Assembly (NCBI GenBank): GCA_017458065.1 | Contig: JAFTGD010000017.1 | Span: 62,001 to 126,000, forward strand | Direction of reading: 5' to 3' | DNA: 64,000 nt | Source of the DNA: Oscillospiraceae bacterium | GTDB taxonomy: Bacteria; Bacillota; Clostridia; Oscillospirales; Oscillospiraceae | Shown here: one piece after another, positions 1 through 64,000 of the stretch | How the letters are laid out: each line of letters starts with the position of its first letter | Numbering within the stretch: position 1 is the stretch's first letter | Made by a program: the position numbers and the translations under genes | The notes under the pieces: model-generated | The model's database searches: none | The model's input: only the letters and a program-made list of their open reading frames with translations | Told to the model about the DNA's origin: nothing

Positions 1-1
1 A

Positions 2-61
2 GATGAAAAGTTCCGCCGTGTCGGCCAGTCCGCTGTCGCGGCTTCGCTCCCGGAGGTCTGA
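2..61 (+). CDS. 3' end of an unidentified upstream gene (partial)
   Basis: The frame starting at base 2 is open to a TGA at 59-61 and encodes about 19 residues ending in VAASLPEV. The stop lies 2 nt before the ATG of the next gene, and the GGAGG ribosome binding site of that gene is inside this tail. This is the pattern of tightly packed co-oriented genes. Too little is present to name the product, and it could be a chance open frame. Confidence 0.4.
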   Translation, partial: DEKFRRVGQSAVAASLPEV

Positions 62-63
62 CG

Positions 64-720
64 ATGAAAAAACACATTGTCTGCTTCGGCGATTCCAACA
101 CCCACGGCTACTGCGCCGACCCGAACGACTGCGCCGACGGCGGCGACCGCTTCAACGAGGACGAGCGCTGGACCTGCCTGCTGCAGAAGGGTCTCGGCGA
201 GGACTATCTTGTGCTGGAAGAAGGGCTCTCCGGCCGAACCTCGGTCTTCAACGATCCGCTTCATGAGTGCATGTCGGGCCTCGACGTGATCTACTCCACC
301 CTCATGAGCCACGAGCCGGTGGATCTGCTGATCATCATGCTGGGCACCAACGATACGAAAGAGCGCCTCGGCGTCAGCGCCGCCTGCATTTCCATCGGGA
401 TGGAGCGCCTCATCATGAAGGCAAAGACCGTCATGGCCTGGCGGGACGGAAGACCGAATATTCTGGTCATCTGCCCGCCGCATATCGGCGAAGGGCTCTA
501 TCTCCGGCCGGAAGGCGACGCCATGGGCCTCGGCTGTCCCGAGAAGTCCCGCGCCCTCTCCCGGTATCTCGAACCCGTCGCCCGAAACCAGCACTGCGCC
601 TACCTTGACGCGGAGGGCGTCGCCGAGTTCAACAGGCTCGACTGCATGCACCTGACGCGCAGGGGCCACAGGCAGCTCGCGGAAAAACTCACCGCTCTGG
701 TTCCGACTCTGCTCTCCTGA
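64..720 (+). CDS. SGNH/GDSL-family hydrolase
   Basis: The product is a 218-residue single-domain serine esterase or lipase-type hydrolase. The GDSN block I is at the N-terminus (nucleophile S11 in CFGDSN), block II Gly is in GLSGRT, the GTND block III is at residues 94-97 and the DxxH block V is at D193/H196. All four catalytic blocks are therefore present. There is no signal peptide, so it is probably cytosolic; family members hydrolyse acyl or acetyl esters, often on carbohydrates. The start is preceded by GGAGG with 7-nt spacing. The stop TGA overlaps the ATG of the YesL-like gene by one base, so the two are probably translationally coupled. The substrate cannot be told from sequence. Confidence 0.85.
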   Translation: MKKHIVCFGDSNTHGYCADPNDCADGGDRFNEDERWTCLLQKGLGEDYLVLEEGLSGRTSVFNDPLHECMSGLDVIYSTLMSHEPVDLLIIMLGTNDTKERLGVSAACISIGMERLIMKAKTVMAWRDGRPNILVICPPHIGEGLYLRPEGDAMGLGCPEKSRALSRYLEPVARNQHCAYLDAEGVAEFNRLDCMHLTRRGHRQLAEKLTALVPTLLS

Positions 721-1328
721 TGGGCCGCCGATTTTTCAATCCCGAGACCGGGATCTGGCGCTTCTTCGGCTGGGTGGGCGAGATCGTCGTCCTGAGCCTG
801 CTCTGGACGCTCTGTTCCATCCCGCTGGTGACGCTCGGCTCGGCCTCGACCGCCCTCTATGACGCGGCTGCCCACAACATGCGGCGGAAGGAATCCGATC
901 TATTCCGGCGCTTTTTCGGCACCTTCCGCCGGGAGTTCAAGACCGCCTGCCCGACCACGCTCCTCTGGGGGGCGGTCGCCGGATTGATCGTCTTTCTCTA
1001 CATCCGTCTCGTAGGGATCGGGCCGGATCACCAGGTTGTGACGGCATACAGCATGGTCTTTGTCCTGCTGCTGTTTCTGCTTCTGCTGGTGCTGTGCTGG
1101 GTTTTCCCGCTCCTCTCGCGCTTCACCTTTGGCTTTGCCGAGCTGAACCGCACCGCCATCCGGATTGCGCTGGGCAATATCCTGCGCTCGGTCACCATGG
1201 CGCTGATCGTTGCGCTCGGGATCTTCGCCTGTATGCGGAATTATTTCTGCGTTTTCTTTGTCCCTGGGATCGCCGCCTGGCTCTCGACCTTTTTCATCGA
1301 ACCGGTGTTTGAAAGGTATACACAATAA
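720..1328 (+). CDS. YesL/DUF624 family integral membrane protein
   Basis: The product has 202 residues with four to five hydrophobic segments (about residues 15-45, 75-100, 105-130, 145-170 and 175-195). Its N-terminus, with the FFNPETGIWRFFGWVGE motif, is typical of the YesL family (DUF624). In Bacillota this family usually sits beside carbohydrate ABC transporters and glycan-degrading enzymes, and its molecular role is unknown. It follows the SGNH hydrolase with a one-base TGATG overlap, which fits a small carbohydrate-related operon. A terminator hairpin lies about 30 bp beyond the stop. Confidence 0.8.
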   Translation: MGRRFFNPETGIWRFFGWVGEIVVLSLLWTLCSIPLVTLGSASTALYDAAAHNMRRKESDLFRRFFGTFRREFKTACPTTLLWGAVAGLIVFLYIRLVGIGPDHQVVTAYSMVFVLLLFLLLLVLCWVFPLLSRFTFGFAELNRTAIRIALGNILRSVTMALIVALGIFACMRNYFCVFFVPGIAAWLSTFFIEPVFERYTQ

Positions 1329-1356
1329 CATTATATCGCTTTTTACCCTTTTAGAT

Positions 1357-1407
1357 TCAAACAGCCCTGCGAGTGATTTTCACCCACAGGGCTGTTTGAC
1401 TGTTTTG
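1357..1407 (+). terminator. Rho-independent terminator after the yesL-like gene
   Basis: A perfect 13-bp inverted repeat (arms 1357-1369 and 1387-1399, CAAACAGCCCTG and its complement) is followed on the + strand by a T-rich tract. It lies between the convergent yesL-like and rpoC genes. The - strand side lacks a good U-tract, so it mainly serves the rightward unit, though rpoC may also end here. Confidence 0.75.
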
Positions 1408-1458
1408 TTCGATTTGTCATCCCCGCCGGCGGCGGGGTCTGTGCGGGTTTTGGAAGGA

Positions 1459-8930
<7,472 letters not shown>

Positions 8931-8990
8931 TGGCACACTCTCCTTATTCAAGAACGCCCGGGTAAGTTGTCAAAACCTCAATCCCTTGCG

Positions 8991-9019
8991 TTGATTTTAC
9001 TTGCTGATCATGCTATACT
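8991..9019 (+). promoter_or_regulatory. Sigma-70-type promoter for the mannosyltransferase gene
   Basis: TTGATT (8991-8996), 17 nt and TATACT (9014-9019) read rightward toward the gene starting at 9168. The predicted start near 9026 lies inside the rpoB leader, so the two divergent transcripts overlap at their 5' ends. Confidence 0.65.
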
Positions 9020-9030
9020 GTTTTCAGGAT

Positions 9031-9053
9031 GGGGCAGGAGGGTTTTCTGCCCC
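9031..9053. other. GC-rich hairpin shared by two divergent leaders
   Basis: The 7-bp perfect inverted repeat GGGGCAG / CTGCCCC (arms 9031-9037 and 9047-9053) lies between the two facing promoters. It would be transcribed in both the rpoB leader and the mannosyltransferase leader. No U-tract follows, so it is not a plain terminator. Confidence 0.5.
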
Positions 9054-9071
9054 ACGCATAATGAGCAAGGT

Positions 9072-9101
9072 ATTTTAGCATCAGCGCTTGGCATTTGTCA
9101 A
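9072..9101 (-). promoter_or_regulatory. Sigma-70-type promoter of rpoBC
   Basis: On the - strand TTGACA (9096-9101) is followed after 18 nt by TAAAAT (9072-9077). This gives a predicted start near 9065 and a leader of roughly 135 nt before the rpoB ATG. It is the only good promoter seen upstream of rpoB. Confidence 0.7.
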
Positions 9102-9167
9102 GCCTTTTTTGTTAAATCTGTCTTGTGGCGGGAGAGGCGCTCCTGCCATTTTTCTTTTGAGGCGTTG

Positions 9168-10433
9168 ATGATGAGTTCTTTCCTGTCCGGGCTGTCCCGG
9201 ATTTCCGCAGATTTTTATATTGTGATTGCAGTCCTGATCCTGGAGGGGCTGCTGGCGCTCTGGCTGCTTCACCGCTCCGGCATGCTGAAGACGCGGGCCG
9301 CCCGGATCGTGAGCGTGCTTCTGCTGGCGCTGGCCCTCGGGCTTCGGGCCGCCGCCTTCGATTATGCCACGCTGGACTATCTGAACTTTCTCTCCCGGTG
9401 GGTGGACTTTTTCCGCCAGTACGGGGGCTTCCGGGCGCTGCGCCATCCCATCGGCAACTATAATATTCCCTATCTGTACTTTCTGGCGCTGTTCTCCGTG
9501 CTGCCGGTGGACGACCTGTACCTCATCAAGCTCCTGAGCACGCTGTCGGACCTCCTCCTCGCCTGGGGCGTGCTGCTGCTCTGCAGCCGCTTCACCAAAA
9601 GCCGGACAAGGCTTCTTGCGGCCTTCTTCGTGACGCTCTTTCTCCCGACGGTGGTTCTCAACAGCGCGGTGTGGGGCCAGTGCGACAGCCTCTACGTCGC
9701 CCCGCTTCTGCTGGGGGTCTACTGCGCCATGTCCGACCGGCCCTGGACCTCCATCATCCTCGCCGCCGTCGCCTTCGGCTTCAAGCTGCAGGCGGTATTC
9801 ATCCTCCCGGTCTACCCCGTCTTTCTCATGAGCGGGAAGCTTGGCTGGAAGCACCTGCCCGCCTTCCTGGGGACCTATCTGCTGCTGGTTCTGCCGGCGG
9901 TCTGCTTCGGACGGCCGCTGTGGGAGACGGTCACGCTGTACTTCAATCAGACCGGCAGCATCGGCAGCGGGCTCAACTACAACTCCCCTTCCGTGTTCGC
10001 GGTTTTCACCGATATCAAAAACCAGTCCGCCGCCGCGGTGACCGGCATTGTCCTGGCTTTTTTCTACATGCTGAATCTGCTGGCGGTCGCCTGGGTCAAC
10101 CGCAAACGCCTGAACGACCGGGCCGTCCTCGCCCTGTGTCTGCTCTTTGCCATCGGCATTCCCTTCCTGCTGCCGCACATGCACGAACGGTACTTCTACG
10201 GGGCGGACATTCTCTCGCTGGTACTGGCCTTCTCCTTCCCGCTCTACTTCCCCACGGCGCTGCTGGTGCAGTTCGCTTCCCTGCTCGGTTACCACGCCTA
10301 TCTGAAGATGCGCTATCTGCTGCTGATGAACTACGGCGCCGCGGCGCTGATCGTTGCCTTCGCGCTGTCCCTCGTCTGCTTCCTCAGCGCGCTGCGCGAG
10401 GCCGCTCAGAAGGGGCGGAAACGCAAAACGTGA
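9168..10433 (+). CDS. Membrane mannosyltransferase, Gpi18-related (GT-C type)
   Basis: The product is an integral membrane protein of about 421 residues with some ten hydrophobic segments. It shows the HMHERYFYGADILSL motif near residue 340 and the WGQCDSLY motif, both typical of the COG5542 Gpi18-like glycosyltransferases. These are predicted to move a sugar from a lipid carrier on the outer face of the membrane. Two adjacent ATGs (9168, 9171) follow a GAGG at 9159-9162; 9171 has the better spacing (8 nt). The gene is divergent from rpoB and is read from the promoter at 8991-9019. The acceptor and sugar are unknown. Confidence 0.75.
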   Translation: MMSSFLSGLSRISADFYIVIAVLILEGLLALWLLHRSGMLKTRAARIVSVLLLALALGLRAAAFDYATLDYLNFLSRWVDFFRQYGGFRALRHPIGNYNIPYLYFLALFSVLPVDDLYLIKLLSTLSDLLLAWGVLLLCSRFTKSRTRLLAAFFVTLFLPTVVLNSAVWGQCDSLYVAPLLLGVYCAMSDRPWTSIILAAVAFGFKLQAVFILPVYPVFLMSGKLGWKHLPAFLGTYLLLVLPAVCFGRPLWETVTLYFNQTGSIGSGLNYNSPSVFAVFTDIKNQSAAAVTGIVLAFFYMLNLLAVAWVNRKRLNDRAVLALCLLFAIGIPFLLPHMHERYFYGADILSLVLAFSFPLYFPTALLVQFASLLGYHAYLKMRYLLLMNYGAAALIVAFALSLVCFLSALREAAQKGRKRKT

Positions 10434-10443
10434 AAATTCCTTC

Positions 10444-10472
10444 TTGACAAGCGCCCCTCTCGTGTGTATAAT
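10444..10472 (+). promoter_or_regulatory. Consensus promoter of the tRNA-Leu gene
   Basis: A perfect TTGACA (10444-10449), 17-nt spacer and perfect TATAAT (10467-10472) lie 23 nt upstream of the tRNA. This is the strongest promoter match in the window and is typical of stable RNA genes. Confidence 0.85.
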
Positions 10473-10495
10473 TGCTTTTGCCTTTAGGGGCAGAT

Positions 10496-10580
10496 GCGAG
10501 AGTGCTGGAATAGGTAGACAGGCACGTTTGAGGTGCGTGTGTCAACCGACGTGTGAGTTCAAGTCTCATCTCTCGCACCA
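10496..10580 (+). tRNA. tRNA-Leu (anticodon GAG), with encoded CCA
   Basis: This is an 85-nt class II tRNA. The acceptor stem pairs GCGAGAG (10496-10502) with CTCTCGC (10570-10576), then comes discriminator A and encoded CCA (10578-10580). The anticodon arm is CACGT/GCGTG (10523-10527/10535-10539) around a TTGAGGT loop, placing anticodon GAG at 10530-10532 for Leu CUC/CUU codons. The 3' 25 nt are also the prophage attachment core, and the gene stays intact because the integrated copy keeps the whole sequence. Confidence 0.93.
10556..10580 (+). other. attL core (tRNA-Leu 3' end)
   Basis: The 25 nt starting AGTTCAAG and ending CGCACCA are repeated exactly at 53625-53649. Homology stops on both sides: the preceding base differs (G here, A at attR), and CCA is followed by TAAC here but AAAA at attR. 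The core covers the T-arm and acceptor 3' strand, a standard target for tyrosine integrases. Confidence 0.92.
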
Positions 10581-10584
10581 TAAC

Positions 10585-10623
10585 AAAAAGTACGGAAAGT
10601 TCAAACTTCCCGTACTTTTTTCT
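10585..10623 (+). terminator. Phage-borne terminator now serving the tRNA
   Basis: The stem AAAAAGTACGG... / ...CCGTACTTTTT (10585-10601 and 10604-10620, one mismatch) is followed by a T-run. It starts 5 nt after the tRNA CCA. Because it lies just inside attL it came with the phage, replacing the host terminator that is now at 53650-53684. Confidence 0.8.
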
Positions 10624-10727
10624 TGTTTACCCGTACTTTTTAGACCGATTTGTTCCAAATCCCGTCACTTGATTTCTCTGTCTGTGACGCCAAAAATCAC
10701 ATTGTGATGGCAAGATAACCGGTCATT

Positions 10728-10748
10728 TTACTAACGAAATTACTAACG
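10728..10748. repeat. Integrase arm-type repeats near attL
   Basis: Two copies of TTACTAACG separated by AAA lie about 150 bp inside attL. The same 21-bp block occurs at 53556-53576 near attR. Paired 9-mers placed symmetrically inside both prophage ends are what arm-binding sites of a lambda-type integrase look like. Short inverted repeats also occur between here and attL (CGTCAC/GTGACG; TCACATTGTGA), which could bind Xis- or IHF-like factors. The assignment is inferred. Confidence 0.6.
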
Positions 10749-10754
10749 CCGGAA

Positions 10755-11234
10755 TCAGAAGATCGTTACCGCGTTGACGCCGATATAGCTCTCCGCAGCG
10801 CCGGTGATCAGCGCGTCCAGATCAGCGCCGCCCGCGACGATCAGTGCCTTTGTCGGCTCGTCCAGTTTCAGTTTGACCAGGCGCAGCAGTTCCTCGTGCA
10901 GGTATTTGATCTGTTCGTCCGTGAGCTTCCCGCCGTCACTCGCTTTCTTCCAGTAATTGACGACGGTCTGCTGCAATTCCCCGACGGTCTGCCTCGTTAC
11001 ATCAAACAGCAGTCCCATCGCCTTAGACGTATTGCTCAGGGACTTCTCTTTCCCGATATTGCTGAGGACCCAGGTCCCCGCGACCAGGATCACGGATTCC
11101 AGGAACCGTGCTACCACGGTCACGGCCTGCTCCACCGCAACGCCCGCCACGCTGTCCGGATCCACCGCGAAGTTGCATCCGCACAGCACGAAGACCATCG
11201 CCAGCGCCATCAGCAGCACAAGGATCTTTTTCAT
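10755..11234 (-). CDS. Phage lipoprotein, possible lysis-module protein
   Basis: The product has 159 residues with a lipoprotein signal peptide: KK, a hydrophobic stretch and an LCGC lipobox at about residue 19. The rest has one more hydrophobic segment (about residues 38-60) and a helical, charged C-terminal half. The layout loosely resembles LLH-type phage holins, but I cannot assign it firmly. The ATG at 11234 has GAGGAGG 9 nt upstream, so a longer N-terminal extension to 11360 is rejected because it overlaps another small gene. It is the last gene of the late operon, next to the endolysin and holin-like genes. Confidence 0.6.
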   Translation of the reverse strand: MKKILVLLMALAMVFVLCGCNFAVDPDSVAGVAVEQAVTVVARFLESVILVAGTWVLSNIGKEKSLSNTSKAMGLLFDVTRQTVGELQQTVVNYWKKASDGGKLTDEQIKYLHEELLRLVKLKLDEPTKALIVAGGADLDALITGAAESYIGVNAVTIF

Positions 11235-11235
11235 C

Positions 11236-11385
11236 TTACTCTTCCTCCTCGTAGTCGAGTTTCTCCATCTTCCTGATGTTCTCCTCTCCGAACGCCTGAA
11301 TGCACTCGGAGAAGCTTGCGCAGAGCGCGTTGTACTCTTTCCCGTCATCCAGTGTGACAATGTACCGCTCTTTCTTCTCGATCAT
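11236..11385 (-). CDS. Small phage protein of 49 residues
   Basis: The frame reads MIEKKERYIVTLDDG and ends with DYEEEE. It starts at an ATG with GGAG upstream (GAGAGGAGAATTACC-ATG), and its end carries the ribosome binding site of the following lipoprotein gene, whose ATG is 1 nt beyond its stop. The product is acidic and hydrophilic, with no recognised domain. It is packed between the holin-like and lipoprotein genes. Confidence 0.6.
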   Translation of the reverse strand: MIEKKERYIVTLDDGKEYNALCASFSECIQAFGEENIRKMEKLDYEEEE

Positions 11386-11398
11386 GGTAATTCTCCTC

Positions 11399-11677
11399 TC
11401 AATCCAGCTGGTCATGCGCCATCTGGTTAATGTACTTGTCCAGCTTGTCCTTTGCGTCCGGGACCGTGTGGTTGCAGCCGAGCTGTTGCAGCCCGTCGAG
11501 GCAGGCCCGCATGGAATAAACCATGAGTGTCTGTTCCCGCTTGATCGCCTTGATGTCCTCGTCCTGCGACTTCTGGTGCTTCACAAGGTCATAGATCTTG
11601 TTGTAGTACCGCGCAAACGCGATGATCGCCGCGACCAGCGCAGCCGCCGTGATGATCGTCTGAGACGTGATCGTCAT
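11399..11677 (-). CDS. Holin-like small membrane protein
   Basis: The product has about 92 residues: one N-terminal transmembrane helix (TIITAAALVAAIIAFARYY) followed by a charged helical region (KHQKSQDEDIKAIKREQT). This organisation is widespread downstream of endolysins in Bacillota phages and resembles XhlA/BhlA-type holin components. The ATG at 11677 overlaps the endolysin stop as ATGA. A start 8 codons upstream is possible but would lengthen the overlap. Pore formation is inferred from position and topology only. Confidence 0.6.
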   Translation of the reverse strand: MTITSQTIITAAALVAAIIAFARYYNKIYDLVKHQKSQDEDIKAIKREQTLMVYSMRACLDGLQQLGCNHTVPDAKDKLDKYINQMAHDQLD

Positions 11678-12486
11678 GTCGACACCCCCAGACTTCGCCA
11701 TGTCATCGGCCCCGCGATCCCGTCCGTGTCCAGACCGTTCTCGCCCTGGTAAGCCATCGTCATGACCCGCAGCCGCTCGTCGAACGTCTCCGGTTTCACA
11801 TAACAGTCGTACCCAAGCGCCGTCAGGATCCTGCGCAGCACCGCGACGTCGAATCCGGTCATCCCCCTCTGGATCGTCCGGGGAGGCCAGTTGTCCGTCG
11901 CGTCTCTGTAAAACGGAGCGGAGACAGTTTCCTCAGCCTCTCCCTCGTCCTCAGAATTGACCGCTGTGCTCTTTCCCGCGAACTGCCGGTATATTTCCAT
12001 GCCCAACGCCGCACGTCGCGCACAGGCGGAAACAGACTGGTCTGCCGGTCTTTCAAATTTCAGGACAAACGCGTCCGACATCTCGCTGATTGTCCCGTTT
12101 CCGTTCAGGGTCGTCAGTACGGACGAATACTCGCCCTGGTGCAGCTCTCCCCAGAGCCAGTCCACCTGCAGCGCCTCGTCCCCGATGGATCTTTTGGATG
12201 AGGCGTGCCAGTCATACAGTCCCTCTTTCCGGGAATAATAGGTCCACTGGCAGAGCCCGTATCCGCCTCCGCCCGGTCCCTTCCTGGTGAAGTCATACCG
12301 GGAGATACTCCCGTTGTCCACCTGCTGCGTGTATTGCAGGGACTTCTGATAACCGGTTCCGAAATCGCCCTGCAACCGATAAGAAATGCAGTTGCTCTCC
12401 GCTTCCATATTCCCCATGATCGCAGCCGCAGCGTTATCGGAGAAGCCCTTCTGTTTCAGAAGCGCCCAGATATTCGCTTTGCTCAT
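11674..12486 (-). CDS. Endolysin: phage tail lysozyme domain plus peptidoglycan-binding domain
   Basis: This 270-residue cell-wall hydrolase has an N-terminal domain (about 1-150) that fits the phage tail-lysozyme family (PF18013-like). It includes AIMGNMEAESN with candidate catalytic glutamates at 28 and 30, and GYGLCQWTYYSRKEGLYDW. An acidic linker (about 175-190) leads to a C-terminal PG_binding_1 repeat (about 205-268; LRRILTALGYD... TDGIAGPMTWRSLG). There is no signal peptide, so export would depend on the holin-like protein encoded next. Confidence 0.85.
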   Translation of the reverse strand: MSKANIWALLKQKGFSDNAAAAIMGNMEAESNCISYRLQGDFGTGYQKSLQYTQQVDNGSISRYDFTRKGPGGGGYGLCQWTYYSRKEGLYDWHASSKRSIGDEALQVDWLWGELHQGEYSSVLTTLNGNGTISEMSDAFVLKFERPADQSVSACARRAALGMEIYRQFAGKSTAVNSEDEGEAEETVSAPFYRDATDNWPPRTIQRGMTGFDVAVLRRILTALGYDCYVKPETFDERLRVMTMAYQGENGLDTDGIAGPMTWRSLGVST

Positions 12487-12641
12487 TAGTCGTAATCCTC
12501 CATATCTGCCCCTGCGAGTACGTCCATCCGGTTGAGCATCTGTTCGCAGAGGCTGTTGAGAATCTGGTCATTCTCCTCGCGGAGGAGATCTTTCAGATGA
12601 AGAATCCCCTCCACGATCTGAGCCCTCTTCTCAGGACTCAT
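12486..12641 (-). CDS. Small phage protein (51 residues)
   Basis: The frame starts MSPEKRAQIVEGILHLKDLL and is mostly helical and acidic, ending in MEDYD. Its ATG at 12641 lies inside the end of the upstream 36-codon gene (11-nt overlap), and its stop overlaps the endolysin start. It is unrecognised. A longer frame to 12695 exists but lacks a better start signal. Confidence 0.45.
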   Translation of the reverse strand: MSPEKRAQIVEGILHLKDLLREENDQILNSLCEQMLNRMDVLAGADMEDYD

Positions 12642-12741
12642 CGGCGTCAAGCAGCTCTTTGACCGCCGCTCTCCACCGCTCCGGCACTTCCTCAAGAGTC
12701 ATGCCGCCTGCTTTGATCTTCCGGTAATATACCTTCGCCAT
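12631..12741 (-). CDS. CD1375-family small phage protein
   Basis: The product has 36 residues and begins MAKVYYRKIKAGGMTLEEV, followed by PERWRAAVKELL. This matches the pattern of the CD1375 family found in tail and lysis regions of clostridial phages (MAKvYxrlI...G..ti.dVP..wr..V..lL). The function is unknown. A GAGG lies just before the ATG. Confidence 0.65.
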   Translation of the reverse strand: MAKVYYRKIKAGGMTLEEVPERWRAAVKELLDADES

Positions 12742-12745
12742 GATT

Positions 12746-13063
12746 TCAACCTCCGATCAGTTCCGCCAGCTCAATGAGGGCGTCTGCCTGCTCCGTGAGC
12801 TGTTCCTGCTGCTCCGCGATCCGCATCCGCAGCACTTCGATCTCCGACGGTTCCACCGGAACGGGTTCCGGAATGTCCGCCTCGATCTCCGCTCTGCTCC
12901 TGGACACAACATGCCCGTCGCGGTACTTGTAGATGGGAACGCCGTGTTCCTCCGTGATGGGATCCCCGATGGTTTCCTGGACCTGATACCATCCGGTATT
13001 CCCGCTCATGTCATTGGGATTGTAGGCCGTGATCCGGTCAGAGCCGTCTACATAAACAAACAT
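12746..13063 (-). CDS. Phage tail-associated protein (XkdW-like position)
   Basis: The product has 105 residues and starts MFVYVDGSDRITAYNPNDMSG. A proline-rich hinge (PEPVPVEP) leads to a C-terminal helix with heptad character (EVLRMRIAEQQEQLTEQADAL). Short proteins of this layout often sit after fiber or baseplate genes in Bacillota phages. Its ATG shares a base with the stop of the reverse transcriptase gene, and its AAGGAG site is inside that gene's end. Confidence 0.5.
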   Translation of the reverse strand: MFVYVDGSDRITAYNPNDMSGNTGWYQVQETIGDPITEEHGVPIYKYRDGHVVSRSRAEIEADIPEPVPVEPSEIEVLRMRIAEQQEQLTEQADALIELAELIGG

Positions 13064-14214
13064 TAAAATTTCTCCTTTCGGTTGATTTTCGTGCCGTAGC
13101 CGAACAGCTCATGAAAGAGCTTGTCCATGCTGCGCACGGTCTTATGACTGTTGTAGTCCTTCAGGATATACCCGCGATACGAATTGTGCGCACAGGTGAT
13201 CTGCTCCTGCCCGAGAAGCCCCGCGTCAAGGAAGCGCCGGAACTTCTTCAGCTTTCGCCGGTGCCGCACGGTGTTGATCTTGCAGGGCTTGACGATAACC
13301 TTTCCGGTCTCGGTCAGGTAGTACAGTCCCTTCATGTACGGGAAGCCGTGCGACAGCTTCACAACCTGCGTCTTCTTCCGGTTCAGCTTGATTCCCTTCA
13401 TCCTGCACAGCCGGTCGATTTCTTCCAGACAGTGCCACAGATATTCCTTGCTCTCATGGATGAGATAGCAATCATCCATGTAGCAGCCGTATTCCTTCAC
13501 GCGCAGGACCTCTTTGATATAGTGATCGATGCTGCTGCGGTAGGAGACGGCGAGGATCTGCGATACCTGGCTCCCGATTCCTAAAGACTTCTCTCCAAAC
13601 GGTTCGATGAAATACCGGCAGAGCGCGAAGATTCTCTTATCCTCGAAAGCCCTGTACAGGATATCGTAGACAGGCCCGTGCATGATGTTGTCGAAGTAAC
13701 CGCTGAAATCCATCAGCAGCACATACCCGGCGTTGCTGCCGGTTCTCCTGTAATACTGGTGAAGATGCTGCTTCAGCCGGTCTCTGGCAAAGGAAATGCC
13801 CTTGCCTTCCAGACTCGCGCCGTTATCGTATATCAGGCTCCTGCTGAGGACCGGGACAAGGGCGTTGTCGCACAGAGACCGCTGCGCGACACGTTCCTTG
13901 AAGTGAACGGACTTGATGTGCCGTTTCTTTCCGCGCTCTACAAGGTCGAATTCAATAAAGCCCATCGTCACGTCCTGCCCAGCCAGAAGCATCTGACAGA
14001 GCTGCACGACGTTCCGAAGCCAGCTCATGAAATACCGCTGCACCGATGCCTTCCATCGTATGGATTTCCCGGACAGTCTCGCCGCCCGGAAGAGCGCGTT
14101 GCAGGTACAGAGGTTCTCGTAGTTGTCATACTGCGCTATGGCAGCGCGCCGCTTTTCCTCGCGTCTCCGCTTTCGCCGTTCATAGCGCCGTTGGTGTCTT
14201 TCTGCGCTGGTCAT
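13063..14214 (-). CDS. Reverse transcriptase of a diversity-generating retroelement
   Basis: This 383-residue RNA-directed DNA polymerase copies the TR transcript into mutagenised cDNA. It has a basic N-terminus, motif A with D169 and D175 (LLMDFSGYFDN), a DGR-type motif 4 (GIGSQVSQILA, residues 212-222, with SQ where group II intron RTs have SP) and the YMDD active site at 245-248. There is no maturase or endonuclease domain, as expected for DGRs. The adjacent TR, Avd-like gene and VR-bearing target confirm the assignment. The ATG at 14214 has only a weak ribosome binding site. The stop overlaps the next late gene by one base. Confidence 0.95.
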   Translation of the reverse strand: MTSAERHQRRYERRKRRREEKRRAAIAQYDNYENLCTCNALFRAARLSGKSIRWKASVQRYFMSWLRNVVQLCQMLLAGQDVTMGFIEFDLVERGKKRHIKSVHFKERVAQRSLCDNALVPVLSRSLIYDNGASLEGKGISFARDRLKQHLHQYYRRTGSNAGYVLLMDFSGYFDNIMHGPVYDILYRAFEDKRIFALCRYFIEPFGEKSLGIGSQVSQILAVSYRSSIDHYIKEVLRVKEYGCYMDDCYLIHESKEYLWHCLEEIDRLCRMKGIKLNRKKTQVVKLSHGFPYMKGLYYLTETGKVIVKPCKINTVRHRRKLKKFRRFLDAGLLGQEQITCAHNSYRGYILKDYNSHKTVRSMDKLFHELFGYGTKINRKEKF

Positions 14215-14273
14215 ATAAAAATTTGGTACAGAGTACGGGACTTATTATAGAGTGACGTTCTACCCGCTTAGCA

Positions 14274-14345
14274 TCAGAGCATGAAAACAGGCTGTTCACG
14301 GACCTGTCCATGCAAGCAGCGTCCGCCCCTTGCATCACCGTACAT
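14274..14345 (-). CDS. Candidate 23-residue ORF between TR and RT
   Basis: An ATG at 14345 follows a strong AAAGGAGGG site with about 6-nt spacing. The frame runs 24 codons to TGA, starting MYGDARGGRCLHG. It lies in the DGR RNA region between the template repeat and the reverse transcriptase, about 60 nt before the RT start, which itself lacks a good ribosome binding site. It could be a leader peptide for RT translation, or the sequence could matter only as RNA. Confidence 0.35.
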   Translation of the reverse strand: MYGDARGGRCLHGQVREQPVFML

Positions 14346-14415
14346 ATTTACCCTCCTTTTTCTCAAAAGGTTCAGGGAAGGTTACCGGCTCCTTCCATAA
14401 TGAGGCACGGATTTC

Positions 14416-14430
14416 AGCCCGCGCAGGGCT
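14416..14430. other. Short hairpin downstream of TR
   Basis: The arms AGCCC and GGGCT enclose a 5-nt loop. It ends exactly 22 nt from the end of the TR, the same distance as the larger hairpin beyond VR. It is short enough to be chance. Confidence 0.3.
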
Positions 14431-14452
14431 TACTTTGACTGGCCGATACTGT

Positions 14453-14574
14453 GGAATCAGAGCGGCACGCGGATGTTGGTGTTGGCCGCGTTGTTGTTGT
14501 TGGCATTGCCGTTGTTGTTGACATTGCAGAAGTTCGTGGCCGAGTAGGCGGTCTCCAACCACCAGTTGCTACGG
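14453..14574 (-). repeat. DGR template repeat (TR)
   Basis: These 122 bp align without gaps to VR at 15074-15195 (constant offset 621). On the - strand it is rich in AAC/AAT codons, 13 in the VR reading frame. All 15 differences from VR are at TR adenines (+ strand T at 14457, 14474, 14483, 14491, 14492, 14497, 14501, 14506, 14513, 14515, 14524, 14525, 14533, 14534 and 14566). It lies between avd and RT, the usual place. An in-frame TGA sits where VR has a Cys codon near the 3' end, so the TR itself is not a coding segment. Confidence 0.96.
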
Positions 14575-14598
14575 TTTACAGCCGGTAACCTGCTGGGA

Positions 14599-15012
14599 TT
14601 ATTTTGTTCTGATGATCTTCGCGTTCTTCTTCAGGCCTCGCAGGAGTTTTAGCTCCTGTATCAGCAGAAGGCCGAACTGCTCTACGCGGTCAGGAGTAAC
14701 GCTGTCTATCGCCCATACACAGTCCTGCATCTGCGTGAAGAGAGTTTCGCCCGCTTCGATTGCCCTTTGCAAATACTCTTTTCGGACTTTGAGATTGTAT
14801 TCATCGACCGGGAAACGGGTCTCCGCTTTGGTCAGATTGTTTCGCATCTCGTGCCAGCTGTTCAGCATCGGCACCACGTCCGTGTAGAGTGTCCGTTTTG
14901 GGAAAATATTCGGGTTACCTGTCACGCGCCGCAGCTCCATGTATAGCGCCGTCGCCACGTCGTAGTATTCCTTCCCCGTGGCATTCCGGTTTCTTGTATA
15001 GACATTACTCAT
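14599..15012 (-). CDS. avd: Avd-like DGR accessory protein
   Basis: This 137-residue, mostly helical protein lies between target gene and TR. Its size, helical content, basic C-terminus (LLRGLKKNAKIIRTK) and location match the accessory variability determinant. In the Bordetella phage DGR, Avd forms a pentamer of four-helix bundles that binds RT and RNA and is needed for cDNA synthesis. The start at 15012 has AAGGAG about 10 nt upstream. That site falls between the VR hairpin and this ATG. Confidence 0.85.
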   Translation of the reverse strand: MSNVYTRNRNATGKEYYDVATALYMELRRVTGNPNIFPKRTLYTDVVPMLNSWHEMRNNLTKAETRFPVDEYNLKVRKEYLQRAIEAGETLFTQMQDCVWAIDSVTPDRVEQFGLLLIQELKLLRGLKKNAKIIRTK

Positions 15013-15032
15013 AATCGGTAGGCTCCTTCAAT

Positions 15033-15051
15033 GCGCCCCATAAAGGGGCGC
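15033..15051. promoter_or_regulatory. DGR hairpin/cruciform element beyond VR
   Basis: The perfect 7-bp GC stem GCGCCCC / GGGGCGC with a 5-nt loop ends 22 nt from the VR boundary, between target stop and avd start. In characterised DGRs such a DNA hairpin shortly 3' of VR promotes target recognition during retrohoming. No U-tract follows on the - strand, arguing against a terminator. Confidence 0.7.
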
Positions 15052-15062
15052 TGTATAGGGTG

Positions 15063-15947
15063 TCAGGTGAGGAGGAAGCAGAGCGGCACGCGGAAGTTGG
15101 TGTAGGCCGCGGAGTTGGTGTAGGCACTGCCGTAGCTGTTGACAAGGCAGAAGGACGTGGCCGAGTAGGCGGTCTCCAACCACCAGGTGCTACGGCCGCC
15201 GCCGTCGCCTGCGCCTTTGATGATATGACGCCCGGATCCGGCGAAGATCGGCCACTGGTTATACAGCATGTCCGCGATGGCGTTTGACTTCGGGCTGCGG
15301 ATTTTGGAGCCGTAAACCTCCATCTCTTCCGGAAGGAACAGACGGCCTCTGTCGCTCCATGCGCCCGTTGTCGGTGCTGCCGCGCCCGCTGCCATCGTTT
15401 CGAGATAGGCACGCATGCCCTTGTTGTTGGGGCCTTTGAAGATGTAAGCGCCCAGCGGGGTGTTTTCCAGCAGCTTGATAATGCCGTTCTCCGGGTCGTT
15501 CAGCGTGGCGTAGAGCGCCGAGCCGAGCCACGGATTAACCGCCGCCGGGTCGAACCATGTGCTGTTCTCGCTGCGAAACTGGAGCGTGGGCGGCAGGCAA
15601 TCGCGGGAGCACATCAGAATGTGCTGCGCGGTCAGTTCCGTGTCTCCGAAACGGAGATAGGGATTGATCGCCGCCACTTCCATCTTCACGTTGGCATTAA
15701 GGGTCTTGTCCGTGTCTGTCGCCGCGTCGTGGAAGGTGCCGCTGACAGTGATGGGGTAATAATCCCCGATGCGGATTTTTGAGAAATCCCCTGCGGCAAT
15801 CGCCGTGTGCAGCGCCGCCGCAGACTCAAACTCCTCGCTGAAATCGTTGCCGCCGTACCCTTCGACCGCCGGGACCGCGTTCGCCGCCCGCAGGTCATAA
15901 GTGGTGCCGTCAACTTCCAGCTGATCCAGATAAGGTCTGTTTTCCAT
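15063..15947 (-). CDS. DGR target protein with C-type-lectin-like variable C-terminus
   Basis: The 294-residue product starts MENRPYLDQLEVDGTTYDL, a phage fiber or baseplate-type N-terminus. The C-terminal half resembles the DUF6273-type C-type-lectin fold, ending RVPLCFLLT. VR covers about residues 251-291. Asn codons of the TR appear here as T, S, L, N, S, Y, S, Y, T, N, S, Y and N, and one Ile as Phe, while the scaffold residues (WWLETAYSAT, RVPL) are unchanged. Because NNY codons cannot become stops, any adenine change stays open. It probably displays the variable surface on the virion for receptor binding. The BppU-like gene lies 17 bp upstream. Confidence 0.92.
   Translation of the reverse strand: MENRPYLDQLEVDGTTYDLRAANAVPAVEGYGGNDFSEEFESAAALHTAIAAGDFSKIRIGDYYPITVSGTFHDAATDTDKTLNANVKMEVAAINPYLRFGDTELTAQHILMCSRDCLPPTLQFRSENSTWFDPAAVNPWLGSALYATLNDPENGIIKLLENTPLGAYIFKGPNNKGMRAYLETMAAGAAAPTTGAWSDRGRLFLPEEMEVYGSKIRSPKSNAIADMLYNQWPIFAGSGRHIIKGAGDGGGRSTWWLETAYSATSFCLVNSYGSAYTNSAAYTNFRVPLCFLLT
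15074..15195 (-). repeat. DGR variable repeat (VR)
   Basis: The recipient copy of the TR lies at the 3' end of the target gene, ending about 11 bp before its stop. It is 122 bp with 107 identities to the TR. Every mismatch replaces a TR adenine (with C, T or G on the coding strand). The invariant GC-rich 3' segment (CGCGTGCCGCTCTG on the - strand) is the likely initiation-of-mutagenic-homing site. The changes show that this prophage lineage has homed at least once. Confidence 0.96.
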
Positions 15948-15964
15948 TGTGTTTACTCCTTTTC

Positions 15965-16321
15965 TCAGACGTCCGCGTTGATCTCATCCACGACAATCAG
16001 AAACTCCGGGGAATACAATGCCGCTGTATCCTTTGAGAGTTTGATGTTGCACTTCACGGCCCCTGGATTGTCGGTCATTGTCTCCGGGATCGTGTAGGAA
16101 ACCTGATTGCCGCTGATCGTGCAGTCGTCTGTCATATATGTACCGTCCGGGAGTGCCGCGAAGATCTCAGCCGCGCTTCCGTCTTCAATCTCATAGGGAA
16201 TGCCGCTCCCTATCAGCGTGATGCAGAATCCGCGTGCCGTGTCCCCAGCCCGGACGTGAACATATTCCATTGTGCTTTGCTGGTCCATGTCCAGCGTAAA
16301 CTGTTTGATTGCCGGTGTCAT
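15965..16321 (-). CDS. BppU-like baseplate/receptor-binding N-domain protein
   Basis: The product is about 118 residues and starts MTPAIKQFTLDMDQQST. The central part (GDTARGFCITLIGSGIPYEI... EIFAALPDGTYMTD... VSYTIPETMTDNPGAVKCNIKL) matches the N-terminal beta-domain of phage baseplate upper proteins (BppU_N). The ATG at 16321 has AAGGG upstream; the longer frame to 16348 has no clear site. It lies directly upstream of the DGR target, so the pair may form the receptor-binding device. It lacks the long C-terminal part of typical BppU proteins. Confidence 0.65.
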   Translation of the reverse strand: MTPAIKQFTLDMDQQSTMEYVHVRAGDTARGFCITLIGSGIPYEIEDGSAAEIFAALPDGTYMTDDCTISGNQVSYTIPETMTDNPGAVKCNIKLSKDTAALYSPEFLIVVDEINADV

Positions 16322-16346
16322 GAATATCACCCTTTCACACTCTACC

Positions 16347-16388
16347 ATGCGGGGGAGGAAAGCTTAATCCCCCCTCCCGCATATTTTT
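16347..16388 (+). terminator. Terminator-like hairpin in antisense orientation
   Basis: ATGCGGG...CCCGCAT arms (16347-16358 and 16370-16382, imperfect in the middle) are followed by seven T on the + strand. All genes here are on the - strand, where no U-tract follows. It lies between the giant gene and the BppU-like gene. It may block antisense transcription or act as an RNA processing or stability element. Confidence 0.4.
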
Positions 16389-16389
16389 T

Positions 16390-19300
16390 TCAGTTCTTGC
16401 TGTTCCAGTAATCGAAGGTCCTGGTCCAGCCCTGCGCGGCCCATACAGCCGCCGCCTGGTCATAGCTCATTTCCCTTCTCGCGATGGCCTCCCGCAGCGC
16501 GTAGCCCAGCTCCGCCTGTTTGAGGCTGCTGTTGTGGTCCGTGTCTGCCGTGCTCAGGATCTCCACATACCGCTCAAGGCTCATGCCGGATCCTTTCAGC
16601 TGGTTCTCCCAGACCGCGTAACTGGCCTCTTTCTTTTCCTTGCCGTAGAGCGGAGCCATCTTCTTGAAGTCGTCGTAGCTCCCGACCGTTCCGACCGCCG
16701 TCCCCTGAACCGGAGTCTGCGCCGCGACCTGGAACGTCTGCTCGATCTGTTTCACCGTTGTCTGCTCCTGCGTGTTTTCCGCAGCCTTTGAGGTTCCGGA
16801 AGATTTCTCTCCCCATTCCTCAAAGCTCTTCTTCCACGTCGGGCCGACCGCCGCCCAAATCGCCGCCGCCTGTTCCTGGTTGTACGTTCCGGCCTGCACC
16901 TGCTCCGTGAGCCATGCGCCGATTTCTTCCCGCTTGAGGCTTCCGTTGCCGTCGCTGTCCGCCGCTTTGAGAAGCTCCTGGTACTGGTTCTTTGTGATCC
17001 CGAGCGGTTTGAGCTGGTCCTTCCAAACGTTCAGCTTGCTCTGACTGAGCGCGCCGCCGTCGTAAGTCCGGATCTTCCACTCGTCCCGGCGTCCGTTCAC
17101 GACTGTGTTCCAGATCGCCGTCGCGTCCCTGGTGAGGTTCGCGACCGCCAGCCCGGAGAGCTGAGAGAGCGCCTGCAGTGTCTTATAGATCTTGCCCCAC
17201 TCCGTCATTTTGCCGTAATAGGTGACGTTCGTCGCCTTTTCCAGTTCTCCGTTGTTGAGCTTGATCGTCTCCTCCCAGATCTTATAGACGTTCACGATGT
17301 TGTTGAACGCCGCGACCGACATGTTGCTGCTGCTGTATCCCTGCAGCGTGGAGATGAAGTCCTTCACAAACGGCAGTTTCCCAAGGACCGTCAGATCCTG
17401 CGACAGGTTGCCCGTGATGAACTTCCCGTCCTTGCCGAGGAACGCTTCCAGCCACTTGTCCAGAAATGCTTCGTCGTCATCGTCCCTTGCCGCGTCCGCG
17501 ATGGATTCAACGACTGCCGAATACACCGCGCTGCACAGATAAACCGCGAACGCCCGACCGAGTGTCTTTCCGTTTCGCTGCCATGCTCCGGCCTTGCCGT
17601 GCTCCCGCACGTCTCTGCTGTAGGCGTTCGCCGCGTCCAGCAGGATGTTGTAGGAGAGCGTCGGTTCCGCCATGAACGCTGAGATGGACTTCGACCACAG
17701 CGTTTTACTGCGCATGGTCTCTGACCGCGTGAGCGTCGAGTCCATAACCTGAGAGCTGTACACAACCTCCCGGAAGAGGTCCGCCGCCGCTTCGCACAGT
17801 GCGTCTCCGCTGAGACTCCTGTTCTCCGCTCTGGCCTGCCGTTTGCAGGCGGTCCACAGGCGGCTCCATGTCATCTGGTCCCCCAGCTCCGCCGCTTTCA
17901 TGCTGGCCTCCGCGATCTTATCTTTGATCGTGTCGTCATGCTGGATCTGACCGCGCATCCCGCGTGAGACGTCCGTGTCATAGTATCCGAGCGCTTTCCA
18001 GACCGCCGTCCCGGAATACTTCATTGCTTCCTGGTACGCCGCCCTGCTTGGCACAGTACCGACGAGATGCTGCGGCTTGAGCACCGTCATCGCCCTGAGA
18101 TAGGATGTCGGCTGCAGCAGGGCCACCCGGAGGTTTGCCCCGACCGCCGCGATTTTGTAATTGCTCATGAGCTTTGTCGCAAGACTCGTTCCGCGGTCTC
18201 CGCTCTCCGTTACGCCGTTGATGTCTTTCATCAGCGTGCGGAAGTAGTGCTGAGCGTCTTTCCCGTAAGCCTGCTCCATCGCCCCTTGTAAGGTCCTGGT
18301 GTCATACTCTCCGTTTTCAAGATCGATGCGTTCCTTATAGTTGAACCACTTGATCGCGTCCAGTACCGGCAGGCCCATTCCGTTGAGCTTTGCCATGTCG
18401 GACATGTGGTCTGCATAGGTGTCAAAGATGTTTCCGACCACCAGCGCGTTACTCGCTTTCGGGTTCAGCGCCTTACTGCTGCTGAGGTTCAGGAGCCGGA
18501 ACATGCTTGCGTTCTCCGGCATGTCCGTGTCGCTCATCGGCCTGTCGTTGCTGTCCGTCTTAATCGGATAGTAGTTCTCCCCTTCGGTGTAGAACTTGTA
18601 CCCGAACCGCCGCATGGAGATTTCGTTCCCCCAATCCGCGCCCCGGACCGCCATGTACTGCTGCAGCGATTTTGCGACCGTTCTTTGCCGCTCTGTCAGT
18701 TCTCCCGTGATCTTCTGAATATCACTGAACGTCAGATGATAGTGCGTCGTGTCGTGGATCTTGCCGACCTTCTGTTCAATGTCTCCGATCCGGATGCCGC
18801 CCCGCTCGATATGCTGTCTCGCCTGGTCGCGGTTCAGCAGCATACTCAGTTCCATGATCTGCGCCGTCGTCATCTGAATCTTCTTCCCGTCGGACAGCAT
18901 GATCTCATGGATATGGGACTTCCAGTCGTTCACTTCTCTGTCGGTATAGAGTCCCTCCGTGAACTTGATGATCTCCTGCGCGTTGATCGCCAGCTTCTCC
19001 CAGCCTCTCGCGAAGCCGTCAAAAATGCTGCGCCCGCCCGCGCCGAAGCGCCGCATGACGTAATAAGGCGTCCCGTTCTCCCACGCGGCAAACCGGCTGA
19101 CCGCCGTGCCGGAGAGTTTTCCTGCTTTCCCCAGCGACTGCATATAATCCACGTCGCCGCTTGCGGCTTCCCGGACGCTCTCATACCTCGCGTTTGCCAT
19201 GAAGCTGTTCATGTTCCGGATCGCCGCCGTCAGGTTGCTGAGGAAATTGCTGAGGTCCTTGAGTTCCGCGCCGCTCATCCGGTTGATGGTATAGGTTTCC

Positions 19301-22300
19301 CCGTTCGCCATCGCCCGTGTGATCAGCTCCGCCGTCCTCCTGAGGAAGTCCAGCGAGTCCTGCGACACGTCGATGTATCCGCCCAGATCCTCCTGCACTT
19401 CTCCGCTGCCGTCAAGATAGCTCTGCTGCCCGCTGAGAAGCTGCTGCAGTCTTTGCAGTCTTGCCCCGAACGTCTGGTCGTTTCTGGTTTCCTCGCCGCC
19501 GTTCAGCAGGCGCTTTGATGAAAAGTCGATTTCGCTCAGAAACTCCGCCAGCGGTCCCTTGAGCACTTCCGGAACGTGCGTCTTGTTGTCGTTCTTCATC
19601 AGCATCTCATAGAGCTTCCCGGCCTTTTCCGTGACCCGCGCCCGGTACTTGGTGATGGACGCGCTCTCTTCCCGGCGCTCTTTGGCCCGCTTCTGCATGT
19701 CCGCATAGTGTTCCTTGAGTGCCGCGACCTTCCGGTTGGTCCGTTCTTTCTCCTGTGCCTTGACCTGCGCCGCTCTCGCTCTGCCCTCTTCCCGGACTTG
19801 CGCAAGACGCGCCTCGGACCGCTCCCGCAGCGCCTCGTACTTGGCCTGCTGTCTGTCCAGCTTCGCCGCCAGCGCCCCGACTTCCTTGCTGAGCTTCGCC
19901 GCCTCCTTCTCCGTGAGCTTCTTTTCCTTGGTGAGCGCTTTGATCCGCTCGTTCAGCTCTGCGTTCCGGGAAGCCAGCTTCTCCTCTTTCGTCATCGGTG
20001 CCAGCCGCAGCTCGTCCCACCACGACATGCGCGAGATTTCCGCCGCGACTGCCTGGATGCTCTCGCCCATGTACTTCTCATGCGGATTGACCGTCTCCGG
20101 CTCTGCCGCGCTGAAATAGTTCGACAGGATCCCCAGCATCTCCCCCTGGTTGGTGAGCTCCGGGAAGTAATGGTTCCCGTAACTCTCCCGCAGCTCCTCA
20201 TAGAAGCTGTCCACCGGGATGTGTTCCGCCGTGACCGATTTGCTGTCTCTCGCCGCCACCGTGAACCGTCCGAAGTTTTTCTTCCGGAACTCGTTCAGGT
20301 TCTCGTATCCGGGAATGTCCCCGGCCTCCGTGGACGCGATGACGAACTTCTTTCCGGAGATCCGTCCCTTGATTTCCTTGAATACCTCGTTCTCGGGGTT
20401 CTCGATGGTCTCCTGCGCGTTGTTGACGATCTTCTCCGCCAGATCCCTTGTCATGTTGTTCAGGACCGTGACGGATGGATCCTTCTCCTGCAGCACATAA
20501 TTCCAGATGTGAAGAATGTCGTTTGTGACATCATCCACGCTGAGCGTGCTGCTGTTGTCCCGGATGAGCCTCTTCGCCGTCTTCCTCGCGTCATCCCGCC
20601 GCGCTTCCGGACTCTTTCCGATCCGGAGTCTCGCCTGGATCTCCGCCAGAGACCGCTTCTGCGCTTTGGTGAAGGTAAAGATGTCCCGCGCCGCCTCGTC
20701 CAGAATCGCGTTCTCGGCCTGCATTCTGCTGTATGCAAGCTCCCGCTCTTCCGCCTCGGCAGCGGTGTCGTCGTCCGTGACGTCCCACGCCATGAACTGC
20801 GCCTGCCCCTTGTAAAGGACCGCTTCTTTCATCTCGTCCGTGATGTCCACGTTCCAGACGTCGACAGACCCGCCGTCTTCATTGGGAATGGAAAGCTCCG
20901 TCTCTCCGACCTTGCCGCCCCACTGCTTGACATACTTCCGCATGAACTTCGGGATGTTCTGATTGTACTCGATCCGGTATGCTTCTTTATTTTTCTCGTA
21001 CTTCTTTTGGTCCGGTTCCTGCCACCGGTCCGCCTGCATCTCTGCTGTCGTCCAGCCGATAGCGTCATATCCGCCCTCCGCCGCCAGCCGCAGCAGGTGC
21101 TTCATGACATACTCGTGATAAGTGTCCGCAGACCCGGCAAACGGCACGTCCGGCGCTCTGTTTTCGTTCTTTCTGGACTCCGATCTGTAGATCCGTTCCG
21201 CGTCGGAAGCCGCCCTTCCGATCCTCTGCGCCTCCCGGAAGACTTCCTTTTCCTCGTCGAACATCAGGTCCATTGCCGTGTTGACCGCGTTCCAGGAATC
21301 GTCGTCGGATATGAGCCACCACATCGCGCCGTTCACATCCGCAATCGGGGAAACTTCCTTCCCGATCATCCAGTTGTAAACGCTTTCCGGCGTGTGCTTG
21401 AAGTCGGGGTTCTGCTCGCTCAGCCCGTCGTCTATGGTCTTTGCCAGCGCCCGGAACCTTTCCTCGTTCTTCCGGAGTTCTTCGTTCGCCGCGTTGCGCC
21501 TTTCCTCCATGCTTTGAAGTGTGTGCAGCGCGTCCGGAGAATCTTTGTACCCGAGCCTTGTGCCGTCGTTGTGAAGATCGCTCTGGATCTCTTCGATAAA
21601 CAGTACGCGGTATCCGCGCTGGTCCTCCGCGTCCTGCACACGCGCATGAGCGATCACGCCGGGAGCGTCCTGCTTCCAGTGTGTGCTGCCCATGTCGGCC
21701 TCATAATCCAGTCCGGGAAGCTTAAACATGATCTCGCGATAATTGCTTCCTTTGTAAAGGTTATAATCGGACCAGTGCGTTTCTCCGGGATCCATGCTGC
21801 CTTCAAGGAGAACAGCCGTAAACAGGGGAGTCGTCCCCTCTCCTGACCAGTGAGGAGCCTCGAAGATGTACTCGTCTCCGTCTCTCCACCAGCTCGATCT
21901 CGCGTTCGCTCCGGCCTTATGCCTCGCCAGCTCGTCAGCGTAATACTGCATCTCTTCAAAATCAGAGAAGCTTTCCTCGCTGCCGTCTTCAAACACGGCC
22001 TCGTAGCTGTCCGGCCTCGTCTCGCCGCTCCGGAGCACCTTTGTGTCGATCTGGACCTGGTTCTCCGCCATGAACGCCTGCAGCTCTTCTTTGGTGACGG
22101 ACTTCTTTCCTTCCAGCCACGGCTGAATCCCGGACCAGCGGATCTCCTCCGCCTTGACGCCACGGCCCCGCAGCCACGGAATGACTGCGTTCCCTGCCAT
22201 CTTTGCAGGCATTGGTCTGCCCTTCTCATTACTCCACTCATCCACGGTCTTCTGCATCTGACTGTAAAACTCAGGAGCCCATTCGTTGTGTCCGAGATCC

Positions 22301-25300
22301 CAGCGCATATAAAACGCACTGAGTCCCTGGCTCCGGACCTCGCCGGTCTGGTAATAATACTTGATGTCGTTAATTACGCGGTCCGGCCTGATGGTCCCCT
22401 CATATTCAAGGTTCGCCACCGGATACCCGTCCGGGCCGTCTATATCGACAATGAAGTAATCCTCGTCCATGCTTTCGCGGACAAATGTGCGAATCATCCG
22501 GTACTGTTCCGCTGTCGGCTCGTGAGCGGCGCTGACATCAAAACCCGGAGCCTCCGGCATCATGCGGATGTTGCCCTGGTTTACAAACCGGACCAGAGCC
22601 GCCGTACCTTCGCTGTTGGCGAAAACGCGGCTGATCGCCCTGTGGTCCTCCGCCCGGTAACCGGCGTGACGCCCTTTTTCACCGGAGAAATTCAGCATCT
22701 TCCCGTTCGGGAGAAGATACCCGGCCTCCCGGAGATTCGACGTGTACCCAAACTCTTTGATTGCAAGCTTCCGGAAGTATTCTTCCTCACTCAGCCCGGA
22801 CGCCTCAATGGCCTGCCGCTCTTCATCGTTCGTGCGTAGAACTCTCTTCTCTTCGGCAAGCTCATTCACCACGCGGTACTTGTTCCGCAGCTCCTCGCGT
22901 TCCCGGTACAGCGCGCCGTAACCGCTCTCATCTTCCCACTTCTTGTAGGCGTCGATGGACTTCTGATCGTTCACGTCGAACTTTTTGACCCGCGCGTCGA
23001 GTTCGCCTTTCATCGCGTCGAGCTGTTTCTGGTCCTGATTGATCTTGTATTGCAGCTCGATGCCAAGAGAGACAAGCTGATTCTCGCTGTAATCAGAGAG
23101 GGATTCCCGGTAATCGTCCTCGCCGTCCCAGCGCATGAACTGCGCCCTGCCGCTTACTTCTTCTTCGTTTTCGCCAGCTTCTTCGCTTCCTCGATATCCT
23201 TCCTGTGCGCCATCCTGCGCGATTCGATTTCTGACTTGCCCAGCAGGGATATCCCTAATGAACCTGCCTTGTCTGTCTGTGAGCGACGCGACATCGTATG
23301 CAACTCCTTCCTCTCTCAAAACCGTGTCGATTCCTGTTCCGTGCTTGTCATATATGGTCTGCACCAGCTCCGGACGGATTGCGAGATGCTTTCCGTTCCG
23401 CCCGATTGCCAGCGTTGTGCAGGCGACCACGCGCCCGCCTTTGCTCTCGATGAACTTCCGCAGGTCGTTCAGCGTGCCTCCGAAAGTCAGAACGTCGTCC
23501 ACAAGGATATAGTCCTGCCCCTCAATCACGTCGCCGTCAAACGCCGCGTGCTCGATAATCCGGATCACCGCGTTGGAGTTGGTGTGTCCCGCCTTGCCGA
23601 TCTGAATAATGCTGTCGTCGATGTCGAGTCCGTACTTCGCCAGCTCTGCGGCATAAGCGTAAGGTATCTTGTTCTTCCCTTCCGTATCAGAGGAACGCAC
23701 CGGCACAAGGACCGCGCCCCTGTGTTCGTTGGCAAACGCCCGCAGCTTCTCCGGTTTCACGCTCCGCGTCACAAGCTGTCTCGCCGCCTCGGCGTCCCCG
23801 TTCTTGGCCTGCTCGTGCAGCGTCCTGTCGCCCCGATACATCCCTGTCAGATTCGTATTGTACATCACCGGCGGGAAGTTCTCGCCCCAGTGGTGTTCCT
23901 CCATGCTCGACCGGATTGCCTCGGAGTCATCTCCGCCCCAGCGCATGAACTGAGCGGTCTGTGTGCCGCTGTACTTCTCCCGCAGGCGCTCCGTTGCGGA
24001 CTTCGTTCCGAATTTTTCCTTGACGGCATCCCGATTCCCACGGCTGAGAGGCTGGACATCCCGGATTGTGACGTCTGCCGTGTTCTCTGCGCCGTTGAAA
24101 TCCTGCCCGATAAGGCGCAGGCTGTCCATCGCGGACTTGCTGTATTTATTGCTGCTGTCAAACAGGAGGACCGGGACGTTCCGGATCCCGTGCTGCCGCA
24201 GCGCGACCATTCTGTGCCGCCCCTCGTGACCTTCGACCTTGCCGGTCTGCGTGTCAATCCGGAGTTGAATCGGCTGCGCTTTGGAATAGTCCAGCGTCTT
24301 TTCTACCGTGAGCCCCTCCGCCTGCTTCGCGATAACCTGCCTGGAAGCGATCCCGCTCGTCGTCATACGCAGGAAATCCAGCGGCGACATATAGGCGATG
24401 TACGCCTGTGCATAATCCGGATTGCTGGAAGCATAGTCTTTCAGCCAGCGATCCAGCGTGTCCTCGCTGATCAAAGCTCTGTCGTTATATCCGACATAAT
24501 CCGGTTCTCCGTCCCACTGCATGAACTGCGTGTTTCCGCGCTCCTGTTTCGGAGCTCTGTCGTCATACTCGATCTTTACGCCTGCGTCTTCCAGCGCCCG
24601 CAGCAGGGCGGGAGGCACGACGTTACTCGGTACTCCGATATCCGTCCCGTCCAGAAGATCCTTATAGTGCTGTGCGACCTCGGCTTCCGGGACCTTCCGG
24701 ACCGGTTTCAGCCACCTGCTGAGATAGACCTGCCGCTCCGTTCCCTTCGCCTTGACCAGTTTTCCTGCGACCGGCCCGCTCTTCCACGGATGCAGGCCCA
24801 CCGCGTCCTTTGCGTACTCTGCCCGGTATCCGCTGTTCAGTTCGCTCTCCGGGATAATGCACTCATAAGTGACCAGATTCGGCCTGCTGTATGCTCCGGT
24901 AAACTGATCGTTCAGCATCAGGTTAGAGGAGTGCTGATACGGATTGTATGCCGCCTTGACCGTGCTGCCGTCATCCTTTTTCAGGTTGAAGTAGCCTTTC
25001 CCGGTCTCCGGATCAATGATGATGTTTTTCAGATTTCCTTCGGACTCCACCCAGCGCCCCGGTTCAATGCCGTTGCGCATCCGGTACTTGCCGTCCGCGC
25101 CCTTCTCCTTGGATGCCATCGGGGGATACAGCTTCCCGTCGATTTCCAGAAAAGACTTATAGGTATGGATAACCTTCCCCTCGTCTTCCTGCTCTTTCAG
25201 AAACTTCGCCGTCTCTTCGTCCTGCACATAGCGCTGATACTGGACCTTCGTCTGCTCCCTGGTATCGAGACCGGCTGTCCGTTCTTCCTGCGCCCGTTCG

Positions 25301-28300
25301 GATTCCGCCACAGCAGGAGCGTTGTTCTCCGTCTCGGCCTGCTGCACCGTGTACGCCGCCTGCATATTCTCCGACGCCTCGGCAAAAGCCCGCGTCCAGA
25401 TCTCGCGCATCTGGTCCAGCGCGCCCTCTGCGGCCCGGACTTCGCGGTGAAGCTCAAAGCCCTGGACGTTCTGCATCTCTTCAAACGCCGTCCGGATGTC
25501 CTCAATGAGGTTTTTCAGGAAATCCCAGATCCTTTCCGCGAGACTCTTGTGCTCGTTCACGATCCGCTGCACGGCCTCCGGATCCATGAGGATTGTCTGG
25601 CAGGCGTTCGCCACCATCTCGTCCGTGATCTGGTCCGGCGTCAGCTTTCCTTCGGTCCGGGACCGTCTTCCGAAGATACTTTCATACTCGGCAGGGTTCT
25701 TGAGCATTTCACTCAGAACGACTTCCTTGAGTTCCGCGTACTCCGCAGGCGCGTACTCCTGCAGCCAGTGCGTCAGCTCATGGGACAGCGCCCCGATGGC
25801 GATGTTCTGCCCGTCCACGCTTGCGTTGATGTTCAGCCAGAGGACGCCGCCCTGCTCCCGCAGGTACTCGCCGCCGATTCCTTCTCCGAAATCTGCGATA
25901 TGGATTTCCAGACCGGACGCTCTCGCAATGGCCTCTGCGATGTTTGCCACGGCCCGCTGCGTCCTGCTGAGCTTGCTGCGGTCCACAGCCTGATAAGCAG
26001 CGCCGCCGACATTTCCGGCTTCCGCCTCAAAGGTGACGCTCCCCTGCTTTTTCTTGCCCTTCGGCGCTTTGGCCCGTTCCGCGTCTCTCGCCTGCTCGAT
26101 GTCTTCAATGGCCTGCTTCGTGCCGTCCACGGCGTCGGTCAGCTGCTCCACGCGGTCCACGACGGCCTGATATGCCGCCTCGTCCTCGCTCCATGCGCCG
26201 GACTCCTGCATCGCGGTCATCTCCGCGACCGCCGCGTCCAGATCCGCCTGAGCGGTTTTCAGATAGTCCCGCGCCTCGTTCAGCGCACGGCTCATCTCCC
26301 GGACCGTGACCGGCTCCGCAAGGATGTTCTGCGCCTTTGCTTTCAGGCGCTTGAACTCCTCGGATCGGCTCTGTGCCGCCTGCTGCCGCTCCGCCGCGAT
26401 CTGCTGTCCGATCTCCTGCGCGACCTGGATCTGAGCGTCCGTGAGGTATGCCACGCTGTCATACCGTCCGCCGCTCTTCGCCTCCTGCGCGATCTCCGTC
26501 AGGTCCGCCCCGTGGGCGGCATAAAGCTCAGCCGCGCGCTGCATCGCTTTCGCATAGCGCCCGACATCCTGCGTTGACTCATATACCTCAGCCGCTTTCC
26601 CGGCGTTCTTTCCGAAGAAGTCCAGACTCGCCTCGACCTCGGTCTTGCCCTTCTCGCTGCTGATGTCCACGGACCCGCCCTGTTTGAGCGCGCCCAGCTT
26701 CCACGCGTCGGAGAACTGCTTCTCGCTGATGTCCTTCCCGAACGCTGCCCGGTTCCTGGCCTCTTCCAGTGACAGACCGTTTTTACCATAACTGTACGCT
26801 TCCCTGGTTCCGAAGAGGAAGGGCTGCGATCCGGTGCTTCCTGCGTTGTAGCTTCCGATCAGCGCGTCGACCTCGGCCTCATCCAGCCCGTCATAATTCC
26901 GCCGGAGATATTGCTCCGCCGTCTCGCCGATGGCTTTTGATACCGCGTCCTCGTTGGTCTTGCTCTTGGTCATGTTCTCCATGACCTGCTGCGCTGTCGG
27001 TCTGCCATCAAAGCGTTTCTGTTCCGCAGCTGTAAGCTCCTCGCCGGACATCTGCTTTGCGATCAGACGCGCAAACTCTGTCGCGTTCCCCTTGTCGTAA
27101 CCGTTTTCCAGAAGTCCCTGCTCCGCCGTGTCTGTCAGCTGCAGCGTCGCGTTCTGTCTCGCGCTCTCGCCGTTGACGATGTTGGTCGCCCCGCCAAGAC
27201 CACCGACCGCAGCGCCAATCAGAACGTCATAGAGAACCTCAGACGGTTTAATCTGCCGGTACAGCTCTCCCAGACTCTCATCTTTGTAAATGATTTCCGC
27301 GACAGGAGCCAGAAGGTCCGCGATCCCTTCCTCAAGACCTTCGCCTGCGGCACTCGCCAGCCAGCGCAGAGCAGACCTGCCGAAATCGCTTTTGGAGAGT
27401 TTCCGGATGACTTCCTCAACAGCCTCATCGGCGACACCGGCCCCATAGATTCTTGCCACGCCGTCGAAGAGTTTTTCCGTCAGGACCTCGATCCCGCCGG
27501 ACACCGCGCCGTAAGCGACCTGCTGTCCGAGGGTCGCGCCCTCCTGCCTCGCGGTCTGCGCCCCGGTTCCGGCGGAGCGGATGAACATCGGAGCCAGAGA
27601 CCCAACACCGGTAATTGTGCCGAGACCGGCATCGTAACCCATCTGAATGAGATTCTGCGCAATGTCCACGCCTGCTTGCCCGAGCTTGCTCAGCCCGGAC
27701 TTTGCGCTCTCAAGATCCATCCGCGCGCTCTCGCCCAGCCGGTCCGCAGCCGCCTCAAGACGCTGCCCTTCCTCCCGGACGCTGCTCCAATCGCTGTTCT
27801 GCTGGATTGTTCCGGCGGTCATTTCATCCGTCGCGTACCCGGCATAAGGATCCAGGTTGCCGCCCAGACGTTCTGCCAAAGCCGCAGCGGCCTCGATCCC
27901 GGTCCCGGCGAAATTTTCCACACCAGCCCCGTAATCTTTCGTGGAGCCGCTGAAAATCTGCCGCACCCGGTCCGCGTCGTTGTAACTGCGAACGCCGTTC
28001 CCGGCTTCCAGATCTCCCTGTTCCAGCTGCCGCAGGATCTCGGACCTTCTCGCCGCAATCTGATTCGCCTGCTGAGGATCCGTGACCCATCCGCTGTTCG
28101 CGTCGATGTCGTTGAGTTCCTGAATCAGCGCGTCCCGGCCTTTCCAATCCGCCGTGCTTACTTCCGGTTTCTTGAACAGATTCTTGATTCGCTGCCACAG
28201 TGACGGTTTCTCTTCCGCCGCCGTCTCCTGCGCCAGCTCTTCCAGTCCGCCGCCCTGCGCCTGCTGCTCCGCTTTCCAGTTGCTCGTCTTCGCAGCCAGG

Positions 28301-28698
28301 TTCCGGTTCGCCTCATCGTACCAGTCGGAGAGTCCGCTTATCCCCTCGGTCCCGTAGATCTCCTGAATCTTGCTGATCTGGTTCCGGGACCCTGTGATCG
28401 CGTCCTGATACCGGCTCCGCTCCTCCCAGGTCATCGGCTCCTCGCTGTTGAGATAGTCCGCGATCCCGCCGGACTGGTCGACGGACCGTTGCAGGAGCTC
28501 GTTCGCTTCCGCCGCGTCCCTCGGAGTATAGATGCCGATCTTCTTCATCGCTTCCTCAAACGGACTGGAAGAACCGGCAGAGCCCTGCCCGGACCCTGCG
28601 CTTCCGCCGCTCTGAGAAGCCGGAGAAGATACAGAGGGCGTGGTGGTCACGCCCATCTTTTTCAGTGTATCTGCAAAGGAACTGACTTTGTTTGCCAT
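16390..28698 (-). CDS. Giant polyvalent virion protein (4102 residues)
   Basis: One uninterrupted frame takes up 29% of the prophage. Visible modules are: an Ala/Gly-rich region near 400-520; a zincin-type HELTH motif at 973-977; a ParB-like motif GHEGRHRM at 1490-1497; and a phosphoribosyltransferase-like segment with YILVDDVLTFGGT around 1731-1743. Further on are several large polyvalent protein-associated (LPD) regions (about 2130-2630 and 3050-3650), a long coiled coil (about 2900-3010) and two EF-hand-like loops (DSDGNGS near 3914, DTDHNSS near 4051). QFMxWDG-like linkers separate modules at 1391, 1583, 1853, 2129 and 2634. Such proteins are proposed to be packaged and ejected with phage DNA to act early against the host. 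A GGGAG site precedes the ATG. Individual enzyme activities are inferred. Confidence 0.85.
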   Translation of the reverse strand: MANKVSSFADTLKKMGVTTTPSVSSPASQSGGSAGSGQGSAGSSSPFEEAMKKIGIYTPRDAAEANELLQRSVDQSGGIADYLNSEEPMTWEERSRYQDAITGSRNQISKIQEIYGTEGISGLSDWYDEANRNLAAKTSNWKAEQQAQGGGLEELAQETAAEEKPSLWQRIKNLFKKPEVSTADWKGRDALIQELNDIDANSGWVTDPQQANQIAARRSEILRQLEQGDLEAGNGVRSYNDADRVRQIFSGSTKDYGAGVENFAGTGIEAAAALAERLGGNLDPYAGYATDEMTAGTIQQNSDWSSVREEGQRLEAAADRLGESARMDLESAKSGLSKLGQAGVDIAQNLIQMGYDAGLGTITGVGSLAPMFIRSAGTGAQTARQEGATLGQQVAYGAVSGGIEVLTEKLFDGVARIYGAGVADEAVEEVIRKLSKSDFGRSALRWLASAAGEGLEEGIADLLAPVAEIIYKDESLGELYRQIKPSEVLYDVLIGAAVGGLGGATNIVNGESARQNATLQLTDTAEQGLLENGYDKGNATEFARLIAKQMSGEELTAAEQKRFDGRPTAQQVMENMTKSKTNEDAVSKAIGETAEQYLRRNYDGLDEAEVDALIGSYNAGSTGSQPFLFGTREAYSYGKNGLSLEEARNRAAFGKDISEKQFSDAWKLGALKQGGSVDISSEKGKTEVEASLDFFGKNAGKAAEVYESTQDVGRYAKAMQRAAELYAAHGADLTEIAQEAKSGGRYDSVAYLTDAQIQVAQEIGQQIAAERQQAAQSRSEEFKRLKAKAQNILAEPVTVREMSRALNEARDYLKTAQADLDAAVAEMTAMQESGAWSEDEAAYQAVVDRVEQLTDAVDGTKQAIEDIEQARDAERAKAPKGKKKQGSVTFEAEAGNVGGAAYQAVDRSKLSRTQRAVANIAEAIARASGLEIHIADFGEGIGGEYLREQGGVLWLNINASVDGQNIAIGALSHELTHWLQEYAPAEYAELKEVVLSEMLKNPAEYESIFGRRSRTEGKLTPDQITDEMVANACQTILMDPEAVQRIVNEHKSLAERIWDFLKNLIEDIRTAFEEMQNVQGFELHREVRAAEGALDQMREIWTRAFAEASENMQAAYTVQQAETENNAPAVAESERAQEERTAGLDTREQTKVQYQRYVQDEETAKFLKEQEDEGKVIHTYKSFLEIDGKLYPPMASKEKGADGKYRMRNGIEPGRWVESEGNLKNIIIDPETGKGYFNLKKDDGSTVKAAYNPYQHSSNLMLNDQFTGAYSRPNLVTYECIIPESELNSGYRAEYAKDAVGLHPWKSGPVAGKLVKAKGTERQVYLSRWLKPVRKVPEAEVAQHYKDLLDGTDIGVPSNVVPPALLRALEDAGVKIEYDDRAPKQERGNTQFMQWDGEPDYVGYNDRALISEDTLDRWLKDYASSNPDYAQAYIAYMSPLDFLRMTTSGIASRQVIAKQAEGLTVEKTLDYSKAQPIQLRIDTQTGKVEGHEGRHRMVALRQHGIRNVPVLLFDSSNKYSKSAMDSLRLIGQDFNGAENTADVTIRDVQPLSRGNRDAVKEKFGTKSATERLREKYSGTQTAQFMRWGGDDSEAIRSSMEEHHWGENFPPVMYNTNLTGMYRGDRTLHEQAKNGDAEAARQLVTRSVKPEKLRAFANEHRGAVLVPVRSSDTEGKNKIPYAYAAELAKYGLDIDDSIIQIGKAGHTNSNAVIRIIEHAAFDGDVIEGQDYILVDDVLTFGGTLNDLRKFIESKGGRVVACTTLAIGRNGKHLAIRPELVQTIYDKHGTGIDTVLREEGVAYDVASLTDRQGRFIRDIPAGQVRNRIAQDGAQEGYRGSEEAGENEEEVSGRAQFMRWDGEDDYRESLSDYSENQLVSLGIELQYKINQDQKQLDAMKGELDARVKKFDVNDQKSIDAYKKWEDESGYGALYREREELRNKYRVVNELAEEKRVLRTNDEERQAIEASGLSEEEYFRKLAIKEFGYTSNLREAGYLLPNGKMLNFSGEKGRHAGYRAEDHRAISRVFANSEGTAALVRFVNQGNIRMMPEAPGFDVSAAHEPTAEQYRMIRTFVRESMDEDYFIVDIDGPDGYPVANLEYEGTIRPDRVINDIKYYYQTGEVRSQGLSAFYMRWDLGHNEWAPEFYSQMQKTVDEWSNEKGRPMPAKMAGNAVIPWLRGRGVKAEEIRWSGIQPWLEGKKSVTKEELQAFMAENQVQIDTKVLRSGETRPDSYEAVFEDGSEESFSDFEEMQYYADELARHKAGANARSSWWRDGDEYIFEAPHWSGEGTTPLFTAVLLEGSMDPGETHWSDYNLYKGSNYREIMFKLPGLDYEADMGSTHWKQDAPGVIAHARVQDAEDQRGYRVLFIEEIQSDLHNDGTRLGYKDSPDALHTLQSMEERRNAANEELRKNEERFRALAKTIDDGLSEQNPDFKHTPESVYNWMIGKEVSPIADVNGAMWWLISDDDSWNAVNTAMDLMFDEEKEVFREAQRIGRAASDAERIYRSESRKNENRAPDVPFAGSADTYHEYVMKHLLRLAAEGGYDAIGWTTAEMQADRWQEPDQKKYEKNKEAYRIEYNQNIPKFMRKYVKQWGGKVGETELSIPNEDGGSVDVWNVDITDEMKEAVLYKGQAQFMAWDVTDDDTAAEAEERELAYSRMQAENAILDEAARDIFTFTKAQKRSLAEIQARLRIGKSPEARRDDARKTAKRLIRDNSSTLSVDDVTNDILHIWNYVLQEKDPSVTVLNNMTRDLAEKIVNNAQETIENPENEVFKEIKGRISGKKFVIASTEAGDIPGYENLNEFRKKNFGRFTVAARDSKSVTAEHIPVDSFYEELRESYGNHYFPELTNQGEMLGILSNYFSAAEPETVNPHEKYMGESIQAVAAEISRMSWWDELRLAPMTKEEKLASRNAELNERIKALTKEKKLTEKEAAKLSKEVGALAAKLDRQQAKYEALRERSEARLAQVREEGRARAAQVKAQEKERTNRKVAALKEHYADMQKRAKERREESASITKYRARVTEKAGKLYEMLMKNDNKTHVPEVLKGPLAEFLSEIDFSSKRLLNGGEETRNDQTFGARLQRLQQLLSGQQSYLDGSGEVQEDLGGYIDVSQDSLDFLRRTAELITRAMANGETYTINRMSGAELKDLSNFLSNLTAAIRNMNSFMANARYESVREAASGDVDYMQSLGKAGKLSGTAVSRFAAWENGTPYYVMRRFGAGGRSIFDGFARGWEKLAINAQEIIKFTEGLYTDREVNDWKSHIHEIMLSDGKKIQMTTAQIMELSMLLNRDQARQHIERGGIRIGDIEQKVGKIHDTTHYHLTFSDIQKITGELTERQRTVAKSLQQYMAVRGADWGNEISMRRFGYKFYTEGENYYPIKTDSNDRPMSDTDMPENASMFRLLNLSSSKALNPKASNALVVGNIFDTYADHMSDMAKLNGMGLPVLDAIKWFNYKERIDLENGEYDTRTLQGAMEQAYGKDAQHYFRTLMKDINGVTESGDRGTSLATKLMSNYKIAAVGANLRVALLQPTSYLRAMTVLKPQHLVGTVPSRAAYQEAMKYSGTAVWKALGYYDTDVSRGMRGQIQHDDTIKDKIAEASMKAAELGDQMTWSRLWTACKRQARAENRSLSGDALCEAAADLFREVVYSSQVMDSTLTRSETMRSKTLWSKSISAFMAEPTLSYNILLDAANAYSRDVREHGKAGAWQRNGKTLGRAFAVYLCSAVYSAVVESIADAARDDDDEAFLDKWLEAFLGKDGKFITGNLSQDLTVLGKLPFVKDFISTLQGYSSSNMSVAAFNNIVNVYKIWEETIKLNNGELEKATNVTYYGKMTEWGKIYKTLQALSQLSGLAVANLTRDATAIWNTVVNGRRDEWKIRTYDGGALSQSKLNVWKDQLKPLGITKNQYQELLKAADSDGNGSLKREEIGAWLTEQVQAGTYNQEQAAAIWAAVGPTWKKSFEEWGEKSSGTSKAAENTQEQTTVKQIEQTFQVAAQTPVQGTAVGTVGSYDDFKKMAPLYGKEKKEASYAVWENQLKGSGMSLERYVEILSTADTDHNSSLKQAELGYALREAIARREMSYDQAAAVWAAQGWTRTFDYWNSKN

Positions 28699-28709
28699 TT
28701 CAATCTCCC

Positions 28710-29828
28710 TTACCAGTGATTCTGTGTAACGTACCGCTGAAGCTCAGCCATCGTGAAGTTGGTGTTCCCGTTCTTCACTTCCTGCTCCATCGACTTCACA
28801 AGGTCGTTCACCTGGTTACTGTGCTTGACCTGAGACACCGCGTCTCCAAGGTCTTGCAGCGTATACTTGGAGCCGCCGGAAGAACCGCCACCGCCGTAAT
28901 AACGATCCCAGGCTGCTTGAGAAAGCGGTCCCCAAATACCGTCTACGCTCAGACCAGCGCCCATTCGGTTGAGCTCTGCCTGCACTTCTGCGGCGCTTCT
29001 GCCGTCCGGAGCAAGGCTACCATAGCCGCCGCCTCCGCCTCCTCCGCCGGAAGATCCTCCGCCACCGGAAGAACCGCCGCTGCTGCTTGCGGAAGCCGCC
29101 GCCGTTTTCAGGGCCATGTTCTGCGCGTCCATATCCACGCCGCGCTGATACTCCGCCCGGATTGCCTGCGCCGCCGCCCTGGTCATCCCAGCCGCCGCCA
29201 GCTCCTCGTCCGTCGGATTGTACCCGGACGCCTTGATGAGAGCGTAGAGGTTGCTGTACGCCTGCTGCTGCCTGCTGTACGCGGTCTTCTCCTCGTCCTG
29301 CCTCCGGTTGTACTCGATCTCTTCCCGCTGCCGCGCGACGTTCTGATCGTACTCCCAATCGCTCGTCGCGTCCCGGTATCTTCCGTACTCGGTGTCCCGC
29401 ATATCGCCCACCAGAGCGGCCTGCTTCGCAAGGTCGTCGCCCTCGTCCTGGTACTTGCTGTATGCCATGCCGTAGAGTTCCGGAATCACCGCGCTGAGGT
29501 TCTGCAGATACGCGTCGTAGCTCTGCTGCCCGACCTGCTGTCCGTAGGTGTTGCCGTAGCCGCCCGTCAGCGCCGCCGCCTGCCCCATCGTGTCCTTCAT
29601 TGCCAGCTTCCCCTGCTGGATGTACTTGTCTTTGTACATGTCGTAGAGAGGGTCCGCATTGACATCATAGCTGAATTTCTCCCGGTTCATGATCCTGTCC
29701 ATGATTCCGTTCAGCTGATCGTCGAAGGTTCCGGCATAAGTCGGCCTCTCTCCGCCCGTCGCAGCGTTCAGCGCCGTGTCGAACACGGAGTCGTTCAGCT
29801 GCTCATATTTTTCATCTTTTACTGCCAT
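28710..29828 (-). CDS. Phage virion protein with Gly-rich linker
   Basis: The product has 372 residues. The N-terminal helical part includes GNTYGQQVGQQSYDAYLQ near 92-110, a pattern common in internal or tail proteins of Bacillota phages. A Gly/Ser-rich linker (about 255-285) is followed by a short peptidoglycan-binding-like repeat (VQAELNRMG... VDGIWGPLSQAAW, about 295-325) and a helical tail. It lies 11 bp upstream of the giant gene, so it may be packaged or delivered with it. No catalytic residues were recognised. Confidence 0.6.
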   Translation of the reverse strand: MAVKDEKYEQLNDSVFDTALNAATGGERPTYAGTFDDQLNGIMDRIMNREKFSYDVNADPLYDMYKDKYIQQGKLAMKDTMGQAAALTGGYGNTYGQQVGQQSYDAYLQNLSAVIPELYGMAYSKYQDEGDDLAKQAALVGDMRDTEYGRYRDATSDWEYDQNVARQREEIEYNRRQDEEKTAYSRQQQAYSNLYALIKASGYNPTDEELAAAGMTRAAAQAIRAEYQRGVDMDAQNMALKTAAASASSSGGSSGGGGSSGGGGGGGGYGSLAPDGRSAAEVQAELNRMGAGLSVDGIWGPLSQAAWDRYYGGGGSSGGSKYTLQDLGDAVSQVKHSNQVNDLVKSMEQEVKNGNTNFTMAELQRYVTQNHW

Positions 29829-29841
29829 TGTTTCGCTCCTC

Positions 29842-31689
29842 TCATGTTGATGGCGTCAGTGCTTGCGTATACCGCCAGCCGTTCCAGCCCGATGTGCTGT
29901 TATGGTAATTCGTCCAGATTCTTCCCGGATAAGGATAAAATTCAATTACCACGACCATCTGAAACGCGATGTTGAACCAGAGCACAAACCGGTATCCGCG
30001 CCAGTTATAACTGTCGTTTGCCGTCGGCGCGTTGCTCCACTCGCTCAGCGCGGACGTTTGCCTGAAAAAGAATGTCGCCGCGTTCTCCGGAGCGTGCCGG
30101 TTCTCCGCGTTGACGTTCAGGAAGTCTTTCCCGAAGGAACTGCCGTACAGATCGTCGCTGTAAGGATCATAGAACGCCTGCGCCGGGATTCCGCCCATCA
30201 GGAACTCTCCCGCCAGCGGAACCTCGACCGAGCTGCCCGCCGCTTTCGTCGGAGTGGTGCCGACGCCGACCGTCGTTCCGGAAGCGTTGCGCTTAAAGAC
30301 GACGTTTCGCGTGATGCTTTCCAGCCGGATAGACTTTGTGATCGCTTCGCTTACCTTGTCCTGGACCGTAAACACCAGCATATAGGCCGTCGTCGGGTTC
30401 AGAGCTCCGCCCTGCGCCGATGTCTGCGCCCCGGATGTGAAATCAATCGGAGCCTGTCCGCTGATCCCGACGGTATGCACCAGCAGGCCGTTCCCGCTCA
30501 AGGCGCTGTAATAGGTGACGACCGCCCTCGCTTTCCAGTAGGCCCCGCCGCTTTCCTCGTTCCCGTTCTCATCGCACCGGAAGGTGAGTCCGCTGTCGAT
30601 GTTGACAACCGGCTTCGTATACGGGACCACGGTAATCGTGCTGCTGGTCACATATCCGGTAAGCGACCTGCTGTCTGTTACTGTGACCGTGAACGCCGTG
30701 TCCGCCGTGAGCGCCGGAGTCGTCGCGGTGTATTTCCCCGTGCCGCTGTCATAGCTCATCGTGATTGCCGCTCCGCCCGGATAGGTCAGCTTCACGCCGC
30801 CTGTTGGAATCGTCGCGCCCGCCTTTGTCGCCACGGTGACGGATACCTTGCACTTGGAAATATTCGCGAGATAGGTGTTCGGGAAGTATGTCGCCGCGTT
30901 CCCGCTCTGAACAATCTCCGTCGCGAGTCCGGATACTGTCGGTTTCATATCGCTTCCCGCGATCACCGTGAAGCTCTCGTACAGTGTGGAGTCCGCGTCG
31001 ATGGTGACGGACACGCTGAATGACGACGCCGCTGTGATCCCTGCCCTGCTGAAAAAGTCCGCCGTGACCGGGATCGTCAGAGAGCCCGTCGATGTTGCTG
31101 CGGAATAGAGGTTCGTGTCCCCGTACTTTACCGAGACCGTGATCGTCCGCCCAGCCCCGTTTCCGATGGTGACGACCTGGTTGTTGCCCGTCGTGATGCT
31201 GGTGCTGCTCAGACTCAGCGTCAGCGGCTTGTTTTCCGTGTAATTGGTCTCGCTGATAGCGGCATAAGCGTGCATCAGATAGTCCTGGAAGGACGCGTGG
31301 GTGTTGTTGTCGGTGATATAGAGGAAGTAGTTCTTTGACGTGTTCAGGTTTAGGTTCTGGAACGTATAGGTAACTGAGATGCCGCCGATTGGTGATGTCC
31401 CGGACCATGTTCCGTCCGCCAGCGTGTTGTAGCTGCTCGTGACCATCGGGTTCGCGTCCAGAAGCCGCACACGCAGGTTGGTGTTCGGGTTATTGGATGA
31501 ACCGTGGATTCTCGTCGTGAACTTGAATGAGTTCAGCGAGGCATAAGTCCCCAGGTCCAGCCGTACCTTGTAAAGGATATGACGCCCTGTCTCATCGCTG
31601 ATATAGGTCTCGCCGGAAAAGCTTTCGTTCCAGCTTCCCCAGCTTCCGTTTGCGTAAAGCGCCCATTCAATTAGTGAAAAACTCGCCAT
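29842..31689 (-). CDS. Phage tail/fiber structural protein (DUF859-like, Ig-like repeats)
   Basis: The product has 615 residues. Its Ser/Thr/Val-rich beta-structure includes several bacterial Ig-like segments (about 150-370) and a C-terminal region typical of DUF859 phage structural proteins (NVVFKRNASGTTVGVGTTPT followed by a terminal tip domain about 500-615). The C-terminus, with WRGYRFVLWFN and WNGWRYTQAL, resembles fiber tip domains. It is a likely adsorption or appendage component. The gene begins 6 bp after the collagen-like fiber gene. Confidence 0.65.
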   Translation of the reverse strand: MASFSLIEWALYANGSWGSWNESFSGETYISDETGRHILYKVRLDLGTYASLNSFKFTTRIHGSSNNPNTNLRVRLLDANPMVTSSYNTLADGTWSGTSPIGGISVTYTFQNLNLNTSKNYFLYITDNNTHASFQDYLMHAYAAISETNYTENKPLTLSLSSTSITTGNNQVVTIGNGAGRTITVSVKYGDTNLYSAATSTGSLTIPVTADFFSRAGITAASSFSVSVTIDADSTLYESFTVIAGSDMKPTVSGLATEIVQSGNAATYFPNTYLANISKCKVSVTVATKAGATIPTGGVKLTYPGGAAITMSYDSGTGKYTATTPALTADTAFTVTVTDSRSLTGYVTSSTITVVPYTKPVVNIDSGLTFRCDENGNEESGGAYWKARAVVTYYSALSGNGLLVHTVGISGQAPIDFTSGAQTSAQGGALNPTTAYMLVFTVQDKVSEAITKSIRLESITRNVVFKRNASGTTVGVGTTPTKAAGSSVEVPLAGEFLMGGIPAQAFYDPYSDDLYGSSFGKDFLNVNAENRHAPENAATFFFRQTSALSEWSNAPTANDSYNWRGYRFVLWFNIAFQMVVVIEFYPYPGRIWTNYHNSTSGWNGWRYTQALTPST

Positions 31690-31695
31690 GTCCTG

Positions 31696-33669
31696 TTACC
31701 CCACATACAGAAATTCAAGTTCTGTACCGTCTCCGTTGCTTTTGACCTGCCAGTGAGCCCCGATCTGCAGGATGCTTTCCACGAGGACATTCGCCACATG
31801 CAGCATTCCGTCCTGGCTGTTGTACCAGCCCTTCTTATATCCGTCGATCCAGAACTGCCAGCCAACCGACGTATAGAGTCCGAAGGTCTGACCGCTGTTC
31901 ATGTAATAGTAAGTGTACCCGTCTCCCGGATTCCGAGGATCCGTCGGTCCGCATTCACCGGAGAATTTGAGCGCCTGTGCAATCGCAATCCCGGTTACGT
32001 ATTCTCCCGGATTATCCGGATCTTCCACAATCCCGCGCCGGATCTCACCCTGGATACTCGTGTAATAGCTCTGCAGCATCCCGATGCTGTCCTGCACACT
32101 CTGGATGGATGACCCGTAATCATAGCTCTCCACGACGCCCTTTGCCGTCGTCTCGATCATGCTCGTGACATTCTCCTGGAAGGTTCCGAACTCAGATCTC
32201 GCAAGGTACATCTGATTGTAGGTCTCCTCTTTGCTGTCCACGTACTCGATGATTTCCTGGTTTCCCTGGTCGATGATTGACAGGAGTTCAGAGTCATCTG
32301 AGAACCGTTTCCACGCGTAATCCTCCACGTTCCGACTGTCCGTCTCAGTGTAATCGTTATACATGCCGATCCACGTTCCCAGCTCTTCGCCGTAATTGTC
32401 CGTGAAGGTCTCGCCGCCGTCGTTGGAGTATTTGATATGCAGATACGGAGTCCGTCCGTCGGTTCCCGGAGTCCCCGGAGTCCCCTGCTCCCCGTTCTCT
32501 GCGACCATCGTCGGAGAAGACCATTCGGTGTAAGCGATGCTGTCCGTGTCCGTCCTGCTCATCGCCGTTGCTGCCGTGACATACAGAGGATCCGTCCCGG
32601 TCTCCGGAGGCGTCCTGCTCCATCCGGAAGGAATCGGCGAGAGCGTCTTCGTGGAAAAGGTGTACCCGACATCCGCCGTGAAGTCGATAGTCGGTGCTGT
32701 GGCGCTGCGCTTGTACAGAAACACGATGATGTTGTTGTAACCGTCCACGCCGTCGGTCCCGTCCGTTCCGTCGGTTCCGTCGCGTCCGGGGCTGCCGTCC
32801 GTGCCGTCCCGTCCCGGCAGGCCCTCGCGACCGCGCTCGCCGTCTTCCACCAGCTTCTTGACCTCGCTCCACTCGGAAGCCGCGATTACATCCGTTGCCG
32901 TCGTCGCGATTGCCGTCGCCGTGATAACCCAGCATGGACGCCCGTCGGTATCCGGAATCTCCTGTGTCCAGCCAGTGACCGATGCCAGGTGATTCTCAAC
33001 CTCTGCCGTGTTCAGAGAAGCGACATGAGATCCCGTCACCGTGACGTCCGCGTCCAGCAGCTTATGACCGGAGACAGATGCCGGGCCCAGATCCAGCCGC
33101 CCGGAGGCAAAAGTGTACGTCAGATCCGCTTTCGGTTTCGGAGGAGCGCTGTTCGCCCGCCGATATAGGAAAATCGTCGCGCTGTTCAGGCCAGTACCGC
33201 CGTTGCCCTTGATCCTGCTCCATGTGTAGACGCTTGGATCTGTCGGAGCGGTCTGAGCGGTCGTGGAGCATACACCCATGTAATAGGTGTTCTCCGTCGG
33301 AGTGTTATACATCGTCACTGGATAGTCTCCGGCGAAGTCGTCCGCGTACTTGATGTAAAAGGTGTTGTTCTCAATCTCGTCAATCTGCTTCTGCAGGTCT
33401 TTCGCGCTCTTAAGAATCAGGCTGCGGAGTTCCTGCGCGTTTTTCCGGACCTTCTCGATGTCCGCGTTACTTGCGTCACCGCCGCCGCCAGGTCTGAGAA
33501 CCTGCGTTCCGTCGGCATTGTGTGAGATAGAGATCCCCGTCTCAGTCGTGCTGTCCGCATTCACAACCTCATTGAGACTCTGCGCCATCCGGAACAGATA
33601 GTCCCGGATAGCGGAGATGTCTTCTTTTTCCCTGCCTGTGAGAATCGGAGGCTTCTCGGCCCACGCCAT
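31696..33669 (-). CDS. Collagen-like tail fiber protein
   Basis: The product has 657 residues. The N-terminal part (about 1-120) has a helical coiled segment. Two collagen-type Gly-X-Y blocks follow (GREGLPGRDGTDGSPGRDG... near 275-305 and GEQGTPGTPGTDGRTP near 385-400), then a predicted coiled coil (about 450-560) and a C-terminal beta domain ending GTELEFLYVG. Such repeats form trimeric fiber shafts. The start overlaps the preceding gene's TAA by one base. Confidence 0.75.
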   Translation of the reverse strand: MAWAEKPPILTGREKEDISAIRDYLFRMAQSLNEVVNADSTTETGISISHNADGTQVLRPGGGGDASNADIEKVRKNAQELRSLILKSAKDLQKQIDEIENNTFYIKYADDFAGDYPVTMYNTPTENTYYMGVCSTTAQTAPTDPSVYTWSRIKGNGGTGLNSATIFLYRRANSAPPKPKADLTYTFASGRLDLGPASVSGHKLLDADVTVTGSHVASLNTAEVENHLASVTGWTQEIPDTDGRPCWVITATAIATTATDVIAASEWSEVKKLVEDGERGREGLPGRDGTDGSPGRDGTDGTDGTDGVDGYNNIIVFLYKRSATAPTIDFTADVGYTFSTKTLSPIPSGWSRTPPETGTDPLYVTAATAMSRTDTDSIAYTEWSSPTMVAENGEQGTPGTPGTDGRTPYLHIKYSNDGGETFTDNYGEELGTWIGMYNDYTETDSRNVEDYAWKRFSDDSELLSIIDQGNQEIIEYVDSKEETYNQMYLARSEFGTFQENVTSMIETTAKGVVESYDYGSSIQSVQDSIGMLQSYYTSIQGEIRRGIVEDPDNPGEYVTGIAIAQALKFSGECGPTDPRNPGDGYTYYYMNSGQTFGLYTSVGWQFWIDGYKKGWYNSQDGMLHVANVLVESILQIGAHWQVKSNGDGTELEFLYVG

Positions 33670-35432
33670 TACACATCACTCCCTCGTTCCAGCAGCTTTG
33701 CGATAGAGAAGATCTTCACATCACCGATTCCCTCAAAGCGCAGCCGCATGTGATCGCAGCGTCTCGGTCTGACCGGGACCGTGATCGTGCCGGCATTCGG
33801 GAGCTTGATATTCCCGAGCAGGATCCAGAGTCCGGAGCTGTCATACTCCACGTAAACCTGCATACTCGCGTCAAGCGCCATGTTCAGCCGCAGGTTGAAC
33901 CGTGAGATATATCGAACCAGCTGCCGCCCATATCCGGAGACAGACTGTTCATAATGGATAATCCCCGTTTCCGCGCTCCATGAGACCTTGTTTTCCAGGG
34001 TCCCGTCCGCGCCGTTGAGGTCATAGATCCGGTTTCCAGCCATCGCATACAGAGAGTCGTTCCACTTGTCGAACATCTCAACATGCAGATCGTCCTCGTG
34101 CATCCAGAGCCCGCGCTGCACATCGAAGCAGAACAAATGCCATGCGTTGTAGCTGTCTCTCATGCTGATGTAGTACCGGTTTCCAAAGGATCCCGCCACC
34201 GCATCGTAATACCGCTCATCGCCCAGAGCGGCTCCGACCTCCGCAGGCATACCGCCCTGGTACGCCATGACTCCGGCCCTCGCCTTGTAGTACAGCGTCT
34301 CATTGACCACAGCCAGCGACCGCCAGCTTCCCTCCTGCACACCACGCGCCGGGATGTCGCCAATCTGATGAGCGCCCACAGGAGAAACGGAAATCGGATG
34401 GATGACATTTTCCTTAAAGAACGTCGGAGTCCCCAGAAAGTTTATGCAGCCGGTCCACGGTCCGTCAGATCCCCGGCTCCCTCGCCAGCTGTCCGTGCTG
34501 ACACCCAGGTATTGCTCCCAATTTCGGAAGTCTCCCAGAGCGCAGCAGTAAACCTCGTTGATGTTGCCCTTGCCGGGAATGTTCCCGTAGAAGCAGCCCC
34601 ACAGCCGGTTCTGCGCCTCGCACACATAGTCCATGTCCGGCACATCCCTTGAGATGGTGATACTCGCTGAAGTCTGCGTGAACTGTTCTTCCTGGATCCC
34701 GACAACCACGCAGTAGTCATAGCTCGTCGTCGGATCTCCGCCCACGGCATAGAGGATCTTGCTCCCGTTCAGGTCGTCGAAGTATGCGCCGGAGAGGTTC
34801 ACCCCGTCGTATTCCTTGAACGCCGTCGAGAGCTGCCCCATCGTGAGGAAGTCCATCCGCGTGTACACCGTCTCAATGACAACCCATGTCTCGGTATACA
34901 TGCTCCATTCCTTGACGCTGCCGTCTGTCGTGTCGATCCAGATTTCCCCGTTTTCCGGTTCCTCCGGTTCGGAAGAGCTTTTGTGGACGTTGGTGTAATA
35001 CTCGCCGTCGCTGTGGCACATCGTATATGTCACAGCCCCGGTGTAGGACCACTCCGCGCCCATGCTGCCGTAATCGGACAGATCCATTGTGTTGATGTAC
35101 TTCTTGTCCGGGAAGATGCAGATATACGCGCCCATACTGACCAGCTGCTTTGCCGTGAGTCCCGTGAGACCAGTCGCGTAGCCGTTGGCATACAGCGTCC
35201 CGTTGTCCACCCAATACAGCGCATTCTTCGCGATGATCCCCTGCAGCCTATTGAAATTCCGGTTCAGCGTGCCGCGTCTGTCCCTGGTGGAAAACATCGG
35301 ATAATATTTTGTCGTGAGATTCTTCGTCGCGTAGAACTCACCGTCATTAATGCGGAGGTTGTGATTATAGCCGCCGAAAGCGTCAATCAGCTGCCGCGTC
35401 TGTCTTGTCGTGTTCAGTTTCGGATAATGCAC
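33669..35432 (-). CDS. Short-tail or neck structural protein, possibly a beta-propeller hub
   Basis: The 587-residue product starts MHYPKLNTTRQTRQLIDAFGG, with repeated beta-rich blade-like segments (ALYWVDNGTLYANG, RLWGCFYGN, ETLYYKARAGVMAYQGG, DSLYAMAGNRIYDL). This periodicity resembles beta-propeller tail hubs such as P22 gp10 (packaged DNA stabilisation). Its position between the head adaptor and the fibers fits a portal-closing or short-tail component. The family is not certain. The start is at 35432, 12 bp after the adaptor gene. Confidence 0.5.
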   Translation of the reverse strand: MHYPKLNTTRQTRQLIDAFGGYNHNLRINDGEFYATKNLTTKYYPMFSTRDRRGTLNRNFNRLQGIIAKNALYWVDNGTLYANGYATGLTGLTAKQLVSMGAYICIFPDKKYINTMDLSDYGSMGAEWSYTGAVTYTMCHSDGEYYTNVHKSSSEPEEPENGEIWIDTTDGSVKEWSMYTETWVVIETVYTRMDFLTMGQLSTAFKEYDGVNLSGAYFDDLNGSKILYAVGGDPTTSYDYCVVVGIQEEQFTQTSASITISRDVPDMDYVCEAQNRLWGCFYGNIPGKGNINEVYCCALGDFRNWEQYLGVSTDSWRGSRGSDGPWTGCINFLGTPTFFKENVIHPISVSPVGAHQIGDIPARGVQEGSWRSLAVVNETLYYKARAGVMAYQGGMPAEVGAALGDERYYDAVAGSFGNRYYISMRDSYNAWHLFCFDVQRGLWMHEDDLHVEMFDKWNDSLYAMAGNRIYDLNGADGTLENKVSWSAETGIIHYEQSVSGYGRQLVRYISRFNLRLNMALDASMQVYVEYDSSGLWILLGNIKLPNAGTITVPVRPRRCDHMRLRFEGIGDVKIFSIAKLLERGSDV

Positions 35433-35444
35433 AGCCGATCCTCC

Positions 35445-35837
35445 TCAGAAATAGATTTTCCTCGCGCCCTTCGGTCGGTGACTCTGGTTATAGGCGTTCC
35501 GGAACTCAGAATACAGAGACTCAAAGACCGCATTGGAAGCATTGAACGCCTCAGTCTCCATATTCGCCAGGTCGATCTGTGCGGAGAGCCATCGGATGTA
35601 GATCTCCGCATAAGGCTCCGGCACCAGCAGGACAGACTCTTCGTTCTCCTCAGTGTATCCATTAAAGGTAGGCGGATTCCCTTCGTCGTCCAGCTGGTCC
35701 TCATTCCACTCATGCGTCAGAGCGATCTCATTCCAGATCCGCAGGTCCAGCCGGTTGAGCCAGCTGATTTTCTGCCGCTTGGTGTACATATTCACTTTGA
35801 GCGCATCGACCTCATTGATCGCTTCAATTACTTTCAT
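35445..35837 (-). CDS. Head-tail adaptor-like protein
   Basis: This 130-residue, mainly helical protein lies between the capsid block and the tail block. The motif EPYAEIYIRWLSAQIDLANMETEAFNAS and the closing Tyr/Arg-rich tail are common in small connector proteins that bind beneath the portal. It is named mainly from position, size and helix content. Confidence 0.5.
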   Translation of the reverse strand: MKVIEAINEVDALKVNMYTKRQKISWLNRLDLRIWNEIALTHEWNEDQLDDEGNPPTFNGYTEENEESVLLVPEPYAEIYIRWLSAQIDLANMETEAFNASNAVFESLYSEFRNAYNQSHRPKGARKIYF

Positions 35838-35881
35838 GACCTCGCTCCTTCAAAAACAGGGCGCTTTGTGCGCCCCGTAAT

Positions 35882-36100
35882 TTAATCTGTTTTCTTCTGC
35901 GCTTTCTCCTGGAACTCGATACCGGCAAGCTTCTGCTCTTCGGCATGGTTCAGGACTTCCACCACGCACTCAGGGACTTCGACTTCGACGCCGCGCTTGA
36001 TGAGCCAAGTGCGCTGATTTACTCGGACAAACACATCGTCCTTCTCATACTTCGTGAGCGGGAGTCTGATTTTGACCATCTTTTCTTTTACTTCTGCCAT
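35882..36100 (-). CDS. Small phage structural-region protein (72 residues)
   Basis: The product is MAEVKEKMVKIRLPLTKYEKDD, then VFVRVNQRTWLIKRGVEVEVP. It is charged, with a short beta-rich core and a helical end. The RTWLIKRG-VEV-VP pattern recurs in small proteins encoded after N4-gp56 capsid genes in clostridial phages. It may be a head decoration or connector protein; the function is unknown. Confidence 0.5.
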   Translation of the reverse strand: MAEVKEKMVKIRLPLTKYEKDDVFVRVNQRTWLIKRGVEVEVPECVVEVLNHAEEQKLAGIEFQEKAQKKTD

Positions 36101-36164
36101 GACTTTTTCTCCTCTCTAAAAAAGCAAGGGAGAGGCTATTGCCCGCCTCTCCCTCAGTAATGAT

Positions 36165-37190
36165 TTAGTTGGCCTGCGCCGTCGCGGAATAGCGGGAAGA
36201 GCAGCATTCCAGACGGATGAGATACGTCGGGATGAGGATCTCAGCGGTCTTGATCGCTTTCCAGCCGACAGAGCTGCGCTGATCCAGAGGATCCGCAGTA
36301 CCGGCGGAGCCCTTCTGCTTGACGATGGTCTGCAGACCGCCGCCCTCGATCTCGGTGACGCCGTAAGCGCCCTCGCCGATGAACAGGCAGGAGAACACGG
36401 ACAGGTTGGTGGGGCAACCGGTTCCGCGCCAGATCTTCGCCTCCGTGGAGGAGACAAAGCGGCATCCGCCGATCTGACCCAGCTCACCCTGATAGATGTT
36501 CTCGGTGTCCACGTACTCATGCGGCTTGCGCCAGTCGGGATCCCTCATCAGATCATAGGCGGCATAGGGATGCAGGATGCAGACGTAATAACCGTCGAAG
36601 GTGGGCGCGTTCTGCGCTCTCAGCTCCGTGACGGCCTGCTCCACCAGATCCACGGTGAGGACAGCGGTTGCGTCCAGACCGGTGCGGCTGGTGACAGCGG
36701 TCTCTGCTCCGGTGGAAGCGTTGATCTTCGGCGCGTACATGACGTTGGTCCCGGCGTTCAGCACATCACGGGTGATGGTGTCGAGCGTGAGACCGGCCTG
36801 ACGGCCCAGGATCTTGGTCGCTTCCAGAATGGTGTTGTCCAGAGCGGTGAGCTCAAGGACATCGGACTGTACGATGTAATCACCGTACTGATGAACTTCG
36901 GCGGTGATGTACTTCACATCGAGGATGTTGCCGTCGGGGGTAACGCCCTCGGTGAGAGCCGTCAGCGCCTTTGCCAGCGGGGAGAAGGAACGGAACTCGA
37001 TCACTTTGCCCTTACCGGCGGGAATCGGCCTCTTCTGACCGAACTGATCATGGACCAGCGCAGCCTGCGCATAGTCGATGAGGTTCATGTCGTAGTAGGT
37101 CTTCATTTCGGGGGACAGGTCGTTCCCCGTGGTGTTCAGCAGCGTGGTCTGCACTGCGAACAGCTGAATGAAATCGAACTTGAATTTCAT
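36165..37190 (-). CDS. Major capsid protein, N4-gp56 family
   Basis: The product is about 341 residues. LSPEMKTYYDMNLIDYAQ, VHDQFGQKRPIPAGKGKVIEF, LTEGVTPDG, HQYGDYIVQSDVLELTA and GLTLDTITRDVLNAGTNV are signatures of the N4-gp56 major capsid family. The ATG at 37190 has GAGGAG 7 nt upstream; the TTG start at 37208 is rejected. The N-terminus, MKFKFDFIQLFAVQTT, contains an IQLFA motif like the cleavage site of L27, and a Prp-type protease is encoded two genes upstream, so maturation by cleavage after about residue 12 is likely. Confidence 0.88.
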   Translation of the reverse strand: MKFKFDFIQLFAVQTTLLNTTGNDLSPEMKTYYDMNLIDYAQAALVHDQFGQKRPIPAGKGKVIEFRSFSPLAKALTALTEGVTPDGNILDVKYITAEVHQYGDYIVQSDVLELTALDNTILEATKILGRQAGLTLDTITRDVLNAGTNVMYAPKINASTGAETAVTSRTGLDATAVLTVDLVEQAVTELRAQNAPTFDGYYVCILHPYAAYDLMRDPDWRKPHEYVDTENIYQGELGQIGGCRFVSSTEAKIWRGTGCPTNLSVFSCLFIGEGAYGVTEIEGGGLQTIVKQKGSAGTADPLDQRSSVGWKAIKTAEILIPTYLIRLECCSSRYSATAQAN

Positions 37191-37237
37191 GATAAATCTC
37201 CTCTTCAATGTGTGTCGGCGGAGGAGATCAATCCGTC

Positions 37238-38179
37238 TTAGAAGCGAACTTTCTCTCCTCTCGCAACCCGGCGGTTGATTTCACGCCGGTCTTGCTTGGT
37301 GAGCTGTGACACATCGCTCTTGACAACAACGGCAGCGCGGCCTCCCATTGCCCCTTCCGTCGGGCGTCTCTGCCCGGAGCGGATGTCGTTCGCCGTCTTC
37401 TCCTGGATCTTCGCTGCGGTGATGTTCATCGCGGCGGGCAGGATCTCATCCTTGTGGATGACCTCATAAGCGGTCTGAATCGGGACATTGGATTTGAGGA
37501 GCGCCCGGAACTGCTCGTTTTGGAGTTCGCCTTGAAGATCGAAGCCGGGGTAAATCTGCTTTACCGCTTCGGCCTGCTGCATCCATGCGGCATATAGAGC
37601 GTCGGCCTGCTTCTGTGTCTTCTCCTGCTCCATCTGAGCTTTCAGAGCGGCGTTCTCCCGCTCCATCTTCCGGATCTCCTTGACCTGCGCGACAGTAAGC
37701 CCGCGTTCCAGCGCCTCGTCTTCGTAAAAAGACTCGTCCTCTTCGATCGCCTTGACAAGTGCTTCGATGTTGCCCTTCTCGGTTCCGTACTTCCCCGTGA
37801 GGATGTCGAGCATCGGAGCCAGCGCGTTGTACTTGGCAACGGTCTCGCTTGTGCTCTTGAGCCGCTTCTGGATCGTCTCCTGCACTCTCGCATCGTAGAG
37901 GTCCTTGTACTCTCCCTTGATCAGCGCTTCAAACTTGGCGTTTCTGTCGTCTGCCGAAAGCTGCTCCCCGGCGGCAGGTGCAGCGTTCTCCTGGATGCCG
38001 TACTGGACATTCGCAAGAGGATTGCTTTTACGCCCGGATTGCGGCTGGACGGGTGCCGCTTCTGTCTGTCCTGCGGGTGTCGTTCCCGCTGTTCCCGCTC
38101 CGGTGCCACCATCTCCGCCTCCGGCGCCTTCGCCGAAGAGCTGGATGTCAAAGAGGGAACTCAAAGAAAGATTGTGCAT
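37238..38179 (-). CDS. Capsid scaffold protein
   Basis: The product has 313 residues: a Gly/Pro-rich N-terminal part, a long charged helical centre (ENAALKAQMEQEKTQKQADAL, about 175-200) and a basic C-terminus (QDRREINRRVARGEKVRF). The composition and the place just before the major capsid gene are typical of scaffolds. The N-terminus MHNLSLSSLFDIQLFGEG carries the same IQLF element as the capsid protein, suggesting that one protease trims both. Confidence 0.75.
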   Translation of the reverse strand: MHNLSLSSLFDIQLFGEGAGGGDGGTGAGTAGTTPAGQTEAAPVQPQSGRKSNPLANVQYGIQENAAPAAGEQLSADDRNAKFEALIKGEYKDLYDARVQETIQKRLKSTSETVAKYNALAPMLDILTGKYGTEKGNIEALVKAIEEDESFYEDEALERGLTVAQVKEIRKMERENAALKAQMEQEKTQKQADALYAAWMQQAEAVKQIYPGFDLQGELQNEQFRALLKSNVPIQTAYEVIHKDEILPAAMNITAAKIQEKTANDIRSGQRRPTEGAMGGRAAVVVKSDVSQLTKQDRREINRRVARGEKVRF

Positions 38180-38215
38180 TGATGCCTCCTGTCCGTAAGG
38201 TGGACGACTCCGTTT

Positions 38216-38590
38216 TTATTCTGAATCAGCGTCTCCGGACTCTTCGTCCTCGTCCGCCGGTTCAAGCAGAATGAGTTTGACATGCTCCGGATAACTCTCC
38301 TGCAGCAGCTGGAAACCAATCGCTGCCACATGGAAGAAATCCATCGCTTCCTTGATCGCGTCTTCCTTTGGCTTTGCCACGACGCGGATGTTGCCGTTCC
38401 CGATTTTGATCTTCACATCGTCCAGGGACCCGGCCTTTGCCATGAGGTCGATGCACTGCGCGATCGTCATCGCCAGGACGGAAGCTCCGGCGCACACCGG
38501 ATCCCTTCCCAGATCCGCGAAGTCCGCATGACCGTTGACCCGCATCTCAATCGCGCTGTCCGGCCTCAGGAATACTCTCGCTGTTACCAT
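38216..38590 (-). CDS. Prp-type cysteine protease (prohead protease role)
   Basis: This 124-residue homologue of the ribosomal-processing cysteine protease Prp has the catalytic His in NGHADFADLGRD (H21) and Cys in PVCAGAS (C33). Spacing and flanks match Prp, which removes the N-terminal extension of ribosomal protein L27 in Bacillota and processes phage 80alpha capsid and scaffold proteins in Staphylococcus aureus. Its position between portal and scaffold, and the IQLF motifs in scaffold and capsid, point to a dedicated phage copy for head maturation. An acidic tail ends the protein. Confidence 0.8.
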   Translation of the reverse strand: MVTARVFLRPDSAIEMRVNGHADFADLGRDPVCAGASVLAMTIAQCIDLMAKAGSLDDVKIKIGNGNIRVVAKPKEDAIKEAMDFFHVAAIGFQLLQESYPEHVKLILLEPADEDEESGDADSE

Positions 38591-38595
38591 GCTTC

Positions 38596-40632
38596 TTACC
38601 TCGGTGCTGTGCTCTGCGCGACTCTCTGCCGCGCGTTCTTCGTGATGCTGCTCTCGAGACCTTCTCCTTCTCCGCCCAGCGCCTCAAGCTGTGAGACGCC
38701 TCCTGCGGGCATCGGCTGTCCCGGCATCGCCTGCGCCTCCATCCCGAACTGCGCCGCCATGTTCTGTGCAAGCGCCGTTCCGTGTTCCGCGTCCAGCGTC
38801 TGAGCCAGCTGCAGGGCGATCTGCTGCGTCTGCACAAGCATCTGCATCAGCGTCCCGTTCACCTGGATCTTCTGCATCACAAAGTCCTTGCGGTCAAAGT
38901 CCATCATATCGAGACAGGCCAGCGCCGCGTCCGCGTTCTGCGGAGCGAAGAAGCCTGCGGAATAGAATTGAAGCGCAAGTTCATTCTGCGCCATCTTGGA
39001 ATATGGGGACTGTTTCTCAGCGGTGACTTCGATGTCAAAGAGCGGAAGCCGGTATCCGACCTCCACGCCCAGCTCCATCGGCACGCCGTTGACCATCTGT
39101 CCCTGCGGCTGCGGAAGAATCCCCGCGTTTGAATACTGGATGAACTCTTCCCTGCCCTGCTCTCCCAGGATCCGGAACCATCTCGGGATGTCATAGAACT
39201 GTCTCACAAGCTCGATGCACATCAGGACCACTTTCCGGAACGCCCGGTAACTGCCCTTGTTGTTGTCCCTGGAAAGCTTGCTGCCCGCCTCCTGCATCGC
39301 CGCGATAGCGGAAGCGGCTGTCACGCCGGAAGTCGTGCCGCCGGTGGACACGTCGCGGTTTCCCGTCGTTTCCTTGAGCTCTGTGACCTTGTTCGCGAGG
39401 ATCTGGACATACAGCTGATTGAGCGGGTTTGCCTGCACCGGCAGGATGGAATCCGTTCCCAGGTTCCCGTCCACATGGATGAAGTCGCTCGTCGCGTCGG
39501 CAAACTCTTTCTCGTTCACGCTGCCGTCGTTCCGGATGAAGTGTCTCGGCCTCGCGTTGAAGAGCATGTTCTGCAAAATCGCCTGGTCTCCCCGGTCGAT
39601 ATACTCCTGCGCGCTCTTGCCGATGTCGATAAATCCGAAGCCCGTCGGCGTCCCCTTGCAGCGCATCAGCGGATCGAACACAAACGGATACAGCCCGTGA
39701 TCGTACCAGCCGCGTTCCGTGTACTCGGGATCGTTCTCGGTGGCAAACAGCGCGCTCTCCTGCCCTGCGACAAACTTGCAGTAATGCAGCAGCGTCTTTC
39801 CGTTCGCCCCGCGCTTCTTGTAGTACCAGTCCACCACAGCGGATTTGTTGTTGGTGTCCACGGTATCGTCATAGATGTATTTCGTCAGGTCCATGACCGG
39901 ATTGGAAAGCTTGTGTTCCAGCTCCGGGTAGTCCTGAATCAGAATGTCGTTGTCCTGCAGCGTCACATAAAAGACGTTGCGGCTCTCCTGGATGTCGGTG
40001 ATCCCGCTCTCCCAGAAGAGGTTGATCAGATCCACACAGGAAATGTCGATGTCCCCCAGCCCGTTGTGCTTGGAAGGATCCCAGAAGATCCCGTACACGC
40101 CGGTCCCGGACCCGATCTTGTCATCCTGGACGTCGGAGTATGTCGCCTCAAAGTTGCACTGGTCCAGCACCACCGGCAGCACGGAGGACAGGTTCTTCGC
40201 CTCCTGTTTGTCTCCCTCTTCCCTTGGCAGGATGTTCGCCGCCGGGAAGTTGTCCATCGCGTCGGCGTGCTTGTTGGCAATCGAGTTCAGCAGCCACGCG
40301 GACGAAGGTTCGATCTGTTCCTTGTGTCCCCTCTCGGCCTGCTTTCTCCGGAGATACTCCCACTGCCGCAGCTTGTACCACTGCTGATTCTCAATGAGTC
40401 TCCGTTCCAGACTCGCCTTGCCCTCCCGGTACTTGAGAAGCGTCTGGTAGGCGTCCCGGATCTCCGCTTTGTCGACCGGAAGACGCTGAAACGGTTCGGC
40501 CTGCTGGTTGTCCCTCATGTAGAGGCTCTGTGCCACAGCGACGTCTCCCGCGCTGAATCCGACCGTGTTATCCTCAGGCGGCAGCGCTCCGTCCCGGACC
40601 GTCATTCTTCTGTTGTTATTGAATAGCGGCAT
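38596..40632 (-). CDS. Portal protein
   Basis: The product has 678 residues. The helical stem and clip region (SSAWLLNSIANKHADAMDNFPAANILPREE) and the central GSGTGVYGIFWDPSKHNGLGDI segment are typical of large podovirus/P22-like portal proteins. A Gln-rich helical C-terminus (MLVQTQQIALQLAQTLDAE) could form the barrel. The ATG lies 17 nt inside the end of terL, so the two are coupled. Confidence 0.82.
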   Translation of the reverse strand: MPLFNNNRRMTVRDGALPPEDNTVGFSAGDVAVAQSLYMRDNQQAEPFQRLPVDKAEIRDAYQTLLKYREGKASLERRLIENQQWYKLRQWEYLRRKQAERGHKEQIEPSSAWLLNSIANKHADAMDNFPAANILPREEGDKQEAKNLSSVLPVVLDQCNFEATYSDVQDDKIGSGTGVYGIFWDPSKHNGLGDIDISCVDLINLFWESGITDIQESRNVFYVTLQDNDILIQDYPELEHKLSNPVMDLTKYIYDDTVDTNNKSAVVDWYYKKRGANGKTLLHYCKFVAGQESALFATENDPEYTERGWYDHGLYPFVFDPLMRCKGTPTGFGFIDIGKSAQEYIDRGDQAILQNMLFNARPRHFIRNDGSVNEKEFADATSDFIHVDGNLGTDSILPVQANPLNQLYVQILANKVTELKETTGNRDVSTGGTTSGVTAASAIAAMQEAGSKLSRDNNKGSYRAFRKVVLMCIELVRQFYDIPRWFRILGEQGREEFIQYSNAGILPQPQGQMVNGVPMELGVEVGYRLPLFDIEVTAEKQSPYSKMAQNELALQFYSAGFFAPQNADAALACLDMMDFDRKDFVMQKIQVNGTLMQMLVQTQQIALQLAQTLDAEHGTALAQNMAAQFGMEAQAMPGQPMPAGGVSQLEALGGEGEGLESSITKNARQRVAQSTAPR

Positions 40633-42103
40633 CTTCTATGATCTCCATTCTTGGTTTCGCCCTTGCGGGCATCAGCTCCTCCTCGTCGATGTCGAGGAAC
40701 AAATGCAGCGGATTTCTCCGGAACGTACTCGGCGCGGCGGTCTCTCTCGGTTTAATCGGCCTGGACATCAGGAAGTACCGGACCTCATCAGCCACATGGT
40801 CCTCTCCGTCGGTGTCCAGATCCTCCGGCCTGTGCTCGTCGTACAGCAGCGTCGGAATCGTCCGGATGAACGCCTTGCAGTTGTTGAAGACATACATCAT
40901 CGGGAATCCGTTCTCATCAAAAGCCAGCCGGTAATGTACCTGCATCCAGCCCGGAAGCCTCTCATGGTCTCCCGGCTGGAAGTAAACGCCGCTCCTGATC
41001 GCGATCTCCGCCAGACTCGGCCCGCCGTCCTCCTGCCAGATCGCAGGGTCCGCAATGCCGATAACCTTCTTTCCCTTGAGCCATCTGTGTTCCCGCTCGA
41101 TCTTCGCGATCTCGGAAAACACTCTGCTTGCGATCCACTTCACACCCTCGTTCGGTGTCTCCGTGCATCCGTACAGCTCAAGGATCCGGTACGCCACGCC
41201 GTCAAAGTCCACGGCCCACCAGCCGACGGAAAATGGTTTGTTGTATCCCCAATCGAAGGACCGGTAGATCTTCCAGTCCTTCGGAATCTCAAACGGTTCA
41301 ATCACATGGACGAATCTCCGCTGTCTCTGCAACTCCTCGCCGCTCTCCTCAAAACCCGCAGCCTCCGCAGCCACCACGTCGGGCACCATCCGGAAGTCCT
41401 CAAAGAACTGTCCCTCGTAGATGTCCCAATTCCCGTAGAGCCACGCCTCGCGCTTCTTCGGCGGCAGGCTTCTCAGCTGGTCGATGTAATCCGGCTGCGC
41501 TTTCATCAGCGCCAGGTTGTCCGTCACCAGAGACTGGATGAACGAATACTCCTCCGGATTCTCGTCGGGTTTGAATCTCCTGTCGATGAACAGCCTCTTG
41601 ACCCATGCGTGTCCCGGTCCGCCCGGATTGCAGGTGAGATAGATTCTCTTCGGATACTGGTTCACAGCGCGCAGGCAGGGCTTTAGGATCTCCCAGAACT
41701 CTTCCGCGTACTGTGTCGCCTCATCCAGGAAGAAGATGTCCGCTTCCGTTCCCTGAAAGCGCTGCATGTCCCGCTCCGTTTCCAGGTACTTGAACAGGAT
41801 CGTGCTCCCGTTCGGAAAGACAATCTCTTTCTTTGAGTCGTTGTAACTCGCGAACGCATCCTTCTGTCCGCACCGCAGCAGCTTGCACAGCGGCTTGATG
41901 TGATTGCTCCGCAGCTCCGGATAGCTCTTTCGGATGATGCAGACGATGATTCCCGCGTATTGCAGGCACAGCAGCACGGCCTTGATCCGCAGCGCCCAGC
42001 TCTTTCCACCGGCACGCGCTCCGCCGAAGCAGATGTATTTATGCAGGTCGCCCATGAACTGCTTCTGCTTCGGAGATGGTTTCGGAATCGCCAGCCTCGG
42101 CAT
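40616..42103 (-). CDS. terL: Terminase large subunit
   Basis: This 495-residue DNA-packaging motor has Walker A GGARAGGKS (27-35), Walker B IFFLDEAT with D127/E128, coupling motif TCNPGGPGHAW, and a C-terminal RNase H-like nuclease with aspartates in RSFDWGYNKP and IGIADPAIW. It cuts and translocates concatemeric DNA into proheads through the portal. The start overlaps the terS stop as ATGA. Confidence 0.95.
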   Translation of the reverse strand: MPRLAIPKPSPKQKQFMGDLHKYICFGGARAGGKSWALRIKAVLLCLQYAGIIVCIIRKSYPELRSNHIKPLCKLLRCGQKDAFASYNDSKKEIVFPNGSTILFKYLETERDMQRFQGTEADIFFLDEATQYAEEFWEILKPCLRAVNQYPKRIYLTCNPGGPGHAWVKRLFIDRRFKPDENPEEYSFIQSLVTDNLALMKAQPDYIDQLRSLPPKKREAWLYGNWDIYEGQFFEDFRMVPDVVAAEAAGFEESGEELQRQRRFVHVIEPFEIPKDWKIYRSFDWGYNKPFSVGWWAVDFDGVAYRILELYGCTETPNEGVKWIASRVFSEIAKIEREHRWLKGKKVIGIADPAIWQEDGGPSLAEIAIRSGVYFQPGDHERLPGWMQVHYRLAFDENGFPMMYVFNNCKAFIRTIPTLLYDEHRPEDLDTDGEDHVADEVRYFLMSRPIKPRETAAPSTFRRNPLHLFLDIDEEELMPARAKPRMEIIEDAAIQ

Positions 42104-42687
42104 CAGATCTCAGCCCCTTCCGTGTCCACAAACTCCACGGTAAAGACCTCATCCAGCCTCATCTGGTCCTCGGCCTCTTTCTTGAGCTTTGCGATCCTCG
42201 CTTTCTGCTCCTCGCGGTCGAGCTCAGACTTGTTAAGTCCCTGCATCTCCCGGATGTCCCGCAGCGCGGAAGCCAGCAGCTTGAGTGAGTACGGATTGAT
42301 CACGTCGGGACTTGCCAGCGCGTCGGCGATCCGGTCCATCATGGAATCCGTGATCTCCATGAAGCGCTCGTACCGGTCCCTCGGTGTAATCACCGTGTCC
42401 TCGGCCTCCGGGACGATCAGCGCCGTGCTCTCCGGTTCGTCCGGTTCGGTTCGTTTCGGTTCACTCGGTTCACTTTGGTTCGTTTTGGTTCGCTTTTTGG
42501 AGACGAACTTTGCCTCCTCCGCGAGAGATGTATAATCTGTCCCGCCCGAAGTCCAAAGCTCTTTCGCCGCGATCCTCTTCACCTTTGAGAGACTGACGCC
42601 GTATTTTTCCGCCAGGGACTTGTAGCTTGCGCCTGTTGCGAGGAAGTCAGCCCGGATACGACTCCACAGCTCCGTATCCCTCGCCAC
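42103..42687 (-). CDS. terS: Terminase small subunit
   Basis: The product has 194 residues. The N-terminal helix-turn-helix (YKSLAEKYGVSLSKVKRIAAKE, about 22-43) fits DNA recognition. A Glu/Pro/Ser/Lys-rich linker (about 67-90) is encoded by near-repeats of GGTTCG/GGTTCA, and a helical C-terminal region (about 100-170) is likely for oligomerisation. The start codon is GTG (42687), with GGGGTGA upstream overlapping the preceding stop. Confidence 0.75.
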   Translation of the reverse strand: MARDTELWSRIRADFLATGASYKSLAEKYGVSLSKVKRIAAKELWTSGGTDYTSLAEEAKFVSKKRTKTNQSEPSEPKRTEPDEPESTALIVPEAEDTVITPRDRYERFMEITDSMMDRIADALASPDVINPYSLKLLASALRDIREMQGLNKSELDREEQKARIAKLKKEAEDQMRLDEVFTVEFVDTEGAEI

Positions 42688-42693
42688 TCAGAA

Positions 42694-43029
42694 TCACCCC
42701 TGTTCGTTGGGGATTATCAGCTTGTGACCCTCCACATAGATCTCGCCCAGCACAGCCAGCGCTGCCTCGTCCACATCCGCGTACAGATTGCCGTTGTCGT
42801 CGGTCATAACCGGGATCCCGGCCTTGTCTCCCTTGCGCTCCGGAGCGTTCAGGGGACTGGTTGCGCGCCGTCCGTAGATGACGTTCTCATTCTCGTTGTT
42901 CTCAAACAGCGCCGCCACTTCATCCGGGACGGATACAGTCTCTCCTGCGGTGTAGGTATATCTCACTCCGTTCAGGACGACGAATACCGGATTGCCGCGT
43001 CCGTCAGGAATCTTGATTGTTTTGCTCAT
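42694..43029 (-). CDS. Phage protein, first gene of the late operon
   Basis: The product has 111 residues and starts MSKTIKIPDGRGNPVFVVLNG. Beta-rich at the start and hydrophilic after, it ends with VEGHKLIIPNEQG. It is unrecognised. It follows the early-operon terminator and precedes terS by 6 bp, so it probably opens the packaging/structural transcription unit. Confidence 0.5.
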   Translation of the reverse strand: MSKTIKIPDGRGNPVFVVLNGVRYTYTAGETVSVPDEVAALFENNENENVIYGRRATSPLNAPERKGDKAGIPVMTDDNGNLYADVDEAALAVLGEIYVEGHKLIIPNEQG

Positions 43030-43069
43030 GGTTCAGCCCTCCAATTTCAAGCCTGCATCCAGTGTAACA

Positions 43070-43102
43070 AAAAGAGGCTGGAAACTTAATCCAACCTCTT
43101 TT
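43070..43102 (-). terminator. Terminator between early and late operons
   Basis: On the - strand AAAAGAGGTTGG and CCAGCCTCTTTT form a 12-bp stem (one G-T-type pair) around a 9-nt loop, followed by a T-rich tract. It sits between the last early gene (43120) and the first late gene (43029). Late transcription therefore needs antitermination or a late promoter. Confidence 0.75.
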
Positions 43103-43119
43103 CACAAAATTTCGGCCTG

Positions 43120-43326
43120 TTATTTTTCTGAGTCCCACAACATTTTAGCAACCTTGCACAAACGCCAGTCTTTCCGGCAGTACAGCTTCTTGTAGTCGTC
43201 CGCCCTGTTTCCGAACGCCAGCGCGATTGCCATGTCCGGCTCCACGCCGTCACAGTAAATCGTCTTTGCTTCCTCTCCTCGATAGAACGGGCATTGCGCC
43301 GCGCTGCTCACATAATGCTTGGACAT
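43120..43326 (-). CDS. Small Cys-containing phage protein (68 residues)
   Basis: The frame starts MSKHYVSSAAQCPFYRGEE. Four cysteines (CPFY, YCDG, YCRK, LCKV) suggest a zinc-binding or small DNA-binding fold. Similar short proteins occur just upstream of terminase genes in Bacillota phages and may regulate late genes. The function is not known. Confidence 0.55.
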   Translation of the reverse strand: MSKHYVSSAAQCPFYRGEEAKTIYCDGVEPDMAIALAFGNRADDYKKLYCRKDWRLCKVAKMLWDSEK

Positions 43327-43623
43327 TCAGACCTCCATCTTCAAATTCTCCGCCAGCCTCCGGACCTTCCGGTCCCTGTGCTCCGCGATGGCGTCTTTGA
43401 TCCCCGGGAACATCAGGTCCAGCTGTTCCAGCATGATTACCACGTCGGCGGCTTCCTCCGCGACATGGTTCATATTCCCTGCGCCACGGAAGACCAGCTT
43501 GCAGACTTCCTTCTGCAGCTCGGACATTTCCTCGATCAGAACGCCCAGCTGCTCCATCTTGCCGTATTCCTTGATGGCGACCGCGTAGATCTTATCCCGG
43601 TTTTCCCGGTTCAGCCTCCTCAT
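43327..43623 (-). CDS. MazG-like nucleotide pyrophosphohydrolase
   Basis: The product has 98 residues. The MazG metal-binding pattern is visible as EEMSE (E31, E32, E35) and EEAAD (E56, E57, D60), within a four-helix arrangement. Such enzymes hydrolyse NTPs, or alarmones in some phages, and may adjust nucleotide pools during infection. Its ATG overlaps the preceding stop as ATGA. The AGGAGG next to the ATG is too close (1 nt), so translation may depend on coupling. Confidence 0.75.
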   Translation of the reverse strand: MRRLNRENRDKIYAVAIKEYGKMEQLGVLIEEMSELQKEVCKLVFRGAGNMNHVAEEAADVVIMLEQLDLMFPGIKDAIAEHRDRKVRRLAENLKMEV

Positions 43624-44145
43624 TCCTCCTCGACCGGCCTCGCCTTGATGCACATGCAGTCGCCGTCCATCAGGGAATGACTCACAACCAGGTTCGGACC
43701 GCTGGACCAGACCTTCCAGTCTCCGAGCTCCGCCTTGAAGAACGCTTCCTCGAAAGAAACGCAATCCTCGCAGTCCTCGCAATCCTCGCAGTCCTCGTCT
43801 TCCTCGTCTTCCTCGCCGAAGAGCTCTTCCCAGAGCTCGTTGTACCGCTTCACGGCACAGGCCGGAATCGGCTTCGCCATCATGGAAAACATCCCGATCC
43901 TCGCGCCGACGTTCGCCATCTCGTTGACTTTCTCTTCGTCCGGTTCCTCTCCCTCGGCGTTCCTTCCGATGTCCTGAGCCAGAAGCTCGTCCAGGTGCTG
44001 GATCAGTTTGCTCTTTGGTTTCTTCATGATAATTCTCCTTTTCTCGATAACAGTTCAGATACACATTCTCCGGATCACACACGCAGCATGGTTTCCCGTC
44101 CGCTACGGAGGGCGGATGATATATGCAGGACTCACAGTCATACAT
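43327..44145 (-). CDS. Cys-rich reading frame open through to the MazG-like gene
   Basis: An ATG at 44145 with AGGAGG 6 nt upstream begins MYDCESCIYHPPSVADGKPC, followed by more Cys (CVCD, NCYRE), a likely zinc-binding peptide of about 40 residues. No stop follows: the frame stays open through the whole out-of-frame 43620-44027 gene and enters the MazG-like frame. The middle part is Arg/Gly-rich and looks like a shadow. Either a stop was lost after the Cys-rich part, or a 272-residue fusion is made. Only the first 40 or so codons are well supported. Confidence 0.35.
   Translation of the reverse strand: MYDCESCIYHPPSVADGKPCCVCDPENVYLNCYREKENYHEETKEQTDPAPGRASGSGHRKERRGRGTGRRESQRDGERRREDRDVFHDGEADSGLCREAVQRALGRALRRGRRGRRGLRGLRGLRGLRFFRGSVLQGGARRLEGLVQRSEPGCESFPDGRRLHVHQGEAGRGGMRRLNRENRDKIYAVAIKEYGKMEQLGVLIEEMSELQKEVCKLVFRGAGNMNHVAEEAADVVIMLEQLDLMFPGIKDAIAEHRDRKVRRLAENLKMEV
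43620..44027 (-). CDS. Acidic phage protein with DCEDC repeats
   Basis: The product has 135 residues. A charged N-terminal half is followed by an acidic run with DEDCEDCEDCEDC (about 79-90) and a C-terminal part ending in ARPVEEE. The cysteine/aspartate tandem, encoded by a short DNA repeat, could bind metal or be variable in length. A strong AGGAG site lies 7 nt before the ATG. The family is unknown. Confidence 0.6.
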   Translation of the reverse strand: MKKPKSKLIQHLDELLAQDIGRNAEGEEPDEEKVNEMANVGARIGMFSMMAKPIPACAVKRYNELWEELFGEEDEEDEDCEDCEDCEDCVSFEEAFFKAELGDWKVWSSGPNLVVSHSLMDGDCMCIKARPVEEE

Positions 44146-44305
44146 TCCTGCCCTCCTCATCCCGCACCAGGAACAACAGGATGTTCACGCCGTTGACGCT
44201 GTAACAGCATTCCCACTCGATGCTGTCAAGGTTCTGCTTCGGGTACTGAGGATTGAGTCCCCGCAGCACGTCGTTGATCTCCTCTCGCGTCCCGATCACG
44301 GTCAT
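44138..44305 (-). CDS. Small phage protein (55 residues)
   Basis: The frame starts MTVIGTREEINDVLRGLNPQ, has CCYSVNGVNILLFLVRDEEG and ends at a TGA that overlaps the start of the Cys-rich frame. The protein is unrecognised, but codon use and tight packing with neighbours support a real gene. Confidence 0.55.
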   Translation of the reverse strand: MTVIGTREEINDVLRGLNPQYPKQNLDSIEWECCYSVNGVNILLFLVRDEEGRNV

Positions 44306-44306
44306 C

Positions 44307-44885
44307 TTACATGCCCTTCCTTCGTGCGTTGATCTTGATCGCCTCGACCTTGTCCTCGATGCGCTTGAGGCTCTGCCCGATCAGATCACAGTTGATGTTG
44401 ACGTTATCCTTCACGTCGCCGCTCCACTTCGGGAACACCACGTCGTAGAGCTGTTCCATCAGCTCGTTGTGCTGCCGCAGCTCATGCAGGATCTGGCCCA
44501 GCAGAAGCTTCTCCTCCTCCCAATGGTCCGGGATAACCACCGGAGCCGGTTTCTCCGTCTTCTCTTCCTGAGCGGAACCGAGCTTCCGCTTGATGTTCGA
44601 CTCCGCTCTCGATTCCTCATTGATGGTCTTGAGGTTCGGCGGAAGCTCGTTGCCGGTCTTCTTCGACGCCCACTCAAAGATCCCGAACGACAATCTTCTT
44701 GCCGCCAGCTTCTCCGCCGCCATCCAGTCCCTTTTCCGAACGGCATCGAAAACGCTCCTCGTCGTGTTGATTGTCGCCTCGGACACACCGAGTTTCTCCG
44801 CGCTCTCTGCCGCCGTCAGTCCGTATGCCCGGTGCTGTAGGATCTCGTCCCACGTATCCGGACCCATCCTGTTGAAGTTTGCCAT
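44307..44885 (-). CDS. Helix-turn-helix phage protein
   Basis: The product has 192 residues. The N-terminal HTH (LTAAESAEKLGVSEATINTTRS, about 23-44) resembles sigma region 4/LuxR-type or transposase-like HTH. A linker follows, then a helical C-terminal part (about 120-190). Located near the end of the early operon, it could be a late-gene activator or a packaging-related DNA-binding protein. It is not assigned more precisely. Confidence 0.55.
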   Translation of the reverse strand: MANFNRMGPDTWDEILQHRAYGLTAAESAEKLGVSEATINTTRSVFDAVRKRDWMAAEKLAARRLSFGIFEWASKKTGNELPPNLKTINEESRAESNIKRKLGSAQEEKTEKPAPVVIPDHWEEEKLLLGQILHELRQHNELMEQLYDVVFPKWSGDVKDNVNINCDLIGQSLKRIEDKVEAIKINARRKGM

Positions 44886-44906
44886 TGATTTTCACCTTCC
44901 TGTTTG

Positions 44907-45131
44907 TTATCGTCCGTCGTCCTCGTCCGGATCCCCGGGACCGATCCAGTACGGTTCCGGTCTTTCCGGTTCCGCCTGGATCTCTCCCCTCTTCCGGATC
45001 TCCACCGGCATGATCTGCTTGCCCTCGTTGATCTCGCGCGCCATCAGCTTCGCGATTGCCAGTAGAACGAGAATACACACGAACTCGATTGCCGCCACAT
45101 ACACCAGCAGCAGAAAAACCCATGTCTTCAT
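44907..45131 (-). CDS. Small single-pass membrane protein
   Basis: The product has 74 residues with one long N-terminal transmembrane helix (about 4-30, rich in V, L, A and I) and a hydrophilic Pro/Glu-rich tail ending DPDEDDGR. It is probably anchored in the host membrane with its tail in the cytoplasm. Possible roles include superinfection exclusion or host takeover. The function is unknown. Confidence 0.5.
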   Translation of the reverse strand: MKTWVFLLLVYVAAIEFVCILVLLAIAKLMAREINEGKQIMPVEIRKRGEIQAEPERPEPYWIGPGDPDEDDGR

Positions 45132-45146
45132 TTTCGTTTCCTCCCG

Positions 45147-45878
45147 TCAGATCCGGTTGACCCGGTTCCAGAGCTCGTTCTGGTCCACAGGCGGCAGCGG
45201 TTTGCACTCCGCCTTGACGTTCTTACTCGGCGGCTTCCGGTTCCGCCCCAGCCGGTCGAACATAATGCCCTGGTAATTGCTGCTCATGCTGTCCTGAATG
45301 ACCTCGATCATCGCCGCGTCTCCGTACTCGGCTGCGCCCTTCTCGATCTGCGTCAGCATGGACCTGAACCCGGTTTCCTTGTAGGGCTGTCGCTTCTCGA
45401 TCTTGTACAGCACCCAGCTCCGGACCTGGATAATCAGCGCCTCGCTGTGCTTCCCGAGCGCCTCCTGGATCATCTCTTCGCGGCGCTGAGGGGTAAGGGG
45501 AGAAATAGAACATTTGTTCTCTTTCTCTTTCTTGTCCTCTTTCTTGTCCTCTTTCTTTTTCTTGTTGCCGGTATCTTCCTCTGATCTTTCCGGTATCTTG
45601 TCGGTATCTTCATCAGAACTTACCGTTAACTCTTCATCATCTTTGCCTTTACTTCCAGCCTTCCCTCCCTGGGCTTTCCTCCTGCTTGCATCAAGATTCG
45701 GTTTAGTTAGTTCAAAGACAATGCAAACTGAATCGGGAAGTTTATCGAGATCCGGCAAAGTTCCCTTCAAGGCATAGTTCACGATGGCGTCATACGCCAG
45801 TGCTCTGTCAGAAGCTTTCCTGATCTTCTGGATTGCTTTCGCGAAAGAGGCATAGAAGGTAAATTGCTCTCTTTCCAT
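45147..45878 (-). CDS. DUF6291-domain phage replication-region protein
   Basis: The product has 243 residues. The N-terminal FYASFAKAIQKIRKASDRAL...AIVNYALKG (about 8-40) matches DUF6291, found in replisome-organiser-type phage proteins. A Lys/Glu-rich linker (KKKKEDKKEDKKEKEN, about 105-120) separates it from a C-terminal helical domain with SNYQGIMFDRLGRN. This architecture is like phage initiators that load helicase. A role in replication is inferred from this and the SSB neighbour. Confidence 0.6.
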   Translation of the reverse strand: MEREQFTFYASFAKAIQKIRKASDRALAYDAIVNYALKGTLPDLDKLPDSVCIVFELTKPNLDASRRKAQGGKAGSKGKDDEELTVSSDEDTDKIPERSEEDTGNKKKKEDKKEDKKEKENKCSISPLTPQRREEMIQEALGKHSEALIIQVRSWVLYKIEKRQPYKETGFRSMLTQIEKGAAEYGDAAMIEVIQDSMSSNYQGIMFDRLGRNRKPPSKNVKAECKPLPPVDQNELWNRVNRI

Positions 45879-45893
45879 CCTCTTTCACTCCTC

Positions 45894-46430
45894 TCAGAAC
45901 GGTAAGTCACCGTCGTCATATCCCATGTCGCTGAATCCCTGCTGCTGATACTGCGGCTGCTGCGGGGCCTGATAGCTTCCCGCCTGCCCGTAGCCTGCGG
46001 GTCCGTATCCCTGCCCGTAACTGTTCTGCTGCGGCGGCTGCTGGTAGTATCCTCCCTGCTGCTGGTATCCGCCCTGCGGCCCGTATCCGCCGTTCTGCTG
46101 CTGGTAATTGTCCTCCCTGCGCTTGTCGTCGCCGAAGTACACGCTCTGCGCGTTGATCTCCCACGCGGTCCGGTCAACGCCGTTCCGGTCCGTATAGTTG
46201 CGGCTCTGCAGCTGTCCGGAGACGATCGCCGCCTTGCCCTTGAAGAAATACTTGGAGACAAATTCTCCGGTCCCGCCCCAGGCGACGCAGTTGATAAAGT
46301 CCACCGAGTCCTTCTGAAAGTCCCGGTCCACCGCGACCGTGAACGACGCCACGCTCTTTCCGTTCTGTGTCGTCCTCAGCTCCGGATCCTTTGTCAGTCG
46401 TCCCAGGACGACAATGTGATTAAGGCTCAT
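45894..46430 (-). CDS. ssb: Single-stranded DNA-binding protein
   Basis: The product has 178 residues. The OB fold (about 1-105) starts MSLNHIVVLGRLTKDPELR and includes WGGTGEFVSKYFFKGK. A Gln/Gly/Tyr/Pro-rich linker (about 110-165) and an acidic tip ending DDGDLPF follow. The tip recruits partner enzymes. It covers ssDNA during phage replication and annealing. Its start overlaps the HNH gene by 11 nt. Confidence 0.95.
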   Translation of the reverse strand: MSLNHIVVLGRLTKDPELRTTQNGKSVASFTVAVDRDFQKDSVDFINCVAWGGTGEFVSKYFFKGKAAIVSGQLQSRNYTDRNGVDRTAWEINAQSVYFGDDKRREDNYQQQNGGYGPQGGYQQQGGYYQQPPQQNSYGQGYGPAGYGQAGSYQAPQQPQYQQQGFSDMGYDDGDLPF

Positions 46431-46752
46431 CGCTTTCTTCCTCCTGTTCCCGGAACATCAGCTCCGGTCTGAATGTACTGCCGAGATAGTTCTTTCCGAA
46501 CTCCCGGATAAAGTCTTCCACGCTCCATTTGTTTTCCCGCATCGCCTTGCGCTGCCCCCATTGATGGAGATACCGCATGATCTCCGCGTTCTTGTGTACG
46601 GAGTATTTCCCGAAGATGTGACAGTGCTCGTGGCAAAGGTCCACCACCAGTCCGTACTTCTCGCTCTTGTTCCGGTTTGCTCCGCCGAAGATATGATGAC
46701 GGTCGAGGGGATCATGGATCCCCGTCGCACCGCACAGCCAGCACTGTCTCAT
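46420..46752 (-). CDS. HNH-type zinc protein
   Basis: The product has 110 residues. CWLC (4-7), DRHHIFGG (17-24) and LCHEHCH (39-45) form an HNH-like ββα-metal core with zinc-binding cysteines. Phage proteins with this pattern are related to HNH/NinG-type nucleases. It sits among recombination genes and could cut DNA junctions or nick DNA. Activity is inferred. Confidence 0.65.
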   Translation of the reverse strand: MRQCWLCGATGIHDPLDRHHIFGGANRNKSEKYGLVVDLCHEHCHIFGKYSVHKNAEIMRYLHQWGQRKAMRENKWSVEDFIREFGKNYLGSTFRPELMFREQEEESDEP

Positions 46753-47063
46753 GTGCCGCCGTTTTCTGTCTCCGGAGGCGCGTCCACCGCTCCGTAATCG
46801 TCATAGTAGCCCTGCTCTTTCTTGAAGAGCTCGTCTTCCGCTGCAAACGCCATCCCGGTTACAAAGTGCATCGCGCTTTCCAGCTGCTCCCGGTCGAGCT
46901 TTCTCGGCACCAGGATGTAATCTCCGTAGAGCTTGTCGTCCTCGTGGACAAACTTGTACCCGATGGACGCCATCCGCCCGCCCTGAACCAGCGTCGTTTC
47001 CTCTCTCATGTTCAGAGGATCTCCGTTCCCGGGAATTTTTACGATGATGTGAAGTTCTTTCAT
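46749..47063 (-). CDS. Phage protein of unknown function (104 residues)
   Basis: The frame starts MKELHIIVKIPGNGDPLNMRE. It has a beta-rich first half and an acidic C-terminus (YYDDYGAVDAPPETENGG). Four-base overlaps on both sides show tight coupling with the HNH and NinB-like genes, suggesting a role in the same recombination module. Confidence 0.5.
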   Translation of the reverse strand: MKELHIIVKIPGNGDPLNMREETTLVQGGRMASIGYKFVHEDDKLYGDYILVPRKLDREQLESAMHFVTGMAFAAEDELFKKEQGYYDDYGAVDAPPETENGGT

Positions 47064-47584
47064 TGATTTTTACCCTCCCAGCTGTTTAATAGACTCTGTA
47101 TTTCGTTTGGATCCTTCGTCTCGATCCCGAGTGCCTGCGCGTCCTGCACCAGCCCGTCGATGAATCTGCTCATCTGCAGCGTGTCATAGTCCGAGGATCC
47201 GTATACGACGATGAGGTTAACAAATCCGATTCTGTTTGCCGGGAACTGCCGGACCTGCCGTCCGAGATGTCCCGCCTCCCAGCTTCTTTTGAAGGCCGGA
47301 GCCGCTTCCTCCGCAATGCTGATGATGGATTCTGTGACGCCCGATGTGTTCAGCACCGCGTTCCGGTACACTTCGTCGGGAGCTAATCGGACCTTCTCTG
47401 CGATCCTGTTAATTAACACCCAGGCATAAGCGTTCGCGTCAAGACTCCGTTTCTTCTTCTCTTTTCTGTGCGGCAGGATGTCGTAATCTCCGGCCTTGAA
47501 TCCATACACAAACTTGATTCCGTCCGGAGGGCTGCACCGCAGGCACAGCTCTCCGTTCTGGTATCTCGCTCCTTCGACGATCAT
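47060..47584 (-). CDS. NinB-like recombination protein
   Basis: The product has 174 residues. The KKRSLDANAYAWVLINRIAEK segment (about 44-64) and the later RFIDGLVQDAQALGIETK are typical of the NinB/Orf family, which binds ssDNA and assists phage recombination. It sits directly after the annealing protein with an overlap of 4 nt. Confidence 0.7.
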   Translation of the reverse strand: MIVEGARYQNGELCLRCSPPDGIKFVYGFKAGDYDILPHRKEKKKRSLDANAYAWVLINRIAEKVRLAPDEVYRNAVLNTSGVTESIISIAEEAAPAFKRSWEAGHLGRQVRQFPANRIGFVNLIVVYGSSDYDTLQMSRFIDGLVQDAQALGIETKDPNEIQSLLNSWEGKNQ

Positions 47585-48420
47585 CTGCCGTTGGTGTTCT
47601 TAAACTGCTGGTAGCAGTTCAGGCAAAGCTGCGCGCCTCCGAAATCGGTCATGGACCGGATCGCGACTTCTTTCGGGCTCAGTGACCGTCCGTTCGTCCC
47701 GCGCCATCCGCTGATGATCTGCCTGCAATTGTCGCAGTAGTAGTATCCGTCCGGCGCTTCCTTCGGTTCGCAGGTCACATCCGGAGGCGGCATCGGTTGA
47801 CGCGGAGCCTGCTGTGGTGCCTGCTGCGGGGGCGCAGGCGGCGCTTGCTGTGGGGGAGGGGGAGGGGCCTGCTGCGGCTGCGGAAGCGGCGGGAGCTGTC
47901 CCTGCGGCCTCTGCTGCTGTGGCGGAGCCTGTCTTCCCTGCGGATACGAATAACCCTGCGGCTGCGGCATCTGATCGTCCTCGCCCATGTAGTTGTACTT
48001 GCTCTTGTCGAATCCGCGATACACGTCCGCGCCCAGACCCAGGGCCTTTGCCGCGACACCGATTGCGTCCGTCAGCGCCATCTTGAAGCACTCGTCGCTT
48101 GTGACCGGCTTCCCCTTCTCAATCGCGATGAAGCTGCTGCCTCCGATCCCGGGAATCGGCATCGAGACCTCGTTCCCTTCCTTGACGTAGAGGTTGATGT
48201 CCACAAACGCCTTGACCTCTCCGTTCGCGCCCTCCTGCAGGCGCTGGTCCTTGATCTCATAGAACCATCCGAAACCGCACGGCCCGAAGACCTCCGTCAG
48301 CTTCTCGATCCGCCACATCGGATTGATGTCCGTGAATCCGTTGAGCTTTCCGCCCTTGATGGGCTTCTTCGCGTCCTCCGGAACTTCCCGGAGCTTGTCG
48401 TACAATGTCATGTCTTCCAT
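47581..48420 (-). CDS. Single-strand DNA annealing protein (Rad52/Sak-like, DUF1071 type)
   Basis: The product is about 279 residues. The N-terminal domain (about 1-150) includes INPMWRIEKLTEVFGPCGFGW and KMALTDAIGVAAKALGLGADV, characteristic of this family. A Pro/Gln-rich linker (about 150-215) connects to a C-terminal zinc-ribbon-like pair (CDNC, CLNC). It anneals complementary strands with the upstream nuclease. The ATG at 48420 shares a base with the nuclease stop; a GTG 3 codons upstream is less likely. Confidence 0.8.
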   Translation of the reverse strand: MEDMTLYDKLREVPEDAKKPIKGGKLNGFTDINPMWRIEKLTEVFGPCGFGWFYEIKDQRLQEGANGEVKAFVDINLYVKEGNEVSMPIPGIGGSSFIAIEKGKPVTSDECFKMALTDAIGVAAKALGLGADVYRGFDKSKYNYMGEDDQMPQPQGYSYPQGRQAPPQQQRPQGQLPPLPQPQQAPPPPPQQAPPAPPQQAPQQAPRQPMPPPDVTCEPKEAPDGYYYCDNCRQIISGWRGTNGRSLSPKEVAIRSMTDFGGAQLCLNCYQQFKNTNGR

Positions 48421-49082
48421 TACTTCCACCCCAGATCCTTCTTGAGATAATAGACGTTCAGGAGATTCCGGAAGATCTCAAAATACTTCCGGGTGTCCGT
48501 GACCGACCGTTCCTCAAATCCTTCCGTCTCGTCCCTTCCGATCCGGAGGATCTGGCAGCGCTCCACCGGCAGTCCCTGCTCTTCCAGCAGGTTCCGGTAT
48601 GCCGCCAGCTGGACGAAATACTCTTCATAGATCGCCTTGCCGGTTTTGAAGTCGAGCAGCGTCGGCTTGCCGTCCAACATGCAGTAGCAGTCGATTGTGC
48701 CGCCGTACTTGAGCGTCTCGGACACAAACGGGACCTCGCACTGAATCGGTTCGATCTGGTGCCTGCTCTTCCACTCAAAGAAACTGATCAGCGCGTTCTC
48801 CGCCAGGTCGATCTGTACCTTGCTGAACTGGTTCATGTCCAGCTGCTCGTTCTGCAAATGCGCCTGCACCATCGCGTGCGCCAGCGTGCCGGTCTTCGCG
48901 GCCTCGTCGGTATAGGTGCTGCTGTCGATTCCCTCAAGGCCGAGGTTGTTCGCCCACTTCACCAGGTACGGCTTGTTCAGAAGTCCCGTGATCGTCGTCG
49001 TGCCGGGGACTCTGGTCTTTCCGTCCGCCAGCTTGTAGATGGTGTGAGCCTTGCTGACTCCCTTGATTTTGTCTTTTGCCAT
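48420..49082 (-). CDS. PD-(D/E)XK exonuclease
   Basis: The product has 220 residues. Motifs GTLAHA (H69), GGTIDC (D131), LLDFKTGK (D144, K146) and QLAAYR (Q158) are the RecB/Cas4-like nuclease core. Paired with the annealing protein it forms a RecE/RecT-like two-component recombinase. It likely resects dsDNA ends. Confidence 0.85.
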   Translation of the reverse strand: MAKDKIKGVSKAHTIYKLADGKTRVPGTTTITGLLNKPYLVKWANNLGLEGIDSSTYTDEAAKTGTLAHAMVQAHLQNEQLDMNQFSKVQIDLAENALISFFEWKSRHQIEPIQCEVPFVSETLKYGGTIDCYCMLDGKPTLLDFKTGKAIYEEYFVQLAAYRNLLEEQGLPVERCQILRIGRDETEGFEERSVTDTRKYFEIFRNLLNVYYLKKDLGWK

Positions 49083-49087
49083 GATAT

Positions 49088-49453
49088 TTATTCCTCCTCC
49101 AAAAGTTCTAACATAGTGATTTGATCTTCGTCCCGCTCTTCCGCTTCCAGTTCCCGGAGCGCGTGACGGAAAGGTTTGATTCTCCGCAGGATGCTCATCG
49201 CCCTCGCACAGTCCTGTTTGTACTGCGCCTTGATGTCCTCGATGTCCTCCGCGATGTAGTACCCGCGTCCATTCTGCGTGTTGCAGATCAGATGCCCTTC
49301 ATTCCGGAGCTCCTCGATCCGGTTCCGGACTACCCGGTCGTTCAGCCCCGTGTGCATCGCGATCCAGTGCCGCGTATTCGCCATGTCTTTTCCTGTCCGG
49401 ATGCAGCAGAGAACTGCTGCGCGCTGTCTCTCGATCATTTCTTCATTTGACAT
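49088..49453 (-). CDS. Winged-helix regulatory protein
   Basis: The product is about 121 residues. A winged HTH (about 10-70) includes LNDRVVRNRIEELRNEGHL and the wing NTQNGRGYYIAED, followed by an acidic helical tail. The ATG at 49453 has GGAGGAG 7 nt upstream; the longer frame to 49519 lacks a site. It is a likely early-operon regulator or replication-associated DNA-binding protein. Confidence 0.65.
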   Translation of the reverse strand: MSNEEMIERQRAAVLCCIRTGKDMANTRHWIAMHTGLNDRVVRNRIEELRNEGHLICNTQNGRGYYIAEDIEDIKAQYKQDCARAMSILRRIKPFRHALRELEAEERDEDQITMLELLEEE

Positions 49454-49534
49454 TTTGCGTCTCCTCCGGTATAATACCGGTGCATTGATTTTTACCCTGC
49501 CGCTTTCCGGTACGCCCATACCGGAGGCGGCTTT

Positions 49535-49783
49535 TTATTTTGCCGCCGCTGCGAACGCTTCCTCATACGGGATGTTCAGCACGTCGCAGTACTTGCACAG
49601 ATCCCCGACGGTCCAGCACCTTCCCGGCTTGTTCATGTTCCGCCTCGCGTTATCCGCCGTACATCCGAGCTTCTCCGCGATTGTCGTCGATGTCATCCCG
49701 GATGCTTTCCGGTACGCCCGGAACAGCGCTGCCAGGTGATTGACCTTCGGCGGACTTCTGTTCATCCATGTCACCTTCGGCAT
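49535..49783 (-). CDS. XRE-like HTH protein
   Basis: The product has 82 residues. FRAYRKASGMTSTTIAEKLGCTADNARRNMNK (about 21-52) reads as an HTH of the XRE type, though with an atypical recognition helix. It may be a secondary repressor or antirepressor in the early operon. The start context is weak and an internal ATG (residue 7) is possible. Confidence 0.6.
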   Translation of the reverse strand: MPKVTWMNRSPPKVNHLAALFRAYRKASGMTSTTIAEKLGCTADNARRNMNKPGRCWTVGDLCKYCDVLNIPYEEAFAAAAK

Positions 49784-49793
49784 CGCTGCTGCC

Positions 49794-50507
49794 TCAGATC
49801 ATGATGACGACTGCCCCGAACTTAACCTCGTCCGCCAGTGCCGTTTCAAGGTACGTCTGAATGTTGATCTTTGCTTCGATCTTCCACATCCCGCCGTCTG
49901 CTTCAAAGAGCCCGATCCTGCCGTTTTCATCCAGGCGCAGGATAAATTCGCTCATCGGCTGCGGGACTTCACGGAACGTTCTGAACGGAGTGAGGTTGAG
50001 TCTCGGCTTCACGGCTTCTGTTGCCGCCAGCTGGACGCCCTTCTTGACTACCACCGTCTGACTGACGCCGTTGTCCTCGGTCTTCACGCCCTCGTCGTTG
50101 TTGATGCGGGATACCAGGTTAATGAGGTAATCGCTGTCCTCCGTCGGGAGGAACCGGCTCCGGAGCTCGATAATTGCCTTGTCCTGTTCGCGCCAGCCCT
50201 CCATGAACTCGGTGTCTGTGCAATGCGCGGAATAAGGAACCATACGATTCTCCTGCTTGTTCGGTCTGGTAATCACATCAACACACTTGTGGTTTGTGAT
50301 CCGAACAAAAAGCGGTCCGTCATAGTCTGGAAGCTCAGTCTTGATCATCTTCACGATAGCGTCCAGGCTTCCAAACTCTACCGTCCTTCTCTTGTAAATT
50401 GGCTCCTCGATATAGTGGAGCTGATTGTCGGAATAGGTTTTCCCGCCGATGACATAAGTCTTGTTATCCTTAAGTCCGACAAGATACTGCAATGCTTTCT
50501 GAATCAT
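49794..50507 (-). CDS. DUF2303-like phage protein
   Basis: The product has 237 residues. LTPFRTFREVPQPMSEFILRL (about 172-192) matches the DUF2303/YfdQ family of prophage early proteins, whose role is unknown. The rest is mixed alpha/beta with no catalytic motif seen. Confidence 0.6.
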   Translation of the reverse strand: MIQKALQYLVGLKDNKTYVIGGKTYSDNQLHYIEEPIYKRRTVEFGSLDAIVKMIKTELPDYDGPLFVRITNHKCVDVITRPNKQENRMVPYSAHCTDTEFMEGWREQDKAIIELRSRFLPTEDSDYLINLVSRINNDEGVKTEDNGVSQTVVVKKGVQLAATEAVKPRLNLTPFRTFREVPQPMSEFILRLDENGRIGLFEADGGMWKIEAKINIQTYLETALADEVKFGAVVIMI

Positions 50508-50522
50508 GATGTTTCTCCCTTC

Positions 50523-50879
50523 TTACTGTGCGACCAGGCGCAGAATCTTTGGCTGCGGCTGTTCGCTTCCATCCATAGCGTACTGTCCCGGAATCTGCGG
50601 GACCATCTCCGCGACAACCATCTCACCGTTCCCGTCCGCCGTGATGTAGAGGGATGTGCTCGTTGCCGCCGTCGGGCAAAGCGTAGATTTCGCTGTGACG
50701 TTCAATCCGATGTGCTTCCGTTCACTGTCCGGCTGGAACTCAAGAGAAATGACGATCTTTCTCTTCGCGTCAGGCTTCGTGTTGATGTCCAGGATGTTCT
50801 CAATCACTCGCGTGACTTCGTAATCGACTTTCTCCTCGATAGCGCCAGCCGCCATGCGCAGGATACTTTCCTTGTTCAT
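50523..50879 (-). CDS. Phage early protein (so-called replication terminator-like)
   Basis: The product is about 118 residues. NTKPDAKRKIVISLEFQPDSERK resembles proteins in clostridial phages that are automatically labelled replication terminator protein, but there is no direct support for that activity. The ATG at 50879 has AGGAGGTGATG upstream; an ATG 7 codons earlier is less likely. Confidence 0.5.
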   Translation of the reverse strand: MNKESILRMAAGAIEEKVDYEVTRVIENILDINTKPDAKRKIVISLEFQPDSERKHIGLNVTAKSTLCPTAATSTSLYITADGNGEMVVAEMVPQIPGQYAMDGSEQPQPKILRLVAQ

Positions 50880-50903
50880 GTCATCACCTCCTCTCAGCAT
50901 TTT

Positions 50904-50914
50904 CGGTTAAACCG
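50904..50914. promoter_or_regulatory. Operator-like palindrome CGGTTAAACCG
   Basis: An 11-bp near-palindrome just after the Cro-like gene. The same site, CGGTTWAACCG, occurs at 51145-51155 in the control region. It is a candidate binding site for CI or Cro. Confidence 0.5.
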
Positions 50915-50920
50915 TAAAGA

Positions 50921-51115
50921 TTAAACAAAAAAAGAGATGTCTTTATACTCCACGCCGTACACTTCTTGAATTTTCTCAATTTGTGGGACGTTCGGAAATG
51001 TTTTCCCGTTTTCCCAATTGAACAGCGTGTCAACAGAAACGCCTATTTTCTTGGCTGCTTCGCTTCTTGACATGTCGGCGTTCGCCCTCGCAGCCTTCAA
51101 CGTTATCTTTGCCAT
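50921..51115 (-). CDS. Cro-like HTH repressor
   Basis: The product is about 64 residues. The XRE-type HTH (MSRSEAAKKIGVSVDTLFNWE) fills most of the protein. It is the first gene of the leftward early operon, divergent from the CI-like gene. The ATG at 51115 has GGAGG 7 nt upstream, better than the ATG at 51121. Confidence 0.8.
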   Translation of the reverse strand: MAKITLKAARANADMSRSEAAKKIGVSVDTLFNWENGKTFPNVPQIEKIQEVYGVEYKDISFFV

Positions 51116-51143
51116 ATCCATCCCTCCCTTCTCCTGCGGGTTT

Positions 51144-51163
51144 ACGGTTTAACCGGAAACCGT
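51144..51163. promoter_or_regulatory. Operator-like inverted repeats in the lysogeny switch
   Basis: CGGTTTAACCG (51145-51155) overlaps a larger repeat ACGGTTT...AAACCGT (51144-51150/51157-51163). A further half-site GGAAACCG lies at 51182-51189, inside the early promoter spacer. Repressor binding here would block the leftward promoter. Confidence 0.6.
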
Positions 51164-51169
51164 GTCCCT

Positions 51170-51198
51170 ACAATACTACGGGGAAACCGAAAAGTCAA
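51170..51198 (-). promoter_or_regulatory. Leftward early promoter (PR-like)
   Basis: On the - strand TTGACT (51193-51198) precedes TATTGT (51170-51175) with 17-nt spacing, toward the Cro-like gene. A GGAAACCG half-site lies within the spacer, as expected for repressor control. Confidence 0.7.
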
Positions 51199-51228
51199 TA
51201 GTTTTTTTCGGAAATTTTCGATTTTTTC

Positions 51229-51257
51229 TTGTAAATCTTCCGTAGCTGTTGTATAGT
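51229..51257 (+). promoter_or_regulatory. Rightward repressor promoter (PRM-like)
   Basis: TTGTAA (51229-51234), 17 nt, TATAGT (51252-51257) point to the CI-like gene at 51283. It drives the + strand lysogeny genes, possibly through integrase. Confidence 0.7.
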
Positions 51258-51282
51258 ATAAGCATAGAAAGGTGGTGGCGAC

Positions 51283-51672
51283 ATGGAAGATATATACGAA
51301 AACAGCAGCAAAGGGATCGTTGCGGCAAATATAAAAAGACTCATGCGGAAAAAAGGCGTTATTGCATCAGATGTATGCCGCGCCCTTGAAATCCCAAATG
51401 CCACGTTGAGCGATTGGACAAACGCAAAGACATACCCTCGCATTACTCATCTCGAAAAACTTGCTGACTATTTTGGCGTAAATAAAGCGGAAATTACAGA
51501 GATATACATAGACCGCGAGGACCCGATTTACCAGATCGCGCGCGCTAAAACTGAGGAAGGAAAACTGCTTTATCTCTGGCGCAAGGCGGATGATATAGAC
51601 AAACAAACAATATGGAACATTTTGAGCCGTTATGACGAAGTTGGAGCCAGCGTCCGAAGCTCCGCCGGATAA
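51283..51672 (+). CDS. CI-like XRE-family repressor
   Basis: The product has 129 residues. The HTH (VIASDVCRALEIPNATLSDWTNAK, about 26-49) is followed by a short helical C-terminus; no S24 peptidase domain is present, so induction is not by RecA-stimulated self-cleavage. It lies opposite the Cro-like gene, separated by the operator region. AAAGGTGGTGG is 5-10 nt upstream of the ATG. Confidence 0.8.
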   Translation: MEDIYENSSKGIVAANIKRLMRKKGVIASDVCRALEIPNATLSDWTNAKTYPRITHLEKLADYFGVNKAEITEIYIDREDPIYQIARAKTEEGKLLYLWRKADDIDKQTIWNILSRYDEVGASVRSSAG

Positions 51673-51688
51673 AATAGAGGAACTTTTC

Positions 51689-51997
51689 ATGAACAAAGGA
51701 TTAATTGTATTCTTTCTGCCGGTTCTAATTGCCGGAATGATAATCGGCTCTCTGCTCCCCTCGGGACCTGGGAAAATTGAACTTGATCACATTAAAGAAG
51801 AAGCAATGAAGGCGGGCTATTCCGACGGATACAGCGACGGATACAGTGACGGAACATTTGTCGTAGGAAAATATATCGGAGAGGCTACTGCACACTTAAA
51901 AGAAATCTTGATTGAAGCAAGCAAACCGGACCCGGAGATAGACGCAATTACTGACCACATTTACGATGCGCTGGCTTCTTTGGACAATATCGGGTAA
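51689..51997 (+). CDS. Small membrane-anchored lysogeny-region protein
   Basis: The product is about 102 residues. One N-terminal transmembrane helix (GLIVFFLPVLIAGMIIGSLL), the repeat GYSDGYSDGYSDG (encoded by a short tandem DNA repeat) and a helical C-terminal part are visible. The ATG at 51689 follows AGAGG at 8 nt; a frame starting at 51632 would overlap the repressor gene. As a membrane protein expressed from the prophage it could exclude superinfecting phages, but this is only inferred. Confidence 0.5.
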   Translation: MNKGLIVFFLPVLIAGMIIGSLLPSGPGKIELDHIKEEAMKAGYSDGYSDGYSDGTFVVGKYIGEATAHLKEILIEASKPDPEIDAITDHIYDALASLDNIG

Positions 51998-52013
51998 GGA
52001 GCTAAGGGAGTAA

Positions 52014-52418
52014 ATGACTATGGATGAACAGATATTCTCCGCTGGATCCTCGGTCCGGTATGTCCGCTTTGGATATACGTTTGAATCAGAGAAAGCGGTC
52101 CGTTTCTTCGACACTGTTTTGAAGCAGCATCTTCAAGCGGGAGAACCGATCCAGGACTTTGACGTTTTCAAGATCGTGGTTCAGTCCGCTCACAAGTTCC
52201 GGTCCTTTGCGTACCGGAAGGGATTTGCCACCTGCGACGGAGGTTATGTCACAGGGGAACGTGCTTTGGAGGCAGCGAAGACAATCAACGACTCTTTGGA
52301 TCATTACTACGACAGTCTGCCGGAGTTCAGGCGCAGCTATGCCATGCAGGAGTATAGAGACGCCCTGATTCCAGCCGTAGAGAAAGAGTACCATATTGTC
52401 TTCCTGGAAAGGTCATGA
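52014..52418 (+). CDS. Lysogeny-region protein of unknown function
   Basis: The product has 134 residues, mixed alpha/beta and charged. No motif is recognised. It lies between the membrane protein and integrase, overlapping the latter by 4 nt (ATGA), so it is cotranscribed and may affect integration, excision or immunity. A GGGAG site precedes the ATG; another ATG is two codons downstream. Confidence 0.5.
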   Translation: MTMDEQIFSAGSSVRYVRFGYTFESEKAVRFFDTVLKQHLQAGEPIQDFDVFKIVVQSAHKFRSFAYRKGFATCDGGYVTGERALEAAKTINDSLDHYYDSLPEFRRSYAMQEYRDALIPAVEKEYHIVFLERS

Positions 52419-53596
52419 AGTGTAAATACTGTGCTCATGAGATCCCGGATGAATCTATCTTCTGTCTGTTCTGCGGGGAGCGTGTCGCCCGGAAGAAGAG
52501 AGGCAAAAAGCAGGAGATTAAGGTCCCGGAGCCCCGGCAGCTTCCGTCCGGAGCCTGGACGATCCAGCTGAGGAAAGAGGGGCAGAGCATTACGGAAAAC
52601 ACGCGGGACGCCTGCCTTGCCAGAGCCCGTGCGGTCCGCGCCGGTTTCCTGCAAAAAGAAAAAGCGCCGCCGGAAGTTCTCCTGACAGACGCCATCACAA
52701 AATATATTGACAGCAGAAAAGGAACCGTCTCGCCAGCTACCATTGCCACCTACAAGAAGAAGCAGTCCCTCTATTTCAAGGACCTCATGCAGACGAACAT
52801 CTTCGACATCAGCGAGGAACAGATCCAGCAGGAAGTCACAAAGATGATGACCGTCGGAGGATCCAAAGGGGAACCGCTCTCTCCGAAGACCGTGCGCGAC
52901 GTGATCATGTTCATGAACTCCTCGATGCAGTATTGCGGGAAGCAGCTTGACATGCAGAAGATCAGTCTGCCGCAGGTGCAGTCTTCACTGTACACGGTCC
53001 TCACGCCGAAAGAGATCATTACGCTTCTGAAAGCGCTGCCCGGGAATCCATGTGAGATCCAGATCCTTCTCGCGCTCTGGCTGGGACTCCGCCGCTCCGA
53101 GATTATGGCCCTGGCGAAAGAGGACTTCGATCAGGCGCACAAGACCGTCTCCATCACAAAGGCCCTCGTCCGGGACGCGGACGGCGAATGGGTGATCAAA
53201 GGGACGAAGACTTCCAAATCCGCCCGGATGATTTCCTGCCCGGACTACATCCTGAAACTCGTTGAGAAATGCGACGCCGGGACGCTCTACACCAACGACG
53301 CGAATTATATCCTAAAATGCCTGCAGCGGCTTTGCCGGGAAAACAGTCTCCCGCAGGTCCGGCTCCACGATCTCCGGCACATCAATGCTTCCATCGGTCT
53401 GATGCTTGGAATCTCCGATAAGTACATGATGGAGCGCGGAGGATGGAGCGCAAAGGACACGATGGTTTATCGCTACCAGCACACCTATTCCGAGGAAAAA
53501 GCAGCCGCCGACGCCACCATGAACACCTATTTTGAGAATCTCCTAAACGGTAAAATTACTAACGAAATTACTAACGAAAAACAAGAGGCCCCGTAA
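52415..53596 (+). CDS. int: Tyrosine integrase with N-terminal zinc ribbon
   Basis: The product has 393 residues. A zinc ribbon (C3, C6, C17, C20) leads to an arm-binding/core-binding region (about 85-185) and a catalytic domain with R226 (LGLRRSE), H318 and R321 (HDLRH), W344 (GGW) and nucleophile Y354 (YRYQH). It catalyses site-specific integration at the tRNA-Leu core. Its last codons (KITNEITNE) lie in the arm-type repeat, and attR begins 29 bp after its stop. No separate Xis gene was recognised. Confidence 0.93.
   Translation: MKCKYCAHEIPDESIFCLFCGERVARKKRGKKQEIKVPEPRQLPSGAWTIQLRKEGQSITENTRDACLARARAVRAGFLQKEKAPPEVLLTDAITKYIDSRKGTVSPATIATYKKKQSLYFKDLMQTNIFDISEEQIQQEVTKMMTVGGSKGEPLSPKTVRDVIMFMNSSMQYCGKQLDMQKISLPQVQSSLYTVLTPKEIITLLKALPGNPCEIQILLALWLGLRRSEIMALAKEDFDQAHKTVSITKALVRDADGEWVIKGTKTSKSARMISCPDYILKLVEKCDAGTLYTNDANYILKCLQRLCRENSLPQVRLHDLRHINASIGLMLGISDKYMMERGGWSAKDTMVYRYQHTYSEEKAAADATMNTYFENLLNGKITNEITNEKQEAP
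53556..53576. repeat. Integrase arm-type repeats near attR
   Basis: The second copy of the TTACTAACG-AAA-TTACTAACG block, identical over 21 bp to 10728-10748. It lies inside the int coding end, about 50 bp from attR. Confidence 0.6.
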
Positions 53597-53624
53597 TTAC
53601 CACGTTTTTAGGTCATTCGGTGCA

Positions 53625-53649
53625 AGTTCAAGTCTCATCTCTCGCACCA
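53625..53649 (+). other. attR core
   Basis: An exact 25-bp duplicate of the tRNA-Leu 3' end at 10556-10580. The 5' part of the tRNA is missing, so this is the truncated copy that marks the right prophage end. Confidence 0.92.
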
Positions 53650-53684
53650 AAAAATCCGAACCGTCAGGTTCGGATTTTTGTTTT
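53650..53684 (+). terminator. Original tRNA-Leu terminator, displaced by the prophage
   Basis: A perfect 13-bp stem (AAAAATCCGAACC / GGTTCGGATTTTT, 53650-53662/53667-53679) and T-run start right after the CCA of attR. Before integration this was the terminator of the tRNA gene. It now ends the rightward integrase transcript. Confidence 0.85.
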
Positions 53685-53726
53685 CCCGGGGCGGTCGCCC
53701 GCCCCGTCTCTGTTCTGTTTTCCGCC

Positions 53727-54101
53727 TTATTCGACGACGGCGATGGTCTCGATCTCGCAGAGAACCTGCTTGGGCAGCTCCTTGACCGCGACGCAGGAGC
53801 GGGCCGGCTTGCTGACAAAGTACTTCTCATACACGGCGTTGAAGGCGCCGAAGTCCTTCATGTCCGCGAGGAAGCAGGTGGTCTTCACGACCTTGGAGAA
53901 GTCCGTGCCGGCGGCCTTCAGGATCTCGCCGACGTTCTTGCAGCTCTGCTCCGCCTGGGCCGTGATCTCGGTGCCGACGATCTCGCCGGTGGCGGGGTTC
54001 AGGGGGACCTGACCGGAGGCAAAAACGAATCCGTTTGCGACATACGCCTGGGAATAGGGGCCGATGGCGGCAGGGGCTTTGTCTGTGGCAATGATTTTCA
54101 T
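53727..54101 (-). CDS. ridA: RidA-family reactive imine deaminase
   Basis: The 124-residue product is typical of the family, with GPYSQAYVANGFVFASGQVPLNP, FLADMKDFGAFNAVYEKYF and ARSCVAVKELPK (the conserved Arg of the active cleft). It hydrolyses enamine/imine intermediates made by PLP enzymes, working as a cytosolic trimer. It is monocistronic with its own promoter. The stop lies 43 bp from the displaced tRNA terminator. Confidence 0.93.
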   Translation of the reverse strand: MKIIATDKAPAAIGPYSQAYVANGFVFASGQVPLNPATGEIVGTEITAQAEQSCKNVGEILKAAGTDFSKVVKTTCFLADMKDFGAFNAVYEKYFVSKPARSCVAVKELPKQVLCEIETIAVVE

Positions 54102-54184
54102 ATGATTCTGCGTCCTTTCTTGTTTTCCATAGGCTTCGGCTTTCGGTTTTGCGCCGGCCGAAGCGTTTTCTGCTGACCGGATTC

Positions 54185-54213
54185 AATATACCACAAGTTC
54201 GCCCTGATCACAA
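54185..54213 (-). promoter_or_regulatory. Promoter of ridA
   Basis: On the - strand TTGTGA (54208-54213), 17 nt and TATATT (54185-54190) lie about 85 nt upstream of the ridA start. A GCTTCGGC/GCCGAAGC hairpin lies in the leader between promoter and gene. Confidence 0.65.
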
Positions 54214-54280
54214 GGGCAAACCGAGAAAGCTCCCCGGACTTCGGCTTCCATTTTCTCTCCTGCCCCGTCTGCGTATGCAA

Positions 54281-54310
54281 AGGCCCCGCGGAACGCTCCG
54301 CGGGGCCTGA
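54281..54310 (-). terminator. Terminator after the HtrA-type gene
   Basis: A perfect 12-bp GC-rich stem (AGGCCCCGCGGA/TCCGCGGGGCCT, loop ACGC) lies about 45 bp after the protease stop. Its short U-tract (TTT) is on the leftward side. Confidence 0.75.
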
Positions 54311-54353
54311 TGCTGTTACTTAAGATATCGGGCTCTCGCTCCGATATGCGGGA

Positions 54354-55574
54354 TTAAAACCCGAAGTAGTAGTTAAAGAAGTCCTCCAGCGAGTTGCCGC
54401 CGCCCATGCCGCCGAAGGGATCCTGTCCCCACTGGCCGTAGCCCTGCTGGGGCTGCTGCTGAGCAGGCGCCTGCTGCTCGGCAGGCTCTTCTTCCGCTTC
54501 TTCCTTCAGCGCGGACTCGGTCTTCGAGCCGATCTCGACCTCCAGCTCGATCTCCTTGCCCTGGCGGTAGATGTAGAAGGTCAGCACGTCGCCCGGATCG
54601 GAGTTGGAGACCACCTTGACCAGGTCGTTGGAATCGCTGATGTCCTTATCGCCCACTTTGACAATGACGTCGTTGACCTTGATGCCGGCCTCGTCCGCGG
54701 GGGCGCCTTCGGTCACATCCTGCACCACGGCGCCGGCCTTGAGACCGGTGATGCCGGCGACTTCGTCAGACAGCGGGGCAATCGCGACGCCGATGTAGGG
54801 CTTGAGGATGTAGCCGTTCTCGATGATGCTCATGACGATCTTCTTCACGTTGTTGATGGGGATCGCAAAGCCGATGTTGTCGATCTCCGCCTCGGAGGAA
54901 TAGCCGGAGGAGGAATACTTGGCGTTGGTAATGCCGACGACCTCGCCGTAGATGTTGAAGAGCGCGCCGCCGGAGTTGCCGGAGTTGATGGCGCAGTCGG
55001 TCTGGATCAGGCTCATGGTGCTGCCGGAGCCCAGCTTCACATCGCGGCTCAGGGCGCTCACCAGGCCGTGGGTCAGGGAGAAGGTCAGTTCACCCAGCGG
55101 GTTGCCGATGGCATAGACCGTATCGCCGACGCGCAGCGTGTCGGAGTCGCCCAGCGTGACCGGGGTCAGGTTCTCGGCGTCGATTTTTACAACGGCGATG
55201 TCGTTGCTCTCGTCATAGCCGATGACTTCGGCCTCATAGGTCTCGTTGTCATAGGTGGCGACGGTGACGGTCTCGCTGTCCTCGATCACATGGTAGTTGG
55301 TCAGGATGTAGCCGTCCTCGGAGATGATGAAGCCGGAGCCGGACGCCTGATAGGTATAGCCGTAGCCGTAGCGGCTGGTTGTTTTGGCGCTGATGGTGAT
55401 GCCGACGGTGGAGTTGACGTTCTGCTCATACAGATCCGCCGGAGAGAGCTCCTCCCGGTCGGCGAAGGCCTTCTGAGACGTACCGAGCAGGAGCATCCCG
55501 CCCAGCAGAGCGACAAGAAGGACCAGTACGATAGCCTTGTTCAGAAGGCCGCGGTTCAGAGATTCGGATTTCAT
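54354..55574 (-). CDS. htrA: HtrA/DegP-type membrane-anchored serine protease
   Basis: The product is about 406 residues: a cytoplasmic N-terminus, one transmembrane anchor (about 12-32), a trypsin-like domain with the triad H95 (TNYHV), D125 (NDIAVV) and S201 (GNSGGAL), and a PDZ domain (about 265-350). The C-terminal tail is rich in Glu, then Gln/Pro/Gly, and ends FFNYYFGF. It degrades misfolded extracytoplasmic proteins. The ATG at 55574 has AAAGAGG 8 nt upstream; a longer frame to 55613 is unlikely. An operator-like repeat lies about 180 bp upstream. Confidence 0.92.
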   Translation of the reverse strand: MKSESLNRGLLNKAIVLVLLVALLGGMLLLGTSQKAFADREELSPADLYEQNVNSTVGITISAKTTSRYGYGYTYQASGSGFIISEDGYILTNYHVIEDSETVTVATYDNETYEAEVIGYDESNDIAVVKIDAENLTPVTLGDSDTLRVGDTVYAIGNPLGELTFSLTHGLVSALSRDVKLGSGSTMSLIQTDCAINSGNSGGALFNIYGEVVGITNAKYSSSGYSSEAEIDNIGFAIPINNVKKIVMSIIENGYILKPYIGVAIAPLSDEVAGITGLKAGAVVQDVTEGAPADEAGIKVNDVIVKVGDKDISDSNDLVKVVSNSDPGDVLTFYIYRQGKEIELEVEIGSKTESALKEEAEEEPAEQQAPAQQQPQQGYGQWGQDPFGGMGGGNSLEDFFNYYFGF

Positions 55575-55757
55575 GAATAATGCCTCTTTCCTTTTTATAA
55601 ATAAGAAACTCACTTGCTGTACAGAGATCTCGCGGTTCCGGGGTCCCGCCGTGCTCTTTCCGGACAGAGCGGATGCAGGTCCTACGGGTTCCGTGTCATC
55701 TTATGGTCGTATTAAAACACAAAAATGTGAATGATTTGCGACAGATAACAAGATAAG

Positions 55758-55779
55758 TTGTGAATTGTCCCGTTCACAA
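55758..55779. promoter_or_regulatory. Inverted repeat upstream of htrA (candidate operator)
   Basis: TTGTGAA and TTCACAA (55758-55764/55773-55779) with an 8-nt spacer. A related CACAAAAATGTG palindrome is next to it (about 55718-55730). No clear promoter hexamers were found between here and the htrA start, so the controlled gene is inferred. Confidence 0.45.
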
Positions 55780-55842
55780 AAATGCCATTTTTCTCCCTGT
55801 GCGCCTGCGCGGTCCCGTCCCTGTCCGGCCGAAAAAGGCAAC

Positions 55843-55862
55843 AAAAAACCGCCCTCCGGCGG
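55843..55862 (-). terminator. Second terminator upstream of htrA
   Basis: On the - strand CCGCC-GGAG-GGCGG is followed by TTTTTTG. It lies 17 bp beyond the larger terminator at 55879-55938, so the pair insulates htrA from the unit upstream. Confidence 0.65.
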
Positions 55863-55878
55863 ATCACAAATTCTGTCC

Positions 55879-55938
55879 AAAAAAGAAGTAAGCCCTGACT
55901 GCAGCTTCAATCGCTCAACACAATCAGGGCTTACTTCT
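55879..55938 (-). terminator. Strong terminator of the unclassified small transcript
   Basis: A 15-bp perfect stem (arms 55884-55898 and 55924-55938; AGAAGTAAGCCCTGA and its complement) with a 25-nt loop, followed on the - strand by a run of T. Confidence 0.85.
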
Positions 55939-56167
55939 CTGAATTCTTGATATCTAACATCATATTAACCTCTCTTTCTTCAGAATCAACTGCACCGCTG
56001 TCTCATTCACGGAATCCTCTCTCAAACATCATCTGCTGCGTCTCGCGCATTTCTCATAAGTGAGATCATCTCATTGTTGGAGCGTTCCCTGGTTATGAAC
56101 TTCAGCGGCACTCACCCGGTCCCACTTACCGGGGAGCTTGGGGGTTTTGAACCTCCTTCTTCTTTCT
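55931..56167 (-). ncRNA. Unclassified ~290-nt transcription unit (structured RNA or small ORFs)
   Basis: A promoter (56174-56202) and a strong terminator (55879-55938) bound a compact transcript with no ordinary gene. It could be a structured RNA: a CCCGGT/ACCGGG hairpin and other short pairings are present. It also contains three short overlapping frames with GAGG-type sites: GTG 56111 to 56022 (29 codons, MPLKFITRERSNNEMISLM...), GTG 56010 to 55960 (16 codons) and ATG 55963 to 55931 (10 codons). The first two would join by a -1 shift at GTTTGA. I could not assign it to 6S, tmRNA, SRP or RNase P RNA. This entry accounts for most of the gene-free stretch 55575-56388. Confidence 0.5.
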
Positions 56168-56173
56168 GGCTAT

Positions 56174-56202
56174 AATATACACGATTTTCCTGAAAATTGC
56201 AA
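56174..56202 (-). promoter_or_regulatory. Promoter of the unclassified small transcript
   Basis: On the - strand TTGCAA (56197-56202), 17 nt and TATATT (56174-56179) give a start near 56167. The spacer contains the inverted repeat TTTTC-AG-GAAAA, a possible regulator site. Confidence 0.65.
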
Positions 56203-56244
56203 GACCGCATCTTGTACAAAAATAACAACTTGGATTTGTGCGAC

Positions 56245-56272
56245 TTGCCCAAGTTTGGCAATTTTGTATAGT
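56245..56272 (+). promoter_or_regulatory. Promoter of proBA
   Basis: TTGCCC (56245-56250), 16 nt and TATAGT (56267-56272) lie about 110 nt upstream of proB. An ACTTGG...CCAAGT inverted repeat overlaps the -35 area. Confidence 0.5.
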
Positions 56273-56388
56273 GCCGAGAATTCCCTGCACCGTACGCGTA
56301 TCCGGAGGCGAATCCAGCGTCTTGACCAGACTGATTTTTTCGTGTAAACTGCAAAAAAAGCCATTTTGATCATATGGGAGACGGTTGC

Positions 56389-57162
56389 ATGAGGATTGTA
56401 GTAAAAGTCGGCACCTCTACGCTGGCGCATCCGACCGGGAGGATCAACATCCGCCATGTCGAGACGCTGTGCAAGGTGCTCAGCGATATCAAGAACGCGG
56501 GGCACGAGGTGGTTCTGGTCTCCTCCGGCGCCATCGGCATGGGCGTCGGGAAGCTCAATCTCGCCAGCCGCCCGTCCGACATGCCCACCAAGCAGGCGGC
56601 CGCCGCAGTGGGCCAGTGCGAGCTGATGTACATTTATGACCAGCTGTTTTCGTCCTACAACCACACCGTGGCCCAGATCCTGCTGACCGGGGAGGATCTG
56701 CGGGACGACGCCCGGCACCGGAACTTTGCCAACACCCTACGGCGCCTTCTGGAGCTCGGCGCGCTGCCGGTCATCAATGAGAACGACACCGTCTCGACGG
56801 ATGAGATCGCCGTCGGCGACAACGACACCCTCGGCGCGCTGGTCAGCGTCAGCATCAAAGCGGACCTGCTGATCGTCCTCTCGGACATCGACGGGCTCTA
56901 TACCGCCGACCCGCGCCACGACGCCCACGCCATGCTGATCCCGGAGGTGCACGAGATCACCCCCGAGATGAAGGCCTCGGCAGGCGGCGGCGGAACCGCC
57001 CTCGCCACCGGCGGCATGGCGACCAAGCTGATCGCCGCCGGCATCTGCATGGAAGCCGGCGCGGATATGATCATCGTCAACGGGTCCCGGCCCGAAGTCC
57101 TCTATGACATTCTGGACGGGATCCCCACAGGAACACGCTTTATCGGGAGGAAAGGAACATGA
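56389..57162 (+). CDS. proB: Glutamate 5-kinase
   Basis: This is the first enzyme of proline synthesis: it phosphorylates the gamma-carboxyl of glutamate. The product is about 257 residues and consists of the amino acid kinase domain only (VVKVGTSTLAHPTG, VSSGAIGMGV, NENDTVSTDE, SDIDGLYTADPR, GGMATKL). The C-terminal PUA domain of E. coli ProB is absent, as in many Clostridia. The ATG at 56389 has GGGAG 8 nt upstream. Its end overlaps proA by 4 nt. Confidence 0.95.
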   Translation: MRIVVKVGTSTLAHPTGRINIRHVETLCKVLSDIKNAGHEVVLVSSGAIGMGVGKLNLASRPSDMPTKQAAAAVGQCELMYIYDQLFSSYNHTVAQILLTGEDLRDDARHRNFANTLRRLLELGALPVINENDTVSTDEIAVGDNDTLGALVSVSIKADLLIVLSDIDGLYTADPRHDAHAMLIPEVHEITPEMKASAGGGGTALATGGMATKLIAAGICMEAGADMIIVNGSRPEVLYDILDGIPTGTRFIGRKGT

Positions 57163-58415
57163 GAAAAACACATGATATTCTGGTTGAAACAAGGGCCGCG
57201 CTGCCTGCCCTGACCGCTTCGACGGAGAAGAAAAACCTCGCCCTCGGGAAAATCGCCGAGCGGCTGCTGCAGGAGCAGGACGCGATCCTCGCCGCCAACC
57301 GCGAGGACGTCGAGGGTGCGCGCGACCGCTACGGCGAGGTGATGATCGACCGCCTCACGCTGACTCCCGAGCGGATCGCCGGGATGGCGCAGGGCGTGCG
57401 CGAGGTCGCCGAGCTGCCCGATCCCGAGGGCCGCGTCATCCGCCGTGTCGAGCGCCCCAACGGCCTGGTCATCGAGAAGACCTCCGTCCCCCTCGGCGTC
57501 GTCGCCATTATCTATGAGAGCCGGCCCAACGTCACTTCCGACGCGGCTGTGCTGGCGCTGAAGTCCGGGAACGCCGTCGTGCTCCGCGGCGGGCGCGAGG
57601 CCTACCGCTCCAACGCCGCCATCGTCGACGCCATCCACCACGGGCTTGAGGACGCAGGGCTCCCCGCCGCGCTGGTCGGCTTTATTGAGGACACGGATCA
57701 CGCCAGCGCCGACGAGCTGATGCGCGCTGTCGGGCTGATCGATCTGCTCATCCCCCGGGGCGGCGCAGGGCTGATCCGCCGCTGCACGGAGAACGCCAAG
57801 GTCCCCTGCATCCAGACCGGCACCGGCATCTGCCATATTTTTGTGGATGCCTCCGCCGACCTCGACAAGGCGCTCGATATCATCGAAAACGCCAAGACCA
57901 GCCGCCCCTCCGTCTGCAACGCGGAAGAGGTGCTGCTTGTCCATCGGGATATTGCGGCGGACTTTCTCCCCCGCCTCTGCGACCGCCTGACGACGCAGCG
58001 CCGGGCAAAGGGCCTTGTCCCTGTCGAGCTGCGTCTGGATCCGCGCGCCGCGGCCGTCATCCCCGGCGTCCCCGCCGGTGAGAAGGACTTCGATACCGAA
58101 TTTCTGGATTACAAGCTGGCTGTCGCCGTTGTGGACAGCACCGACGCCGCCATCGCCCATATCGCGGCGCACTCCACCGGTCACAGCGACGCCATCCTCA
58201 CAAAGGACGATGAGAACGCCGCCAGATTCACCATGCTGGTGGATTCCGCCGCGGTCTATGTCAACGCCTCCACCCGCTTCACGGACGGCGGCGAGTTCGG
58301 TCTCGGCTGCGAGATGGGCATCTCCACCCAGAAGCTGCACGCCCGCGGCCCCATGGGTCTGGAGGAGCTGAATACCTATAAATATATTATCCGTGGAGAC
58401 GGCCAGATCCGCTGA
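57159..58415 (+). CDS. proA: Glutamate-5-semialdehyde dehydrogenase (gamma-glutamyl phosphate reductase)
   Basis: The product has 418 residues, standard for ProA, with an aldehyde dehydrogenase-like fold. PLGVVAIIYESRPNVTSDAAVLALKSGNAVVLRGG forms the NADPH region, the catalytic cysteine is in SRPSVCNAEEVLL, and ASTRFTDGGEFGLGCEMGISTQKLHARGPMG is the C-terminal signature. It reduces the product of ProB to the semialdehyde, which cyclises to pyrroline-5-carboxylate. The ATGA overlap with proB indicates coupling. Confidence 0.96.
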   Translation: MRKTHDILVETRAALPALTASTEKKNLALGKIAERLLQEQDAILAANREDVEGARDRYGEVMIDRLTLTPERIAGMAQGVREVAELPDPEGRVIRRVERPNGLVIEKTSVPLGVVAIIYESRPNVTSDAAVLALKSGNAVVLRGGREAYRSNAAIVDAIHHGLEDAGLPAALVGFIEDTDHASADELMRAVGLIDLLIPRGGAGLIRRCTENAKVPCIQTGTGICHIFVDASADLDKALDIIENAKTSRPSVCNAEEVLLVHRDIAADFLPRLCDRLTTQRRAKGLVPVELRLDPRAAAVIPGVPAGEKDFDTEFLDYKLAVAVVDSTDAAIAHIAAHSTGHSDAILTKDDENAARFTMLVDSAAVYVNASTRFTDGGEFGLGCEMGISTQKLHARGPMGLEELNTYKYIIRGDGQIR

Positions 58416-58439
58416 GGGTCTCTGACGCAATCTGTCCGG

Positions 58440-58474
58440 GCAGCTGCGGCGAGTCTTCGCCGCAGCTGCTTTTT
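58440..58474 (+). terminator. Terminator after proA
   Basis: A perfect 13-bp stem (GCAGCTGCGGCGA/TCGCCGCAGCTGC, loop GTCT) with a T-run lies about 25 bp after the proA stop. Confidence 0.9.
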
Positions 58475-58568
58475 GGTCTCCGCTCTGCAAATTTGACCAA
58501 ATTCTCTTTTCTCCGGCAGCCCCGCCTGTATAAAAACACAAATTTTGCTGGGAGGAGCAGAACGCTTC

Positions 58569-58597
58569 TTGCATTTAGCGCGTTATCATGTTATAGT
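58569..58597 (+). promoter_or_regulatory. Promoter of the riboswitch-agcS unit
   Basis: TTGCAT (58569-58574), 17 nt and TATAGT (58592-58597). It lies upstream of the glycine riboswitch and gives a leader of about 250 nt. Confidence 0.75.
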
Positions 58598-58624
58598 GTG
58601 TTCACAATTCAATACCGAGGATGC

Positions 58625-58740
58625 TTTCGGGATCTTTTTCGGGAGACCGGAAGCGGAGGAACTCTGGAGATCTCGTTGAATCGGGAGCCGAAGGTGCAAG
58701 GCGCAAGCCGAATCTCTCAGGCAAAAGGACAGAGCGGATG
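58625..58740 (+). promoter_or_regulatory. Glycine riboswitch aptamer
   Basis: The conserved core GAGCCGAAGGTGCAAG (58685-58700) is followed by GCCGAATCTCTCAGGCAAAA and GGACAGAG (58707-58734), the hallmark of glycine aptamers. A preceding hairpin (GCTTTCGG...CCGGAAGC, about 58624-58655) may be the partner or ghost element of a singleton type. A terminator at 58786-58815 forms the expression platform. It controls the downstream symporter. Confidence 0.9.
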
Positions 58741-58785
58741 GATCTTAAGATCACAGCGGATCAGGCTGTGTCGCATGTGTCTCCG

Positions 58786-58815
58786 GAGTTGCTCAGTTTG
58801 GGCAGCTCTTTTTCT
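58786..58815 (+). terminator. Expression-platform terminator of the glycine riboswitch
   Basis: The stem GAGTTGCTC/GGGCAGCTC (58786-58794/58800-58808, loop AGTTT) is followed by TTTTTCTTTT. It lies between aptamer and agcS, so glycine binding probably changes its formation. Confidence 0.8.
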
Positions 58816-58856
58816 TTTGTGTTGAATTGATACTTGCAGAAAAAGGATGAAGAACA

Positions 58857-60257
58857 ATGAGCAGTTTTATTTCCACGGTTGAATCCGTAAACAGCGCGGT
58901 CAACAGCTTTGCCTGGGGACCGCTGATGCTTCTGCTGCTGGTCGGCACGGGCGTCTTCCTGACGGTCAAGGTTCACTGGCTGCAGGTCACCCACTTCGGC
59001 CGGATCCTGAAGAACACCGTCGGCACTCTGTTTCAGAAAAAAGCCGCCAAGGACCACGGCGCCAACATCTCGGCCTTTGAGGCCGTCTCCACGGCTCTGG
59101 CCGGCACGGTCGGCACCGGCAACATTGCCGGCGTCACGGGCGCCATCTTCACCGGCGGCGCAGGCGCGGTCTTCTGGATGTGGGTCGCGGCCTTCTTCGG
59201 CATGGTCACCAAGTACGCCGAGATCGTGCTTTCAATGAAGTACCGCATCAAGGACGAAAACGGCGTCTATCACGGCGGCCCCATGTATTATATCGAGAAC
59301 GGCATCGGCAAGGGCTGGAAATGGCTTGCTGTCATCTTCTGCCTGCTGGGCGGCCTCGCCTCCTTCGGGATCGGCAACATCGCCCAGAGCAGCGAAATCT
59401 CCGGCGCGCTCACCGACCTGTTTCATTTCCCGCCGCTGGTCTCCGGCATCCTGATCGCGGTCGTGGTCGCGCTCGTCACCCTCGGCGGCATCAAGCGCAT
59501 CGGCAAGGTCACCTCCCTGCTGGTTCCCTTCATGTCCGTGTTCTACATCGTCGCCGGACTCATCGTCATCATCATCCGCATCGGCCACATCCCCGCCGTC
59601 TTCGGCCAGATCTTTGCGGGCGCCTTCTCCTTTAAGAGCGTCGGCGGCGGTCTCTTCGGCTATACCATCATGATGGCCATGAAGCAGGGCTTTGCCCGCG
59701 GCGTCTTCTCCAACGAGGCCGGTCTTGGCTCCGCGCCGATCGCCCACGCCGCCTCCTCCACTGAGGAGCCCTGTGAGCAGGCCATCTGGGGTGTGTTCGA
59801 GGTCTTCATCGACACCATCGTCATCTGCAGCATCACCGCTTTTGCCGTGCTGCTCTCCGGCATCCTCGATGTGGACGGCGGGCTCTCCGCCTATGCCTCC
59901 AAGGGCGCCGCTGCCGCCGCTGCCTTCAACACCATCCTCCCCGGCACCCTCGGCGGCAAGATCATCGAGCTGAGCCTTCTCTTCTTCGCCCTGTCCACCA
60001 TTCTCTCCTGGGCCTACTACGGCGAGAACTGCTGGGGCTATCTTACGAAGAACAACAAGGGCGTCATCCTGGTTTACAAGATCATCTTCGCCCTCGTCTG
60101 CATCGTCGGCGCCACCGGCTCCGGCACGCTGATGTGGGACATCGCCGACACGCTCAACGGCCTCATGGCGATCCCCAACCTGATCGCCCTGCTGGTGCTC
60201 TCCGGCGTCGTGGCGAAGATTACGAAGGACTACTTCTCCAAGAACATGCTGAAGTAA
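58857..60257 (+). CDS. Sodium:alanine/glycine symporter (AgcS family)
   Basis: The product has 466 residues with about ten transmembrane helices. AGCS signatures include FEAVSTALAGTVGTGNIAGV, GGPMYYIENGIGKGWKW, and RGVFSNEAGLGSAPIAHAAS. It imports glycine or alanine with Na+. The glycine riboswitch in the leader makes glycine the probable substrate and inducer or effector. AAAGGA precedes the ATG at 9 nt. It is monocistronic and ends at a strong terminator. Confidence 0.93.
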   Translation: MSSFISTVESVNSAVNSFAWGPLMLLLLVGTGVFLTVKVHWLQVTHFGRILKNTVGTLFQKKAAKDHGANISAFEAVSTALAGTVGTGNIAGVTGAIFTGGAGAVFWMWVAAFFGMVTKYAEIVLSMKYRIKDENGVYHGGPMYYIENGIGKGWKWLAVIFCLLGGLASFGIGNIAQSSEISGALTDLFHFPPLVSGILIAVVVALVTLGGIKRIGKVTSLLVPFMSVFYIVAGLIVIIIRIGHIPAVFGQIFAGAFSFKSVGGGLFGYTIMMAMKQGFARGVFSNEAGLGSAPIAHAASSTEEPCEQAIWGVFEVFIDTIVICSITAFAVLLSGILDVDGGLSAYASKGAAAAAAFNTILPGTLGGKIIELSLLFFALSTILSWAYYGENCWGYLTKNNKGVILVYKIIFALVCIVGATGSGTLMWDIADTLNGLMAIPNLIALLVLSGVVAKITKDYFSKNMLK

Positions 60258-60288
60258 GCGCCTTCGCTTCCCTTTCAAGGGTTTTCGG

Positions 60289-60331
60289 ACCGGTCCGTGC
60301 CGTTTTCACAGAGCGGCACGGACCGGTTTTT
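60289..60331 (+). terminator. Terminator after agcS-type gene
   Basis: A perfect 14-bp stem (ACCGGTCCGTGCCG and complement, 60289-60302/60314-60327) with TTTTT after. Confidence 0.9.
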
Positions 60332-60350
60332 GTGATCCGGAAACATTCTC

Positions 60351-60379
60351 TTGCACTTTGTTCCGTTTTCGGCTAAACT
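60351..60379 (+). promoter_or_regulatory. Promoter of the FAH-family gene
   Basis: TTGCAC (60351-60356), 17 nt and TAAACT (60374-60379), about 36 bp before the ATG. Confidence 0.65.
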
Positions 60380-60415
60380 GTTCCCGTTTAAAAAAGCATA
60401 CAGGAGTGATGAAGC

Positions 60416-61258
60416 ATGGAACTTGCCAATATCAAAATCGACGCCGGCGTCCACCTCGCCGCCGTCACCGAACGCGGTGTCGTCGACCTGACTGCCGCCG
60501 GCTGCCCGCTCACGCTGCAGGACCTGATCCGCGGCGCAGACCGCAGCGCGGTCGAGCGCCTTGCCGCGGACGACAGTCTCCCCACGGTGGAAGCCCCCGT
60601 CTTTGCAAACGTCGTGAACCCTGTCGGGAAGCTGCTCTGCGTCGGCTTCAACTACAAAACCCACACCCTCGCCACCGGCTTTGAGCTGCCCAAGTACCCG
60701 AATCTGTTCTCCAAGTTCGATAACGCTCTTGTCCCGTACGGGGCCGAGGTCGAGCTGCCCCCCTGGGAGGTCAGCTACGACTATGAGGCCGAGCTGGTCA
60801 TCGTCATGGGGAAAACCGCCTGGGGCGTCAGCGAAGCGGAGGCCATGGACTGTGTCTTCGGCTATACCTGCGGCGACGACCTCAGCTGCCGCGACAGCCA
60901 GATGCGCAGCGGCCAGTGGCTGATCGGCAAGACCATGCCGGGCTTCGGCCCCTGCGGCCCCTGTATCGTCACCGCCGACAGCTTTGACCCCTTCTCGCCG
61001 AAGCAGATCCGCAGCTATGTCAACGGCGAGCTCCGTCAGGACGGGCTTACGACCCAGATGATCTTCAACTGCGCTCAGATCATCAGCTATGCCTCCAAAT
61101 ACGTCCGCCTCGAGCCGGGCGACCTGATCTTCACCGGTACCCCCAGCGGCGTCGCACTGGAGAAGAAGGACGCCGACACCAAAAAGTGGCTGAAACCCGG
61201 CGATGTCGTGGACATCGAGATTGAGGGCATCGGCACGCTCCGCAACAGGATGAAATAA
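60416..61258 (+). CDS. Fumarylacetoacetate hydrolase (FAH) family protein
   Basis: The product has 280 residues. A short N-terminal domain is followed by the FAH catalytic domain (from about 70): KLLCVGFNYKTH, the metal-binding EAELVIVMGK, FGYTCGDDLS, and TGTPSGVALEKK. Family members cleave C-C bonds or hydrate/decarboxylate small keto acids using Mg2+. The substrate (2-keto-3-deoxysugar acid, acylpyruvate or other) cannot be fixed. An AGGAG site precedes the ATG. Confidence 0.85.
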   Translation: MELANIKIDAGVHLAAVTERGVVDLTAAGCPLTLQDLIRGADRSAVERLAADDSLPTVEAPVFANVVNPVGKLLCVGFNYKTHTLATGFELPKYPNLFSKFDNALVPYGAEVELPPWEVSYDYEAELVIVMGKTAWGVSEAEAMDCVFGYTCGDDLSCRDSQMRSGQWLIGKTMPGFGPCGPCIVTADSFDPFSPKQIRSYVNGELRQDGLTTQMIFNCAQIISYASKYVRLEPGDLIFTGTPSGVALEKKDADTKKWLKPGDVVDIEIEGIGTLRNRMK

Positions 61259-61280
61259 CCAAACCCCGCCGGAAGAATAA

Positions 61281-61329
61281 GCAGGCTCTGCGGAACCCGT
61301 GATGAGTTCCGCAGGGCCTGCTCGTTTTT
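61281..61329 (+). terminator. Terminator after the FAH-family gene
   Basis: A 16-bp stem (GCAGGCTCTGCGGAAC/GTTCCGCAGGGCCTGC, one G-T pair) and a T-rich tract between convergent genes. Confidence 0.85.
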
Positions 61330-61345
61330 CTTCTTTTGAGGCTGC

Positions 61346-62014
61346 TCAGATCATGAGCGCCAGATTCTCGCCGCTGATGCCGACGAAGGCGCCGTCCTTC
61401 TGCTGCGGGGAATCGGGGTGGCAGGTCAGCCACTTGTTGCGCATCCAGAGAAGCTTCTCCTCCCCGGCCGCGGCGGTGTTGACCGAGGGCAGCGCCTCGT
61501 TGGTCCCCTTCTCGAGGATGACCAGGCAGCGGAAGCCCTCTTCCGTGACCCGGCAGGGGGCAAAGTGCAGCACCAGCGGGAAGACCTCGATCAGCACGCC
61601 CGCCGGCAGATAGAAGCCCACGACGTCCGCGCTGTCGAGCCTGCCGTCGTCCAGCTGCTCGGGCAGCGCCAGCAGCAGCACCGCGCCTGTCGTGGAGAAG
61701 TTGACCTCACTGCACTTGTGGTACTCCATGGCGTTAAGCCGGAAGCCGCGGCCGTTGCAGTAGCCCGCCTCGATGGGCATGTCGCCGAAGACGATGCGCT
61801 TCATGTCCTGCATGAGGGCCACTTTCTCCAGCACCGGCTCGGACGCGTGGTAGCAGTTGCCCTGGTCCGGGATGGCGCAGGTGTCAAGCGCCTCTGCCAG
61901 CTCGCCGGTCTCAGCGGTGAGGACGCGCCCGTAGCGCTGAAACTCCGGGTCCAGAACGCTGTAGAGCGGCAGGGTGGGGTTCTTCCCGCGAAGCATTTCC
62001 AATACCTTATCCAT
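61346..62014 (-). CDS. DUF4867 family protein
   Basis: The product has 222 residues and fits DUF4867 with GQ-type N-terminal LYSVLDPEFQRYGRVL, MPIEAGYCNGRGFRLNAMEYHKCSEVN and a cupin-like beta core. Members of this family are often found with sugar-isomerase or ROK regulators and may bind a sugar or lactone; the reaction is unknown. Its ATG shares one base with the TAA of the ROK gene, so the two form an operon. Confidence 0.75.
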   Translation of the reverse strand: MDKVLEMLRGKNPTLPLYSVLDPEFQRYGRVLTAETGELAEALDTCAIPDQGNCYHASEPVLEKVALMQDMKRIVFGDMPIEAGYCNGRGFRLNAMEYHKCSEVNFSTTGAVLLLALPEQLDDGRLDSADVVGFYLPAGVLIEVFPLVLHFAPCRVTEEGFRCLVILEKGTNEALPSVNTAAAGEEKLLWMRNKWLTCHPDSPQQKDGAFVGISGENLALMI

Positions 62015-63234
62015 TACCTGATACCTCCATTGTCAATAAAGTTCTGAACAGCCAGCAGACCGGCTGCCCGGTCTTCAAGCTGCTGATTGTACTTGCTCTT
62101 TTCAATGATCACATCGTGCCGGGCATCGACGCCCTCCTGCAGCTCGCTGACGAGCCGTGAGAGGTAGTAGTGGTCCTCAAACAGGCTGCCGTACAGAACG
62201 ATCTTGCCCGGGTCCACCAGGTAGATCACCGCCTTGATGGCCGTGCCCAGCGCCTGGATCGCCCGGTCCACGATGGCGGAAGCGCCCTCGTCCCCGTTGC
62301 TGGCCGCGGCGAACACGTCGAACACGCTGAGGCTGTCCGTATCCCGGTCCCGGTACTTTCTCCACAACAGGGGCGTCTCCTTCTCCGAGAGCAGGGCAAT
62401 CGCGTCCTCCCGGATGGAGCCGGGCGAGGCGATGGTCTCGAGGCAGCCGCTTTTCCCGCAGTGGCAGGGCTTGCCGCCCCGCCGGATCACCGGGATGTGG
62501 CCGATCTCGGCGCACTGCGCGGTCACACCGTGCCAGATCCTGCCGTCGATGGAGAGCGCCGCGCCGATGCCGTAGCCGCAGCGGAGAAAGAACTGGGAGC
62601 CGGAGTTCTCGTCCCGGGAGACAAACATCTGCGCTGCAAAAAGCGAGCGGACGTTGTTCTCCAGCACCGTGGGGAAGCCCGTCAGCTTCTCAAACTCCTC
62701 GCACAGCGGATAGTCCGTCTCCGCCAGCGCGCCGAAGCTGTTGCGCACGGTGCGCCCGTCTTCCGAGGTGATGCCGCGCACCGCAACCCCGAGGCCGACG
62801 ACAAGCTCCCGGTCGATGCCGTGCTCCTCCATCTGTCTCAAAAGCCGCTCGGAGAGCATCTTCGCCGTCTCTGCCGCCGGCGCTTTTGCCTGCAGCGGGA
62901 CCTCTTCCGAAAAGATCACCCGTCCGTCCAGCCACACCGCCGACAGAATAGCCTGTCTGAGGTTAATCAGGACGCCGAGGCCGCAGGCGACCTCGCTGTT
63001 GAGATCGATGAGGATCTCGCGGCGTCCGGCGCCGCTGCTGGAGAGCATCTCCCCCTCCGAGAGCAGCCCGTCGGCGATCATCTCGCCGACGATTTTTGTG
63101 ATGGCGGCAGGGGTCAGGTTCATGTTCTCTGCCAGGCGCTTGCGCGACATAGCGCCCTTCTCGTGCAGGATCCGCAGCGCCGCGCTCCGGTTGCTGCGCT
63201 TCACACTCATCAGGTTATCGCCTTTGTATGACAT
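62014..63234 (-). CDS. ROK-family transcriptional repressor
   Basis: The product is about 406 residues. The N-terminal winged HTH (MSRKRLAENMNLTPAAITKIVGEMI) is followed by a sugar-kinase-like ROK domain with the zinc motif CHCGKSGCLE (about 255-264) and nucleotide/sugar-binding segments. It is a XylR/NagC-like sensor of sugars that probably controls its own operon with the DUF4867 gene. The start may be at 63234 or at the ATG 8 codons later (63210). Confidence 0.88.
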   Translation of the reverse strand: MSYKGDNLMSVKRSNRSAALRILHEKGAMSRKRLAENMNLTPAAITKIVGEMIADGLLSEGEMLSSSGAGRREILIDLNSEVACGLGVLINLRQAILSAVWLDGRVIFSEEVPLQAKAPAAETAKMLSERLLRQMEEHGIDRELVVGLGVAVRGITSEDGRTVRNSFGALAETDYPLCEEFEKLTGFPTVLENNVRSLFAAQMFVSRDENSGSQFFLRCGYGIGAALSIDGRIWHGVTAQCAEIGHIPVIRRGGKPCHCGKSGCLETIASPGSIREDAIALLSEKETPLLWRKYRDRDTDSLSVFDVFAAASNGDEGASAIVDRAIQALGTAIKAVIYLVDPGKIVLYGSLFEDHYYLSRLVSELQEGVDARHDVIIEKSKYNQQLEDRAAGLLAVQNFIDNGGIR

Positions 63235-63255
63235 GAAACACCCCTTTCCCTTATA

Positions 63256-63286
63256 CTAATATCTGCTTATCAGGTATTGGTATTAG
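63256..63286. promoter_or_regulatory. Inverted repeat upstream of the ROK gene
   Basis: CTAATA (63256-63261) and TATTAG (63281-63286) are separated by 19 nt, in the short AT-rich interval between the ROK and EamA genes. It is a candidate autoregulatory operator. No clean promoter hexamers were found. Confidence 0.4.
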
Positions 63287-63317
63287 ATTTGCTCTGTTGC
63301 TCTCTTCCGATTAACAT

Positions 63318-64000
63318 TTACGATTCACGGGCCGGTCTTCCGCTGTGGTTGATGCGCCCACGCTGCAGGATGACCGCCGCGCCGGCCAGCACCACCAGGA
63401 TGCCCAGCAGCTTCTTTGTCGTCAGTTCCTCATTCAGGAAGAACACCCCGATAAAGCAGCTCAGCACCGGCATCAGCAGCAGGTACAGCTTGACCAGCCA
63501 GACCTCAAAGTGCCTGAGGTTGCGGTAGTAGAAGAAATAGATCCCCGTCTGGGCAAGGCCCCCCAGCACCACCAGCCACCAGAAGCCGCCGCCCATATCC
63601 TGCGGGATACGGAACTCCCCGCGCAGCGCAGCGCTGCAGCCGAAGAGGATCAGCACCACGGCGTTGTTGTAGTAGGAGATCATATCCGCGTCCTCATGGT
63701 ACTTCTCCTGCGCCGCCTTGATGATAAAGGCGTTGGCGCTGACGCAGGCCGCCGAGAGAAGGAAGTAGAGATCCGTCACATGCAGCGTCATCCCGCTGAA
63801 GTCCACCCCCAGCACCAGCAGAACGCCGCCGAGCATGATGGCGGTGCCGAGCCAGTCGGAGATGTAGAGCTTTTTGCGGTAGATGATCACGGTTGCGAGG
63901 TTCACCATCAGGACGTCCGTCTTCAGAAGCGCGGTCCCCGTGCTGAGAGAGCCGCCCGCATAACCGAGATTGGCAAACAGGTCCAGCAGGAAGCCGAATA
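63318..64000 (-). CDS. EamA/DMT-type transporter (5' end outside window)
   Basis: The visible 227 residues contain about seven hydrophobic segments and the EamA layout (LGTAIMLGGVLLVLGVDF, FLNEELTTKKLLGILVVLAGA). The frame runs open to the right edge, so an internal Met at 63908 is not the start. The C-terminus ends near the ROK gene. It is probably a drug/metabolite exporter; the substrate is unknown. Confidence 0.82.
   Translation of the reverse strand, partial: FGFLLDLFANLGYAGGSLSTGTALLKTDVLMVNLATVIIYRKKLYISDWLGTAIMLGGVLLVLGVDFSGMTLHVTDLYFLLSAACVSANAFIIKAAQEKYHEDADMISYYNNAVVLILFGCSAALRGEFRIPQDMGGGFWWLVVLGGLAQTGIYFFYYRNLRHFEVWLVKLYLLLMPVLSCFIGVFFLNEELTTKKLLGILVVLAGAAVILQRGRINHSGRPARES

Follow-up and report, generated by a model that had tools for sequence, protein, structure and literature searches.

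The window, the whole 64,000-nt stretch of Oscillospiraceae DNA analysed here, includes a 43-kb prophage that lies at a tRNA-Leu gene and houses a diversity-generating retroelement (DGR). Its order is target gene carrying the variable repeat (VR), avd-like gene, template repeat (TR) and reverse transcriptase (RT) gene, all on the minus strand, and the RT, avd-like and target reading frames are all open. The prophage integrase gene, at 52415-53596, matches phrog_1 (E 1e-42). The features are as follows.

10556..10580, plus strand: att repeat copy 1, a 25-bp exact repeat at the 3' end of tRNA-Leu(GAG) (tRNA 10496-10580), prophage boundary
13063..14214, minus strand: DGR reverse transcriptase, 383 aa, with YMDD and IGSQVSQ (RVT_1, E 3e-13; phrog_1423 RT, E 6e-63)
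14206..14447, minus strand: RT-2 RNA (RF03077), structured TR-RT spacer, predicted 3' part of the template RNA (cmscan)
14379..14390, minus strand: putative 3' arm of a TR-enclosing helix, AGCCGGTAACCT in coding sense (pairing and covariation)
14453..14574, minus strand: TR (repeat search and alignment with VR)
14457 (VR 15078; column 118), minus strand: IMH* marker base, A in TR and C in VR
14580..14591, minus strand: putative 5' arm of the TR-enclosing helix, AGGTTACCGGCT in coding sense (pairing and covariation)
14599..15012, minus strand: avd-like accessory gene, 137 aa (30% identity to orf23 of phage Shimadzu, annotated Avd)
15033..15051, minus strand: GC-rich hairpin after VR, GCGCCCC-TTTAT-GGGGCGC (in 10 of 10 loci including the window, by eye)
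15063..15947, minus strand: target gene, 294 aa, with VR at its 3' end (30% identity to Shimadzu orf22 'tail fibre protein', E 1e-28)
15074..15195, minus strand: VR (repeat search and alignment with TR)
15965..16348, minus strand: neighbour gene, 127 aa, BppU_N-like domain (PF10651, 22.6 bits, just below the cut-off of 23.1)
53625..53649, plus strand: att repeat copy 2, a 25-bp exact repeat beside the integrase gene, prophage boundary

The element is a DGR. VR occupies the 3' end of the target gene and TR adjoins the RT gene, the RT includes YxDD and a motif 4 of the form [ILV]GxxxSQ, and the GC-rich IMH and IMH* carry a fixed difference. An earlier reading made from the sequence alone (the sequence-only reading) had described a complete DGR of the family first found in phage BPP-1, and these core features bear it out. 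The YMDD box and DGR-type SQ of motif 4, which it had also pointed out in the RT, align with the YMDD and IGSLTSQ of BPP-1 Brt, so that IGxxxSQ and YMDD are present in both proteins, which share 27% identity (E 1e-16). The best match to the RT among solved structures was 8ub7, 'Reverse transcriptase' (E 5e-13), which we take to be the BPP-1 enzyme.

TR and VR align over 122 bp with no gaps, as originally reported, and an independent repeat search returned the same pair, at 88% identity. When TR was used as a query against the whole genome at E 0.001, only two matches were obtained, TR itself and one VR. The 15 mismatches all lie opposite a template A (34 A in 122 positions; hypergeometric 3.0e-10), and a recount reproduced the reported replacement of the 13 TR Asn codons by T, S, L, N, S, Y, S, Y, T, N, S, Y and N in VR. 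Thirteen of the mismatches are in Asn codons, and the remaining two are ATC>TTC and TGA>TGC. When the window is compared with nine relatives, the last of these (14457/15078) reads A in all ten TRs and C in all ten VRs, and is the fixed IMH*/IMH difference. Hence, 14 rather than 15 of the mismatches in the window are products of mutagenesis; the location of all 15 at adenines stands, but counting every one of them as a mutation had to be rejected.

The relatives include the IMG/VR loci L028-L034, with an RT 70-96% identical to that in the window, a metagenome-assembled genome (L045; RT 91% identical), and L046. In L028-L034 and L045 the RNA is as in the window, and so is the hairpin wherever VR is covered. 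They differ from the window in the VR letters found at TR adenines, and among themselves in the lysis genes and the N-terminal parts of the target (by eye). Mismatches at non-adenine positions in relatives had been named at the outset as evidence that would speak against the sequence-only reading, and the outcome favours that reading: over the ten loci (window included), 164 of 167 TR/VR mismatches are at TR adenines. Of the three exceptions, one is in L030 (column 22) and two, close to the 5' edge, are in L032 (columns 4 and 5). Two pairs of relatives have identical TRs. Between L028 and L031, 16 of the 34 TR adenines and 0 of 83 other sites differ in VR; between L045 and L030 the counts are 18 of 34 and 1 of 83. 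The differences thus affect 47-53% of template adenines. Indirectly, these pairs indicate that retrohoming has recurred. The VR framework sites also follow the TR of their own phage across the ten loci. The activity that the sequence-only reading had deduced from accumulated changes thus appears better founded than before, through the identical-TR pairs and the framework sites that track their own TR.

A single VR state is seen for the window genome, as would also be the case if its VR had been diversified in the past and this copy no longer retrohomes. We consider such decay very unlikely, given the open RT, avd-like and target genes, the intact RT-2 RNA, and a TR/VR pair without any non-adenine mismatch. 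Among the relatives, moreover, TR has changed at only 1 of 122 bases between L028 and L046, and between L031 and L046, while the RT gene differs by 22%. There is next to no chance that the RT belongs to a retron, a group II intron or a defence system and merely lies near a chance repeat. Among NCBIfam models, those for group II, retron St85 and Drt matched weakly, and in PADLOC a general RT model matched at 1e-17, with many DRT models matching more weakly. However, the NCBIfam matches are far under their cut-offs (the best is 47.3 of 300 bits), and these identities are refuted by the TR/VR data, as adenine-specific TR/VR divergence recurs in all nine relatives examined and a TR/VR pair accompanies most RT-2 RNAs (see below).

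The labels Avd-like and C-type-lectin-like, given in the sequence-only reading to the two remaining proteins, are less firm than stated there. The match of the avd-like protein to Shimadzu orf23 has an E value of 1e-16, calculated for that single comparison. The protein had no Pfam or NCBIfam match above cut-off, PADLOC and solved-structure searches with it were unproductive, and sequence comparison detected no similarity to BPP-1 Avd. One of 20 aligned members of its family matches PF05635, which is presumably the Avd-like fold. The position and size of the gene, the Shimadzu match and this single family member are consistent with the earlier assignment as Avd-like, and, as a resemblance to BPP-1 Avd is not detectable, we regard it as a candidate Avd. 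The target is presumed to be a receptor-binding tail protein. DUF6273 was matched by 10 of 17 aligned members of the target family at E 0.01, the value for the target in the window being 0.013. Pfam, NCBIfam and PADLOC searches with the target protein were unproductive, a profile search of solved structures came back empty, and similarity to BPP-1 Mtd was undetectable by sequence comparison. A C-type-lectin fold, typical of DGR targets though not strictly required, is therefore no more than a candidate for this protein.

The hairpin after VR, the RT-2 RNA and the helix arms were absent from the sequence-only reading. A counterpart of the hairpin was not seen after TR in the window, and in a survey of the class a hairpin followed VR in 64 of 89 loci and TR in 4 of 89, among the RT-2 matches listed. 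The DGR hairpin, as given in Guo 2011 (PMC3240598), has a GC-rich stem of 7-10 bp and a 4-nt GRNA loop; the 7-bp stem in the window fits this description but its TTTAT loop is not GRNA. GRNA loops were found in 16 of the 64 hairpins of the class, among the matches listed.

The spacer between TR and RT matched RF03077 (RT-2) over all 222 positions of the model with 122.1 bits (gathering threshold 40; E 3.8e-29). Between 12800 and 16400 nothing but RT-2 matched at E 1 or better, and the threshold of RF03022 (Phage_DGR) was not reached there. RT-n RNAs were reportedly defined by Weinberg in 2017. The name and description of RF03077 at Rfam do not mention DGRs, and its only mention in the literature searched was a table entry in the Rfam 15 paper (PMC11701678). 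Phage loci with the RT-2 core motif were collected (at least 120 loci with at least 105 distinct cores, at least four contigs overlapping the earlier locus set). Among the matches listed, 92 of 113 include a TR/VR pair by a neutral count; the TR positions used in the helix and hairpin tests came from a scoring that favoured adenine mismatches. An RT was found by tblastn with two RT queries in 108 of 109 core-motif loci. Of the 101 loci with 1300 nt downstream, a pattern search had picked out an ORF carrying xxDD as well as GxxxSQ in 84 and none in the other 17, again among the matches listed.

The DGR in the window is otherwise ordinary, and the interesting part is the helix. The two 12-nt arms flank TR, and their predicted pairing probability in the window RNA is 0.96-1.00. 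The Rfam RT-2 model begins after TR and leaves the 3' arm unpaired. In an alignment of 11 sequences, six of the 12 helix pairs are doubly changed, a number that 0 of 500 shuffles reached; the count of further pair types, one covariation measure on the same alignment, was reached by 35 of 500. The helix was supported in all eight RT-2 loci tested singly. Among the matches listed, 50 of 63 distinct arm sets pair at 8 of 8 positions (permuted mean 5.4, maximum 13, in a permutation that ignores kinship) and 13 of 63 are not fully paired; the AAGG anchor used in this test was absent from 3 of 92 TR loci. Other results were weaker: a free search gave scores of at least 22 in only 44 of 92 RT-2 loci, compared with 28 of 454 swapped combinations (among the matches listed), and in a mixed set, where L187 is the same place as L016, the 95th percentile of swapped arms was passed by 4 of 8 additional RT-2 loci and by 16 of the 27 loci of other kinds. 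On balance, the comparison with relatives suggests that TR sits inside a long-range RNA helix, both strands of which change together between phages.

Inverted repeats acting in DNA would likewise be expected to covary, and the second arm precedes the RT start codon, as a structure controlling RT expression might. Nonetheless, a median of 200 nt separates the arms, and in 73 of 92 loci their placement goes with that of TR, at median gaps of 12 and 61 nt, both among the matches listed. The longest run shortly after the 3' arm in the window is four T, which does not resemble a terminator. We therefore think it unlikely that the arms serve in either of these ways, and prefer pairing within the template RNA.

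Roseburia phage Shimadzu (LR596903) has an RT 47.8% identical over 91%, the avd and tail fibre target genes listed above, an RT-2 spacer and an enclosing helix of 12 bp; its target, at 431 aa, is longer and differs in the N-terminal part. The BPP-1 DGR (AY029185) shares with the window the order target-VR, avd, TR, RT, adenine-specific TR/VR divergence and a structured TR-RT spacer, which is RF03022 there and RF03077 here; the Rfam search that gave the BPP-1 match covered the loci other than L056. BPP-1 also has a GC-rich hairpin after VR, with a GRNA loop rather than TTTAT (PMC3240598). The helix is weaker in BPP-1 itself, with a 10/12 ungapped match; neither a first free search (shuffle p 0.28) nor the mixed-set search found it. 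BPP-1-type loci numbered 80, from which L241, L259 and L273 were dropped because the stretch starts too close to RT. In the free search only 14 of 63 were above the 95th percentile of swapped arms. An anchored test supported a TR-flanking helix in BPP-1-type DGRs more weakly than in RT-2, with at least four of 28 best placements (L205, L206, L210 and L250) 55-60 nt upstream of TR, which look like chance. The RNA-protein structure of BPP-1, reportedly that of Handa 2025 in Nature 638:1122, may already show a helix between the upstream region and the spacer. To our knowledge, BPP-1 is the one phage for which DGR mechanism has been worked out in detail.

Taken with the above, the window very probably contains a working phage DGR with a helix-enclosed template. 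The avd-TR-spacer transcript would fold such that the 12-bp helix, joining the end of the avd region to the RT-2 spacer, encloses TR. RT and the avd-like protein would bind this template RNA and copy TR; copying would begin at the IMH* end, be error-prone at adenines and stop near the upstream helix, which would delimit the copied segment. The tail target gene would then receive the cDNA in place of its 3'-terminal VR, with the GC-rich hairpin marking the recipient side. The model follows that for BPP-1 as set out in PMC12875486. Priming, the role of Avd, cDNA transfer and a function in host range we infer by analogy with BPP-1.

It is possible, though we stop just short of favouring it, that a single template-RNA architecture extends across classes that Rfam separates (RT-2, the Phage_DGR of BPP-1 and others in Bacillota). 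In each, a long-range helix from the end of the avd region to the spacer would enclose TR and set where copying starts and ends; RT-2 would then be the 3' half of a DGR template RNA, and the strand left unpaired in both Rfam models the 3' arm of the helix. As an example of a DGR, the value of this group lies in close relatives with identical templates and different VRs, a system at work in nature. The covarying helix in many other phages is a testable model for how the copied segment is delimited outside BPP-1. It offers a route to DGR templates from sequence, and its link to RT-2 would give that Rfam family a function.

The window carries a diversity-generating retroelement (DGR), a known kind of system, with the parts and associated structures listed here.

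15063-15947, minus strand, target gene
15074-15195, minus strand, variable repeat (VR), 3' end of target gene
15033-15051, hairpin GCGCCCC-TTTAT-GGGGCGC, after VR
14599-15012, minus strand, avd-like gene, between target and TR
14580-14591, helix 5' arm AGGTTACCGGCT, just upstream of TR
14453-14574, minus strand, template repeat (TR), 122 bp
14206-14447, spacer RNA, Rfam RT-2 (RF03077), 122 bits, E 3.8e-29
14379-14390, helix 3' arm AGCCGGTAACCT, within spacer, pairs with AGGTTACCGGCT
13063-14214, minus strand, reverse transcriptase (RT) gene, after spacer
15965-16348, neighbouring gene, BppU_N-like domain slightly below the Pfam cut-off
10556-10580, prophage end repeat copy 1, 3' end of tRNA-Leu(GAG)
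53625-53649, prophage end repeat copy 2, other prophage end

The order (target with VR, avd-like gene, TR, spacer, RT) is identical to that annotated for the reference DGR of Bordetella phage BPP-1 (target-VR, avd, TR, RT). Realignment reproduced the gap-free 122 bp TR/VR match of the sequence-only reading, whose list of VR residues replacing the TR Asn codons was also correct, and all 15 mismatches are at template adenines, as it had said (chance 3.0e-10, with 34 adenines in 122). When the whole genome (3.6 Mb, 83 contigs) was searched with the TR at E 0.001, the two matches were the TR itself and the window VR.

The YMDD box and motif-4 SQ reported for the RT were both found, YMDD and IGSQVSQ aligning with the BPP-1 RT (Brt), and its top sequence match among solved structures is 8ub7, which we take to be the BPP-1 enzyme. 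The Avd-like label is less secure than first given: the protein is 30 % identical to orf23, annotated as Avd, of the Roseburia phage Shimadzu, direct comparison with BPP-1 Avd found no similarity, and PF05635 matches one of 20 aligned members (1.4e-4). The target, a putative C-type-lectin-like protein, shares 30 % identity with the Shimadzu tail fibre, and the C-terminus is part of the match; DUF6273 is recognised at E 0.01 in 10 of the 17 aligned members, the window protein reaching only 0.013. The C-terminal part of the target is common to the window and L034, a viral relative from IMG/VR (598-1902), while the N-terminal part differs, as does the length (294 aa in the window, 434 aa in L034). 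An insertion of approximately 54 aa shared by L031, L032, L034, L038 and L120 is missing from the window target.

The element lies in a prophage that is bounded by the 25-bp repeat and has PHROGs matches for integrase, terminase, portal, major head and tail proteins; by eye, the genes flanking it on the left look like rpoC and rpoB. Tail genes lie on one side of the DGR and a lysis gene (endolysin, phrog_20388) on the other. Between the tail and DGR genes is a single 4102-aa reading frame (16390-28698, minus strand) matching phrog_22978 (E 3e-151) and phrog_22413, both families of unknown function. A second short repeat, TTACTAACGAAATTACTAACG, near both prophage ends (10728-10748 and 53556-53576), is possibly a recombinase binding site.

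Searches with the RT returned seven IMG/VR loci (RTs 70-96 % identical) and three MAG contigs, one of them partial (85-93 %). Two of the latter, L046 and L047, come from MAGs labelled Candidatus Treponema caballi and Prevotella and are perhaps mis-binned phage contigs or phages of unexpected hosts. Both TR and VR were present in ten loci, window included, and were compared over the same 122 columns. Non-adenine mismatches in relatives, which the sequence-only reading had held would count against the element, number three (L030 column 22; L032 columns 4 and 5, at the 5' edge), the other 164 of 167 being at TR adenines. All ten TRs have A at column 118 where all ten VRs have C, which makes it a fixed IMH*/IMH difference and leaves 14, not 15, of the window mismatches as products of mutagenesis. 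VRs were compared over columns 1-117. In two pairs with identical TRs, the VRs disagree at 16 of the 34 template adenines and at none of the 83 remaining sites (L028 and L031; RT genes 11.1 % apart) and at 18 of 34 and 1 of 83 (L045 and L030; RT 3.4 %). The VRs of L031 and L046 differ at 23 of 34 and 1 of 83, their RTs being 21.7 % and the 199 nt of target before the VR 21.6 % apart. Thus, the VR framework sites track the phage's own TR and not the remaining gene, the pattern that repeated copying of the TR over the VR should leave. It counts as evidence that retrohoming has recurred in the lineage; the earlier claim of activity stands at that level, and these pairs lend no support to present-day activity of the window copy.

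A set of 19 further RT loci, with many near relatives among them, gave 14 RT-2 matches, and another 20 RT loci gave two. RT-2 is rare in whole genomes, found in 7 of 391 from the class (five above cut-off) and 2 of 398 from the phylum (one above), the window genome counted in each. Independently of RTs and TRs, viral contigs were scanned for the 18-base RT-2 core, which gave at least 120 loci with at least 105 distinct cores. Among the loci listed, tblastn places an RT downstream in 108 of the 109 that have 600 nt or more of downstream sequence (84 of 101 by motif pattern alone), and a TR/VR pair, scored with no favour to adenine, is present in 92 of the 113 that have 450 nt or more upstream. 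In these listed loci A accounts for 1416 of 1561 mismatches but for 3052 of 11653 TR bases, and the TR ends 91-207 nt before the RT-2 motif. Hence, in the loci examined, sequence comparison identifies RT-2 as the 3' part of the DGR template RNA. Within the 92, five (L091, L163, L171, L179 and L186) have candidate second VRs for one TR. Across all 92, adenines changed in 47-63 % of cases in CAA, AAC, AAT, GAA and TAA contexts and 7-8 % in CAG and GAG, and the products were G 628, T 408 and C 296, selection and mutation combined. The BPP-1 spacer matches RF03022 (Bacteriophage DGR RNA) instead. L016 and L025, with TR/VR pairs, match RT-18 and L017, where a TR was found, matches RT-9; as these two RNAs also occur at TR/VR loci (L016, L017, L025 and L187-L190), further RT-n families may be DGR template RNAs.

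The two arms listed form a predicted helix enclosing the TR (pairing probability 0.96-1.00 in the window RNA), which was found in 8 of 8 RT-2 loci tested singly. In an alignment of 11 sequences, 97.7 % of cells are paired and both sides have changed in 6 of 12 pairs; none of 500 shuffles matched its pairing, double-change or covariation values, 35 of 500 matched its number of pair types, and slid controls collapsed. With the 3' arm anchored as the 8 nt after a conserved AAGG, 8/8 pairing with the locus's own upstream stretch was obtained for 50 of 63 distinct arm sets (73 of the 92 listed loci), permutation of arms among loci giving a mean of 5.4 and a maximum of 13 in 2000; the summed score was 486 against a maximum of 425 in 10000 permutations, both sets ignoring phylogeny. 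At each of pairs 3 to 8, five or six of the standard pair types occur, and in the 73 loci the helix lies at medians of 12 nt before and 61 nt after the TR, enclosing 200 nt. An unanchored search was weaker (score of at least 22 in 44 of 92 own and 28 of 454 swapped combinations).

Among 35 loci of mixed type, the 95th percentile of swapped arms was exceeded by 16 of 27 non-RT-2 DGR loci and by 4 of 8 RT-2 loci. The 16 include Faecalibacterium phages Toutatis and Brigit and Bacillus phage BalMu-1, and many share the RT-2 geometry; BPP-1, ACA1, VP58.5, ZX4290 and 1F273_PE002 stayed below it. Of 80 BPP-1-type loci, 77 were used (74 with at least 450 nt upstream); 63 had TR/VR pairs, with 882 of 994 mismatches at A, and in a free search 14 of these 63 passed the same percentile. 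Anchoring an arm on TCC[TC] gave 11 or 12 of 12 pairs in 28 of 51 distinct loci, where 5000 permutations, ignoring phylogeny, averaged 9.3 and peaked at 17; at least four of the 28 placements are far from the TR. BPP-1 itself has 10/12 ungapped pairing at -19..-8, by eye 6-bp and 5-bp parts with a bulge between. Both Rfam models (RT-2 and Phage_DGR) leave the strand of the helix's 3' arm unpaired.

By eye, a hairpin follows the VR in all ten loci, window included (loops TTTAT in seven, TTCAT, TCTAT and CTATGT), and none was seen after the TR in the same ten. In the parts of Guo 2011 (PMC3240598) available to us, such a hairpin is required for efficient BPP-1 retrohoming and has a 4-nt GRNA loop, unlike TTTAT. 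Requiring a stem 7 bp or longer, at least 5 of them G-C, within 65 nt, we found it after 64 of 89 VRs in the listed RT-2 loci, after the TR in 4 of 89, and in none of the control stretches 100-170 nt upstream of the VR where sequence sufficed. Only 16 of the 64 loops fit GRNA, the commonest being CTTGT (10). Conservation thus covers the stem and its position, and the GRNA loop does not hold as a general rule.

The RT-2 assignment and the helix go beyond the literature found, and the BPP-1 RNA structure paper may already show a corresponding helix. As described in the portions seen of PMC12875486, the BPP-1 spacer recruits bRT-Avd and primes synthesis, and copying begins inside the IMH* region and is terminated by a motif that the avd RNA carries in its 3' end. 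If the order of steps is borrowed from BPP-1, the 5' arm, at the place corresponding to the avd motif, would stop the polymerase, and the helix would keep the two template ends together.
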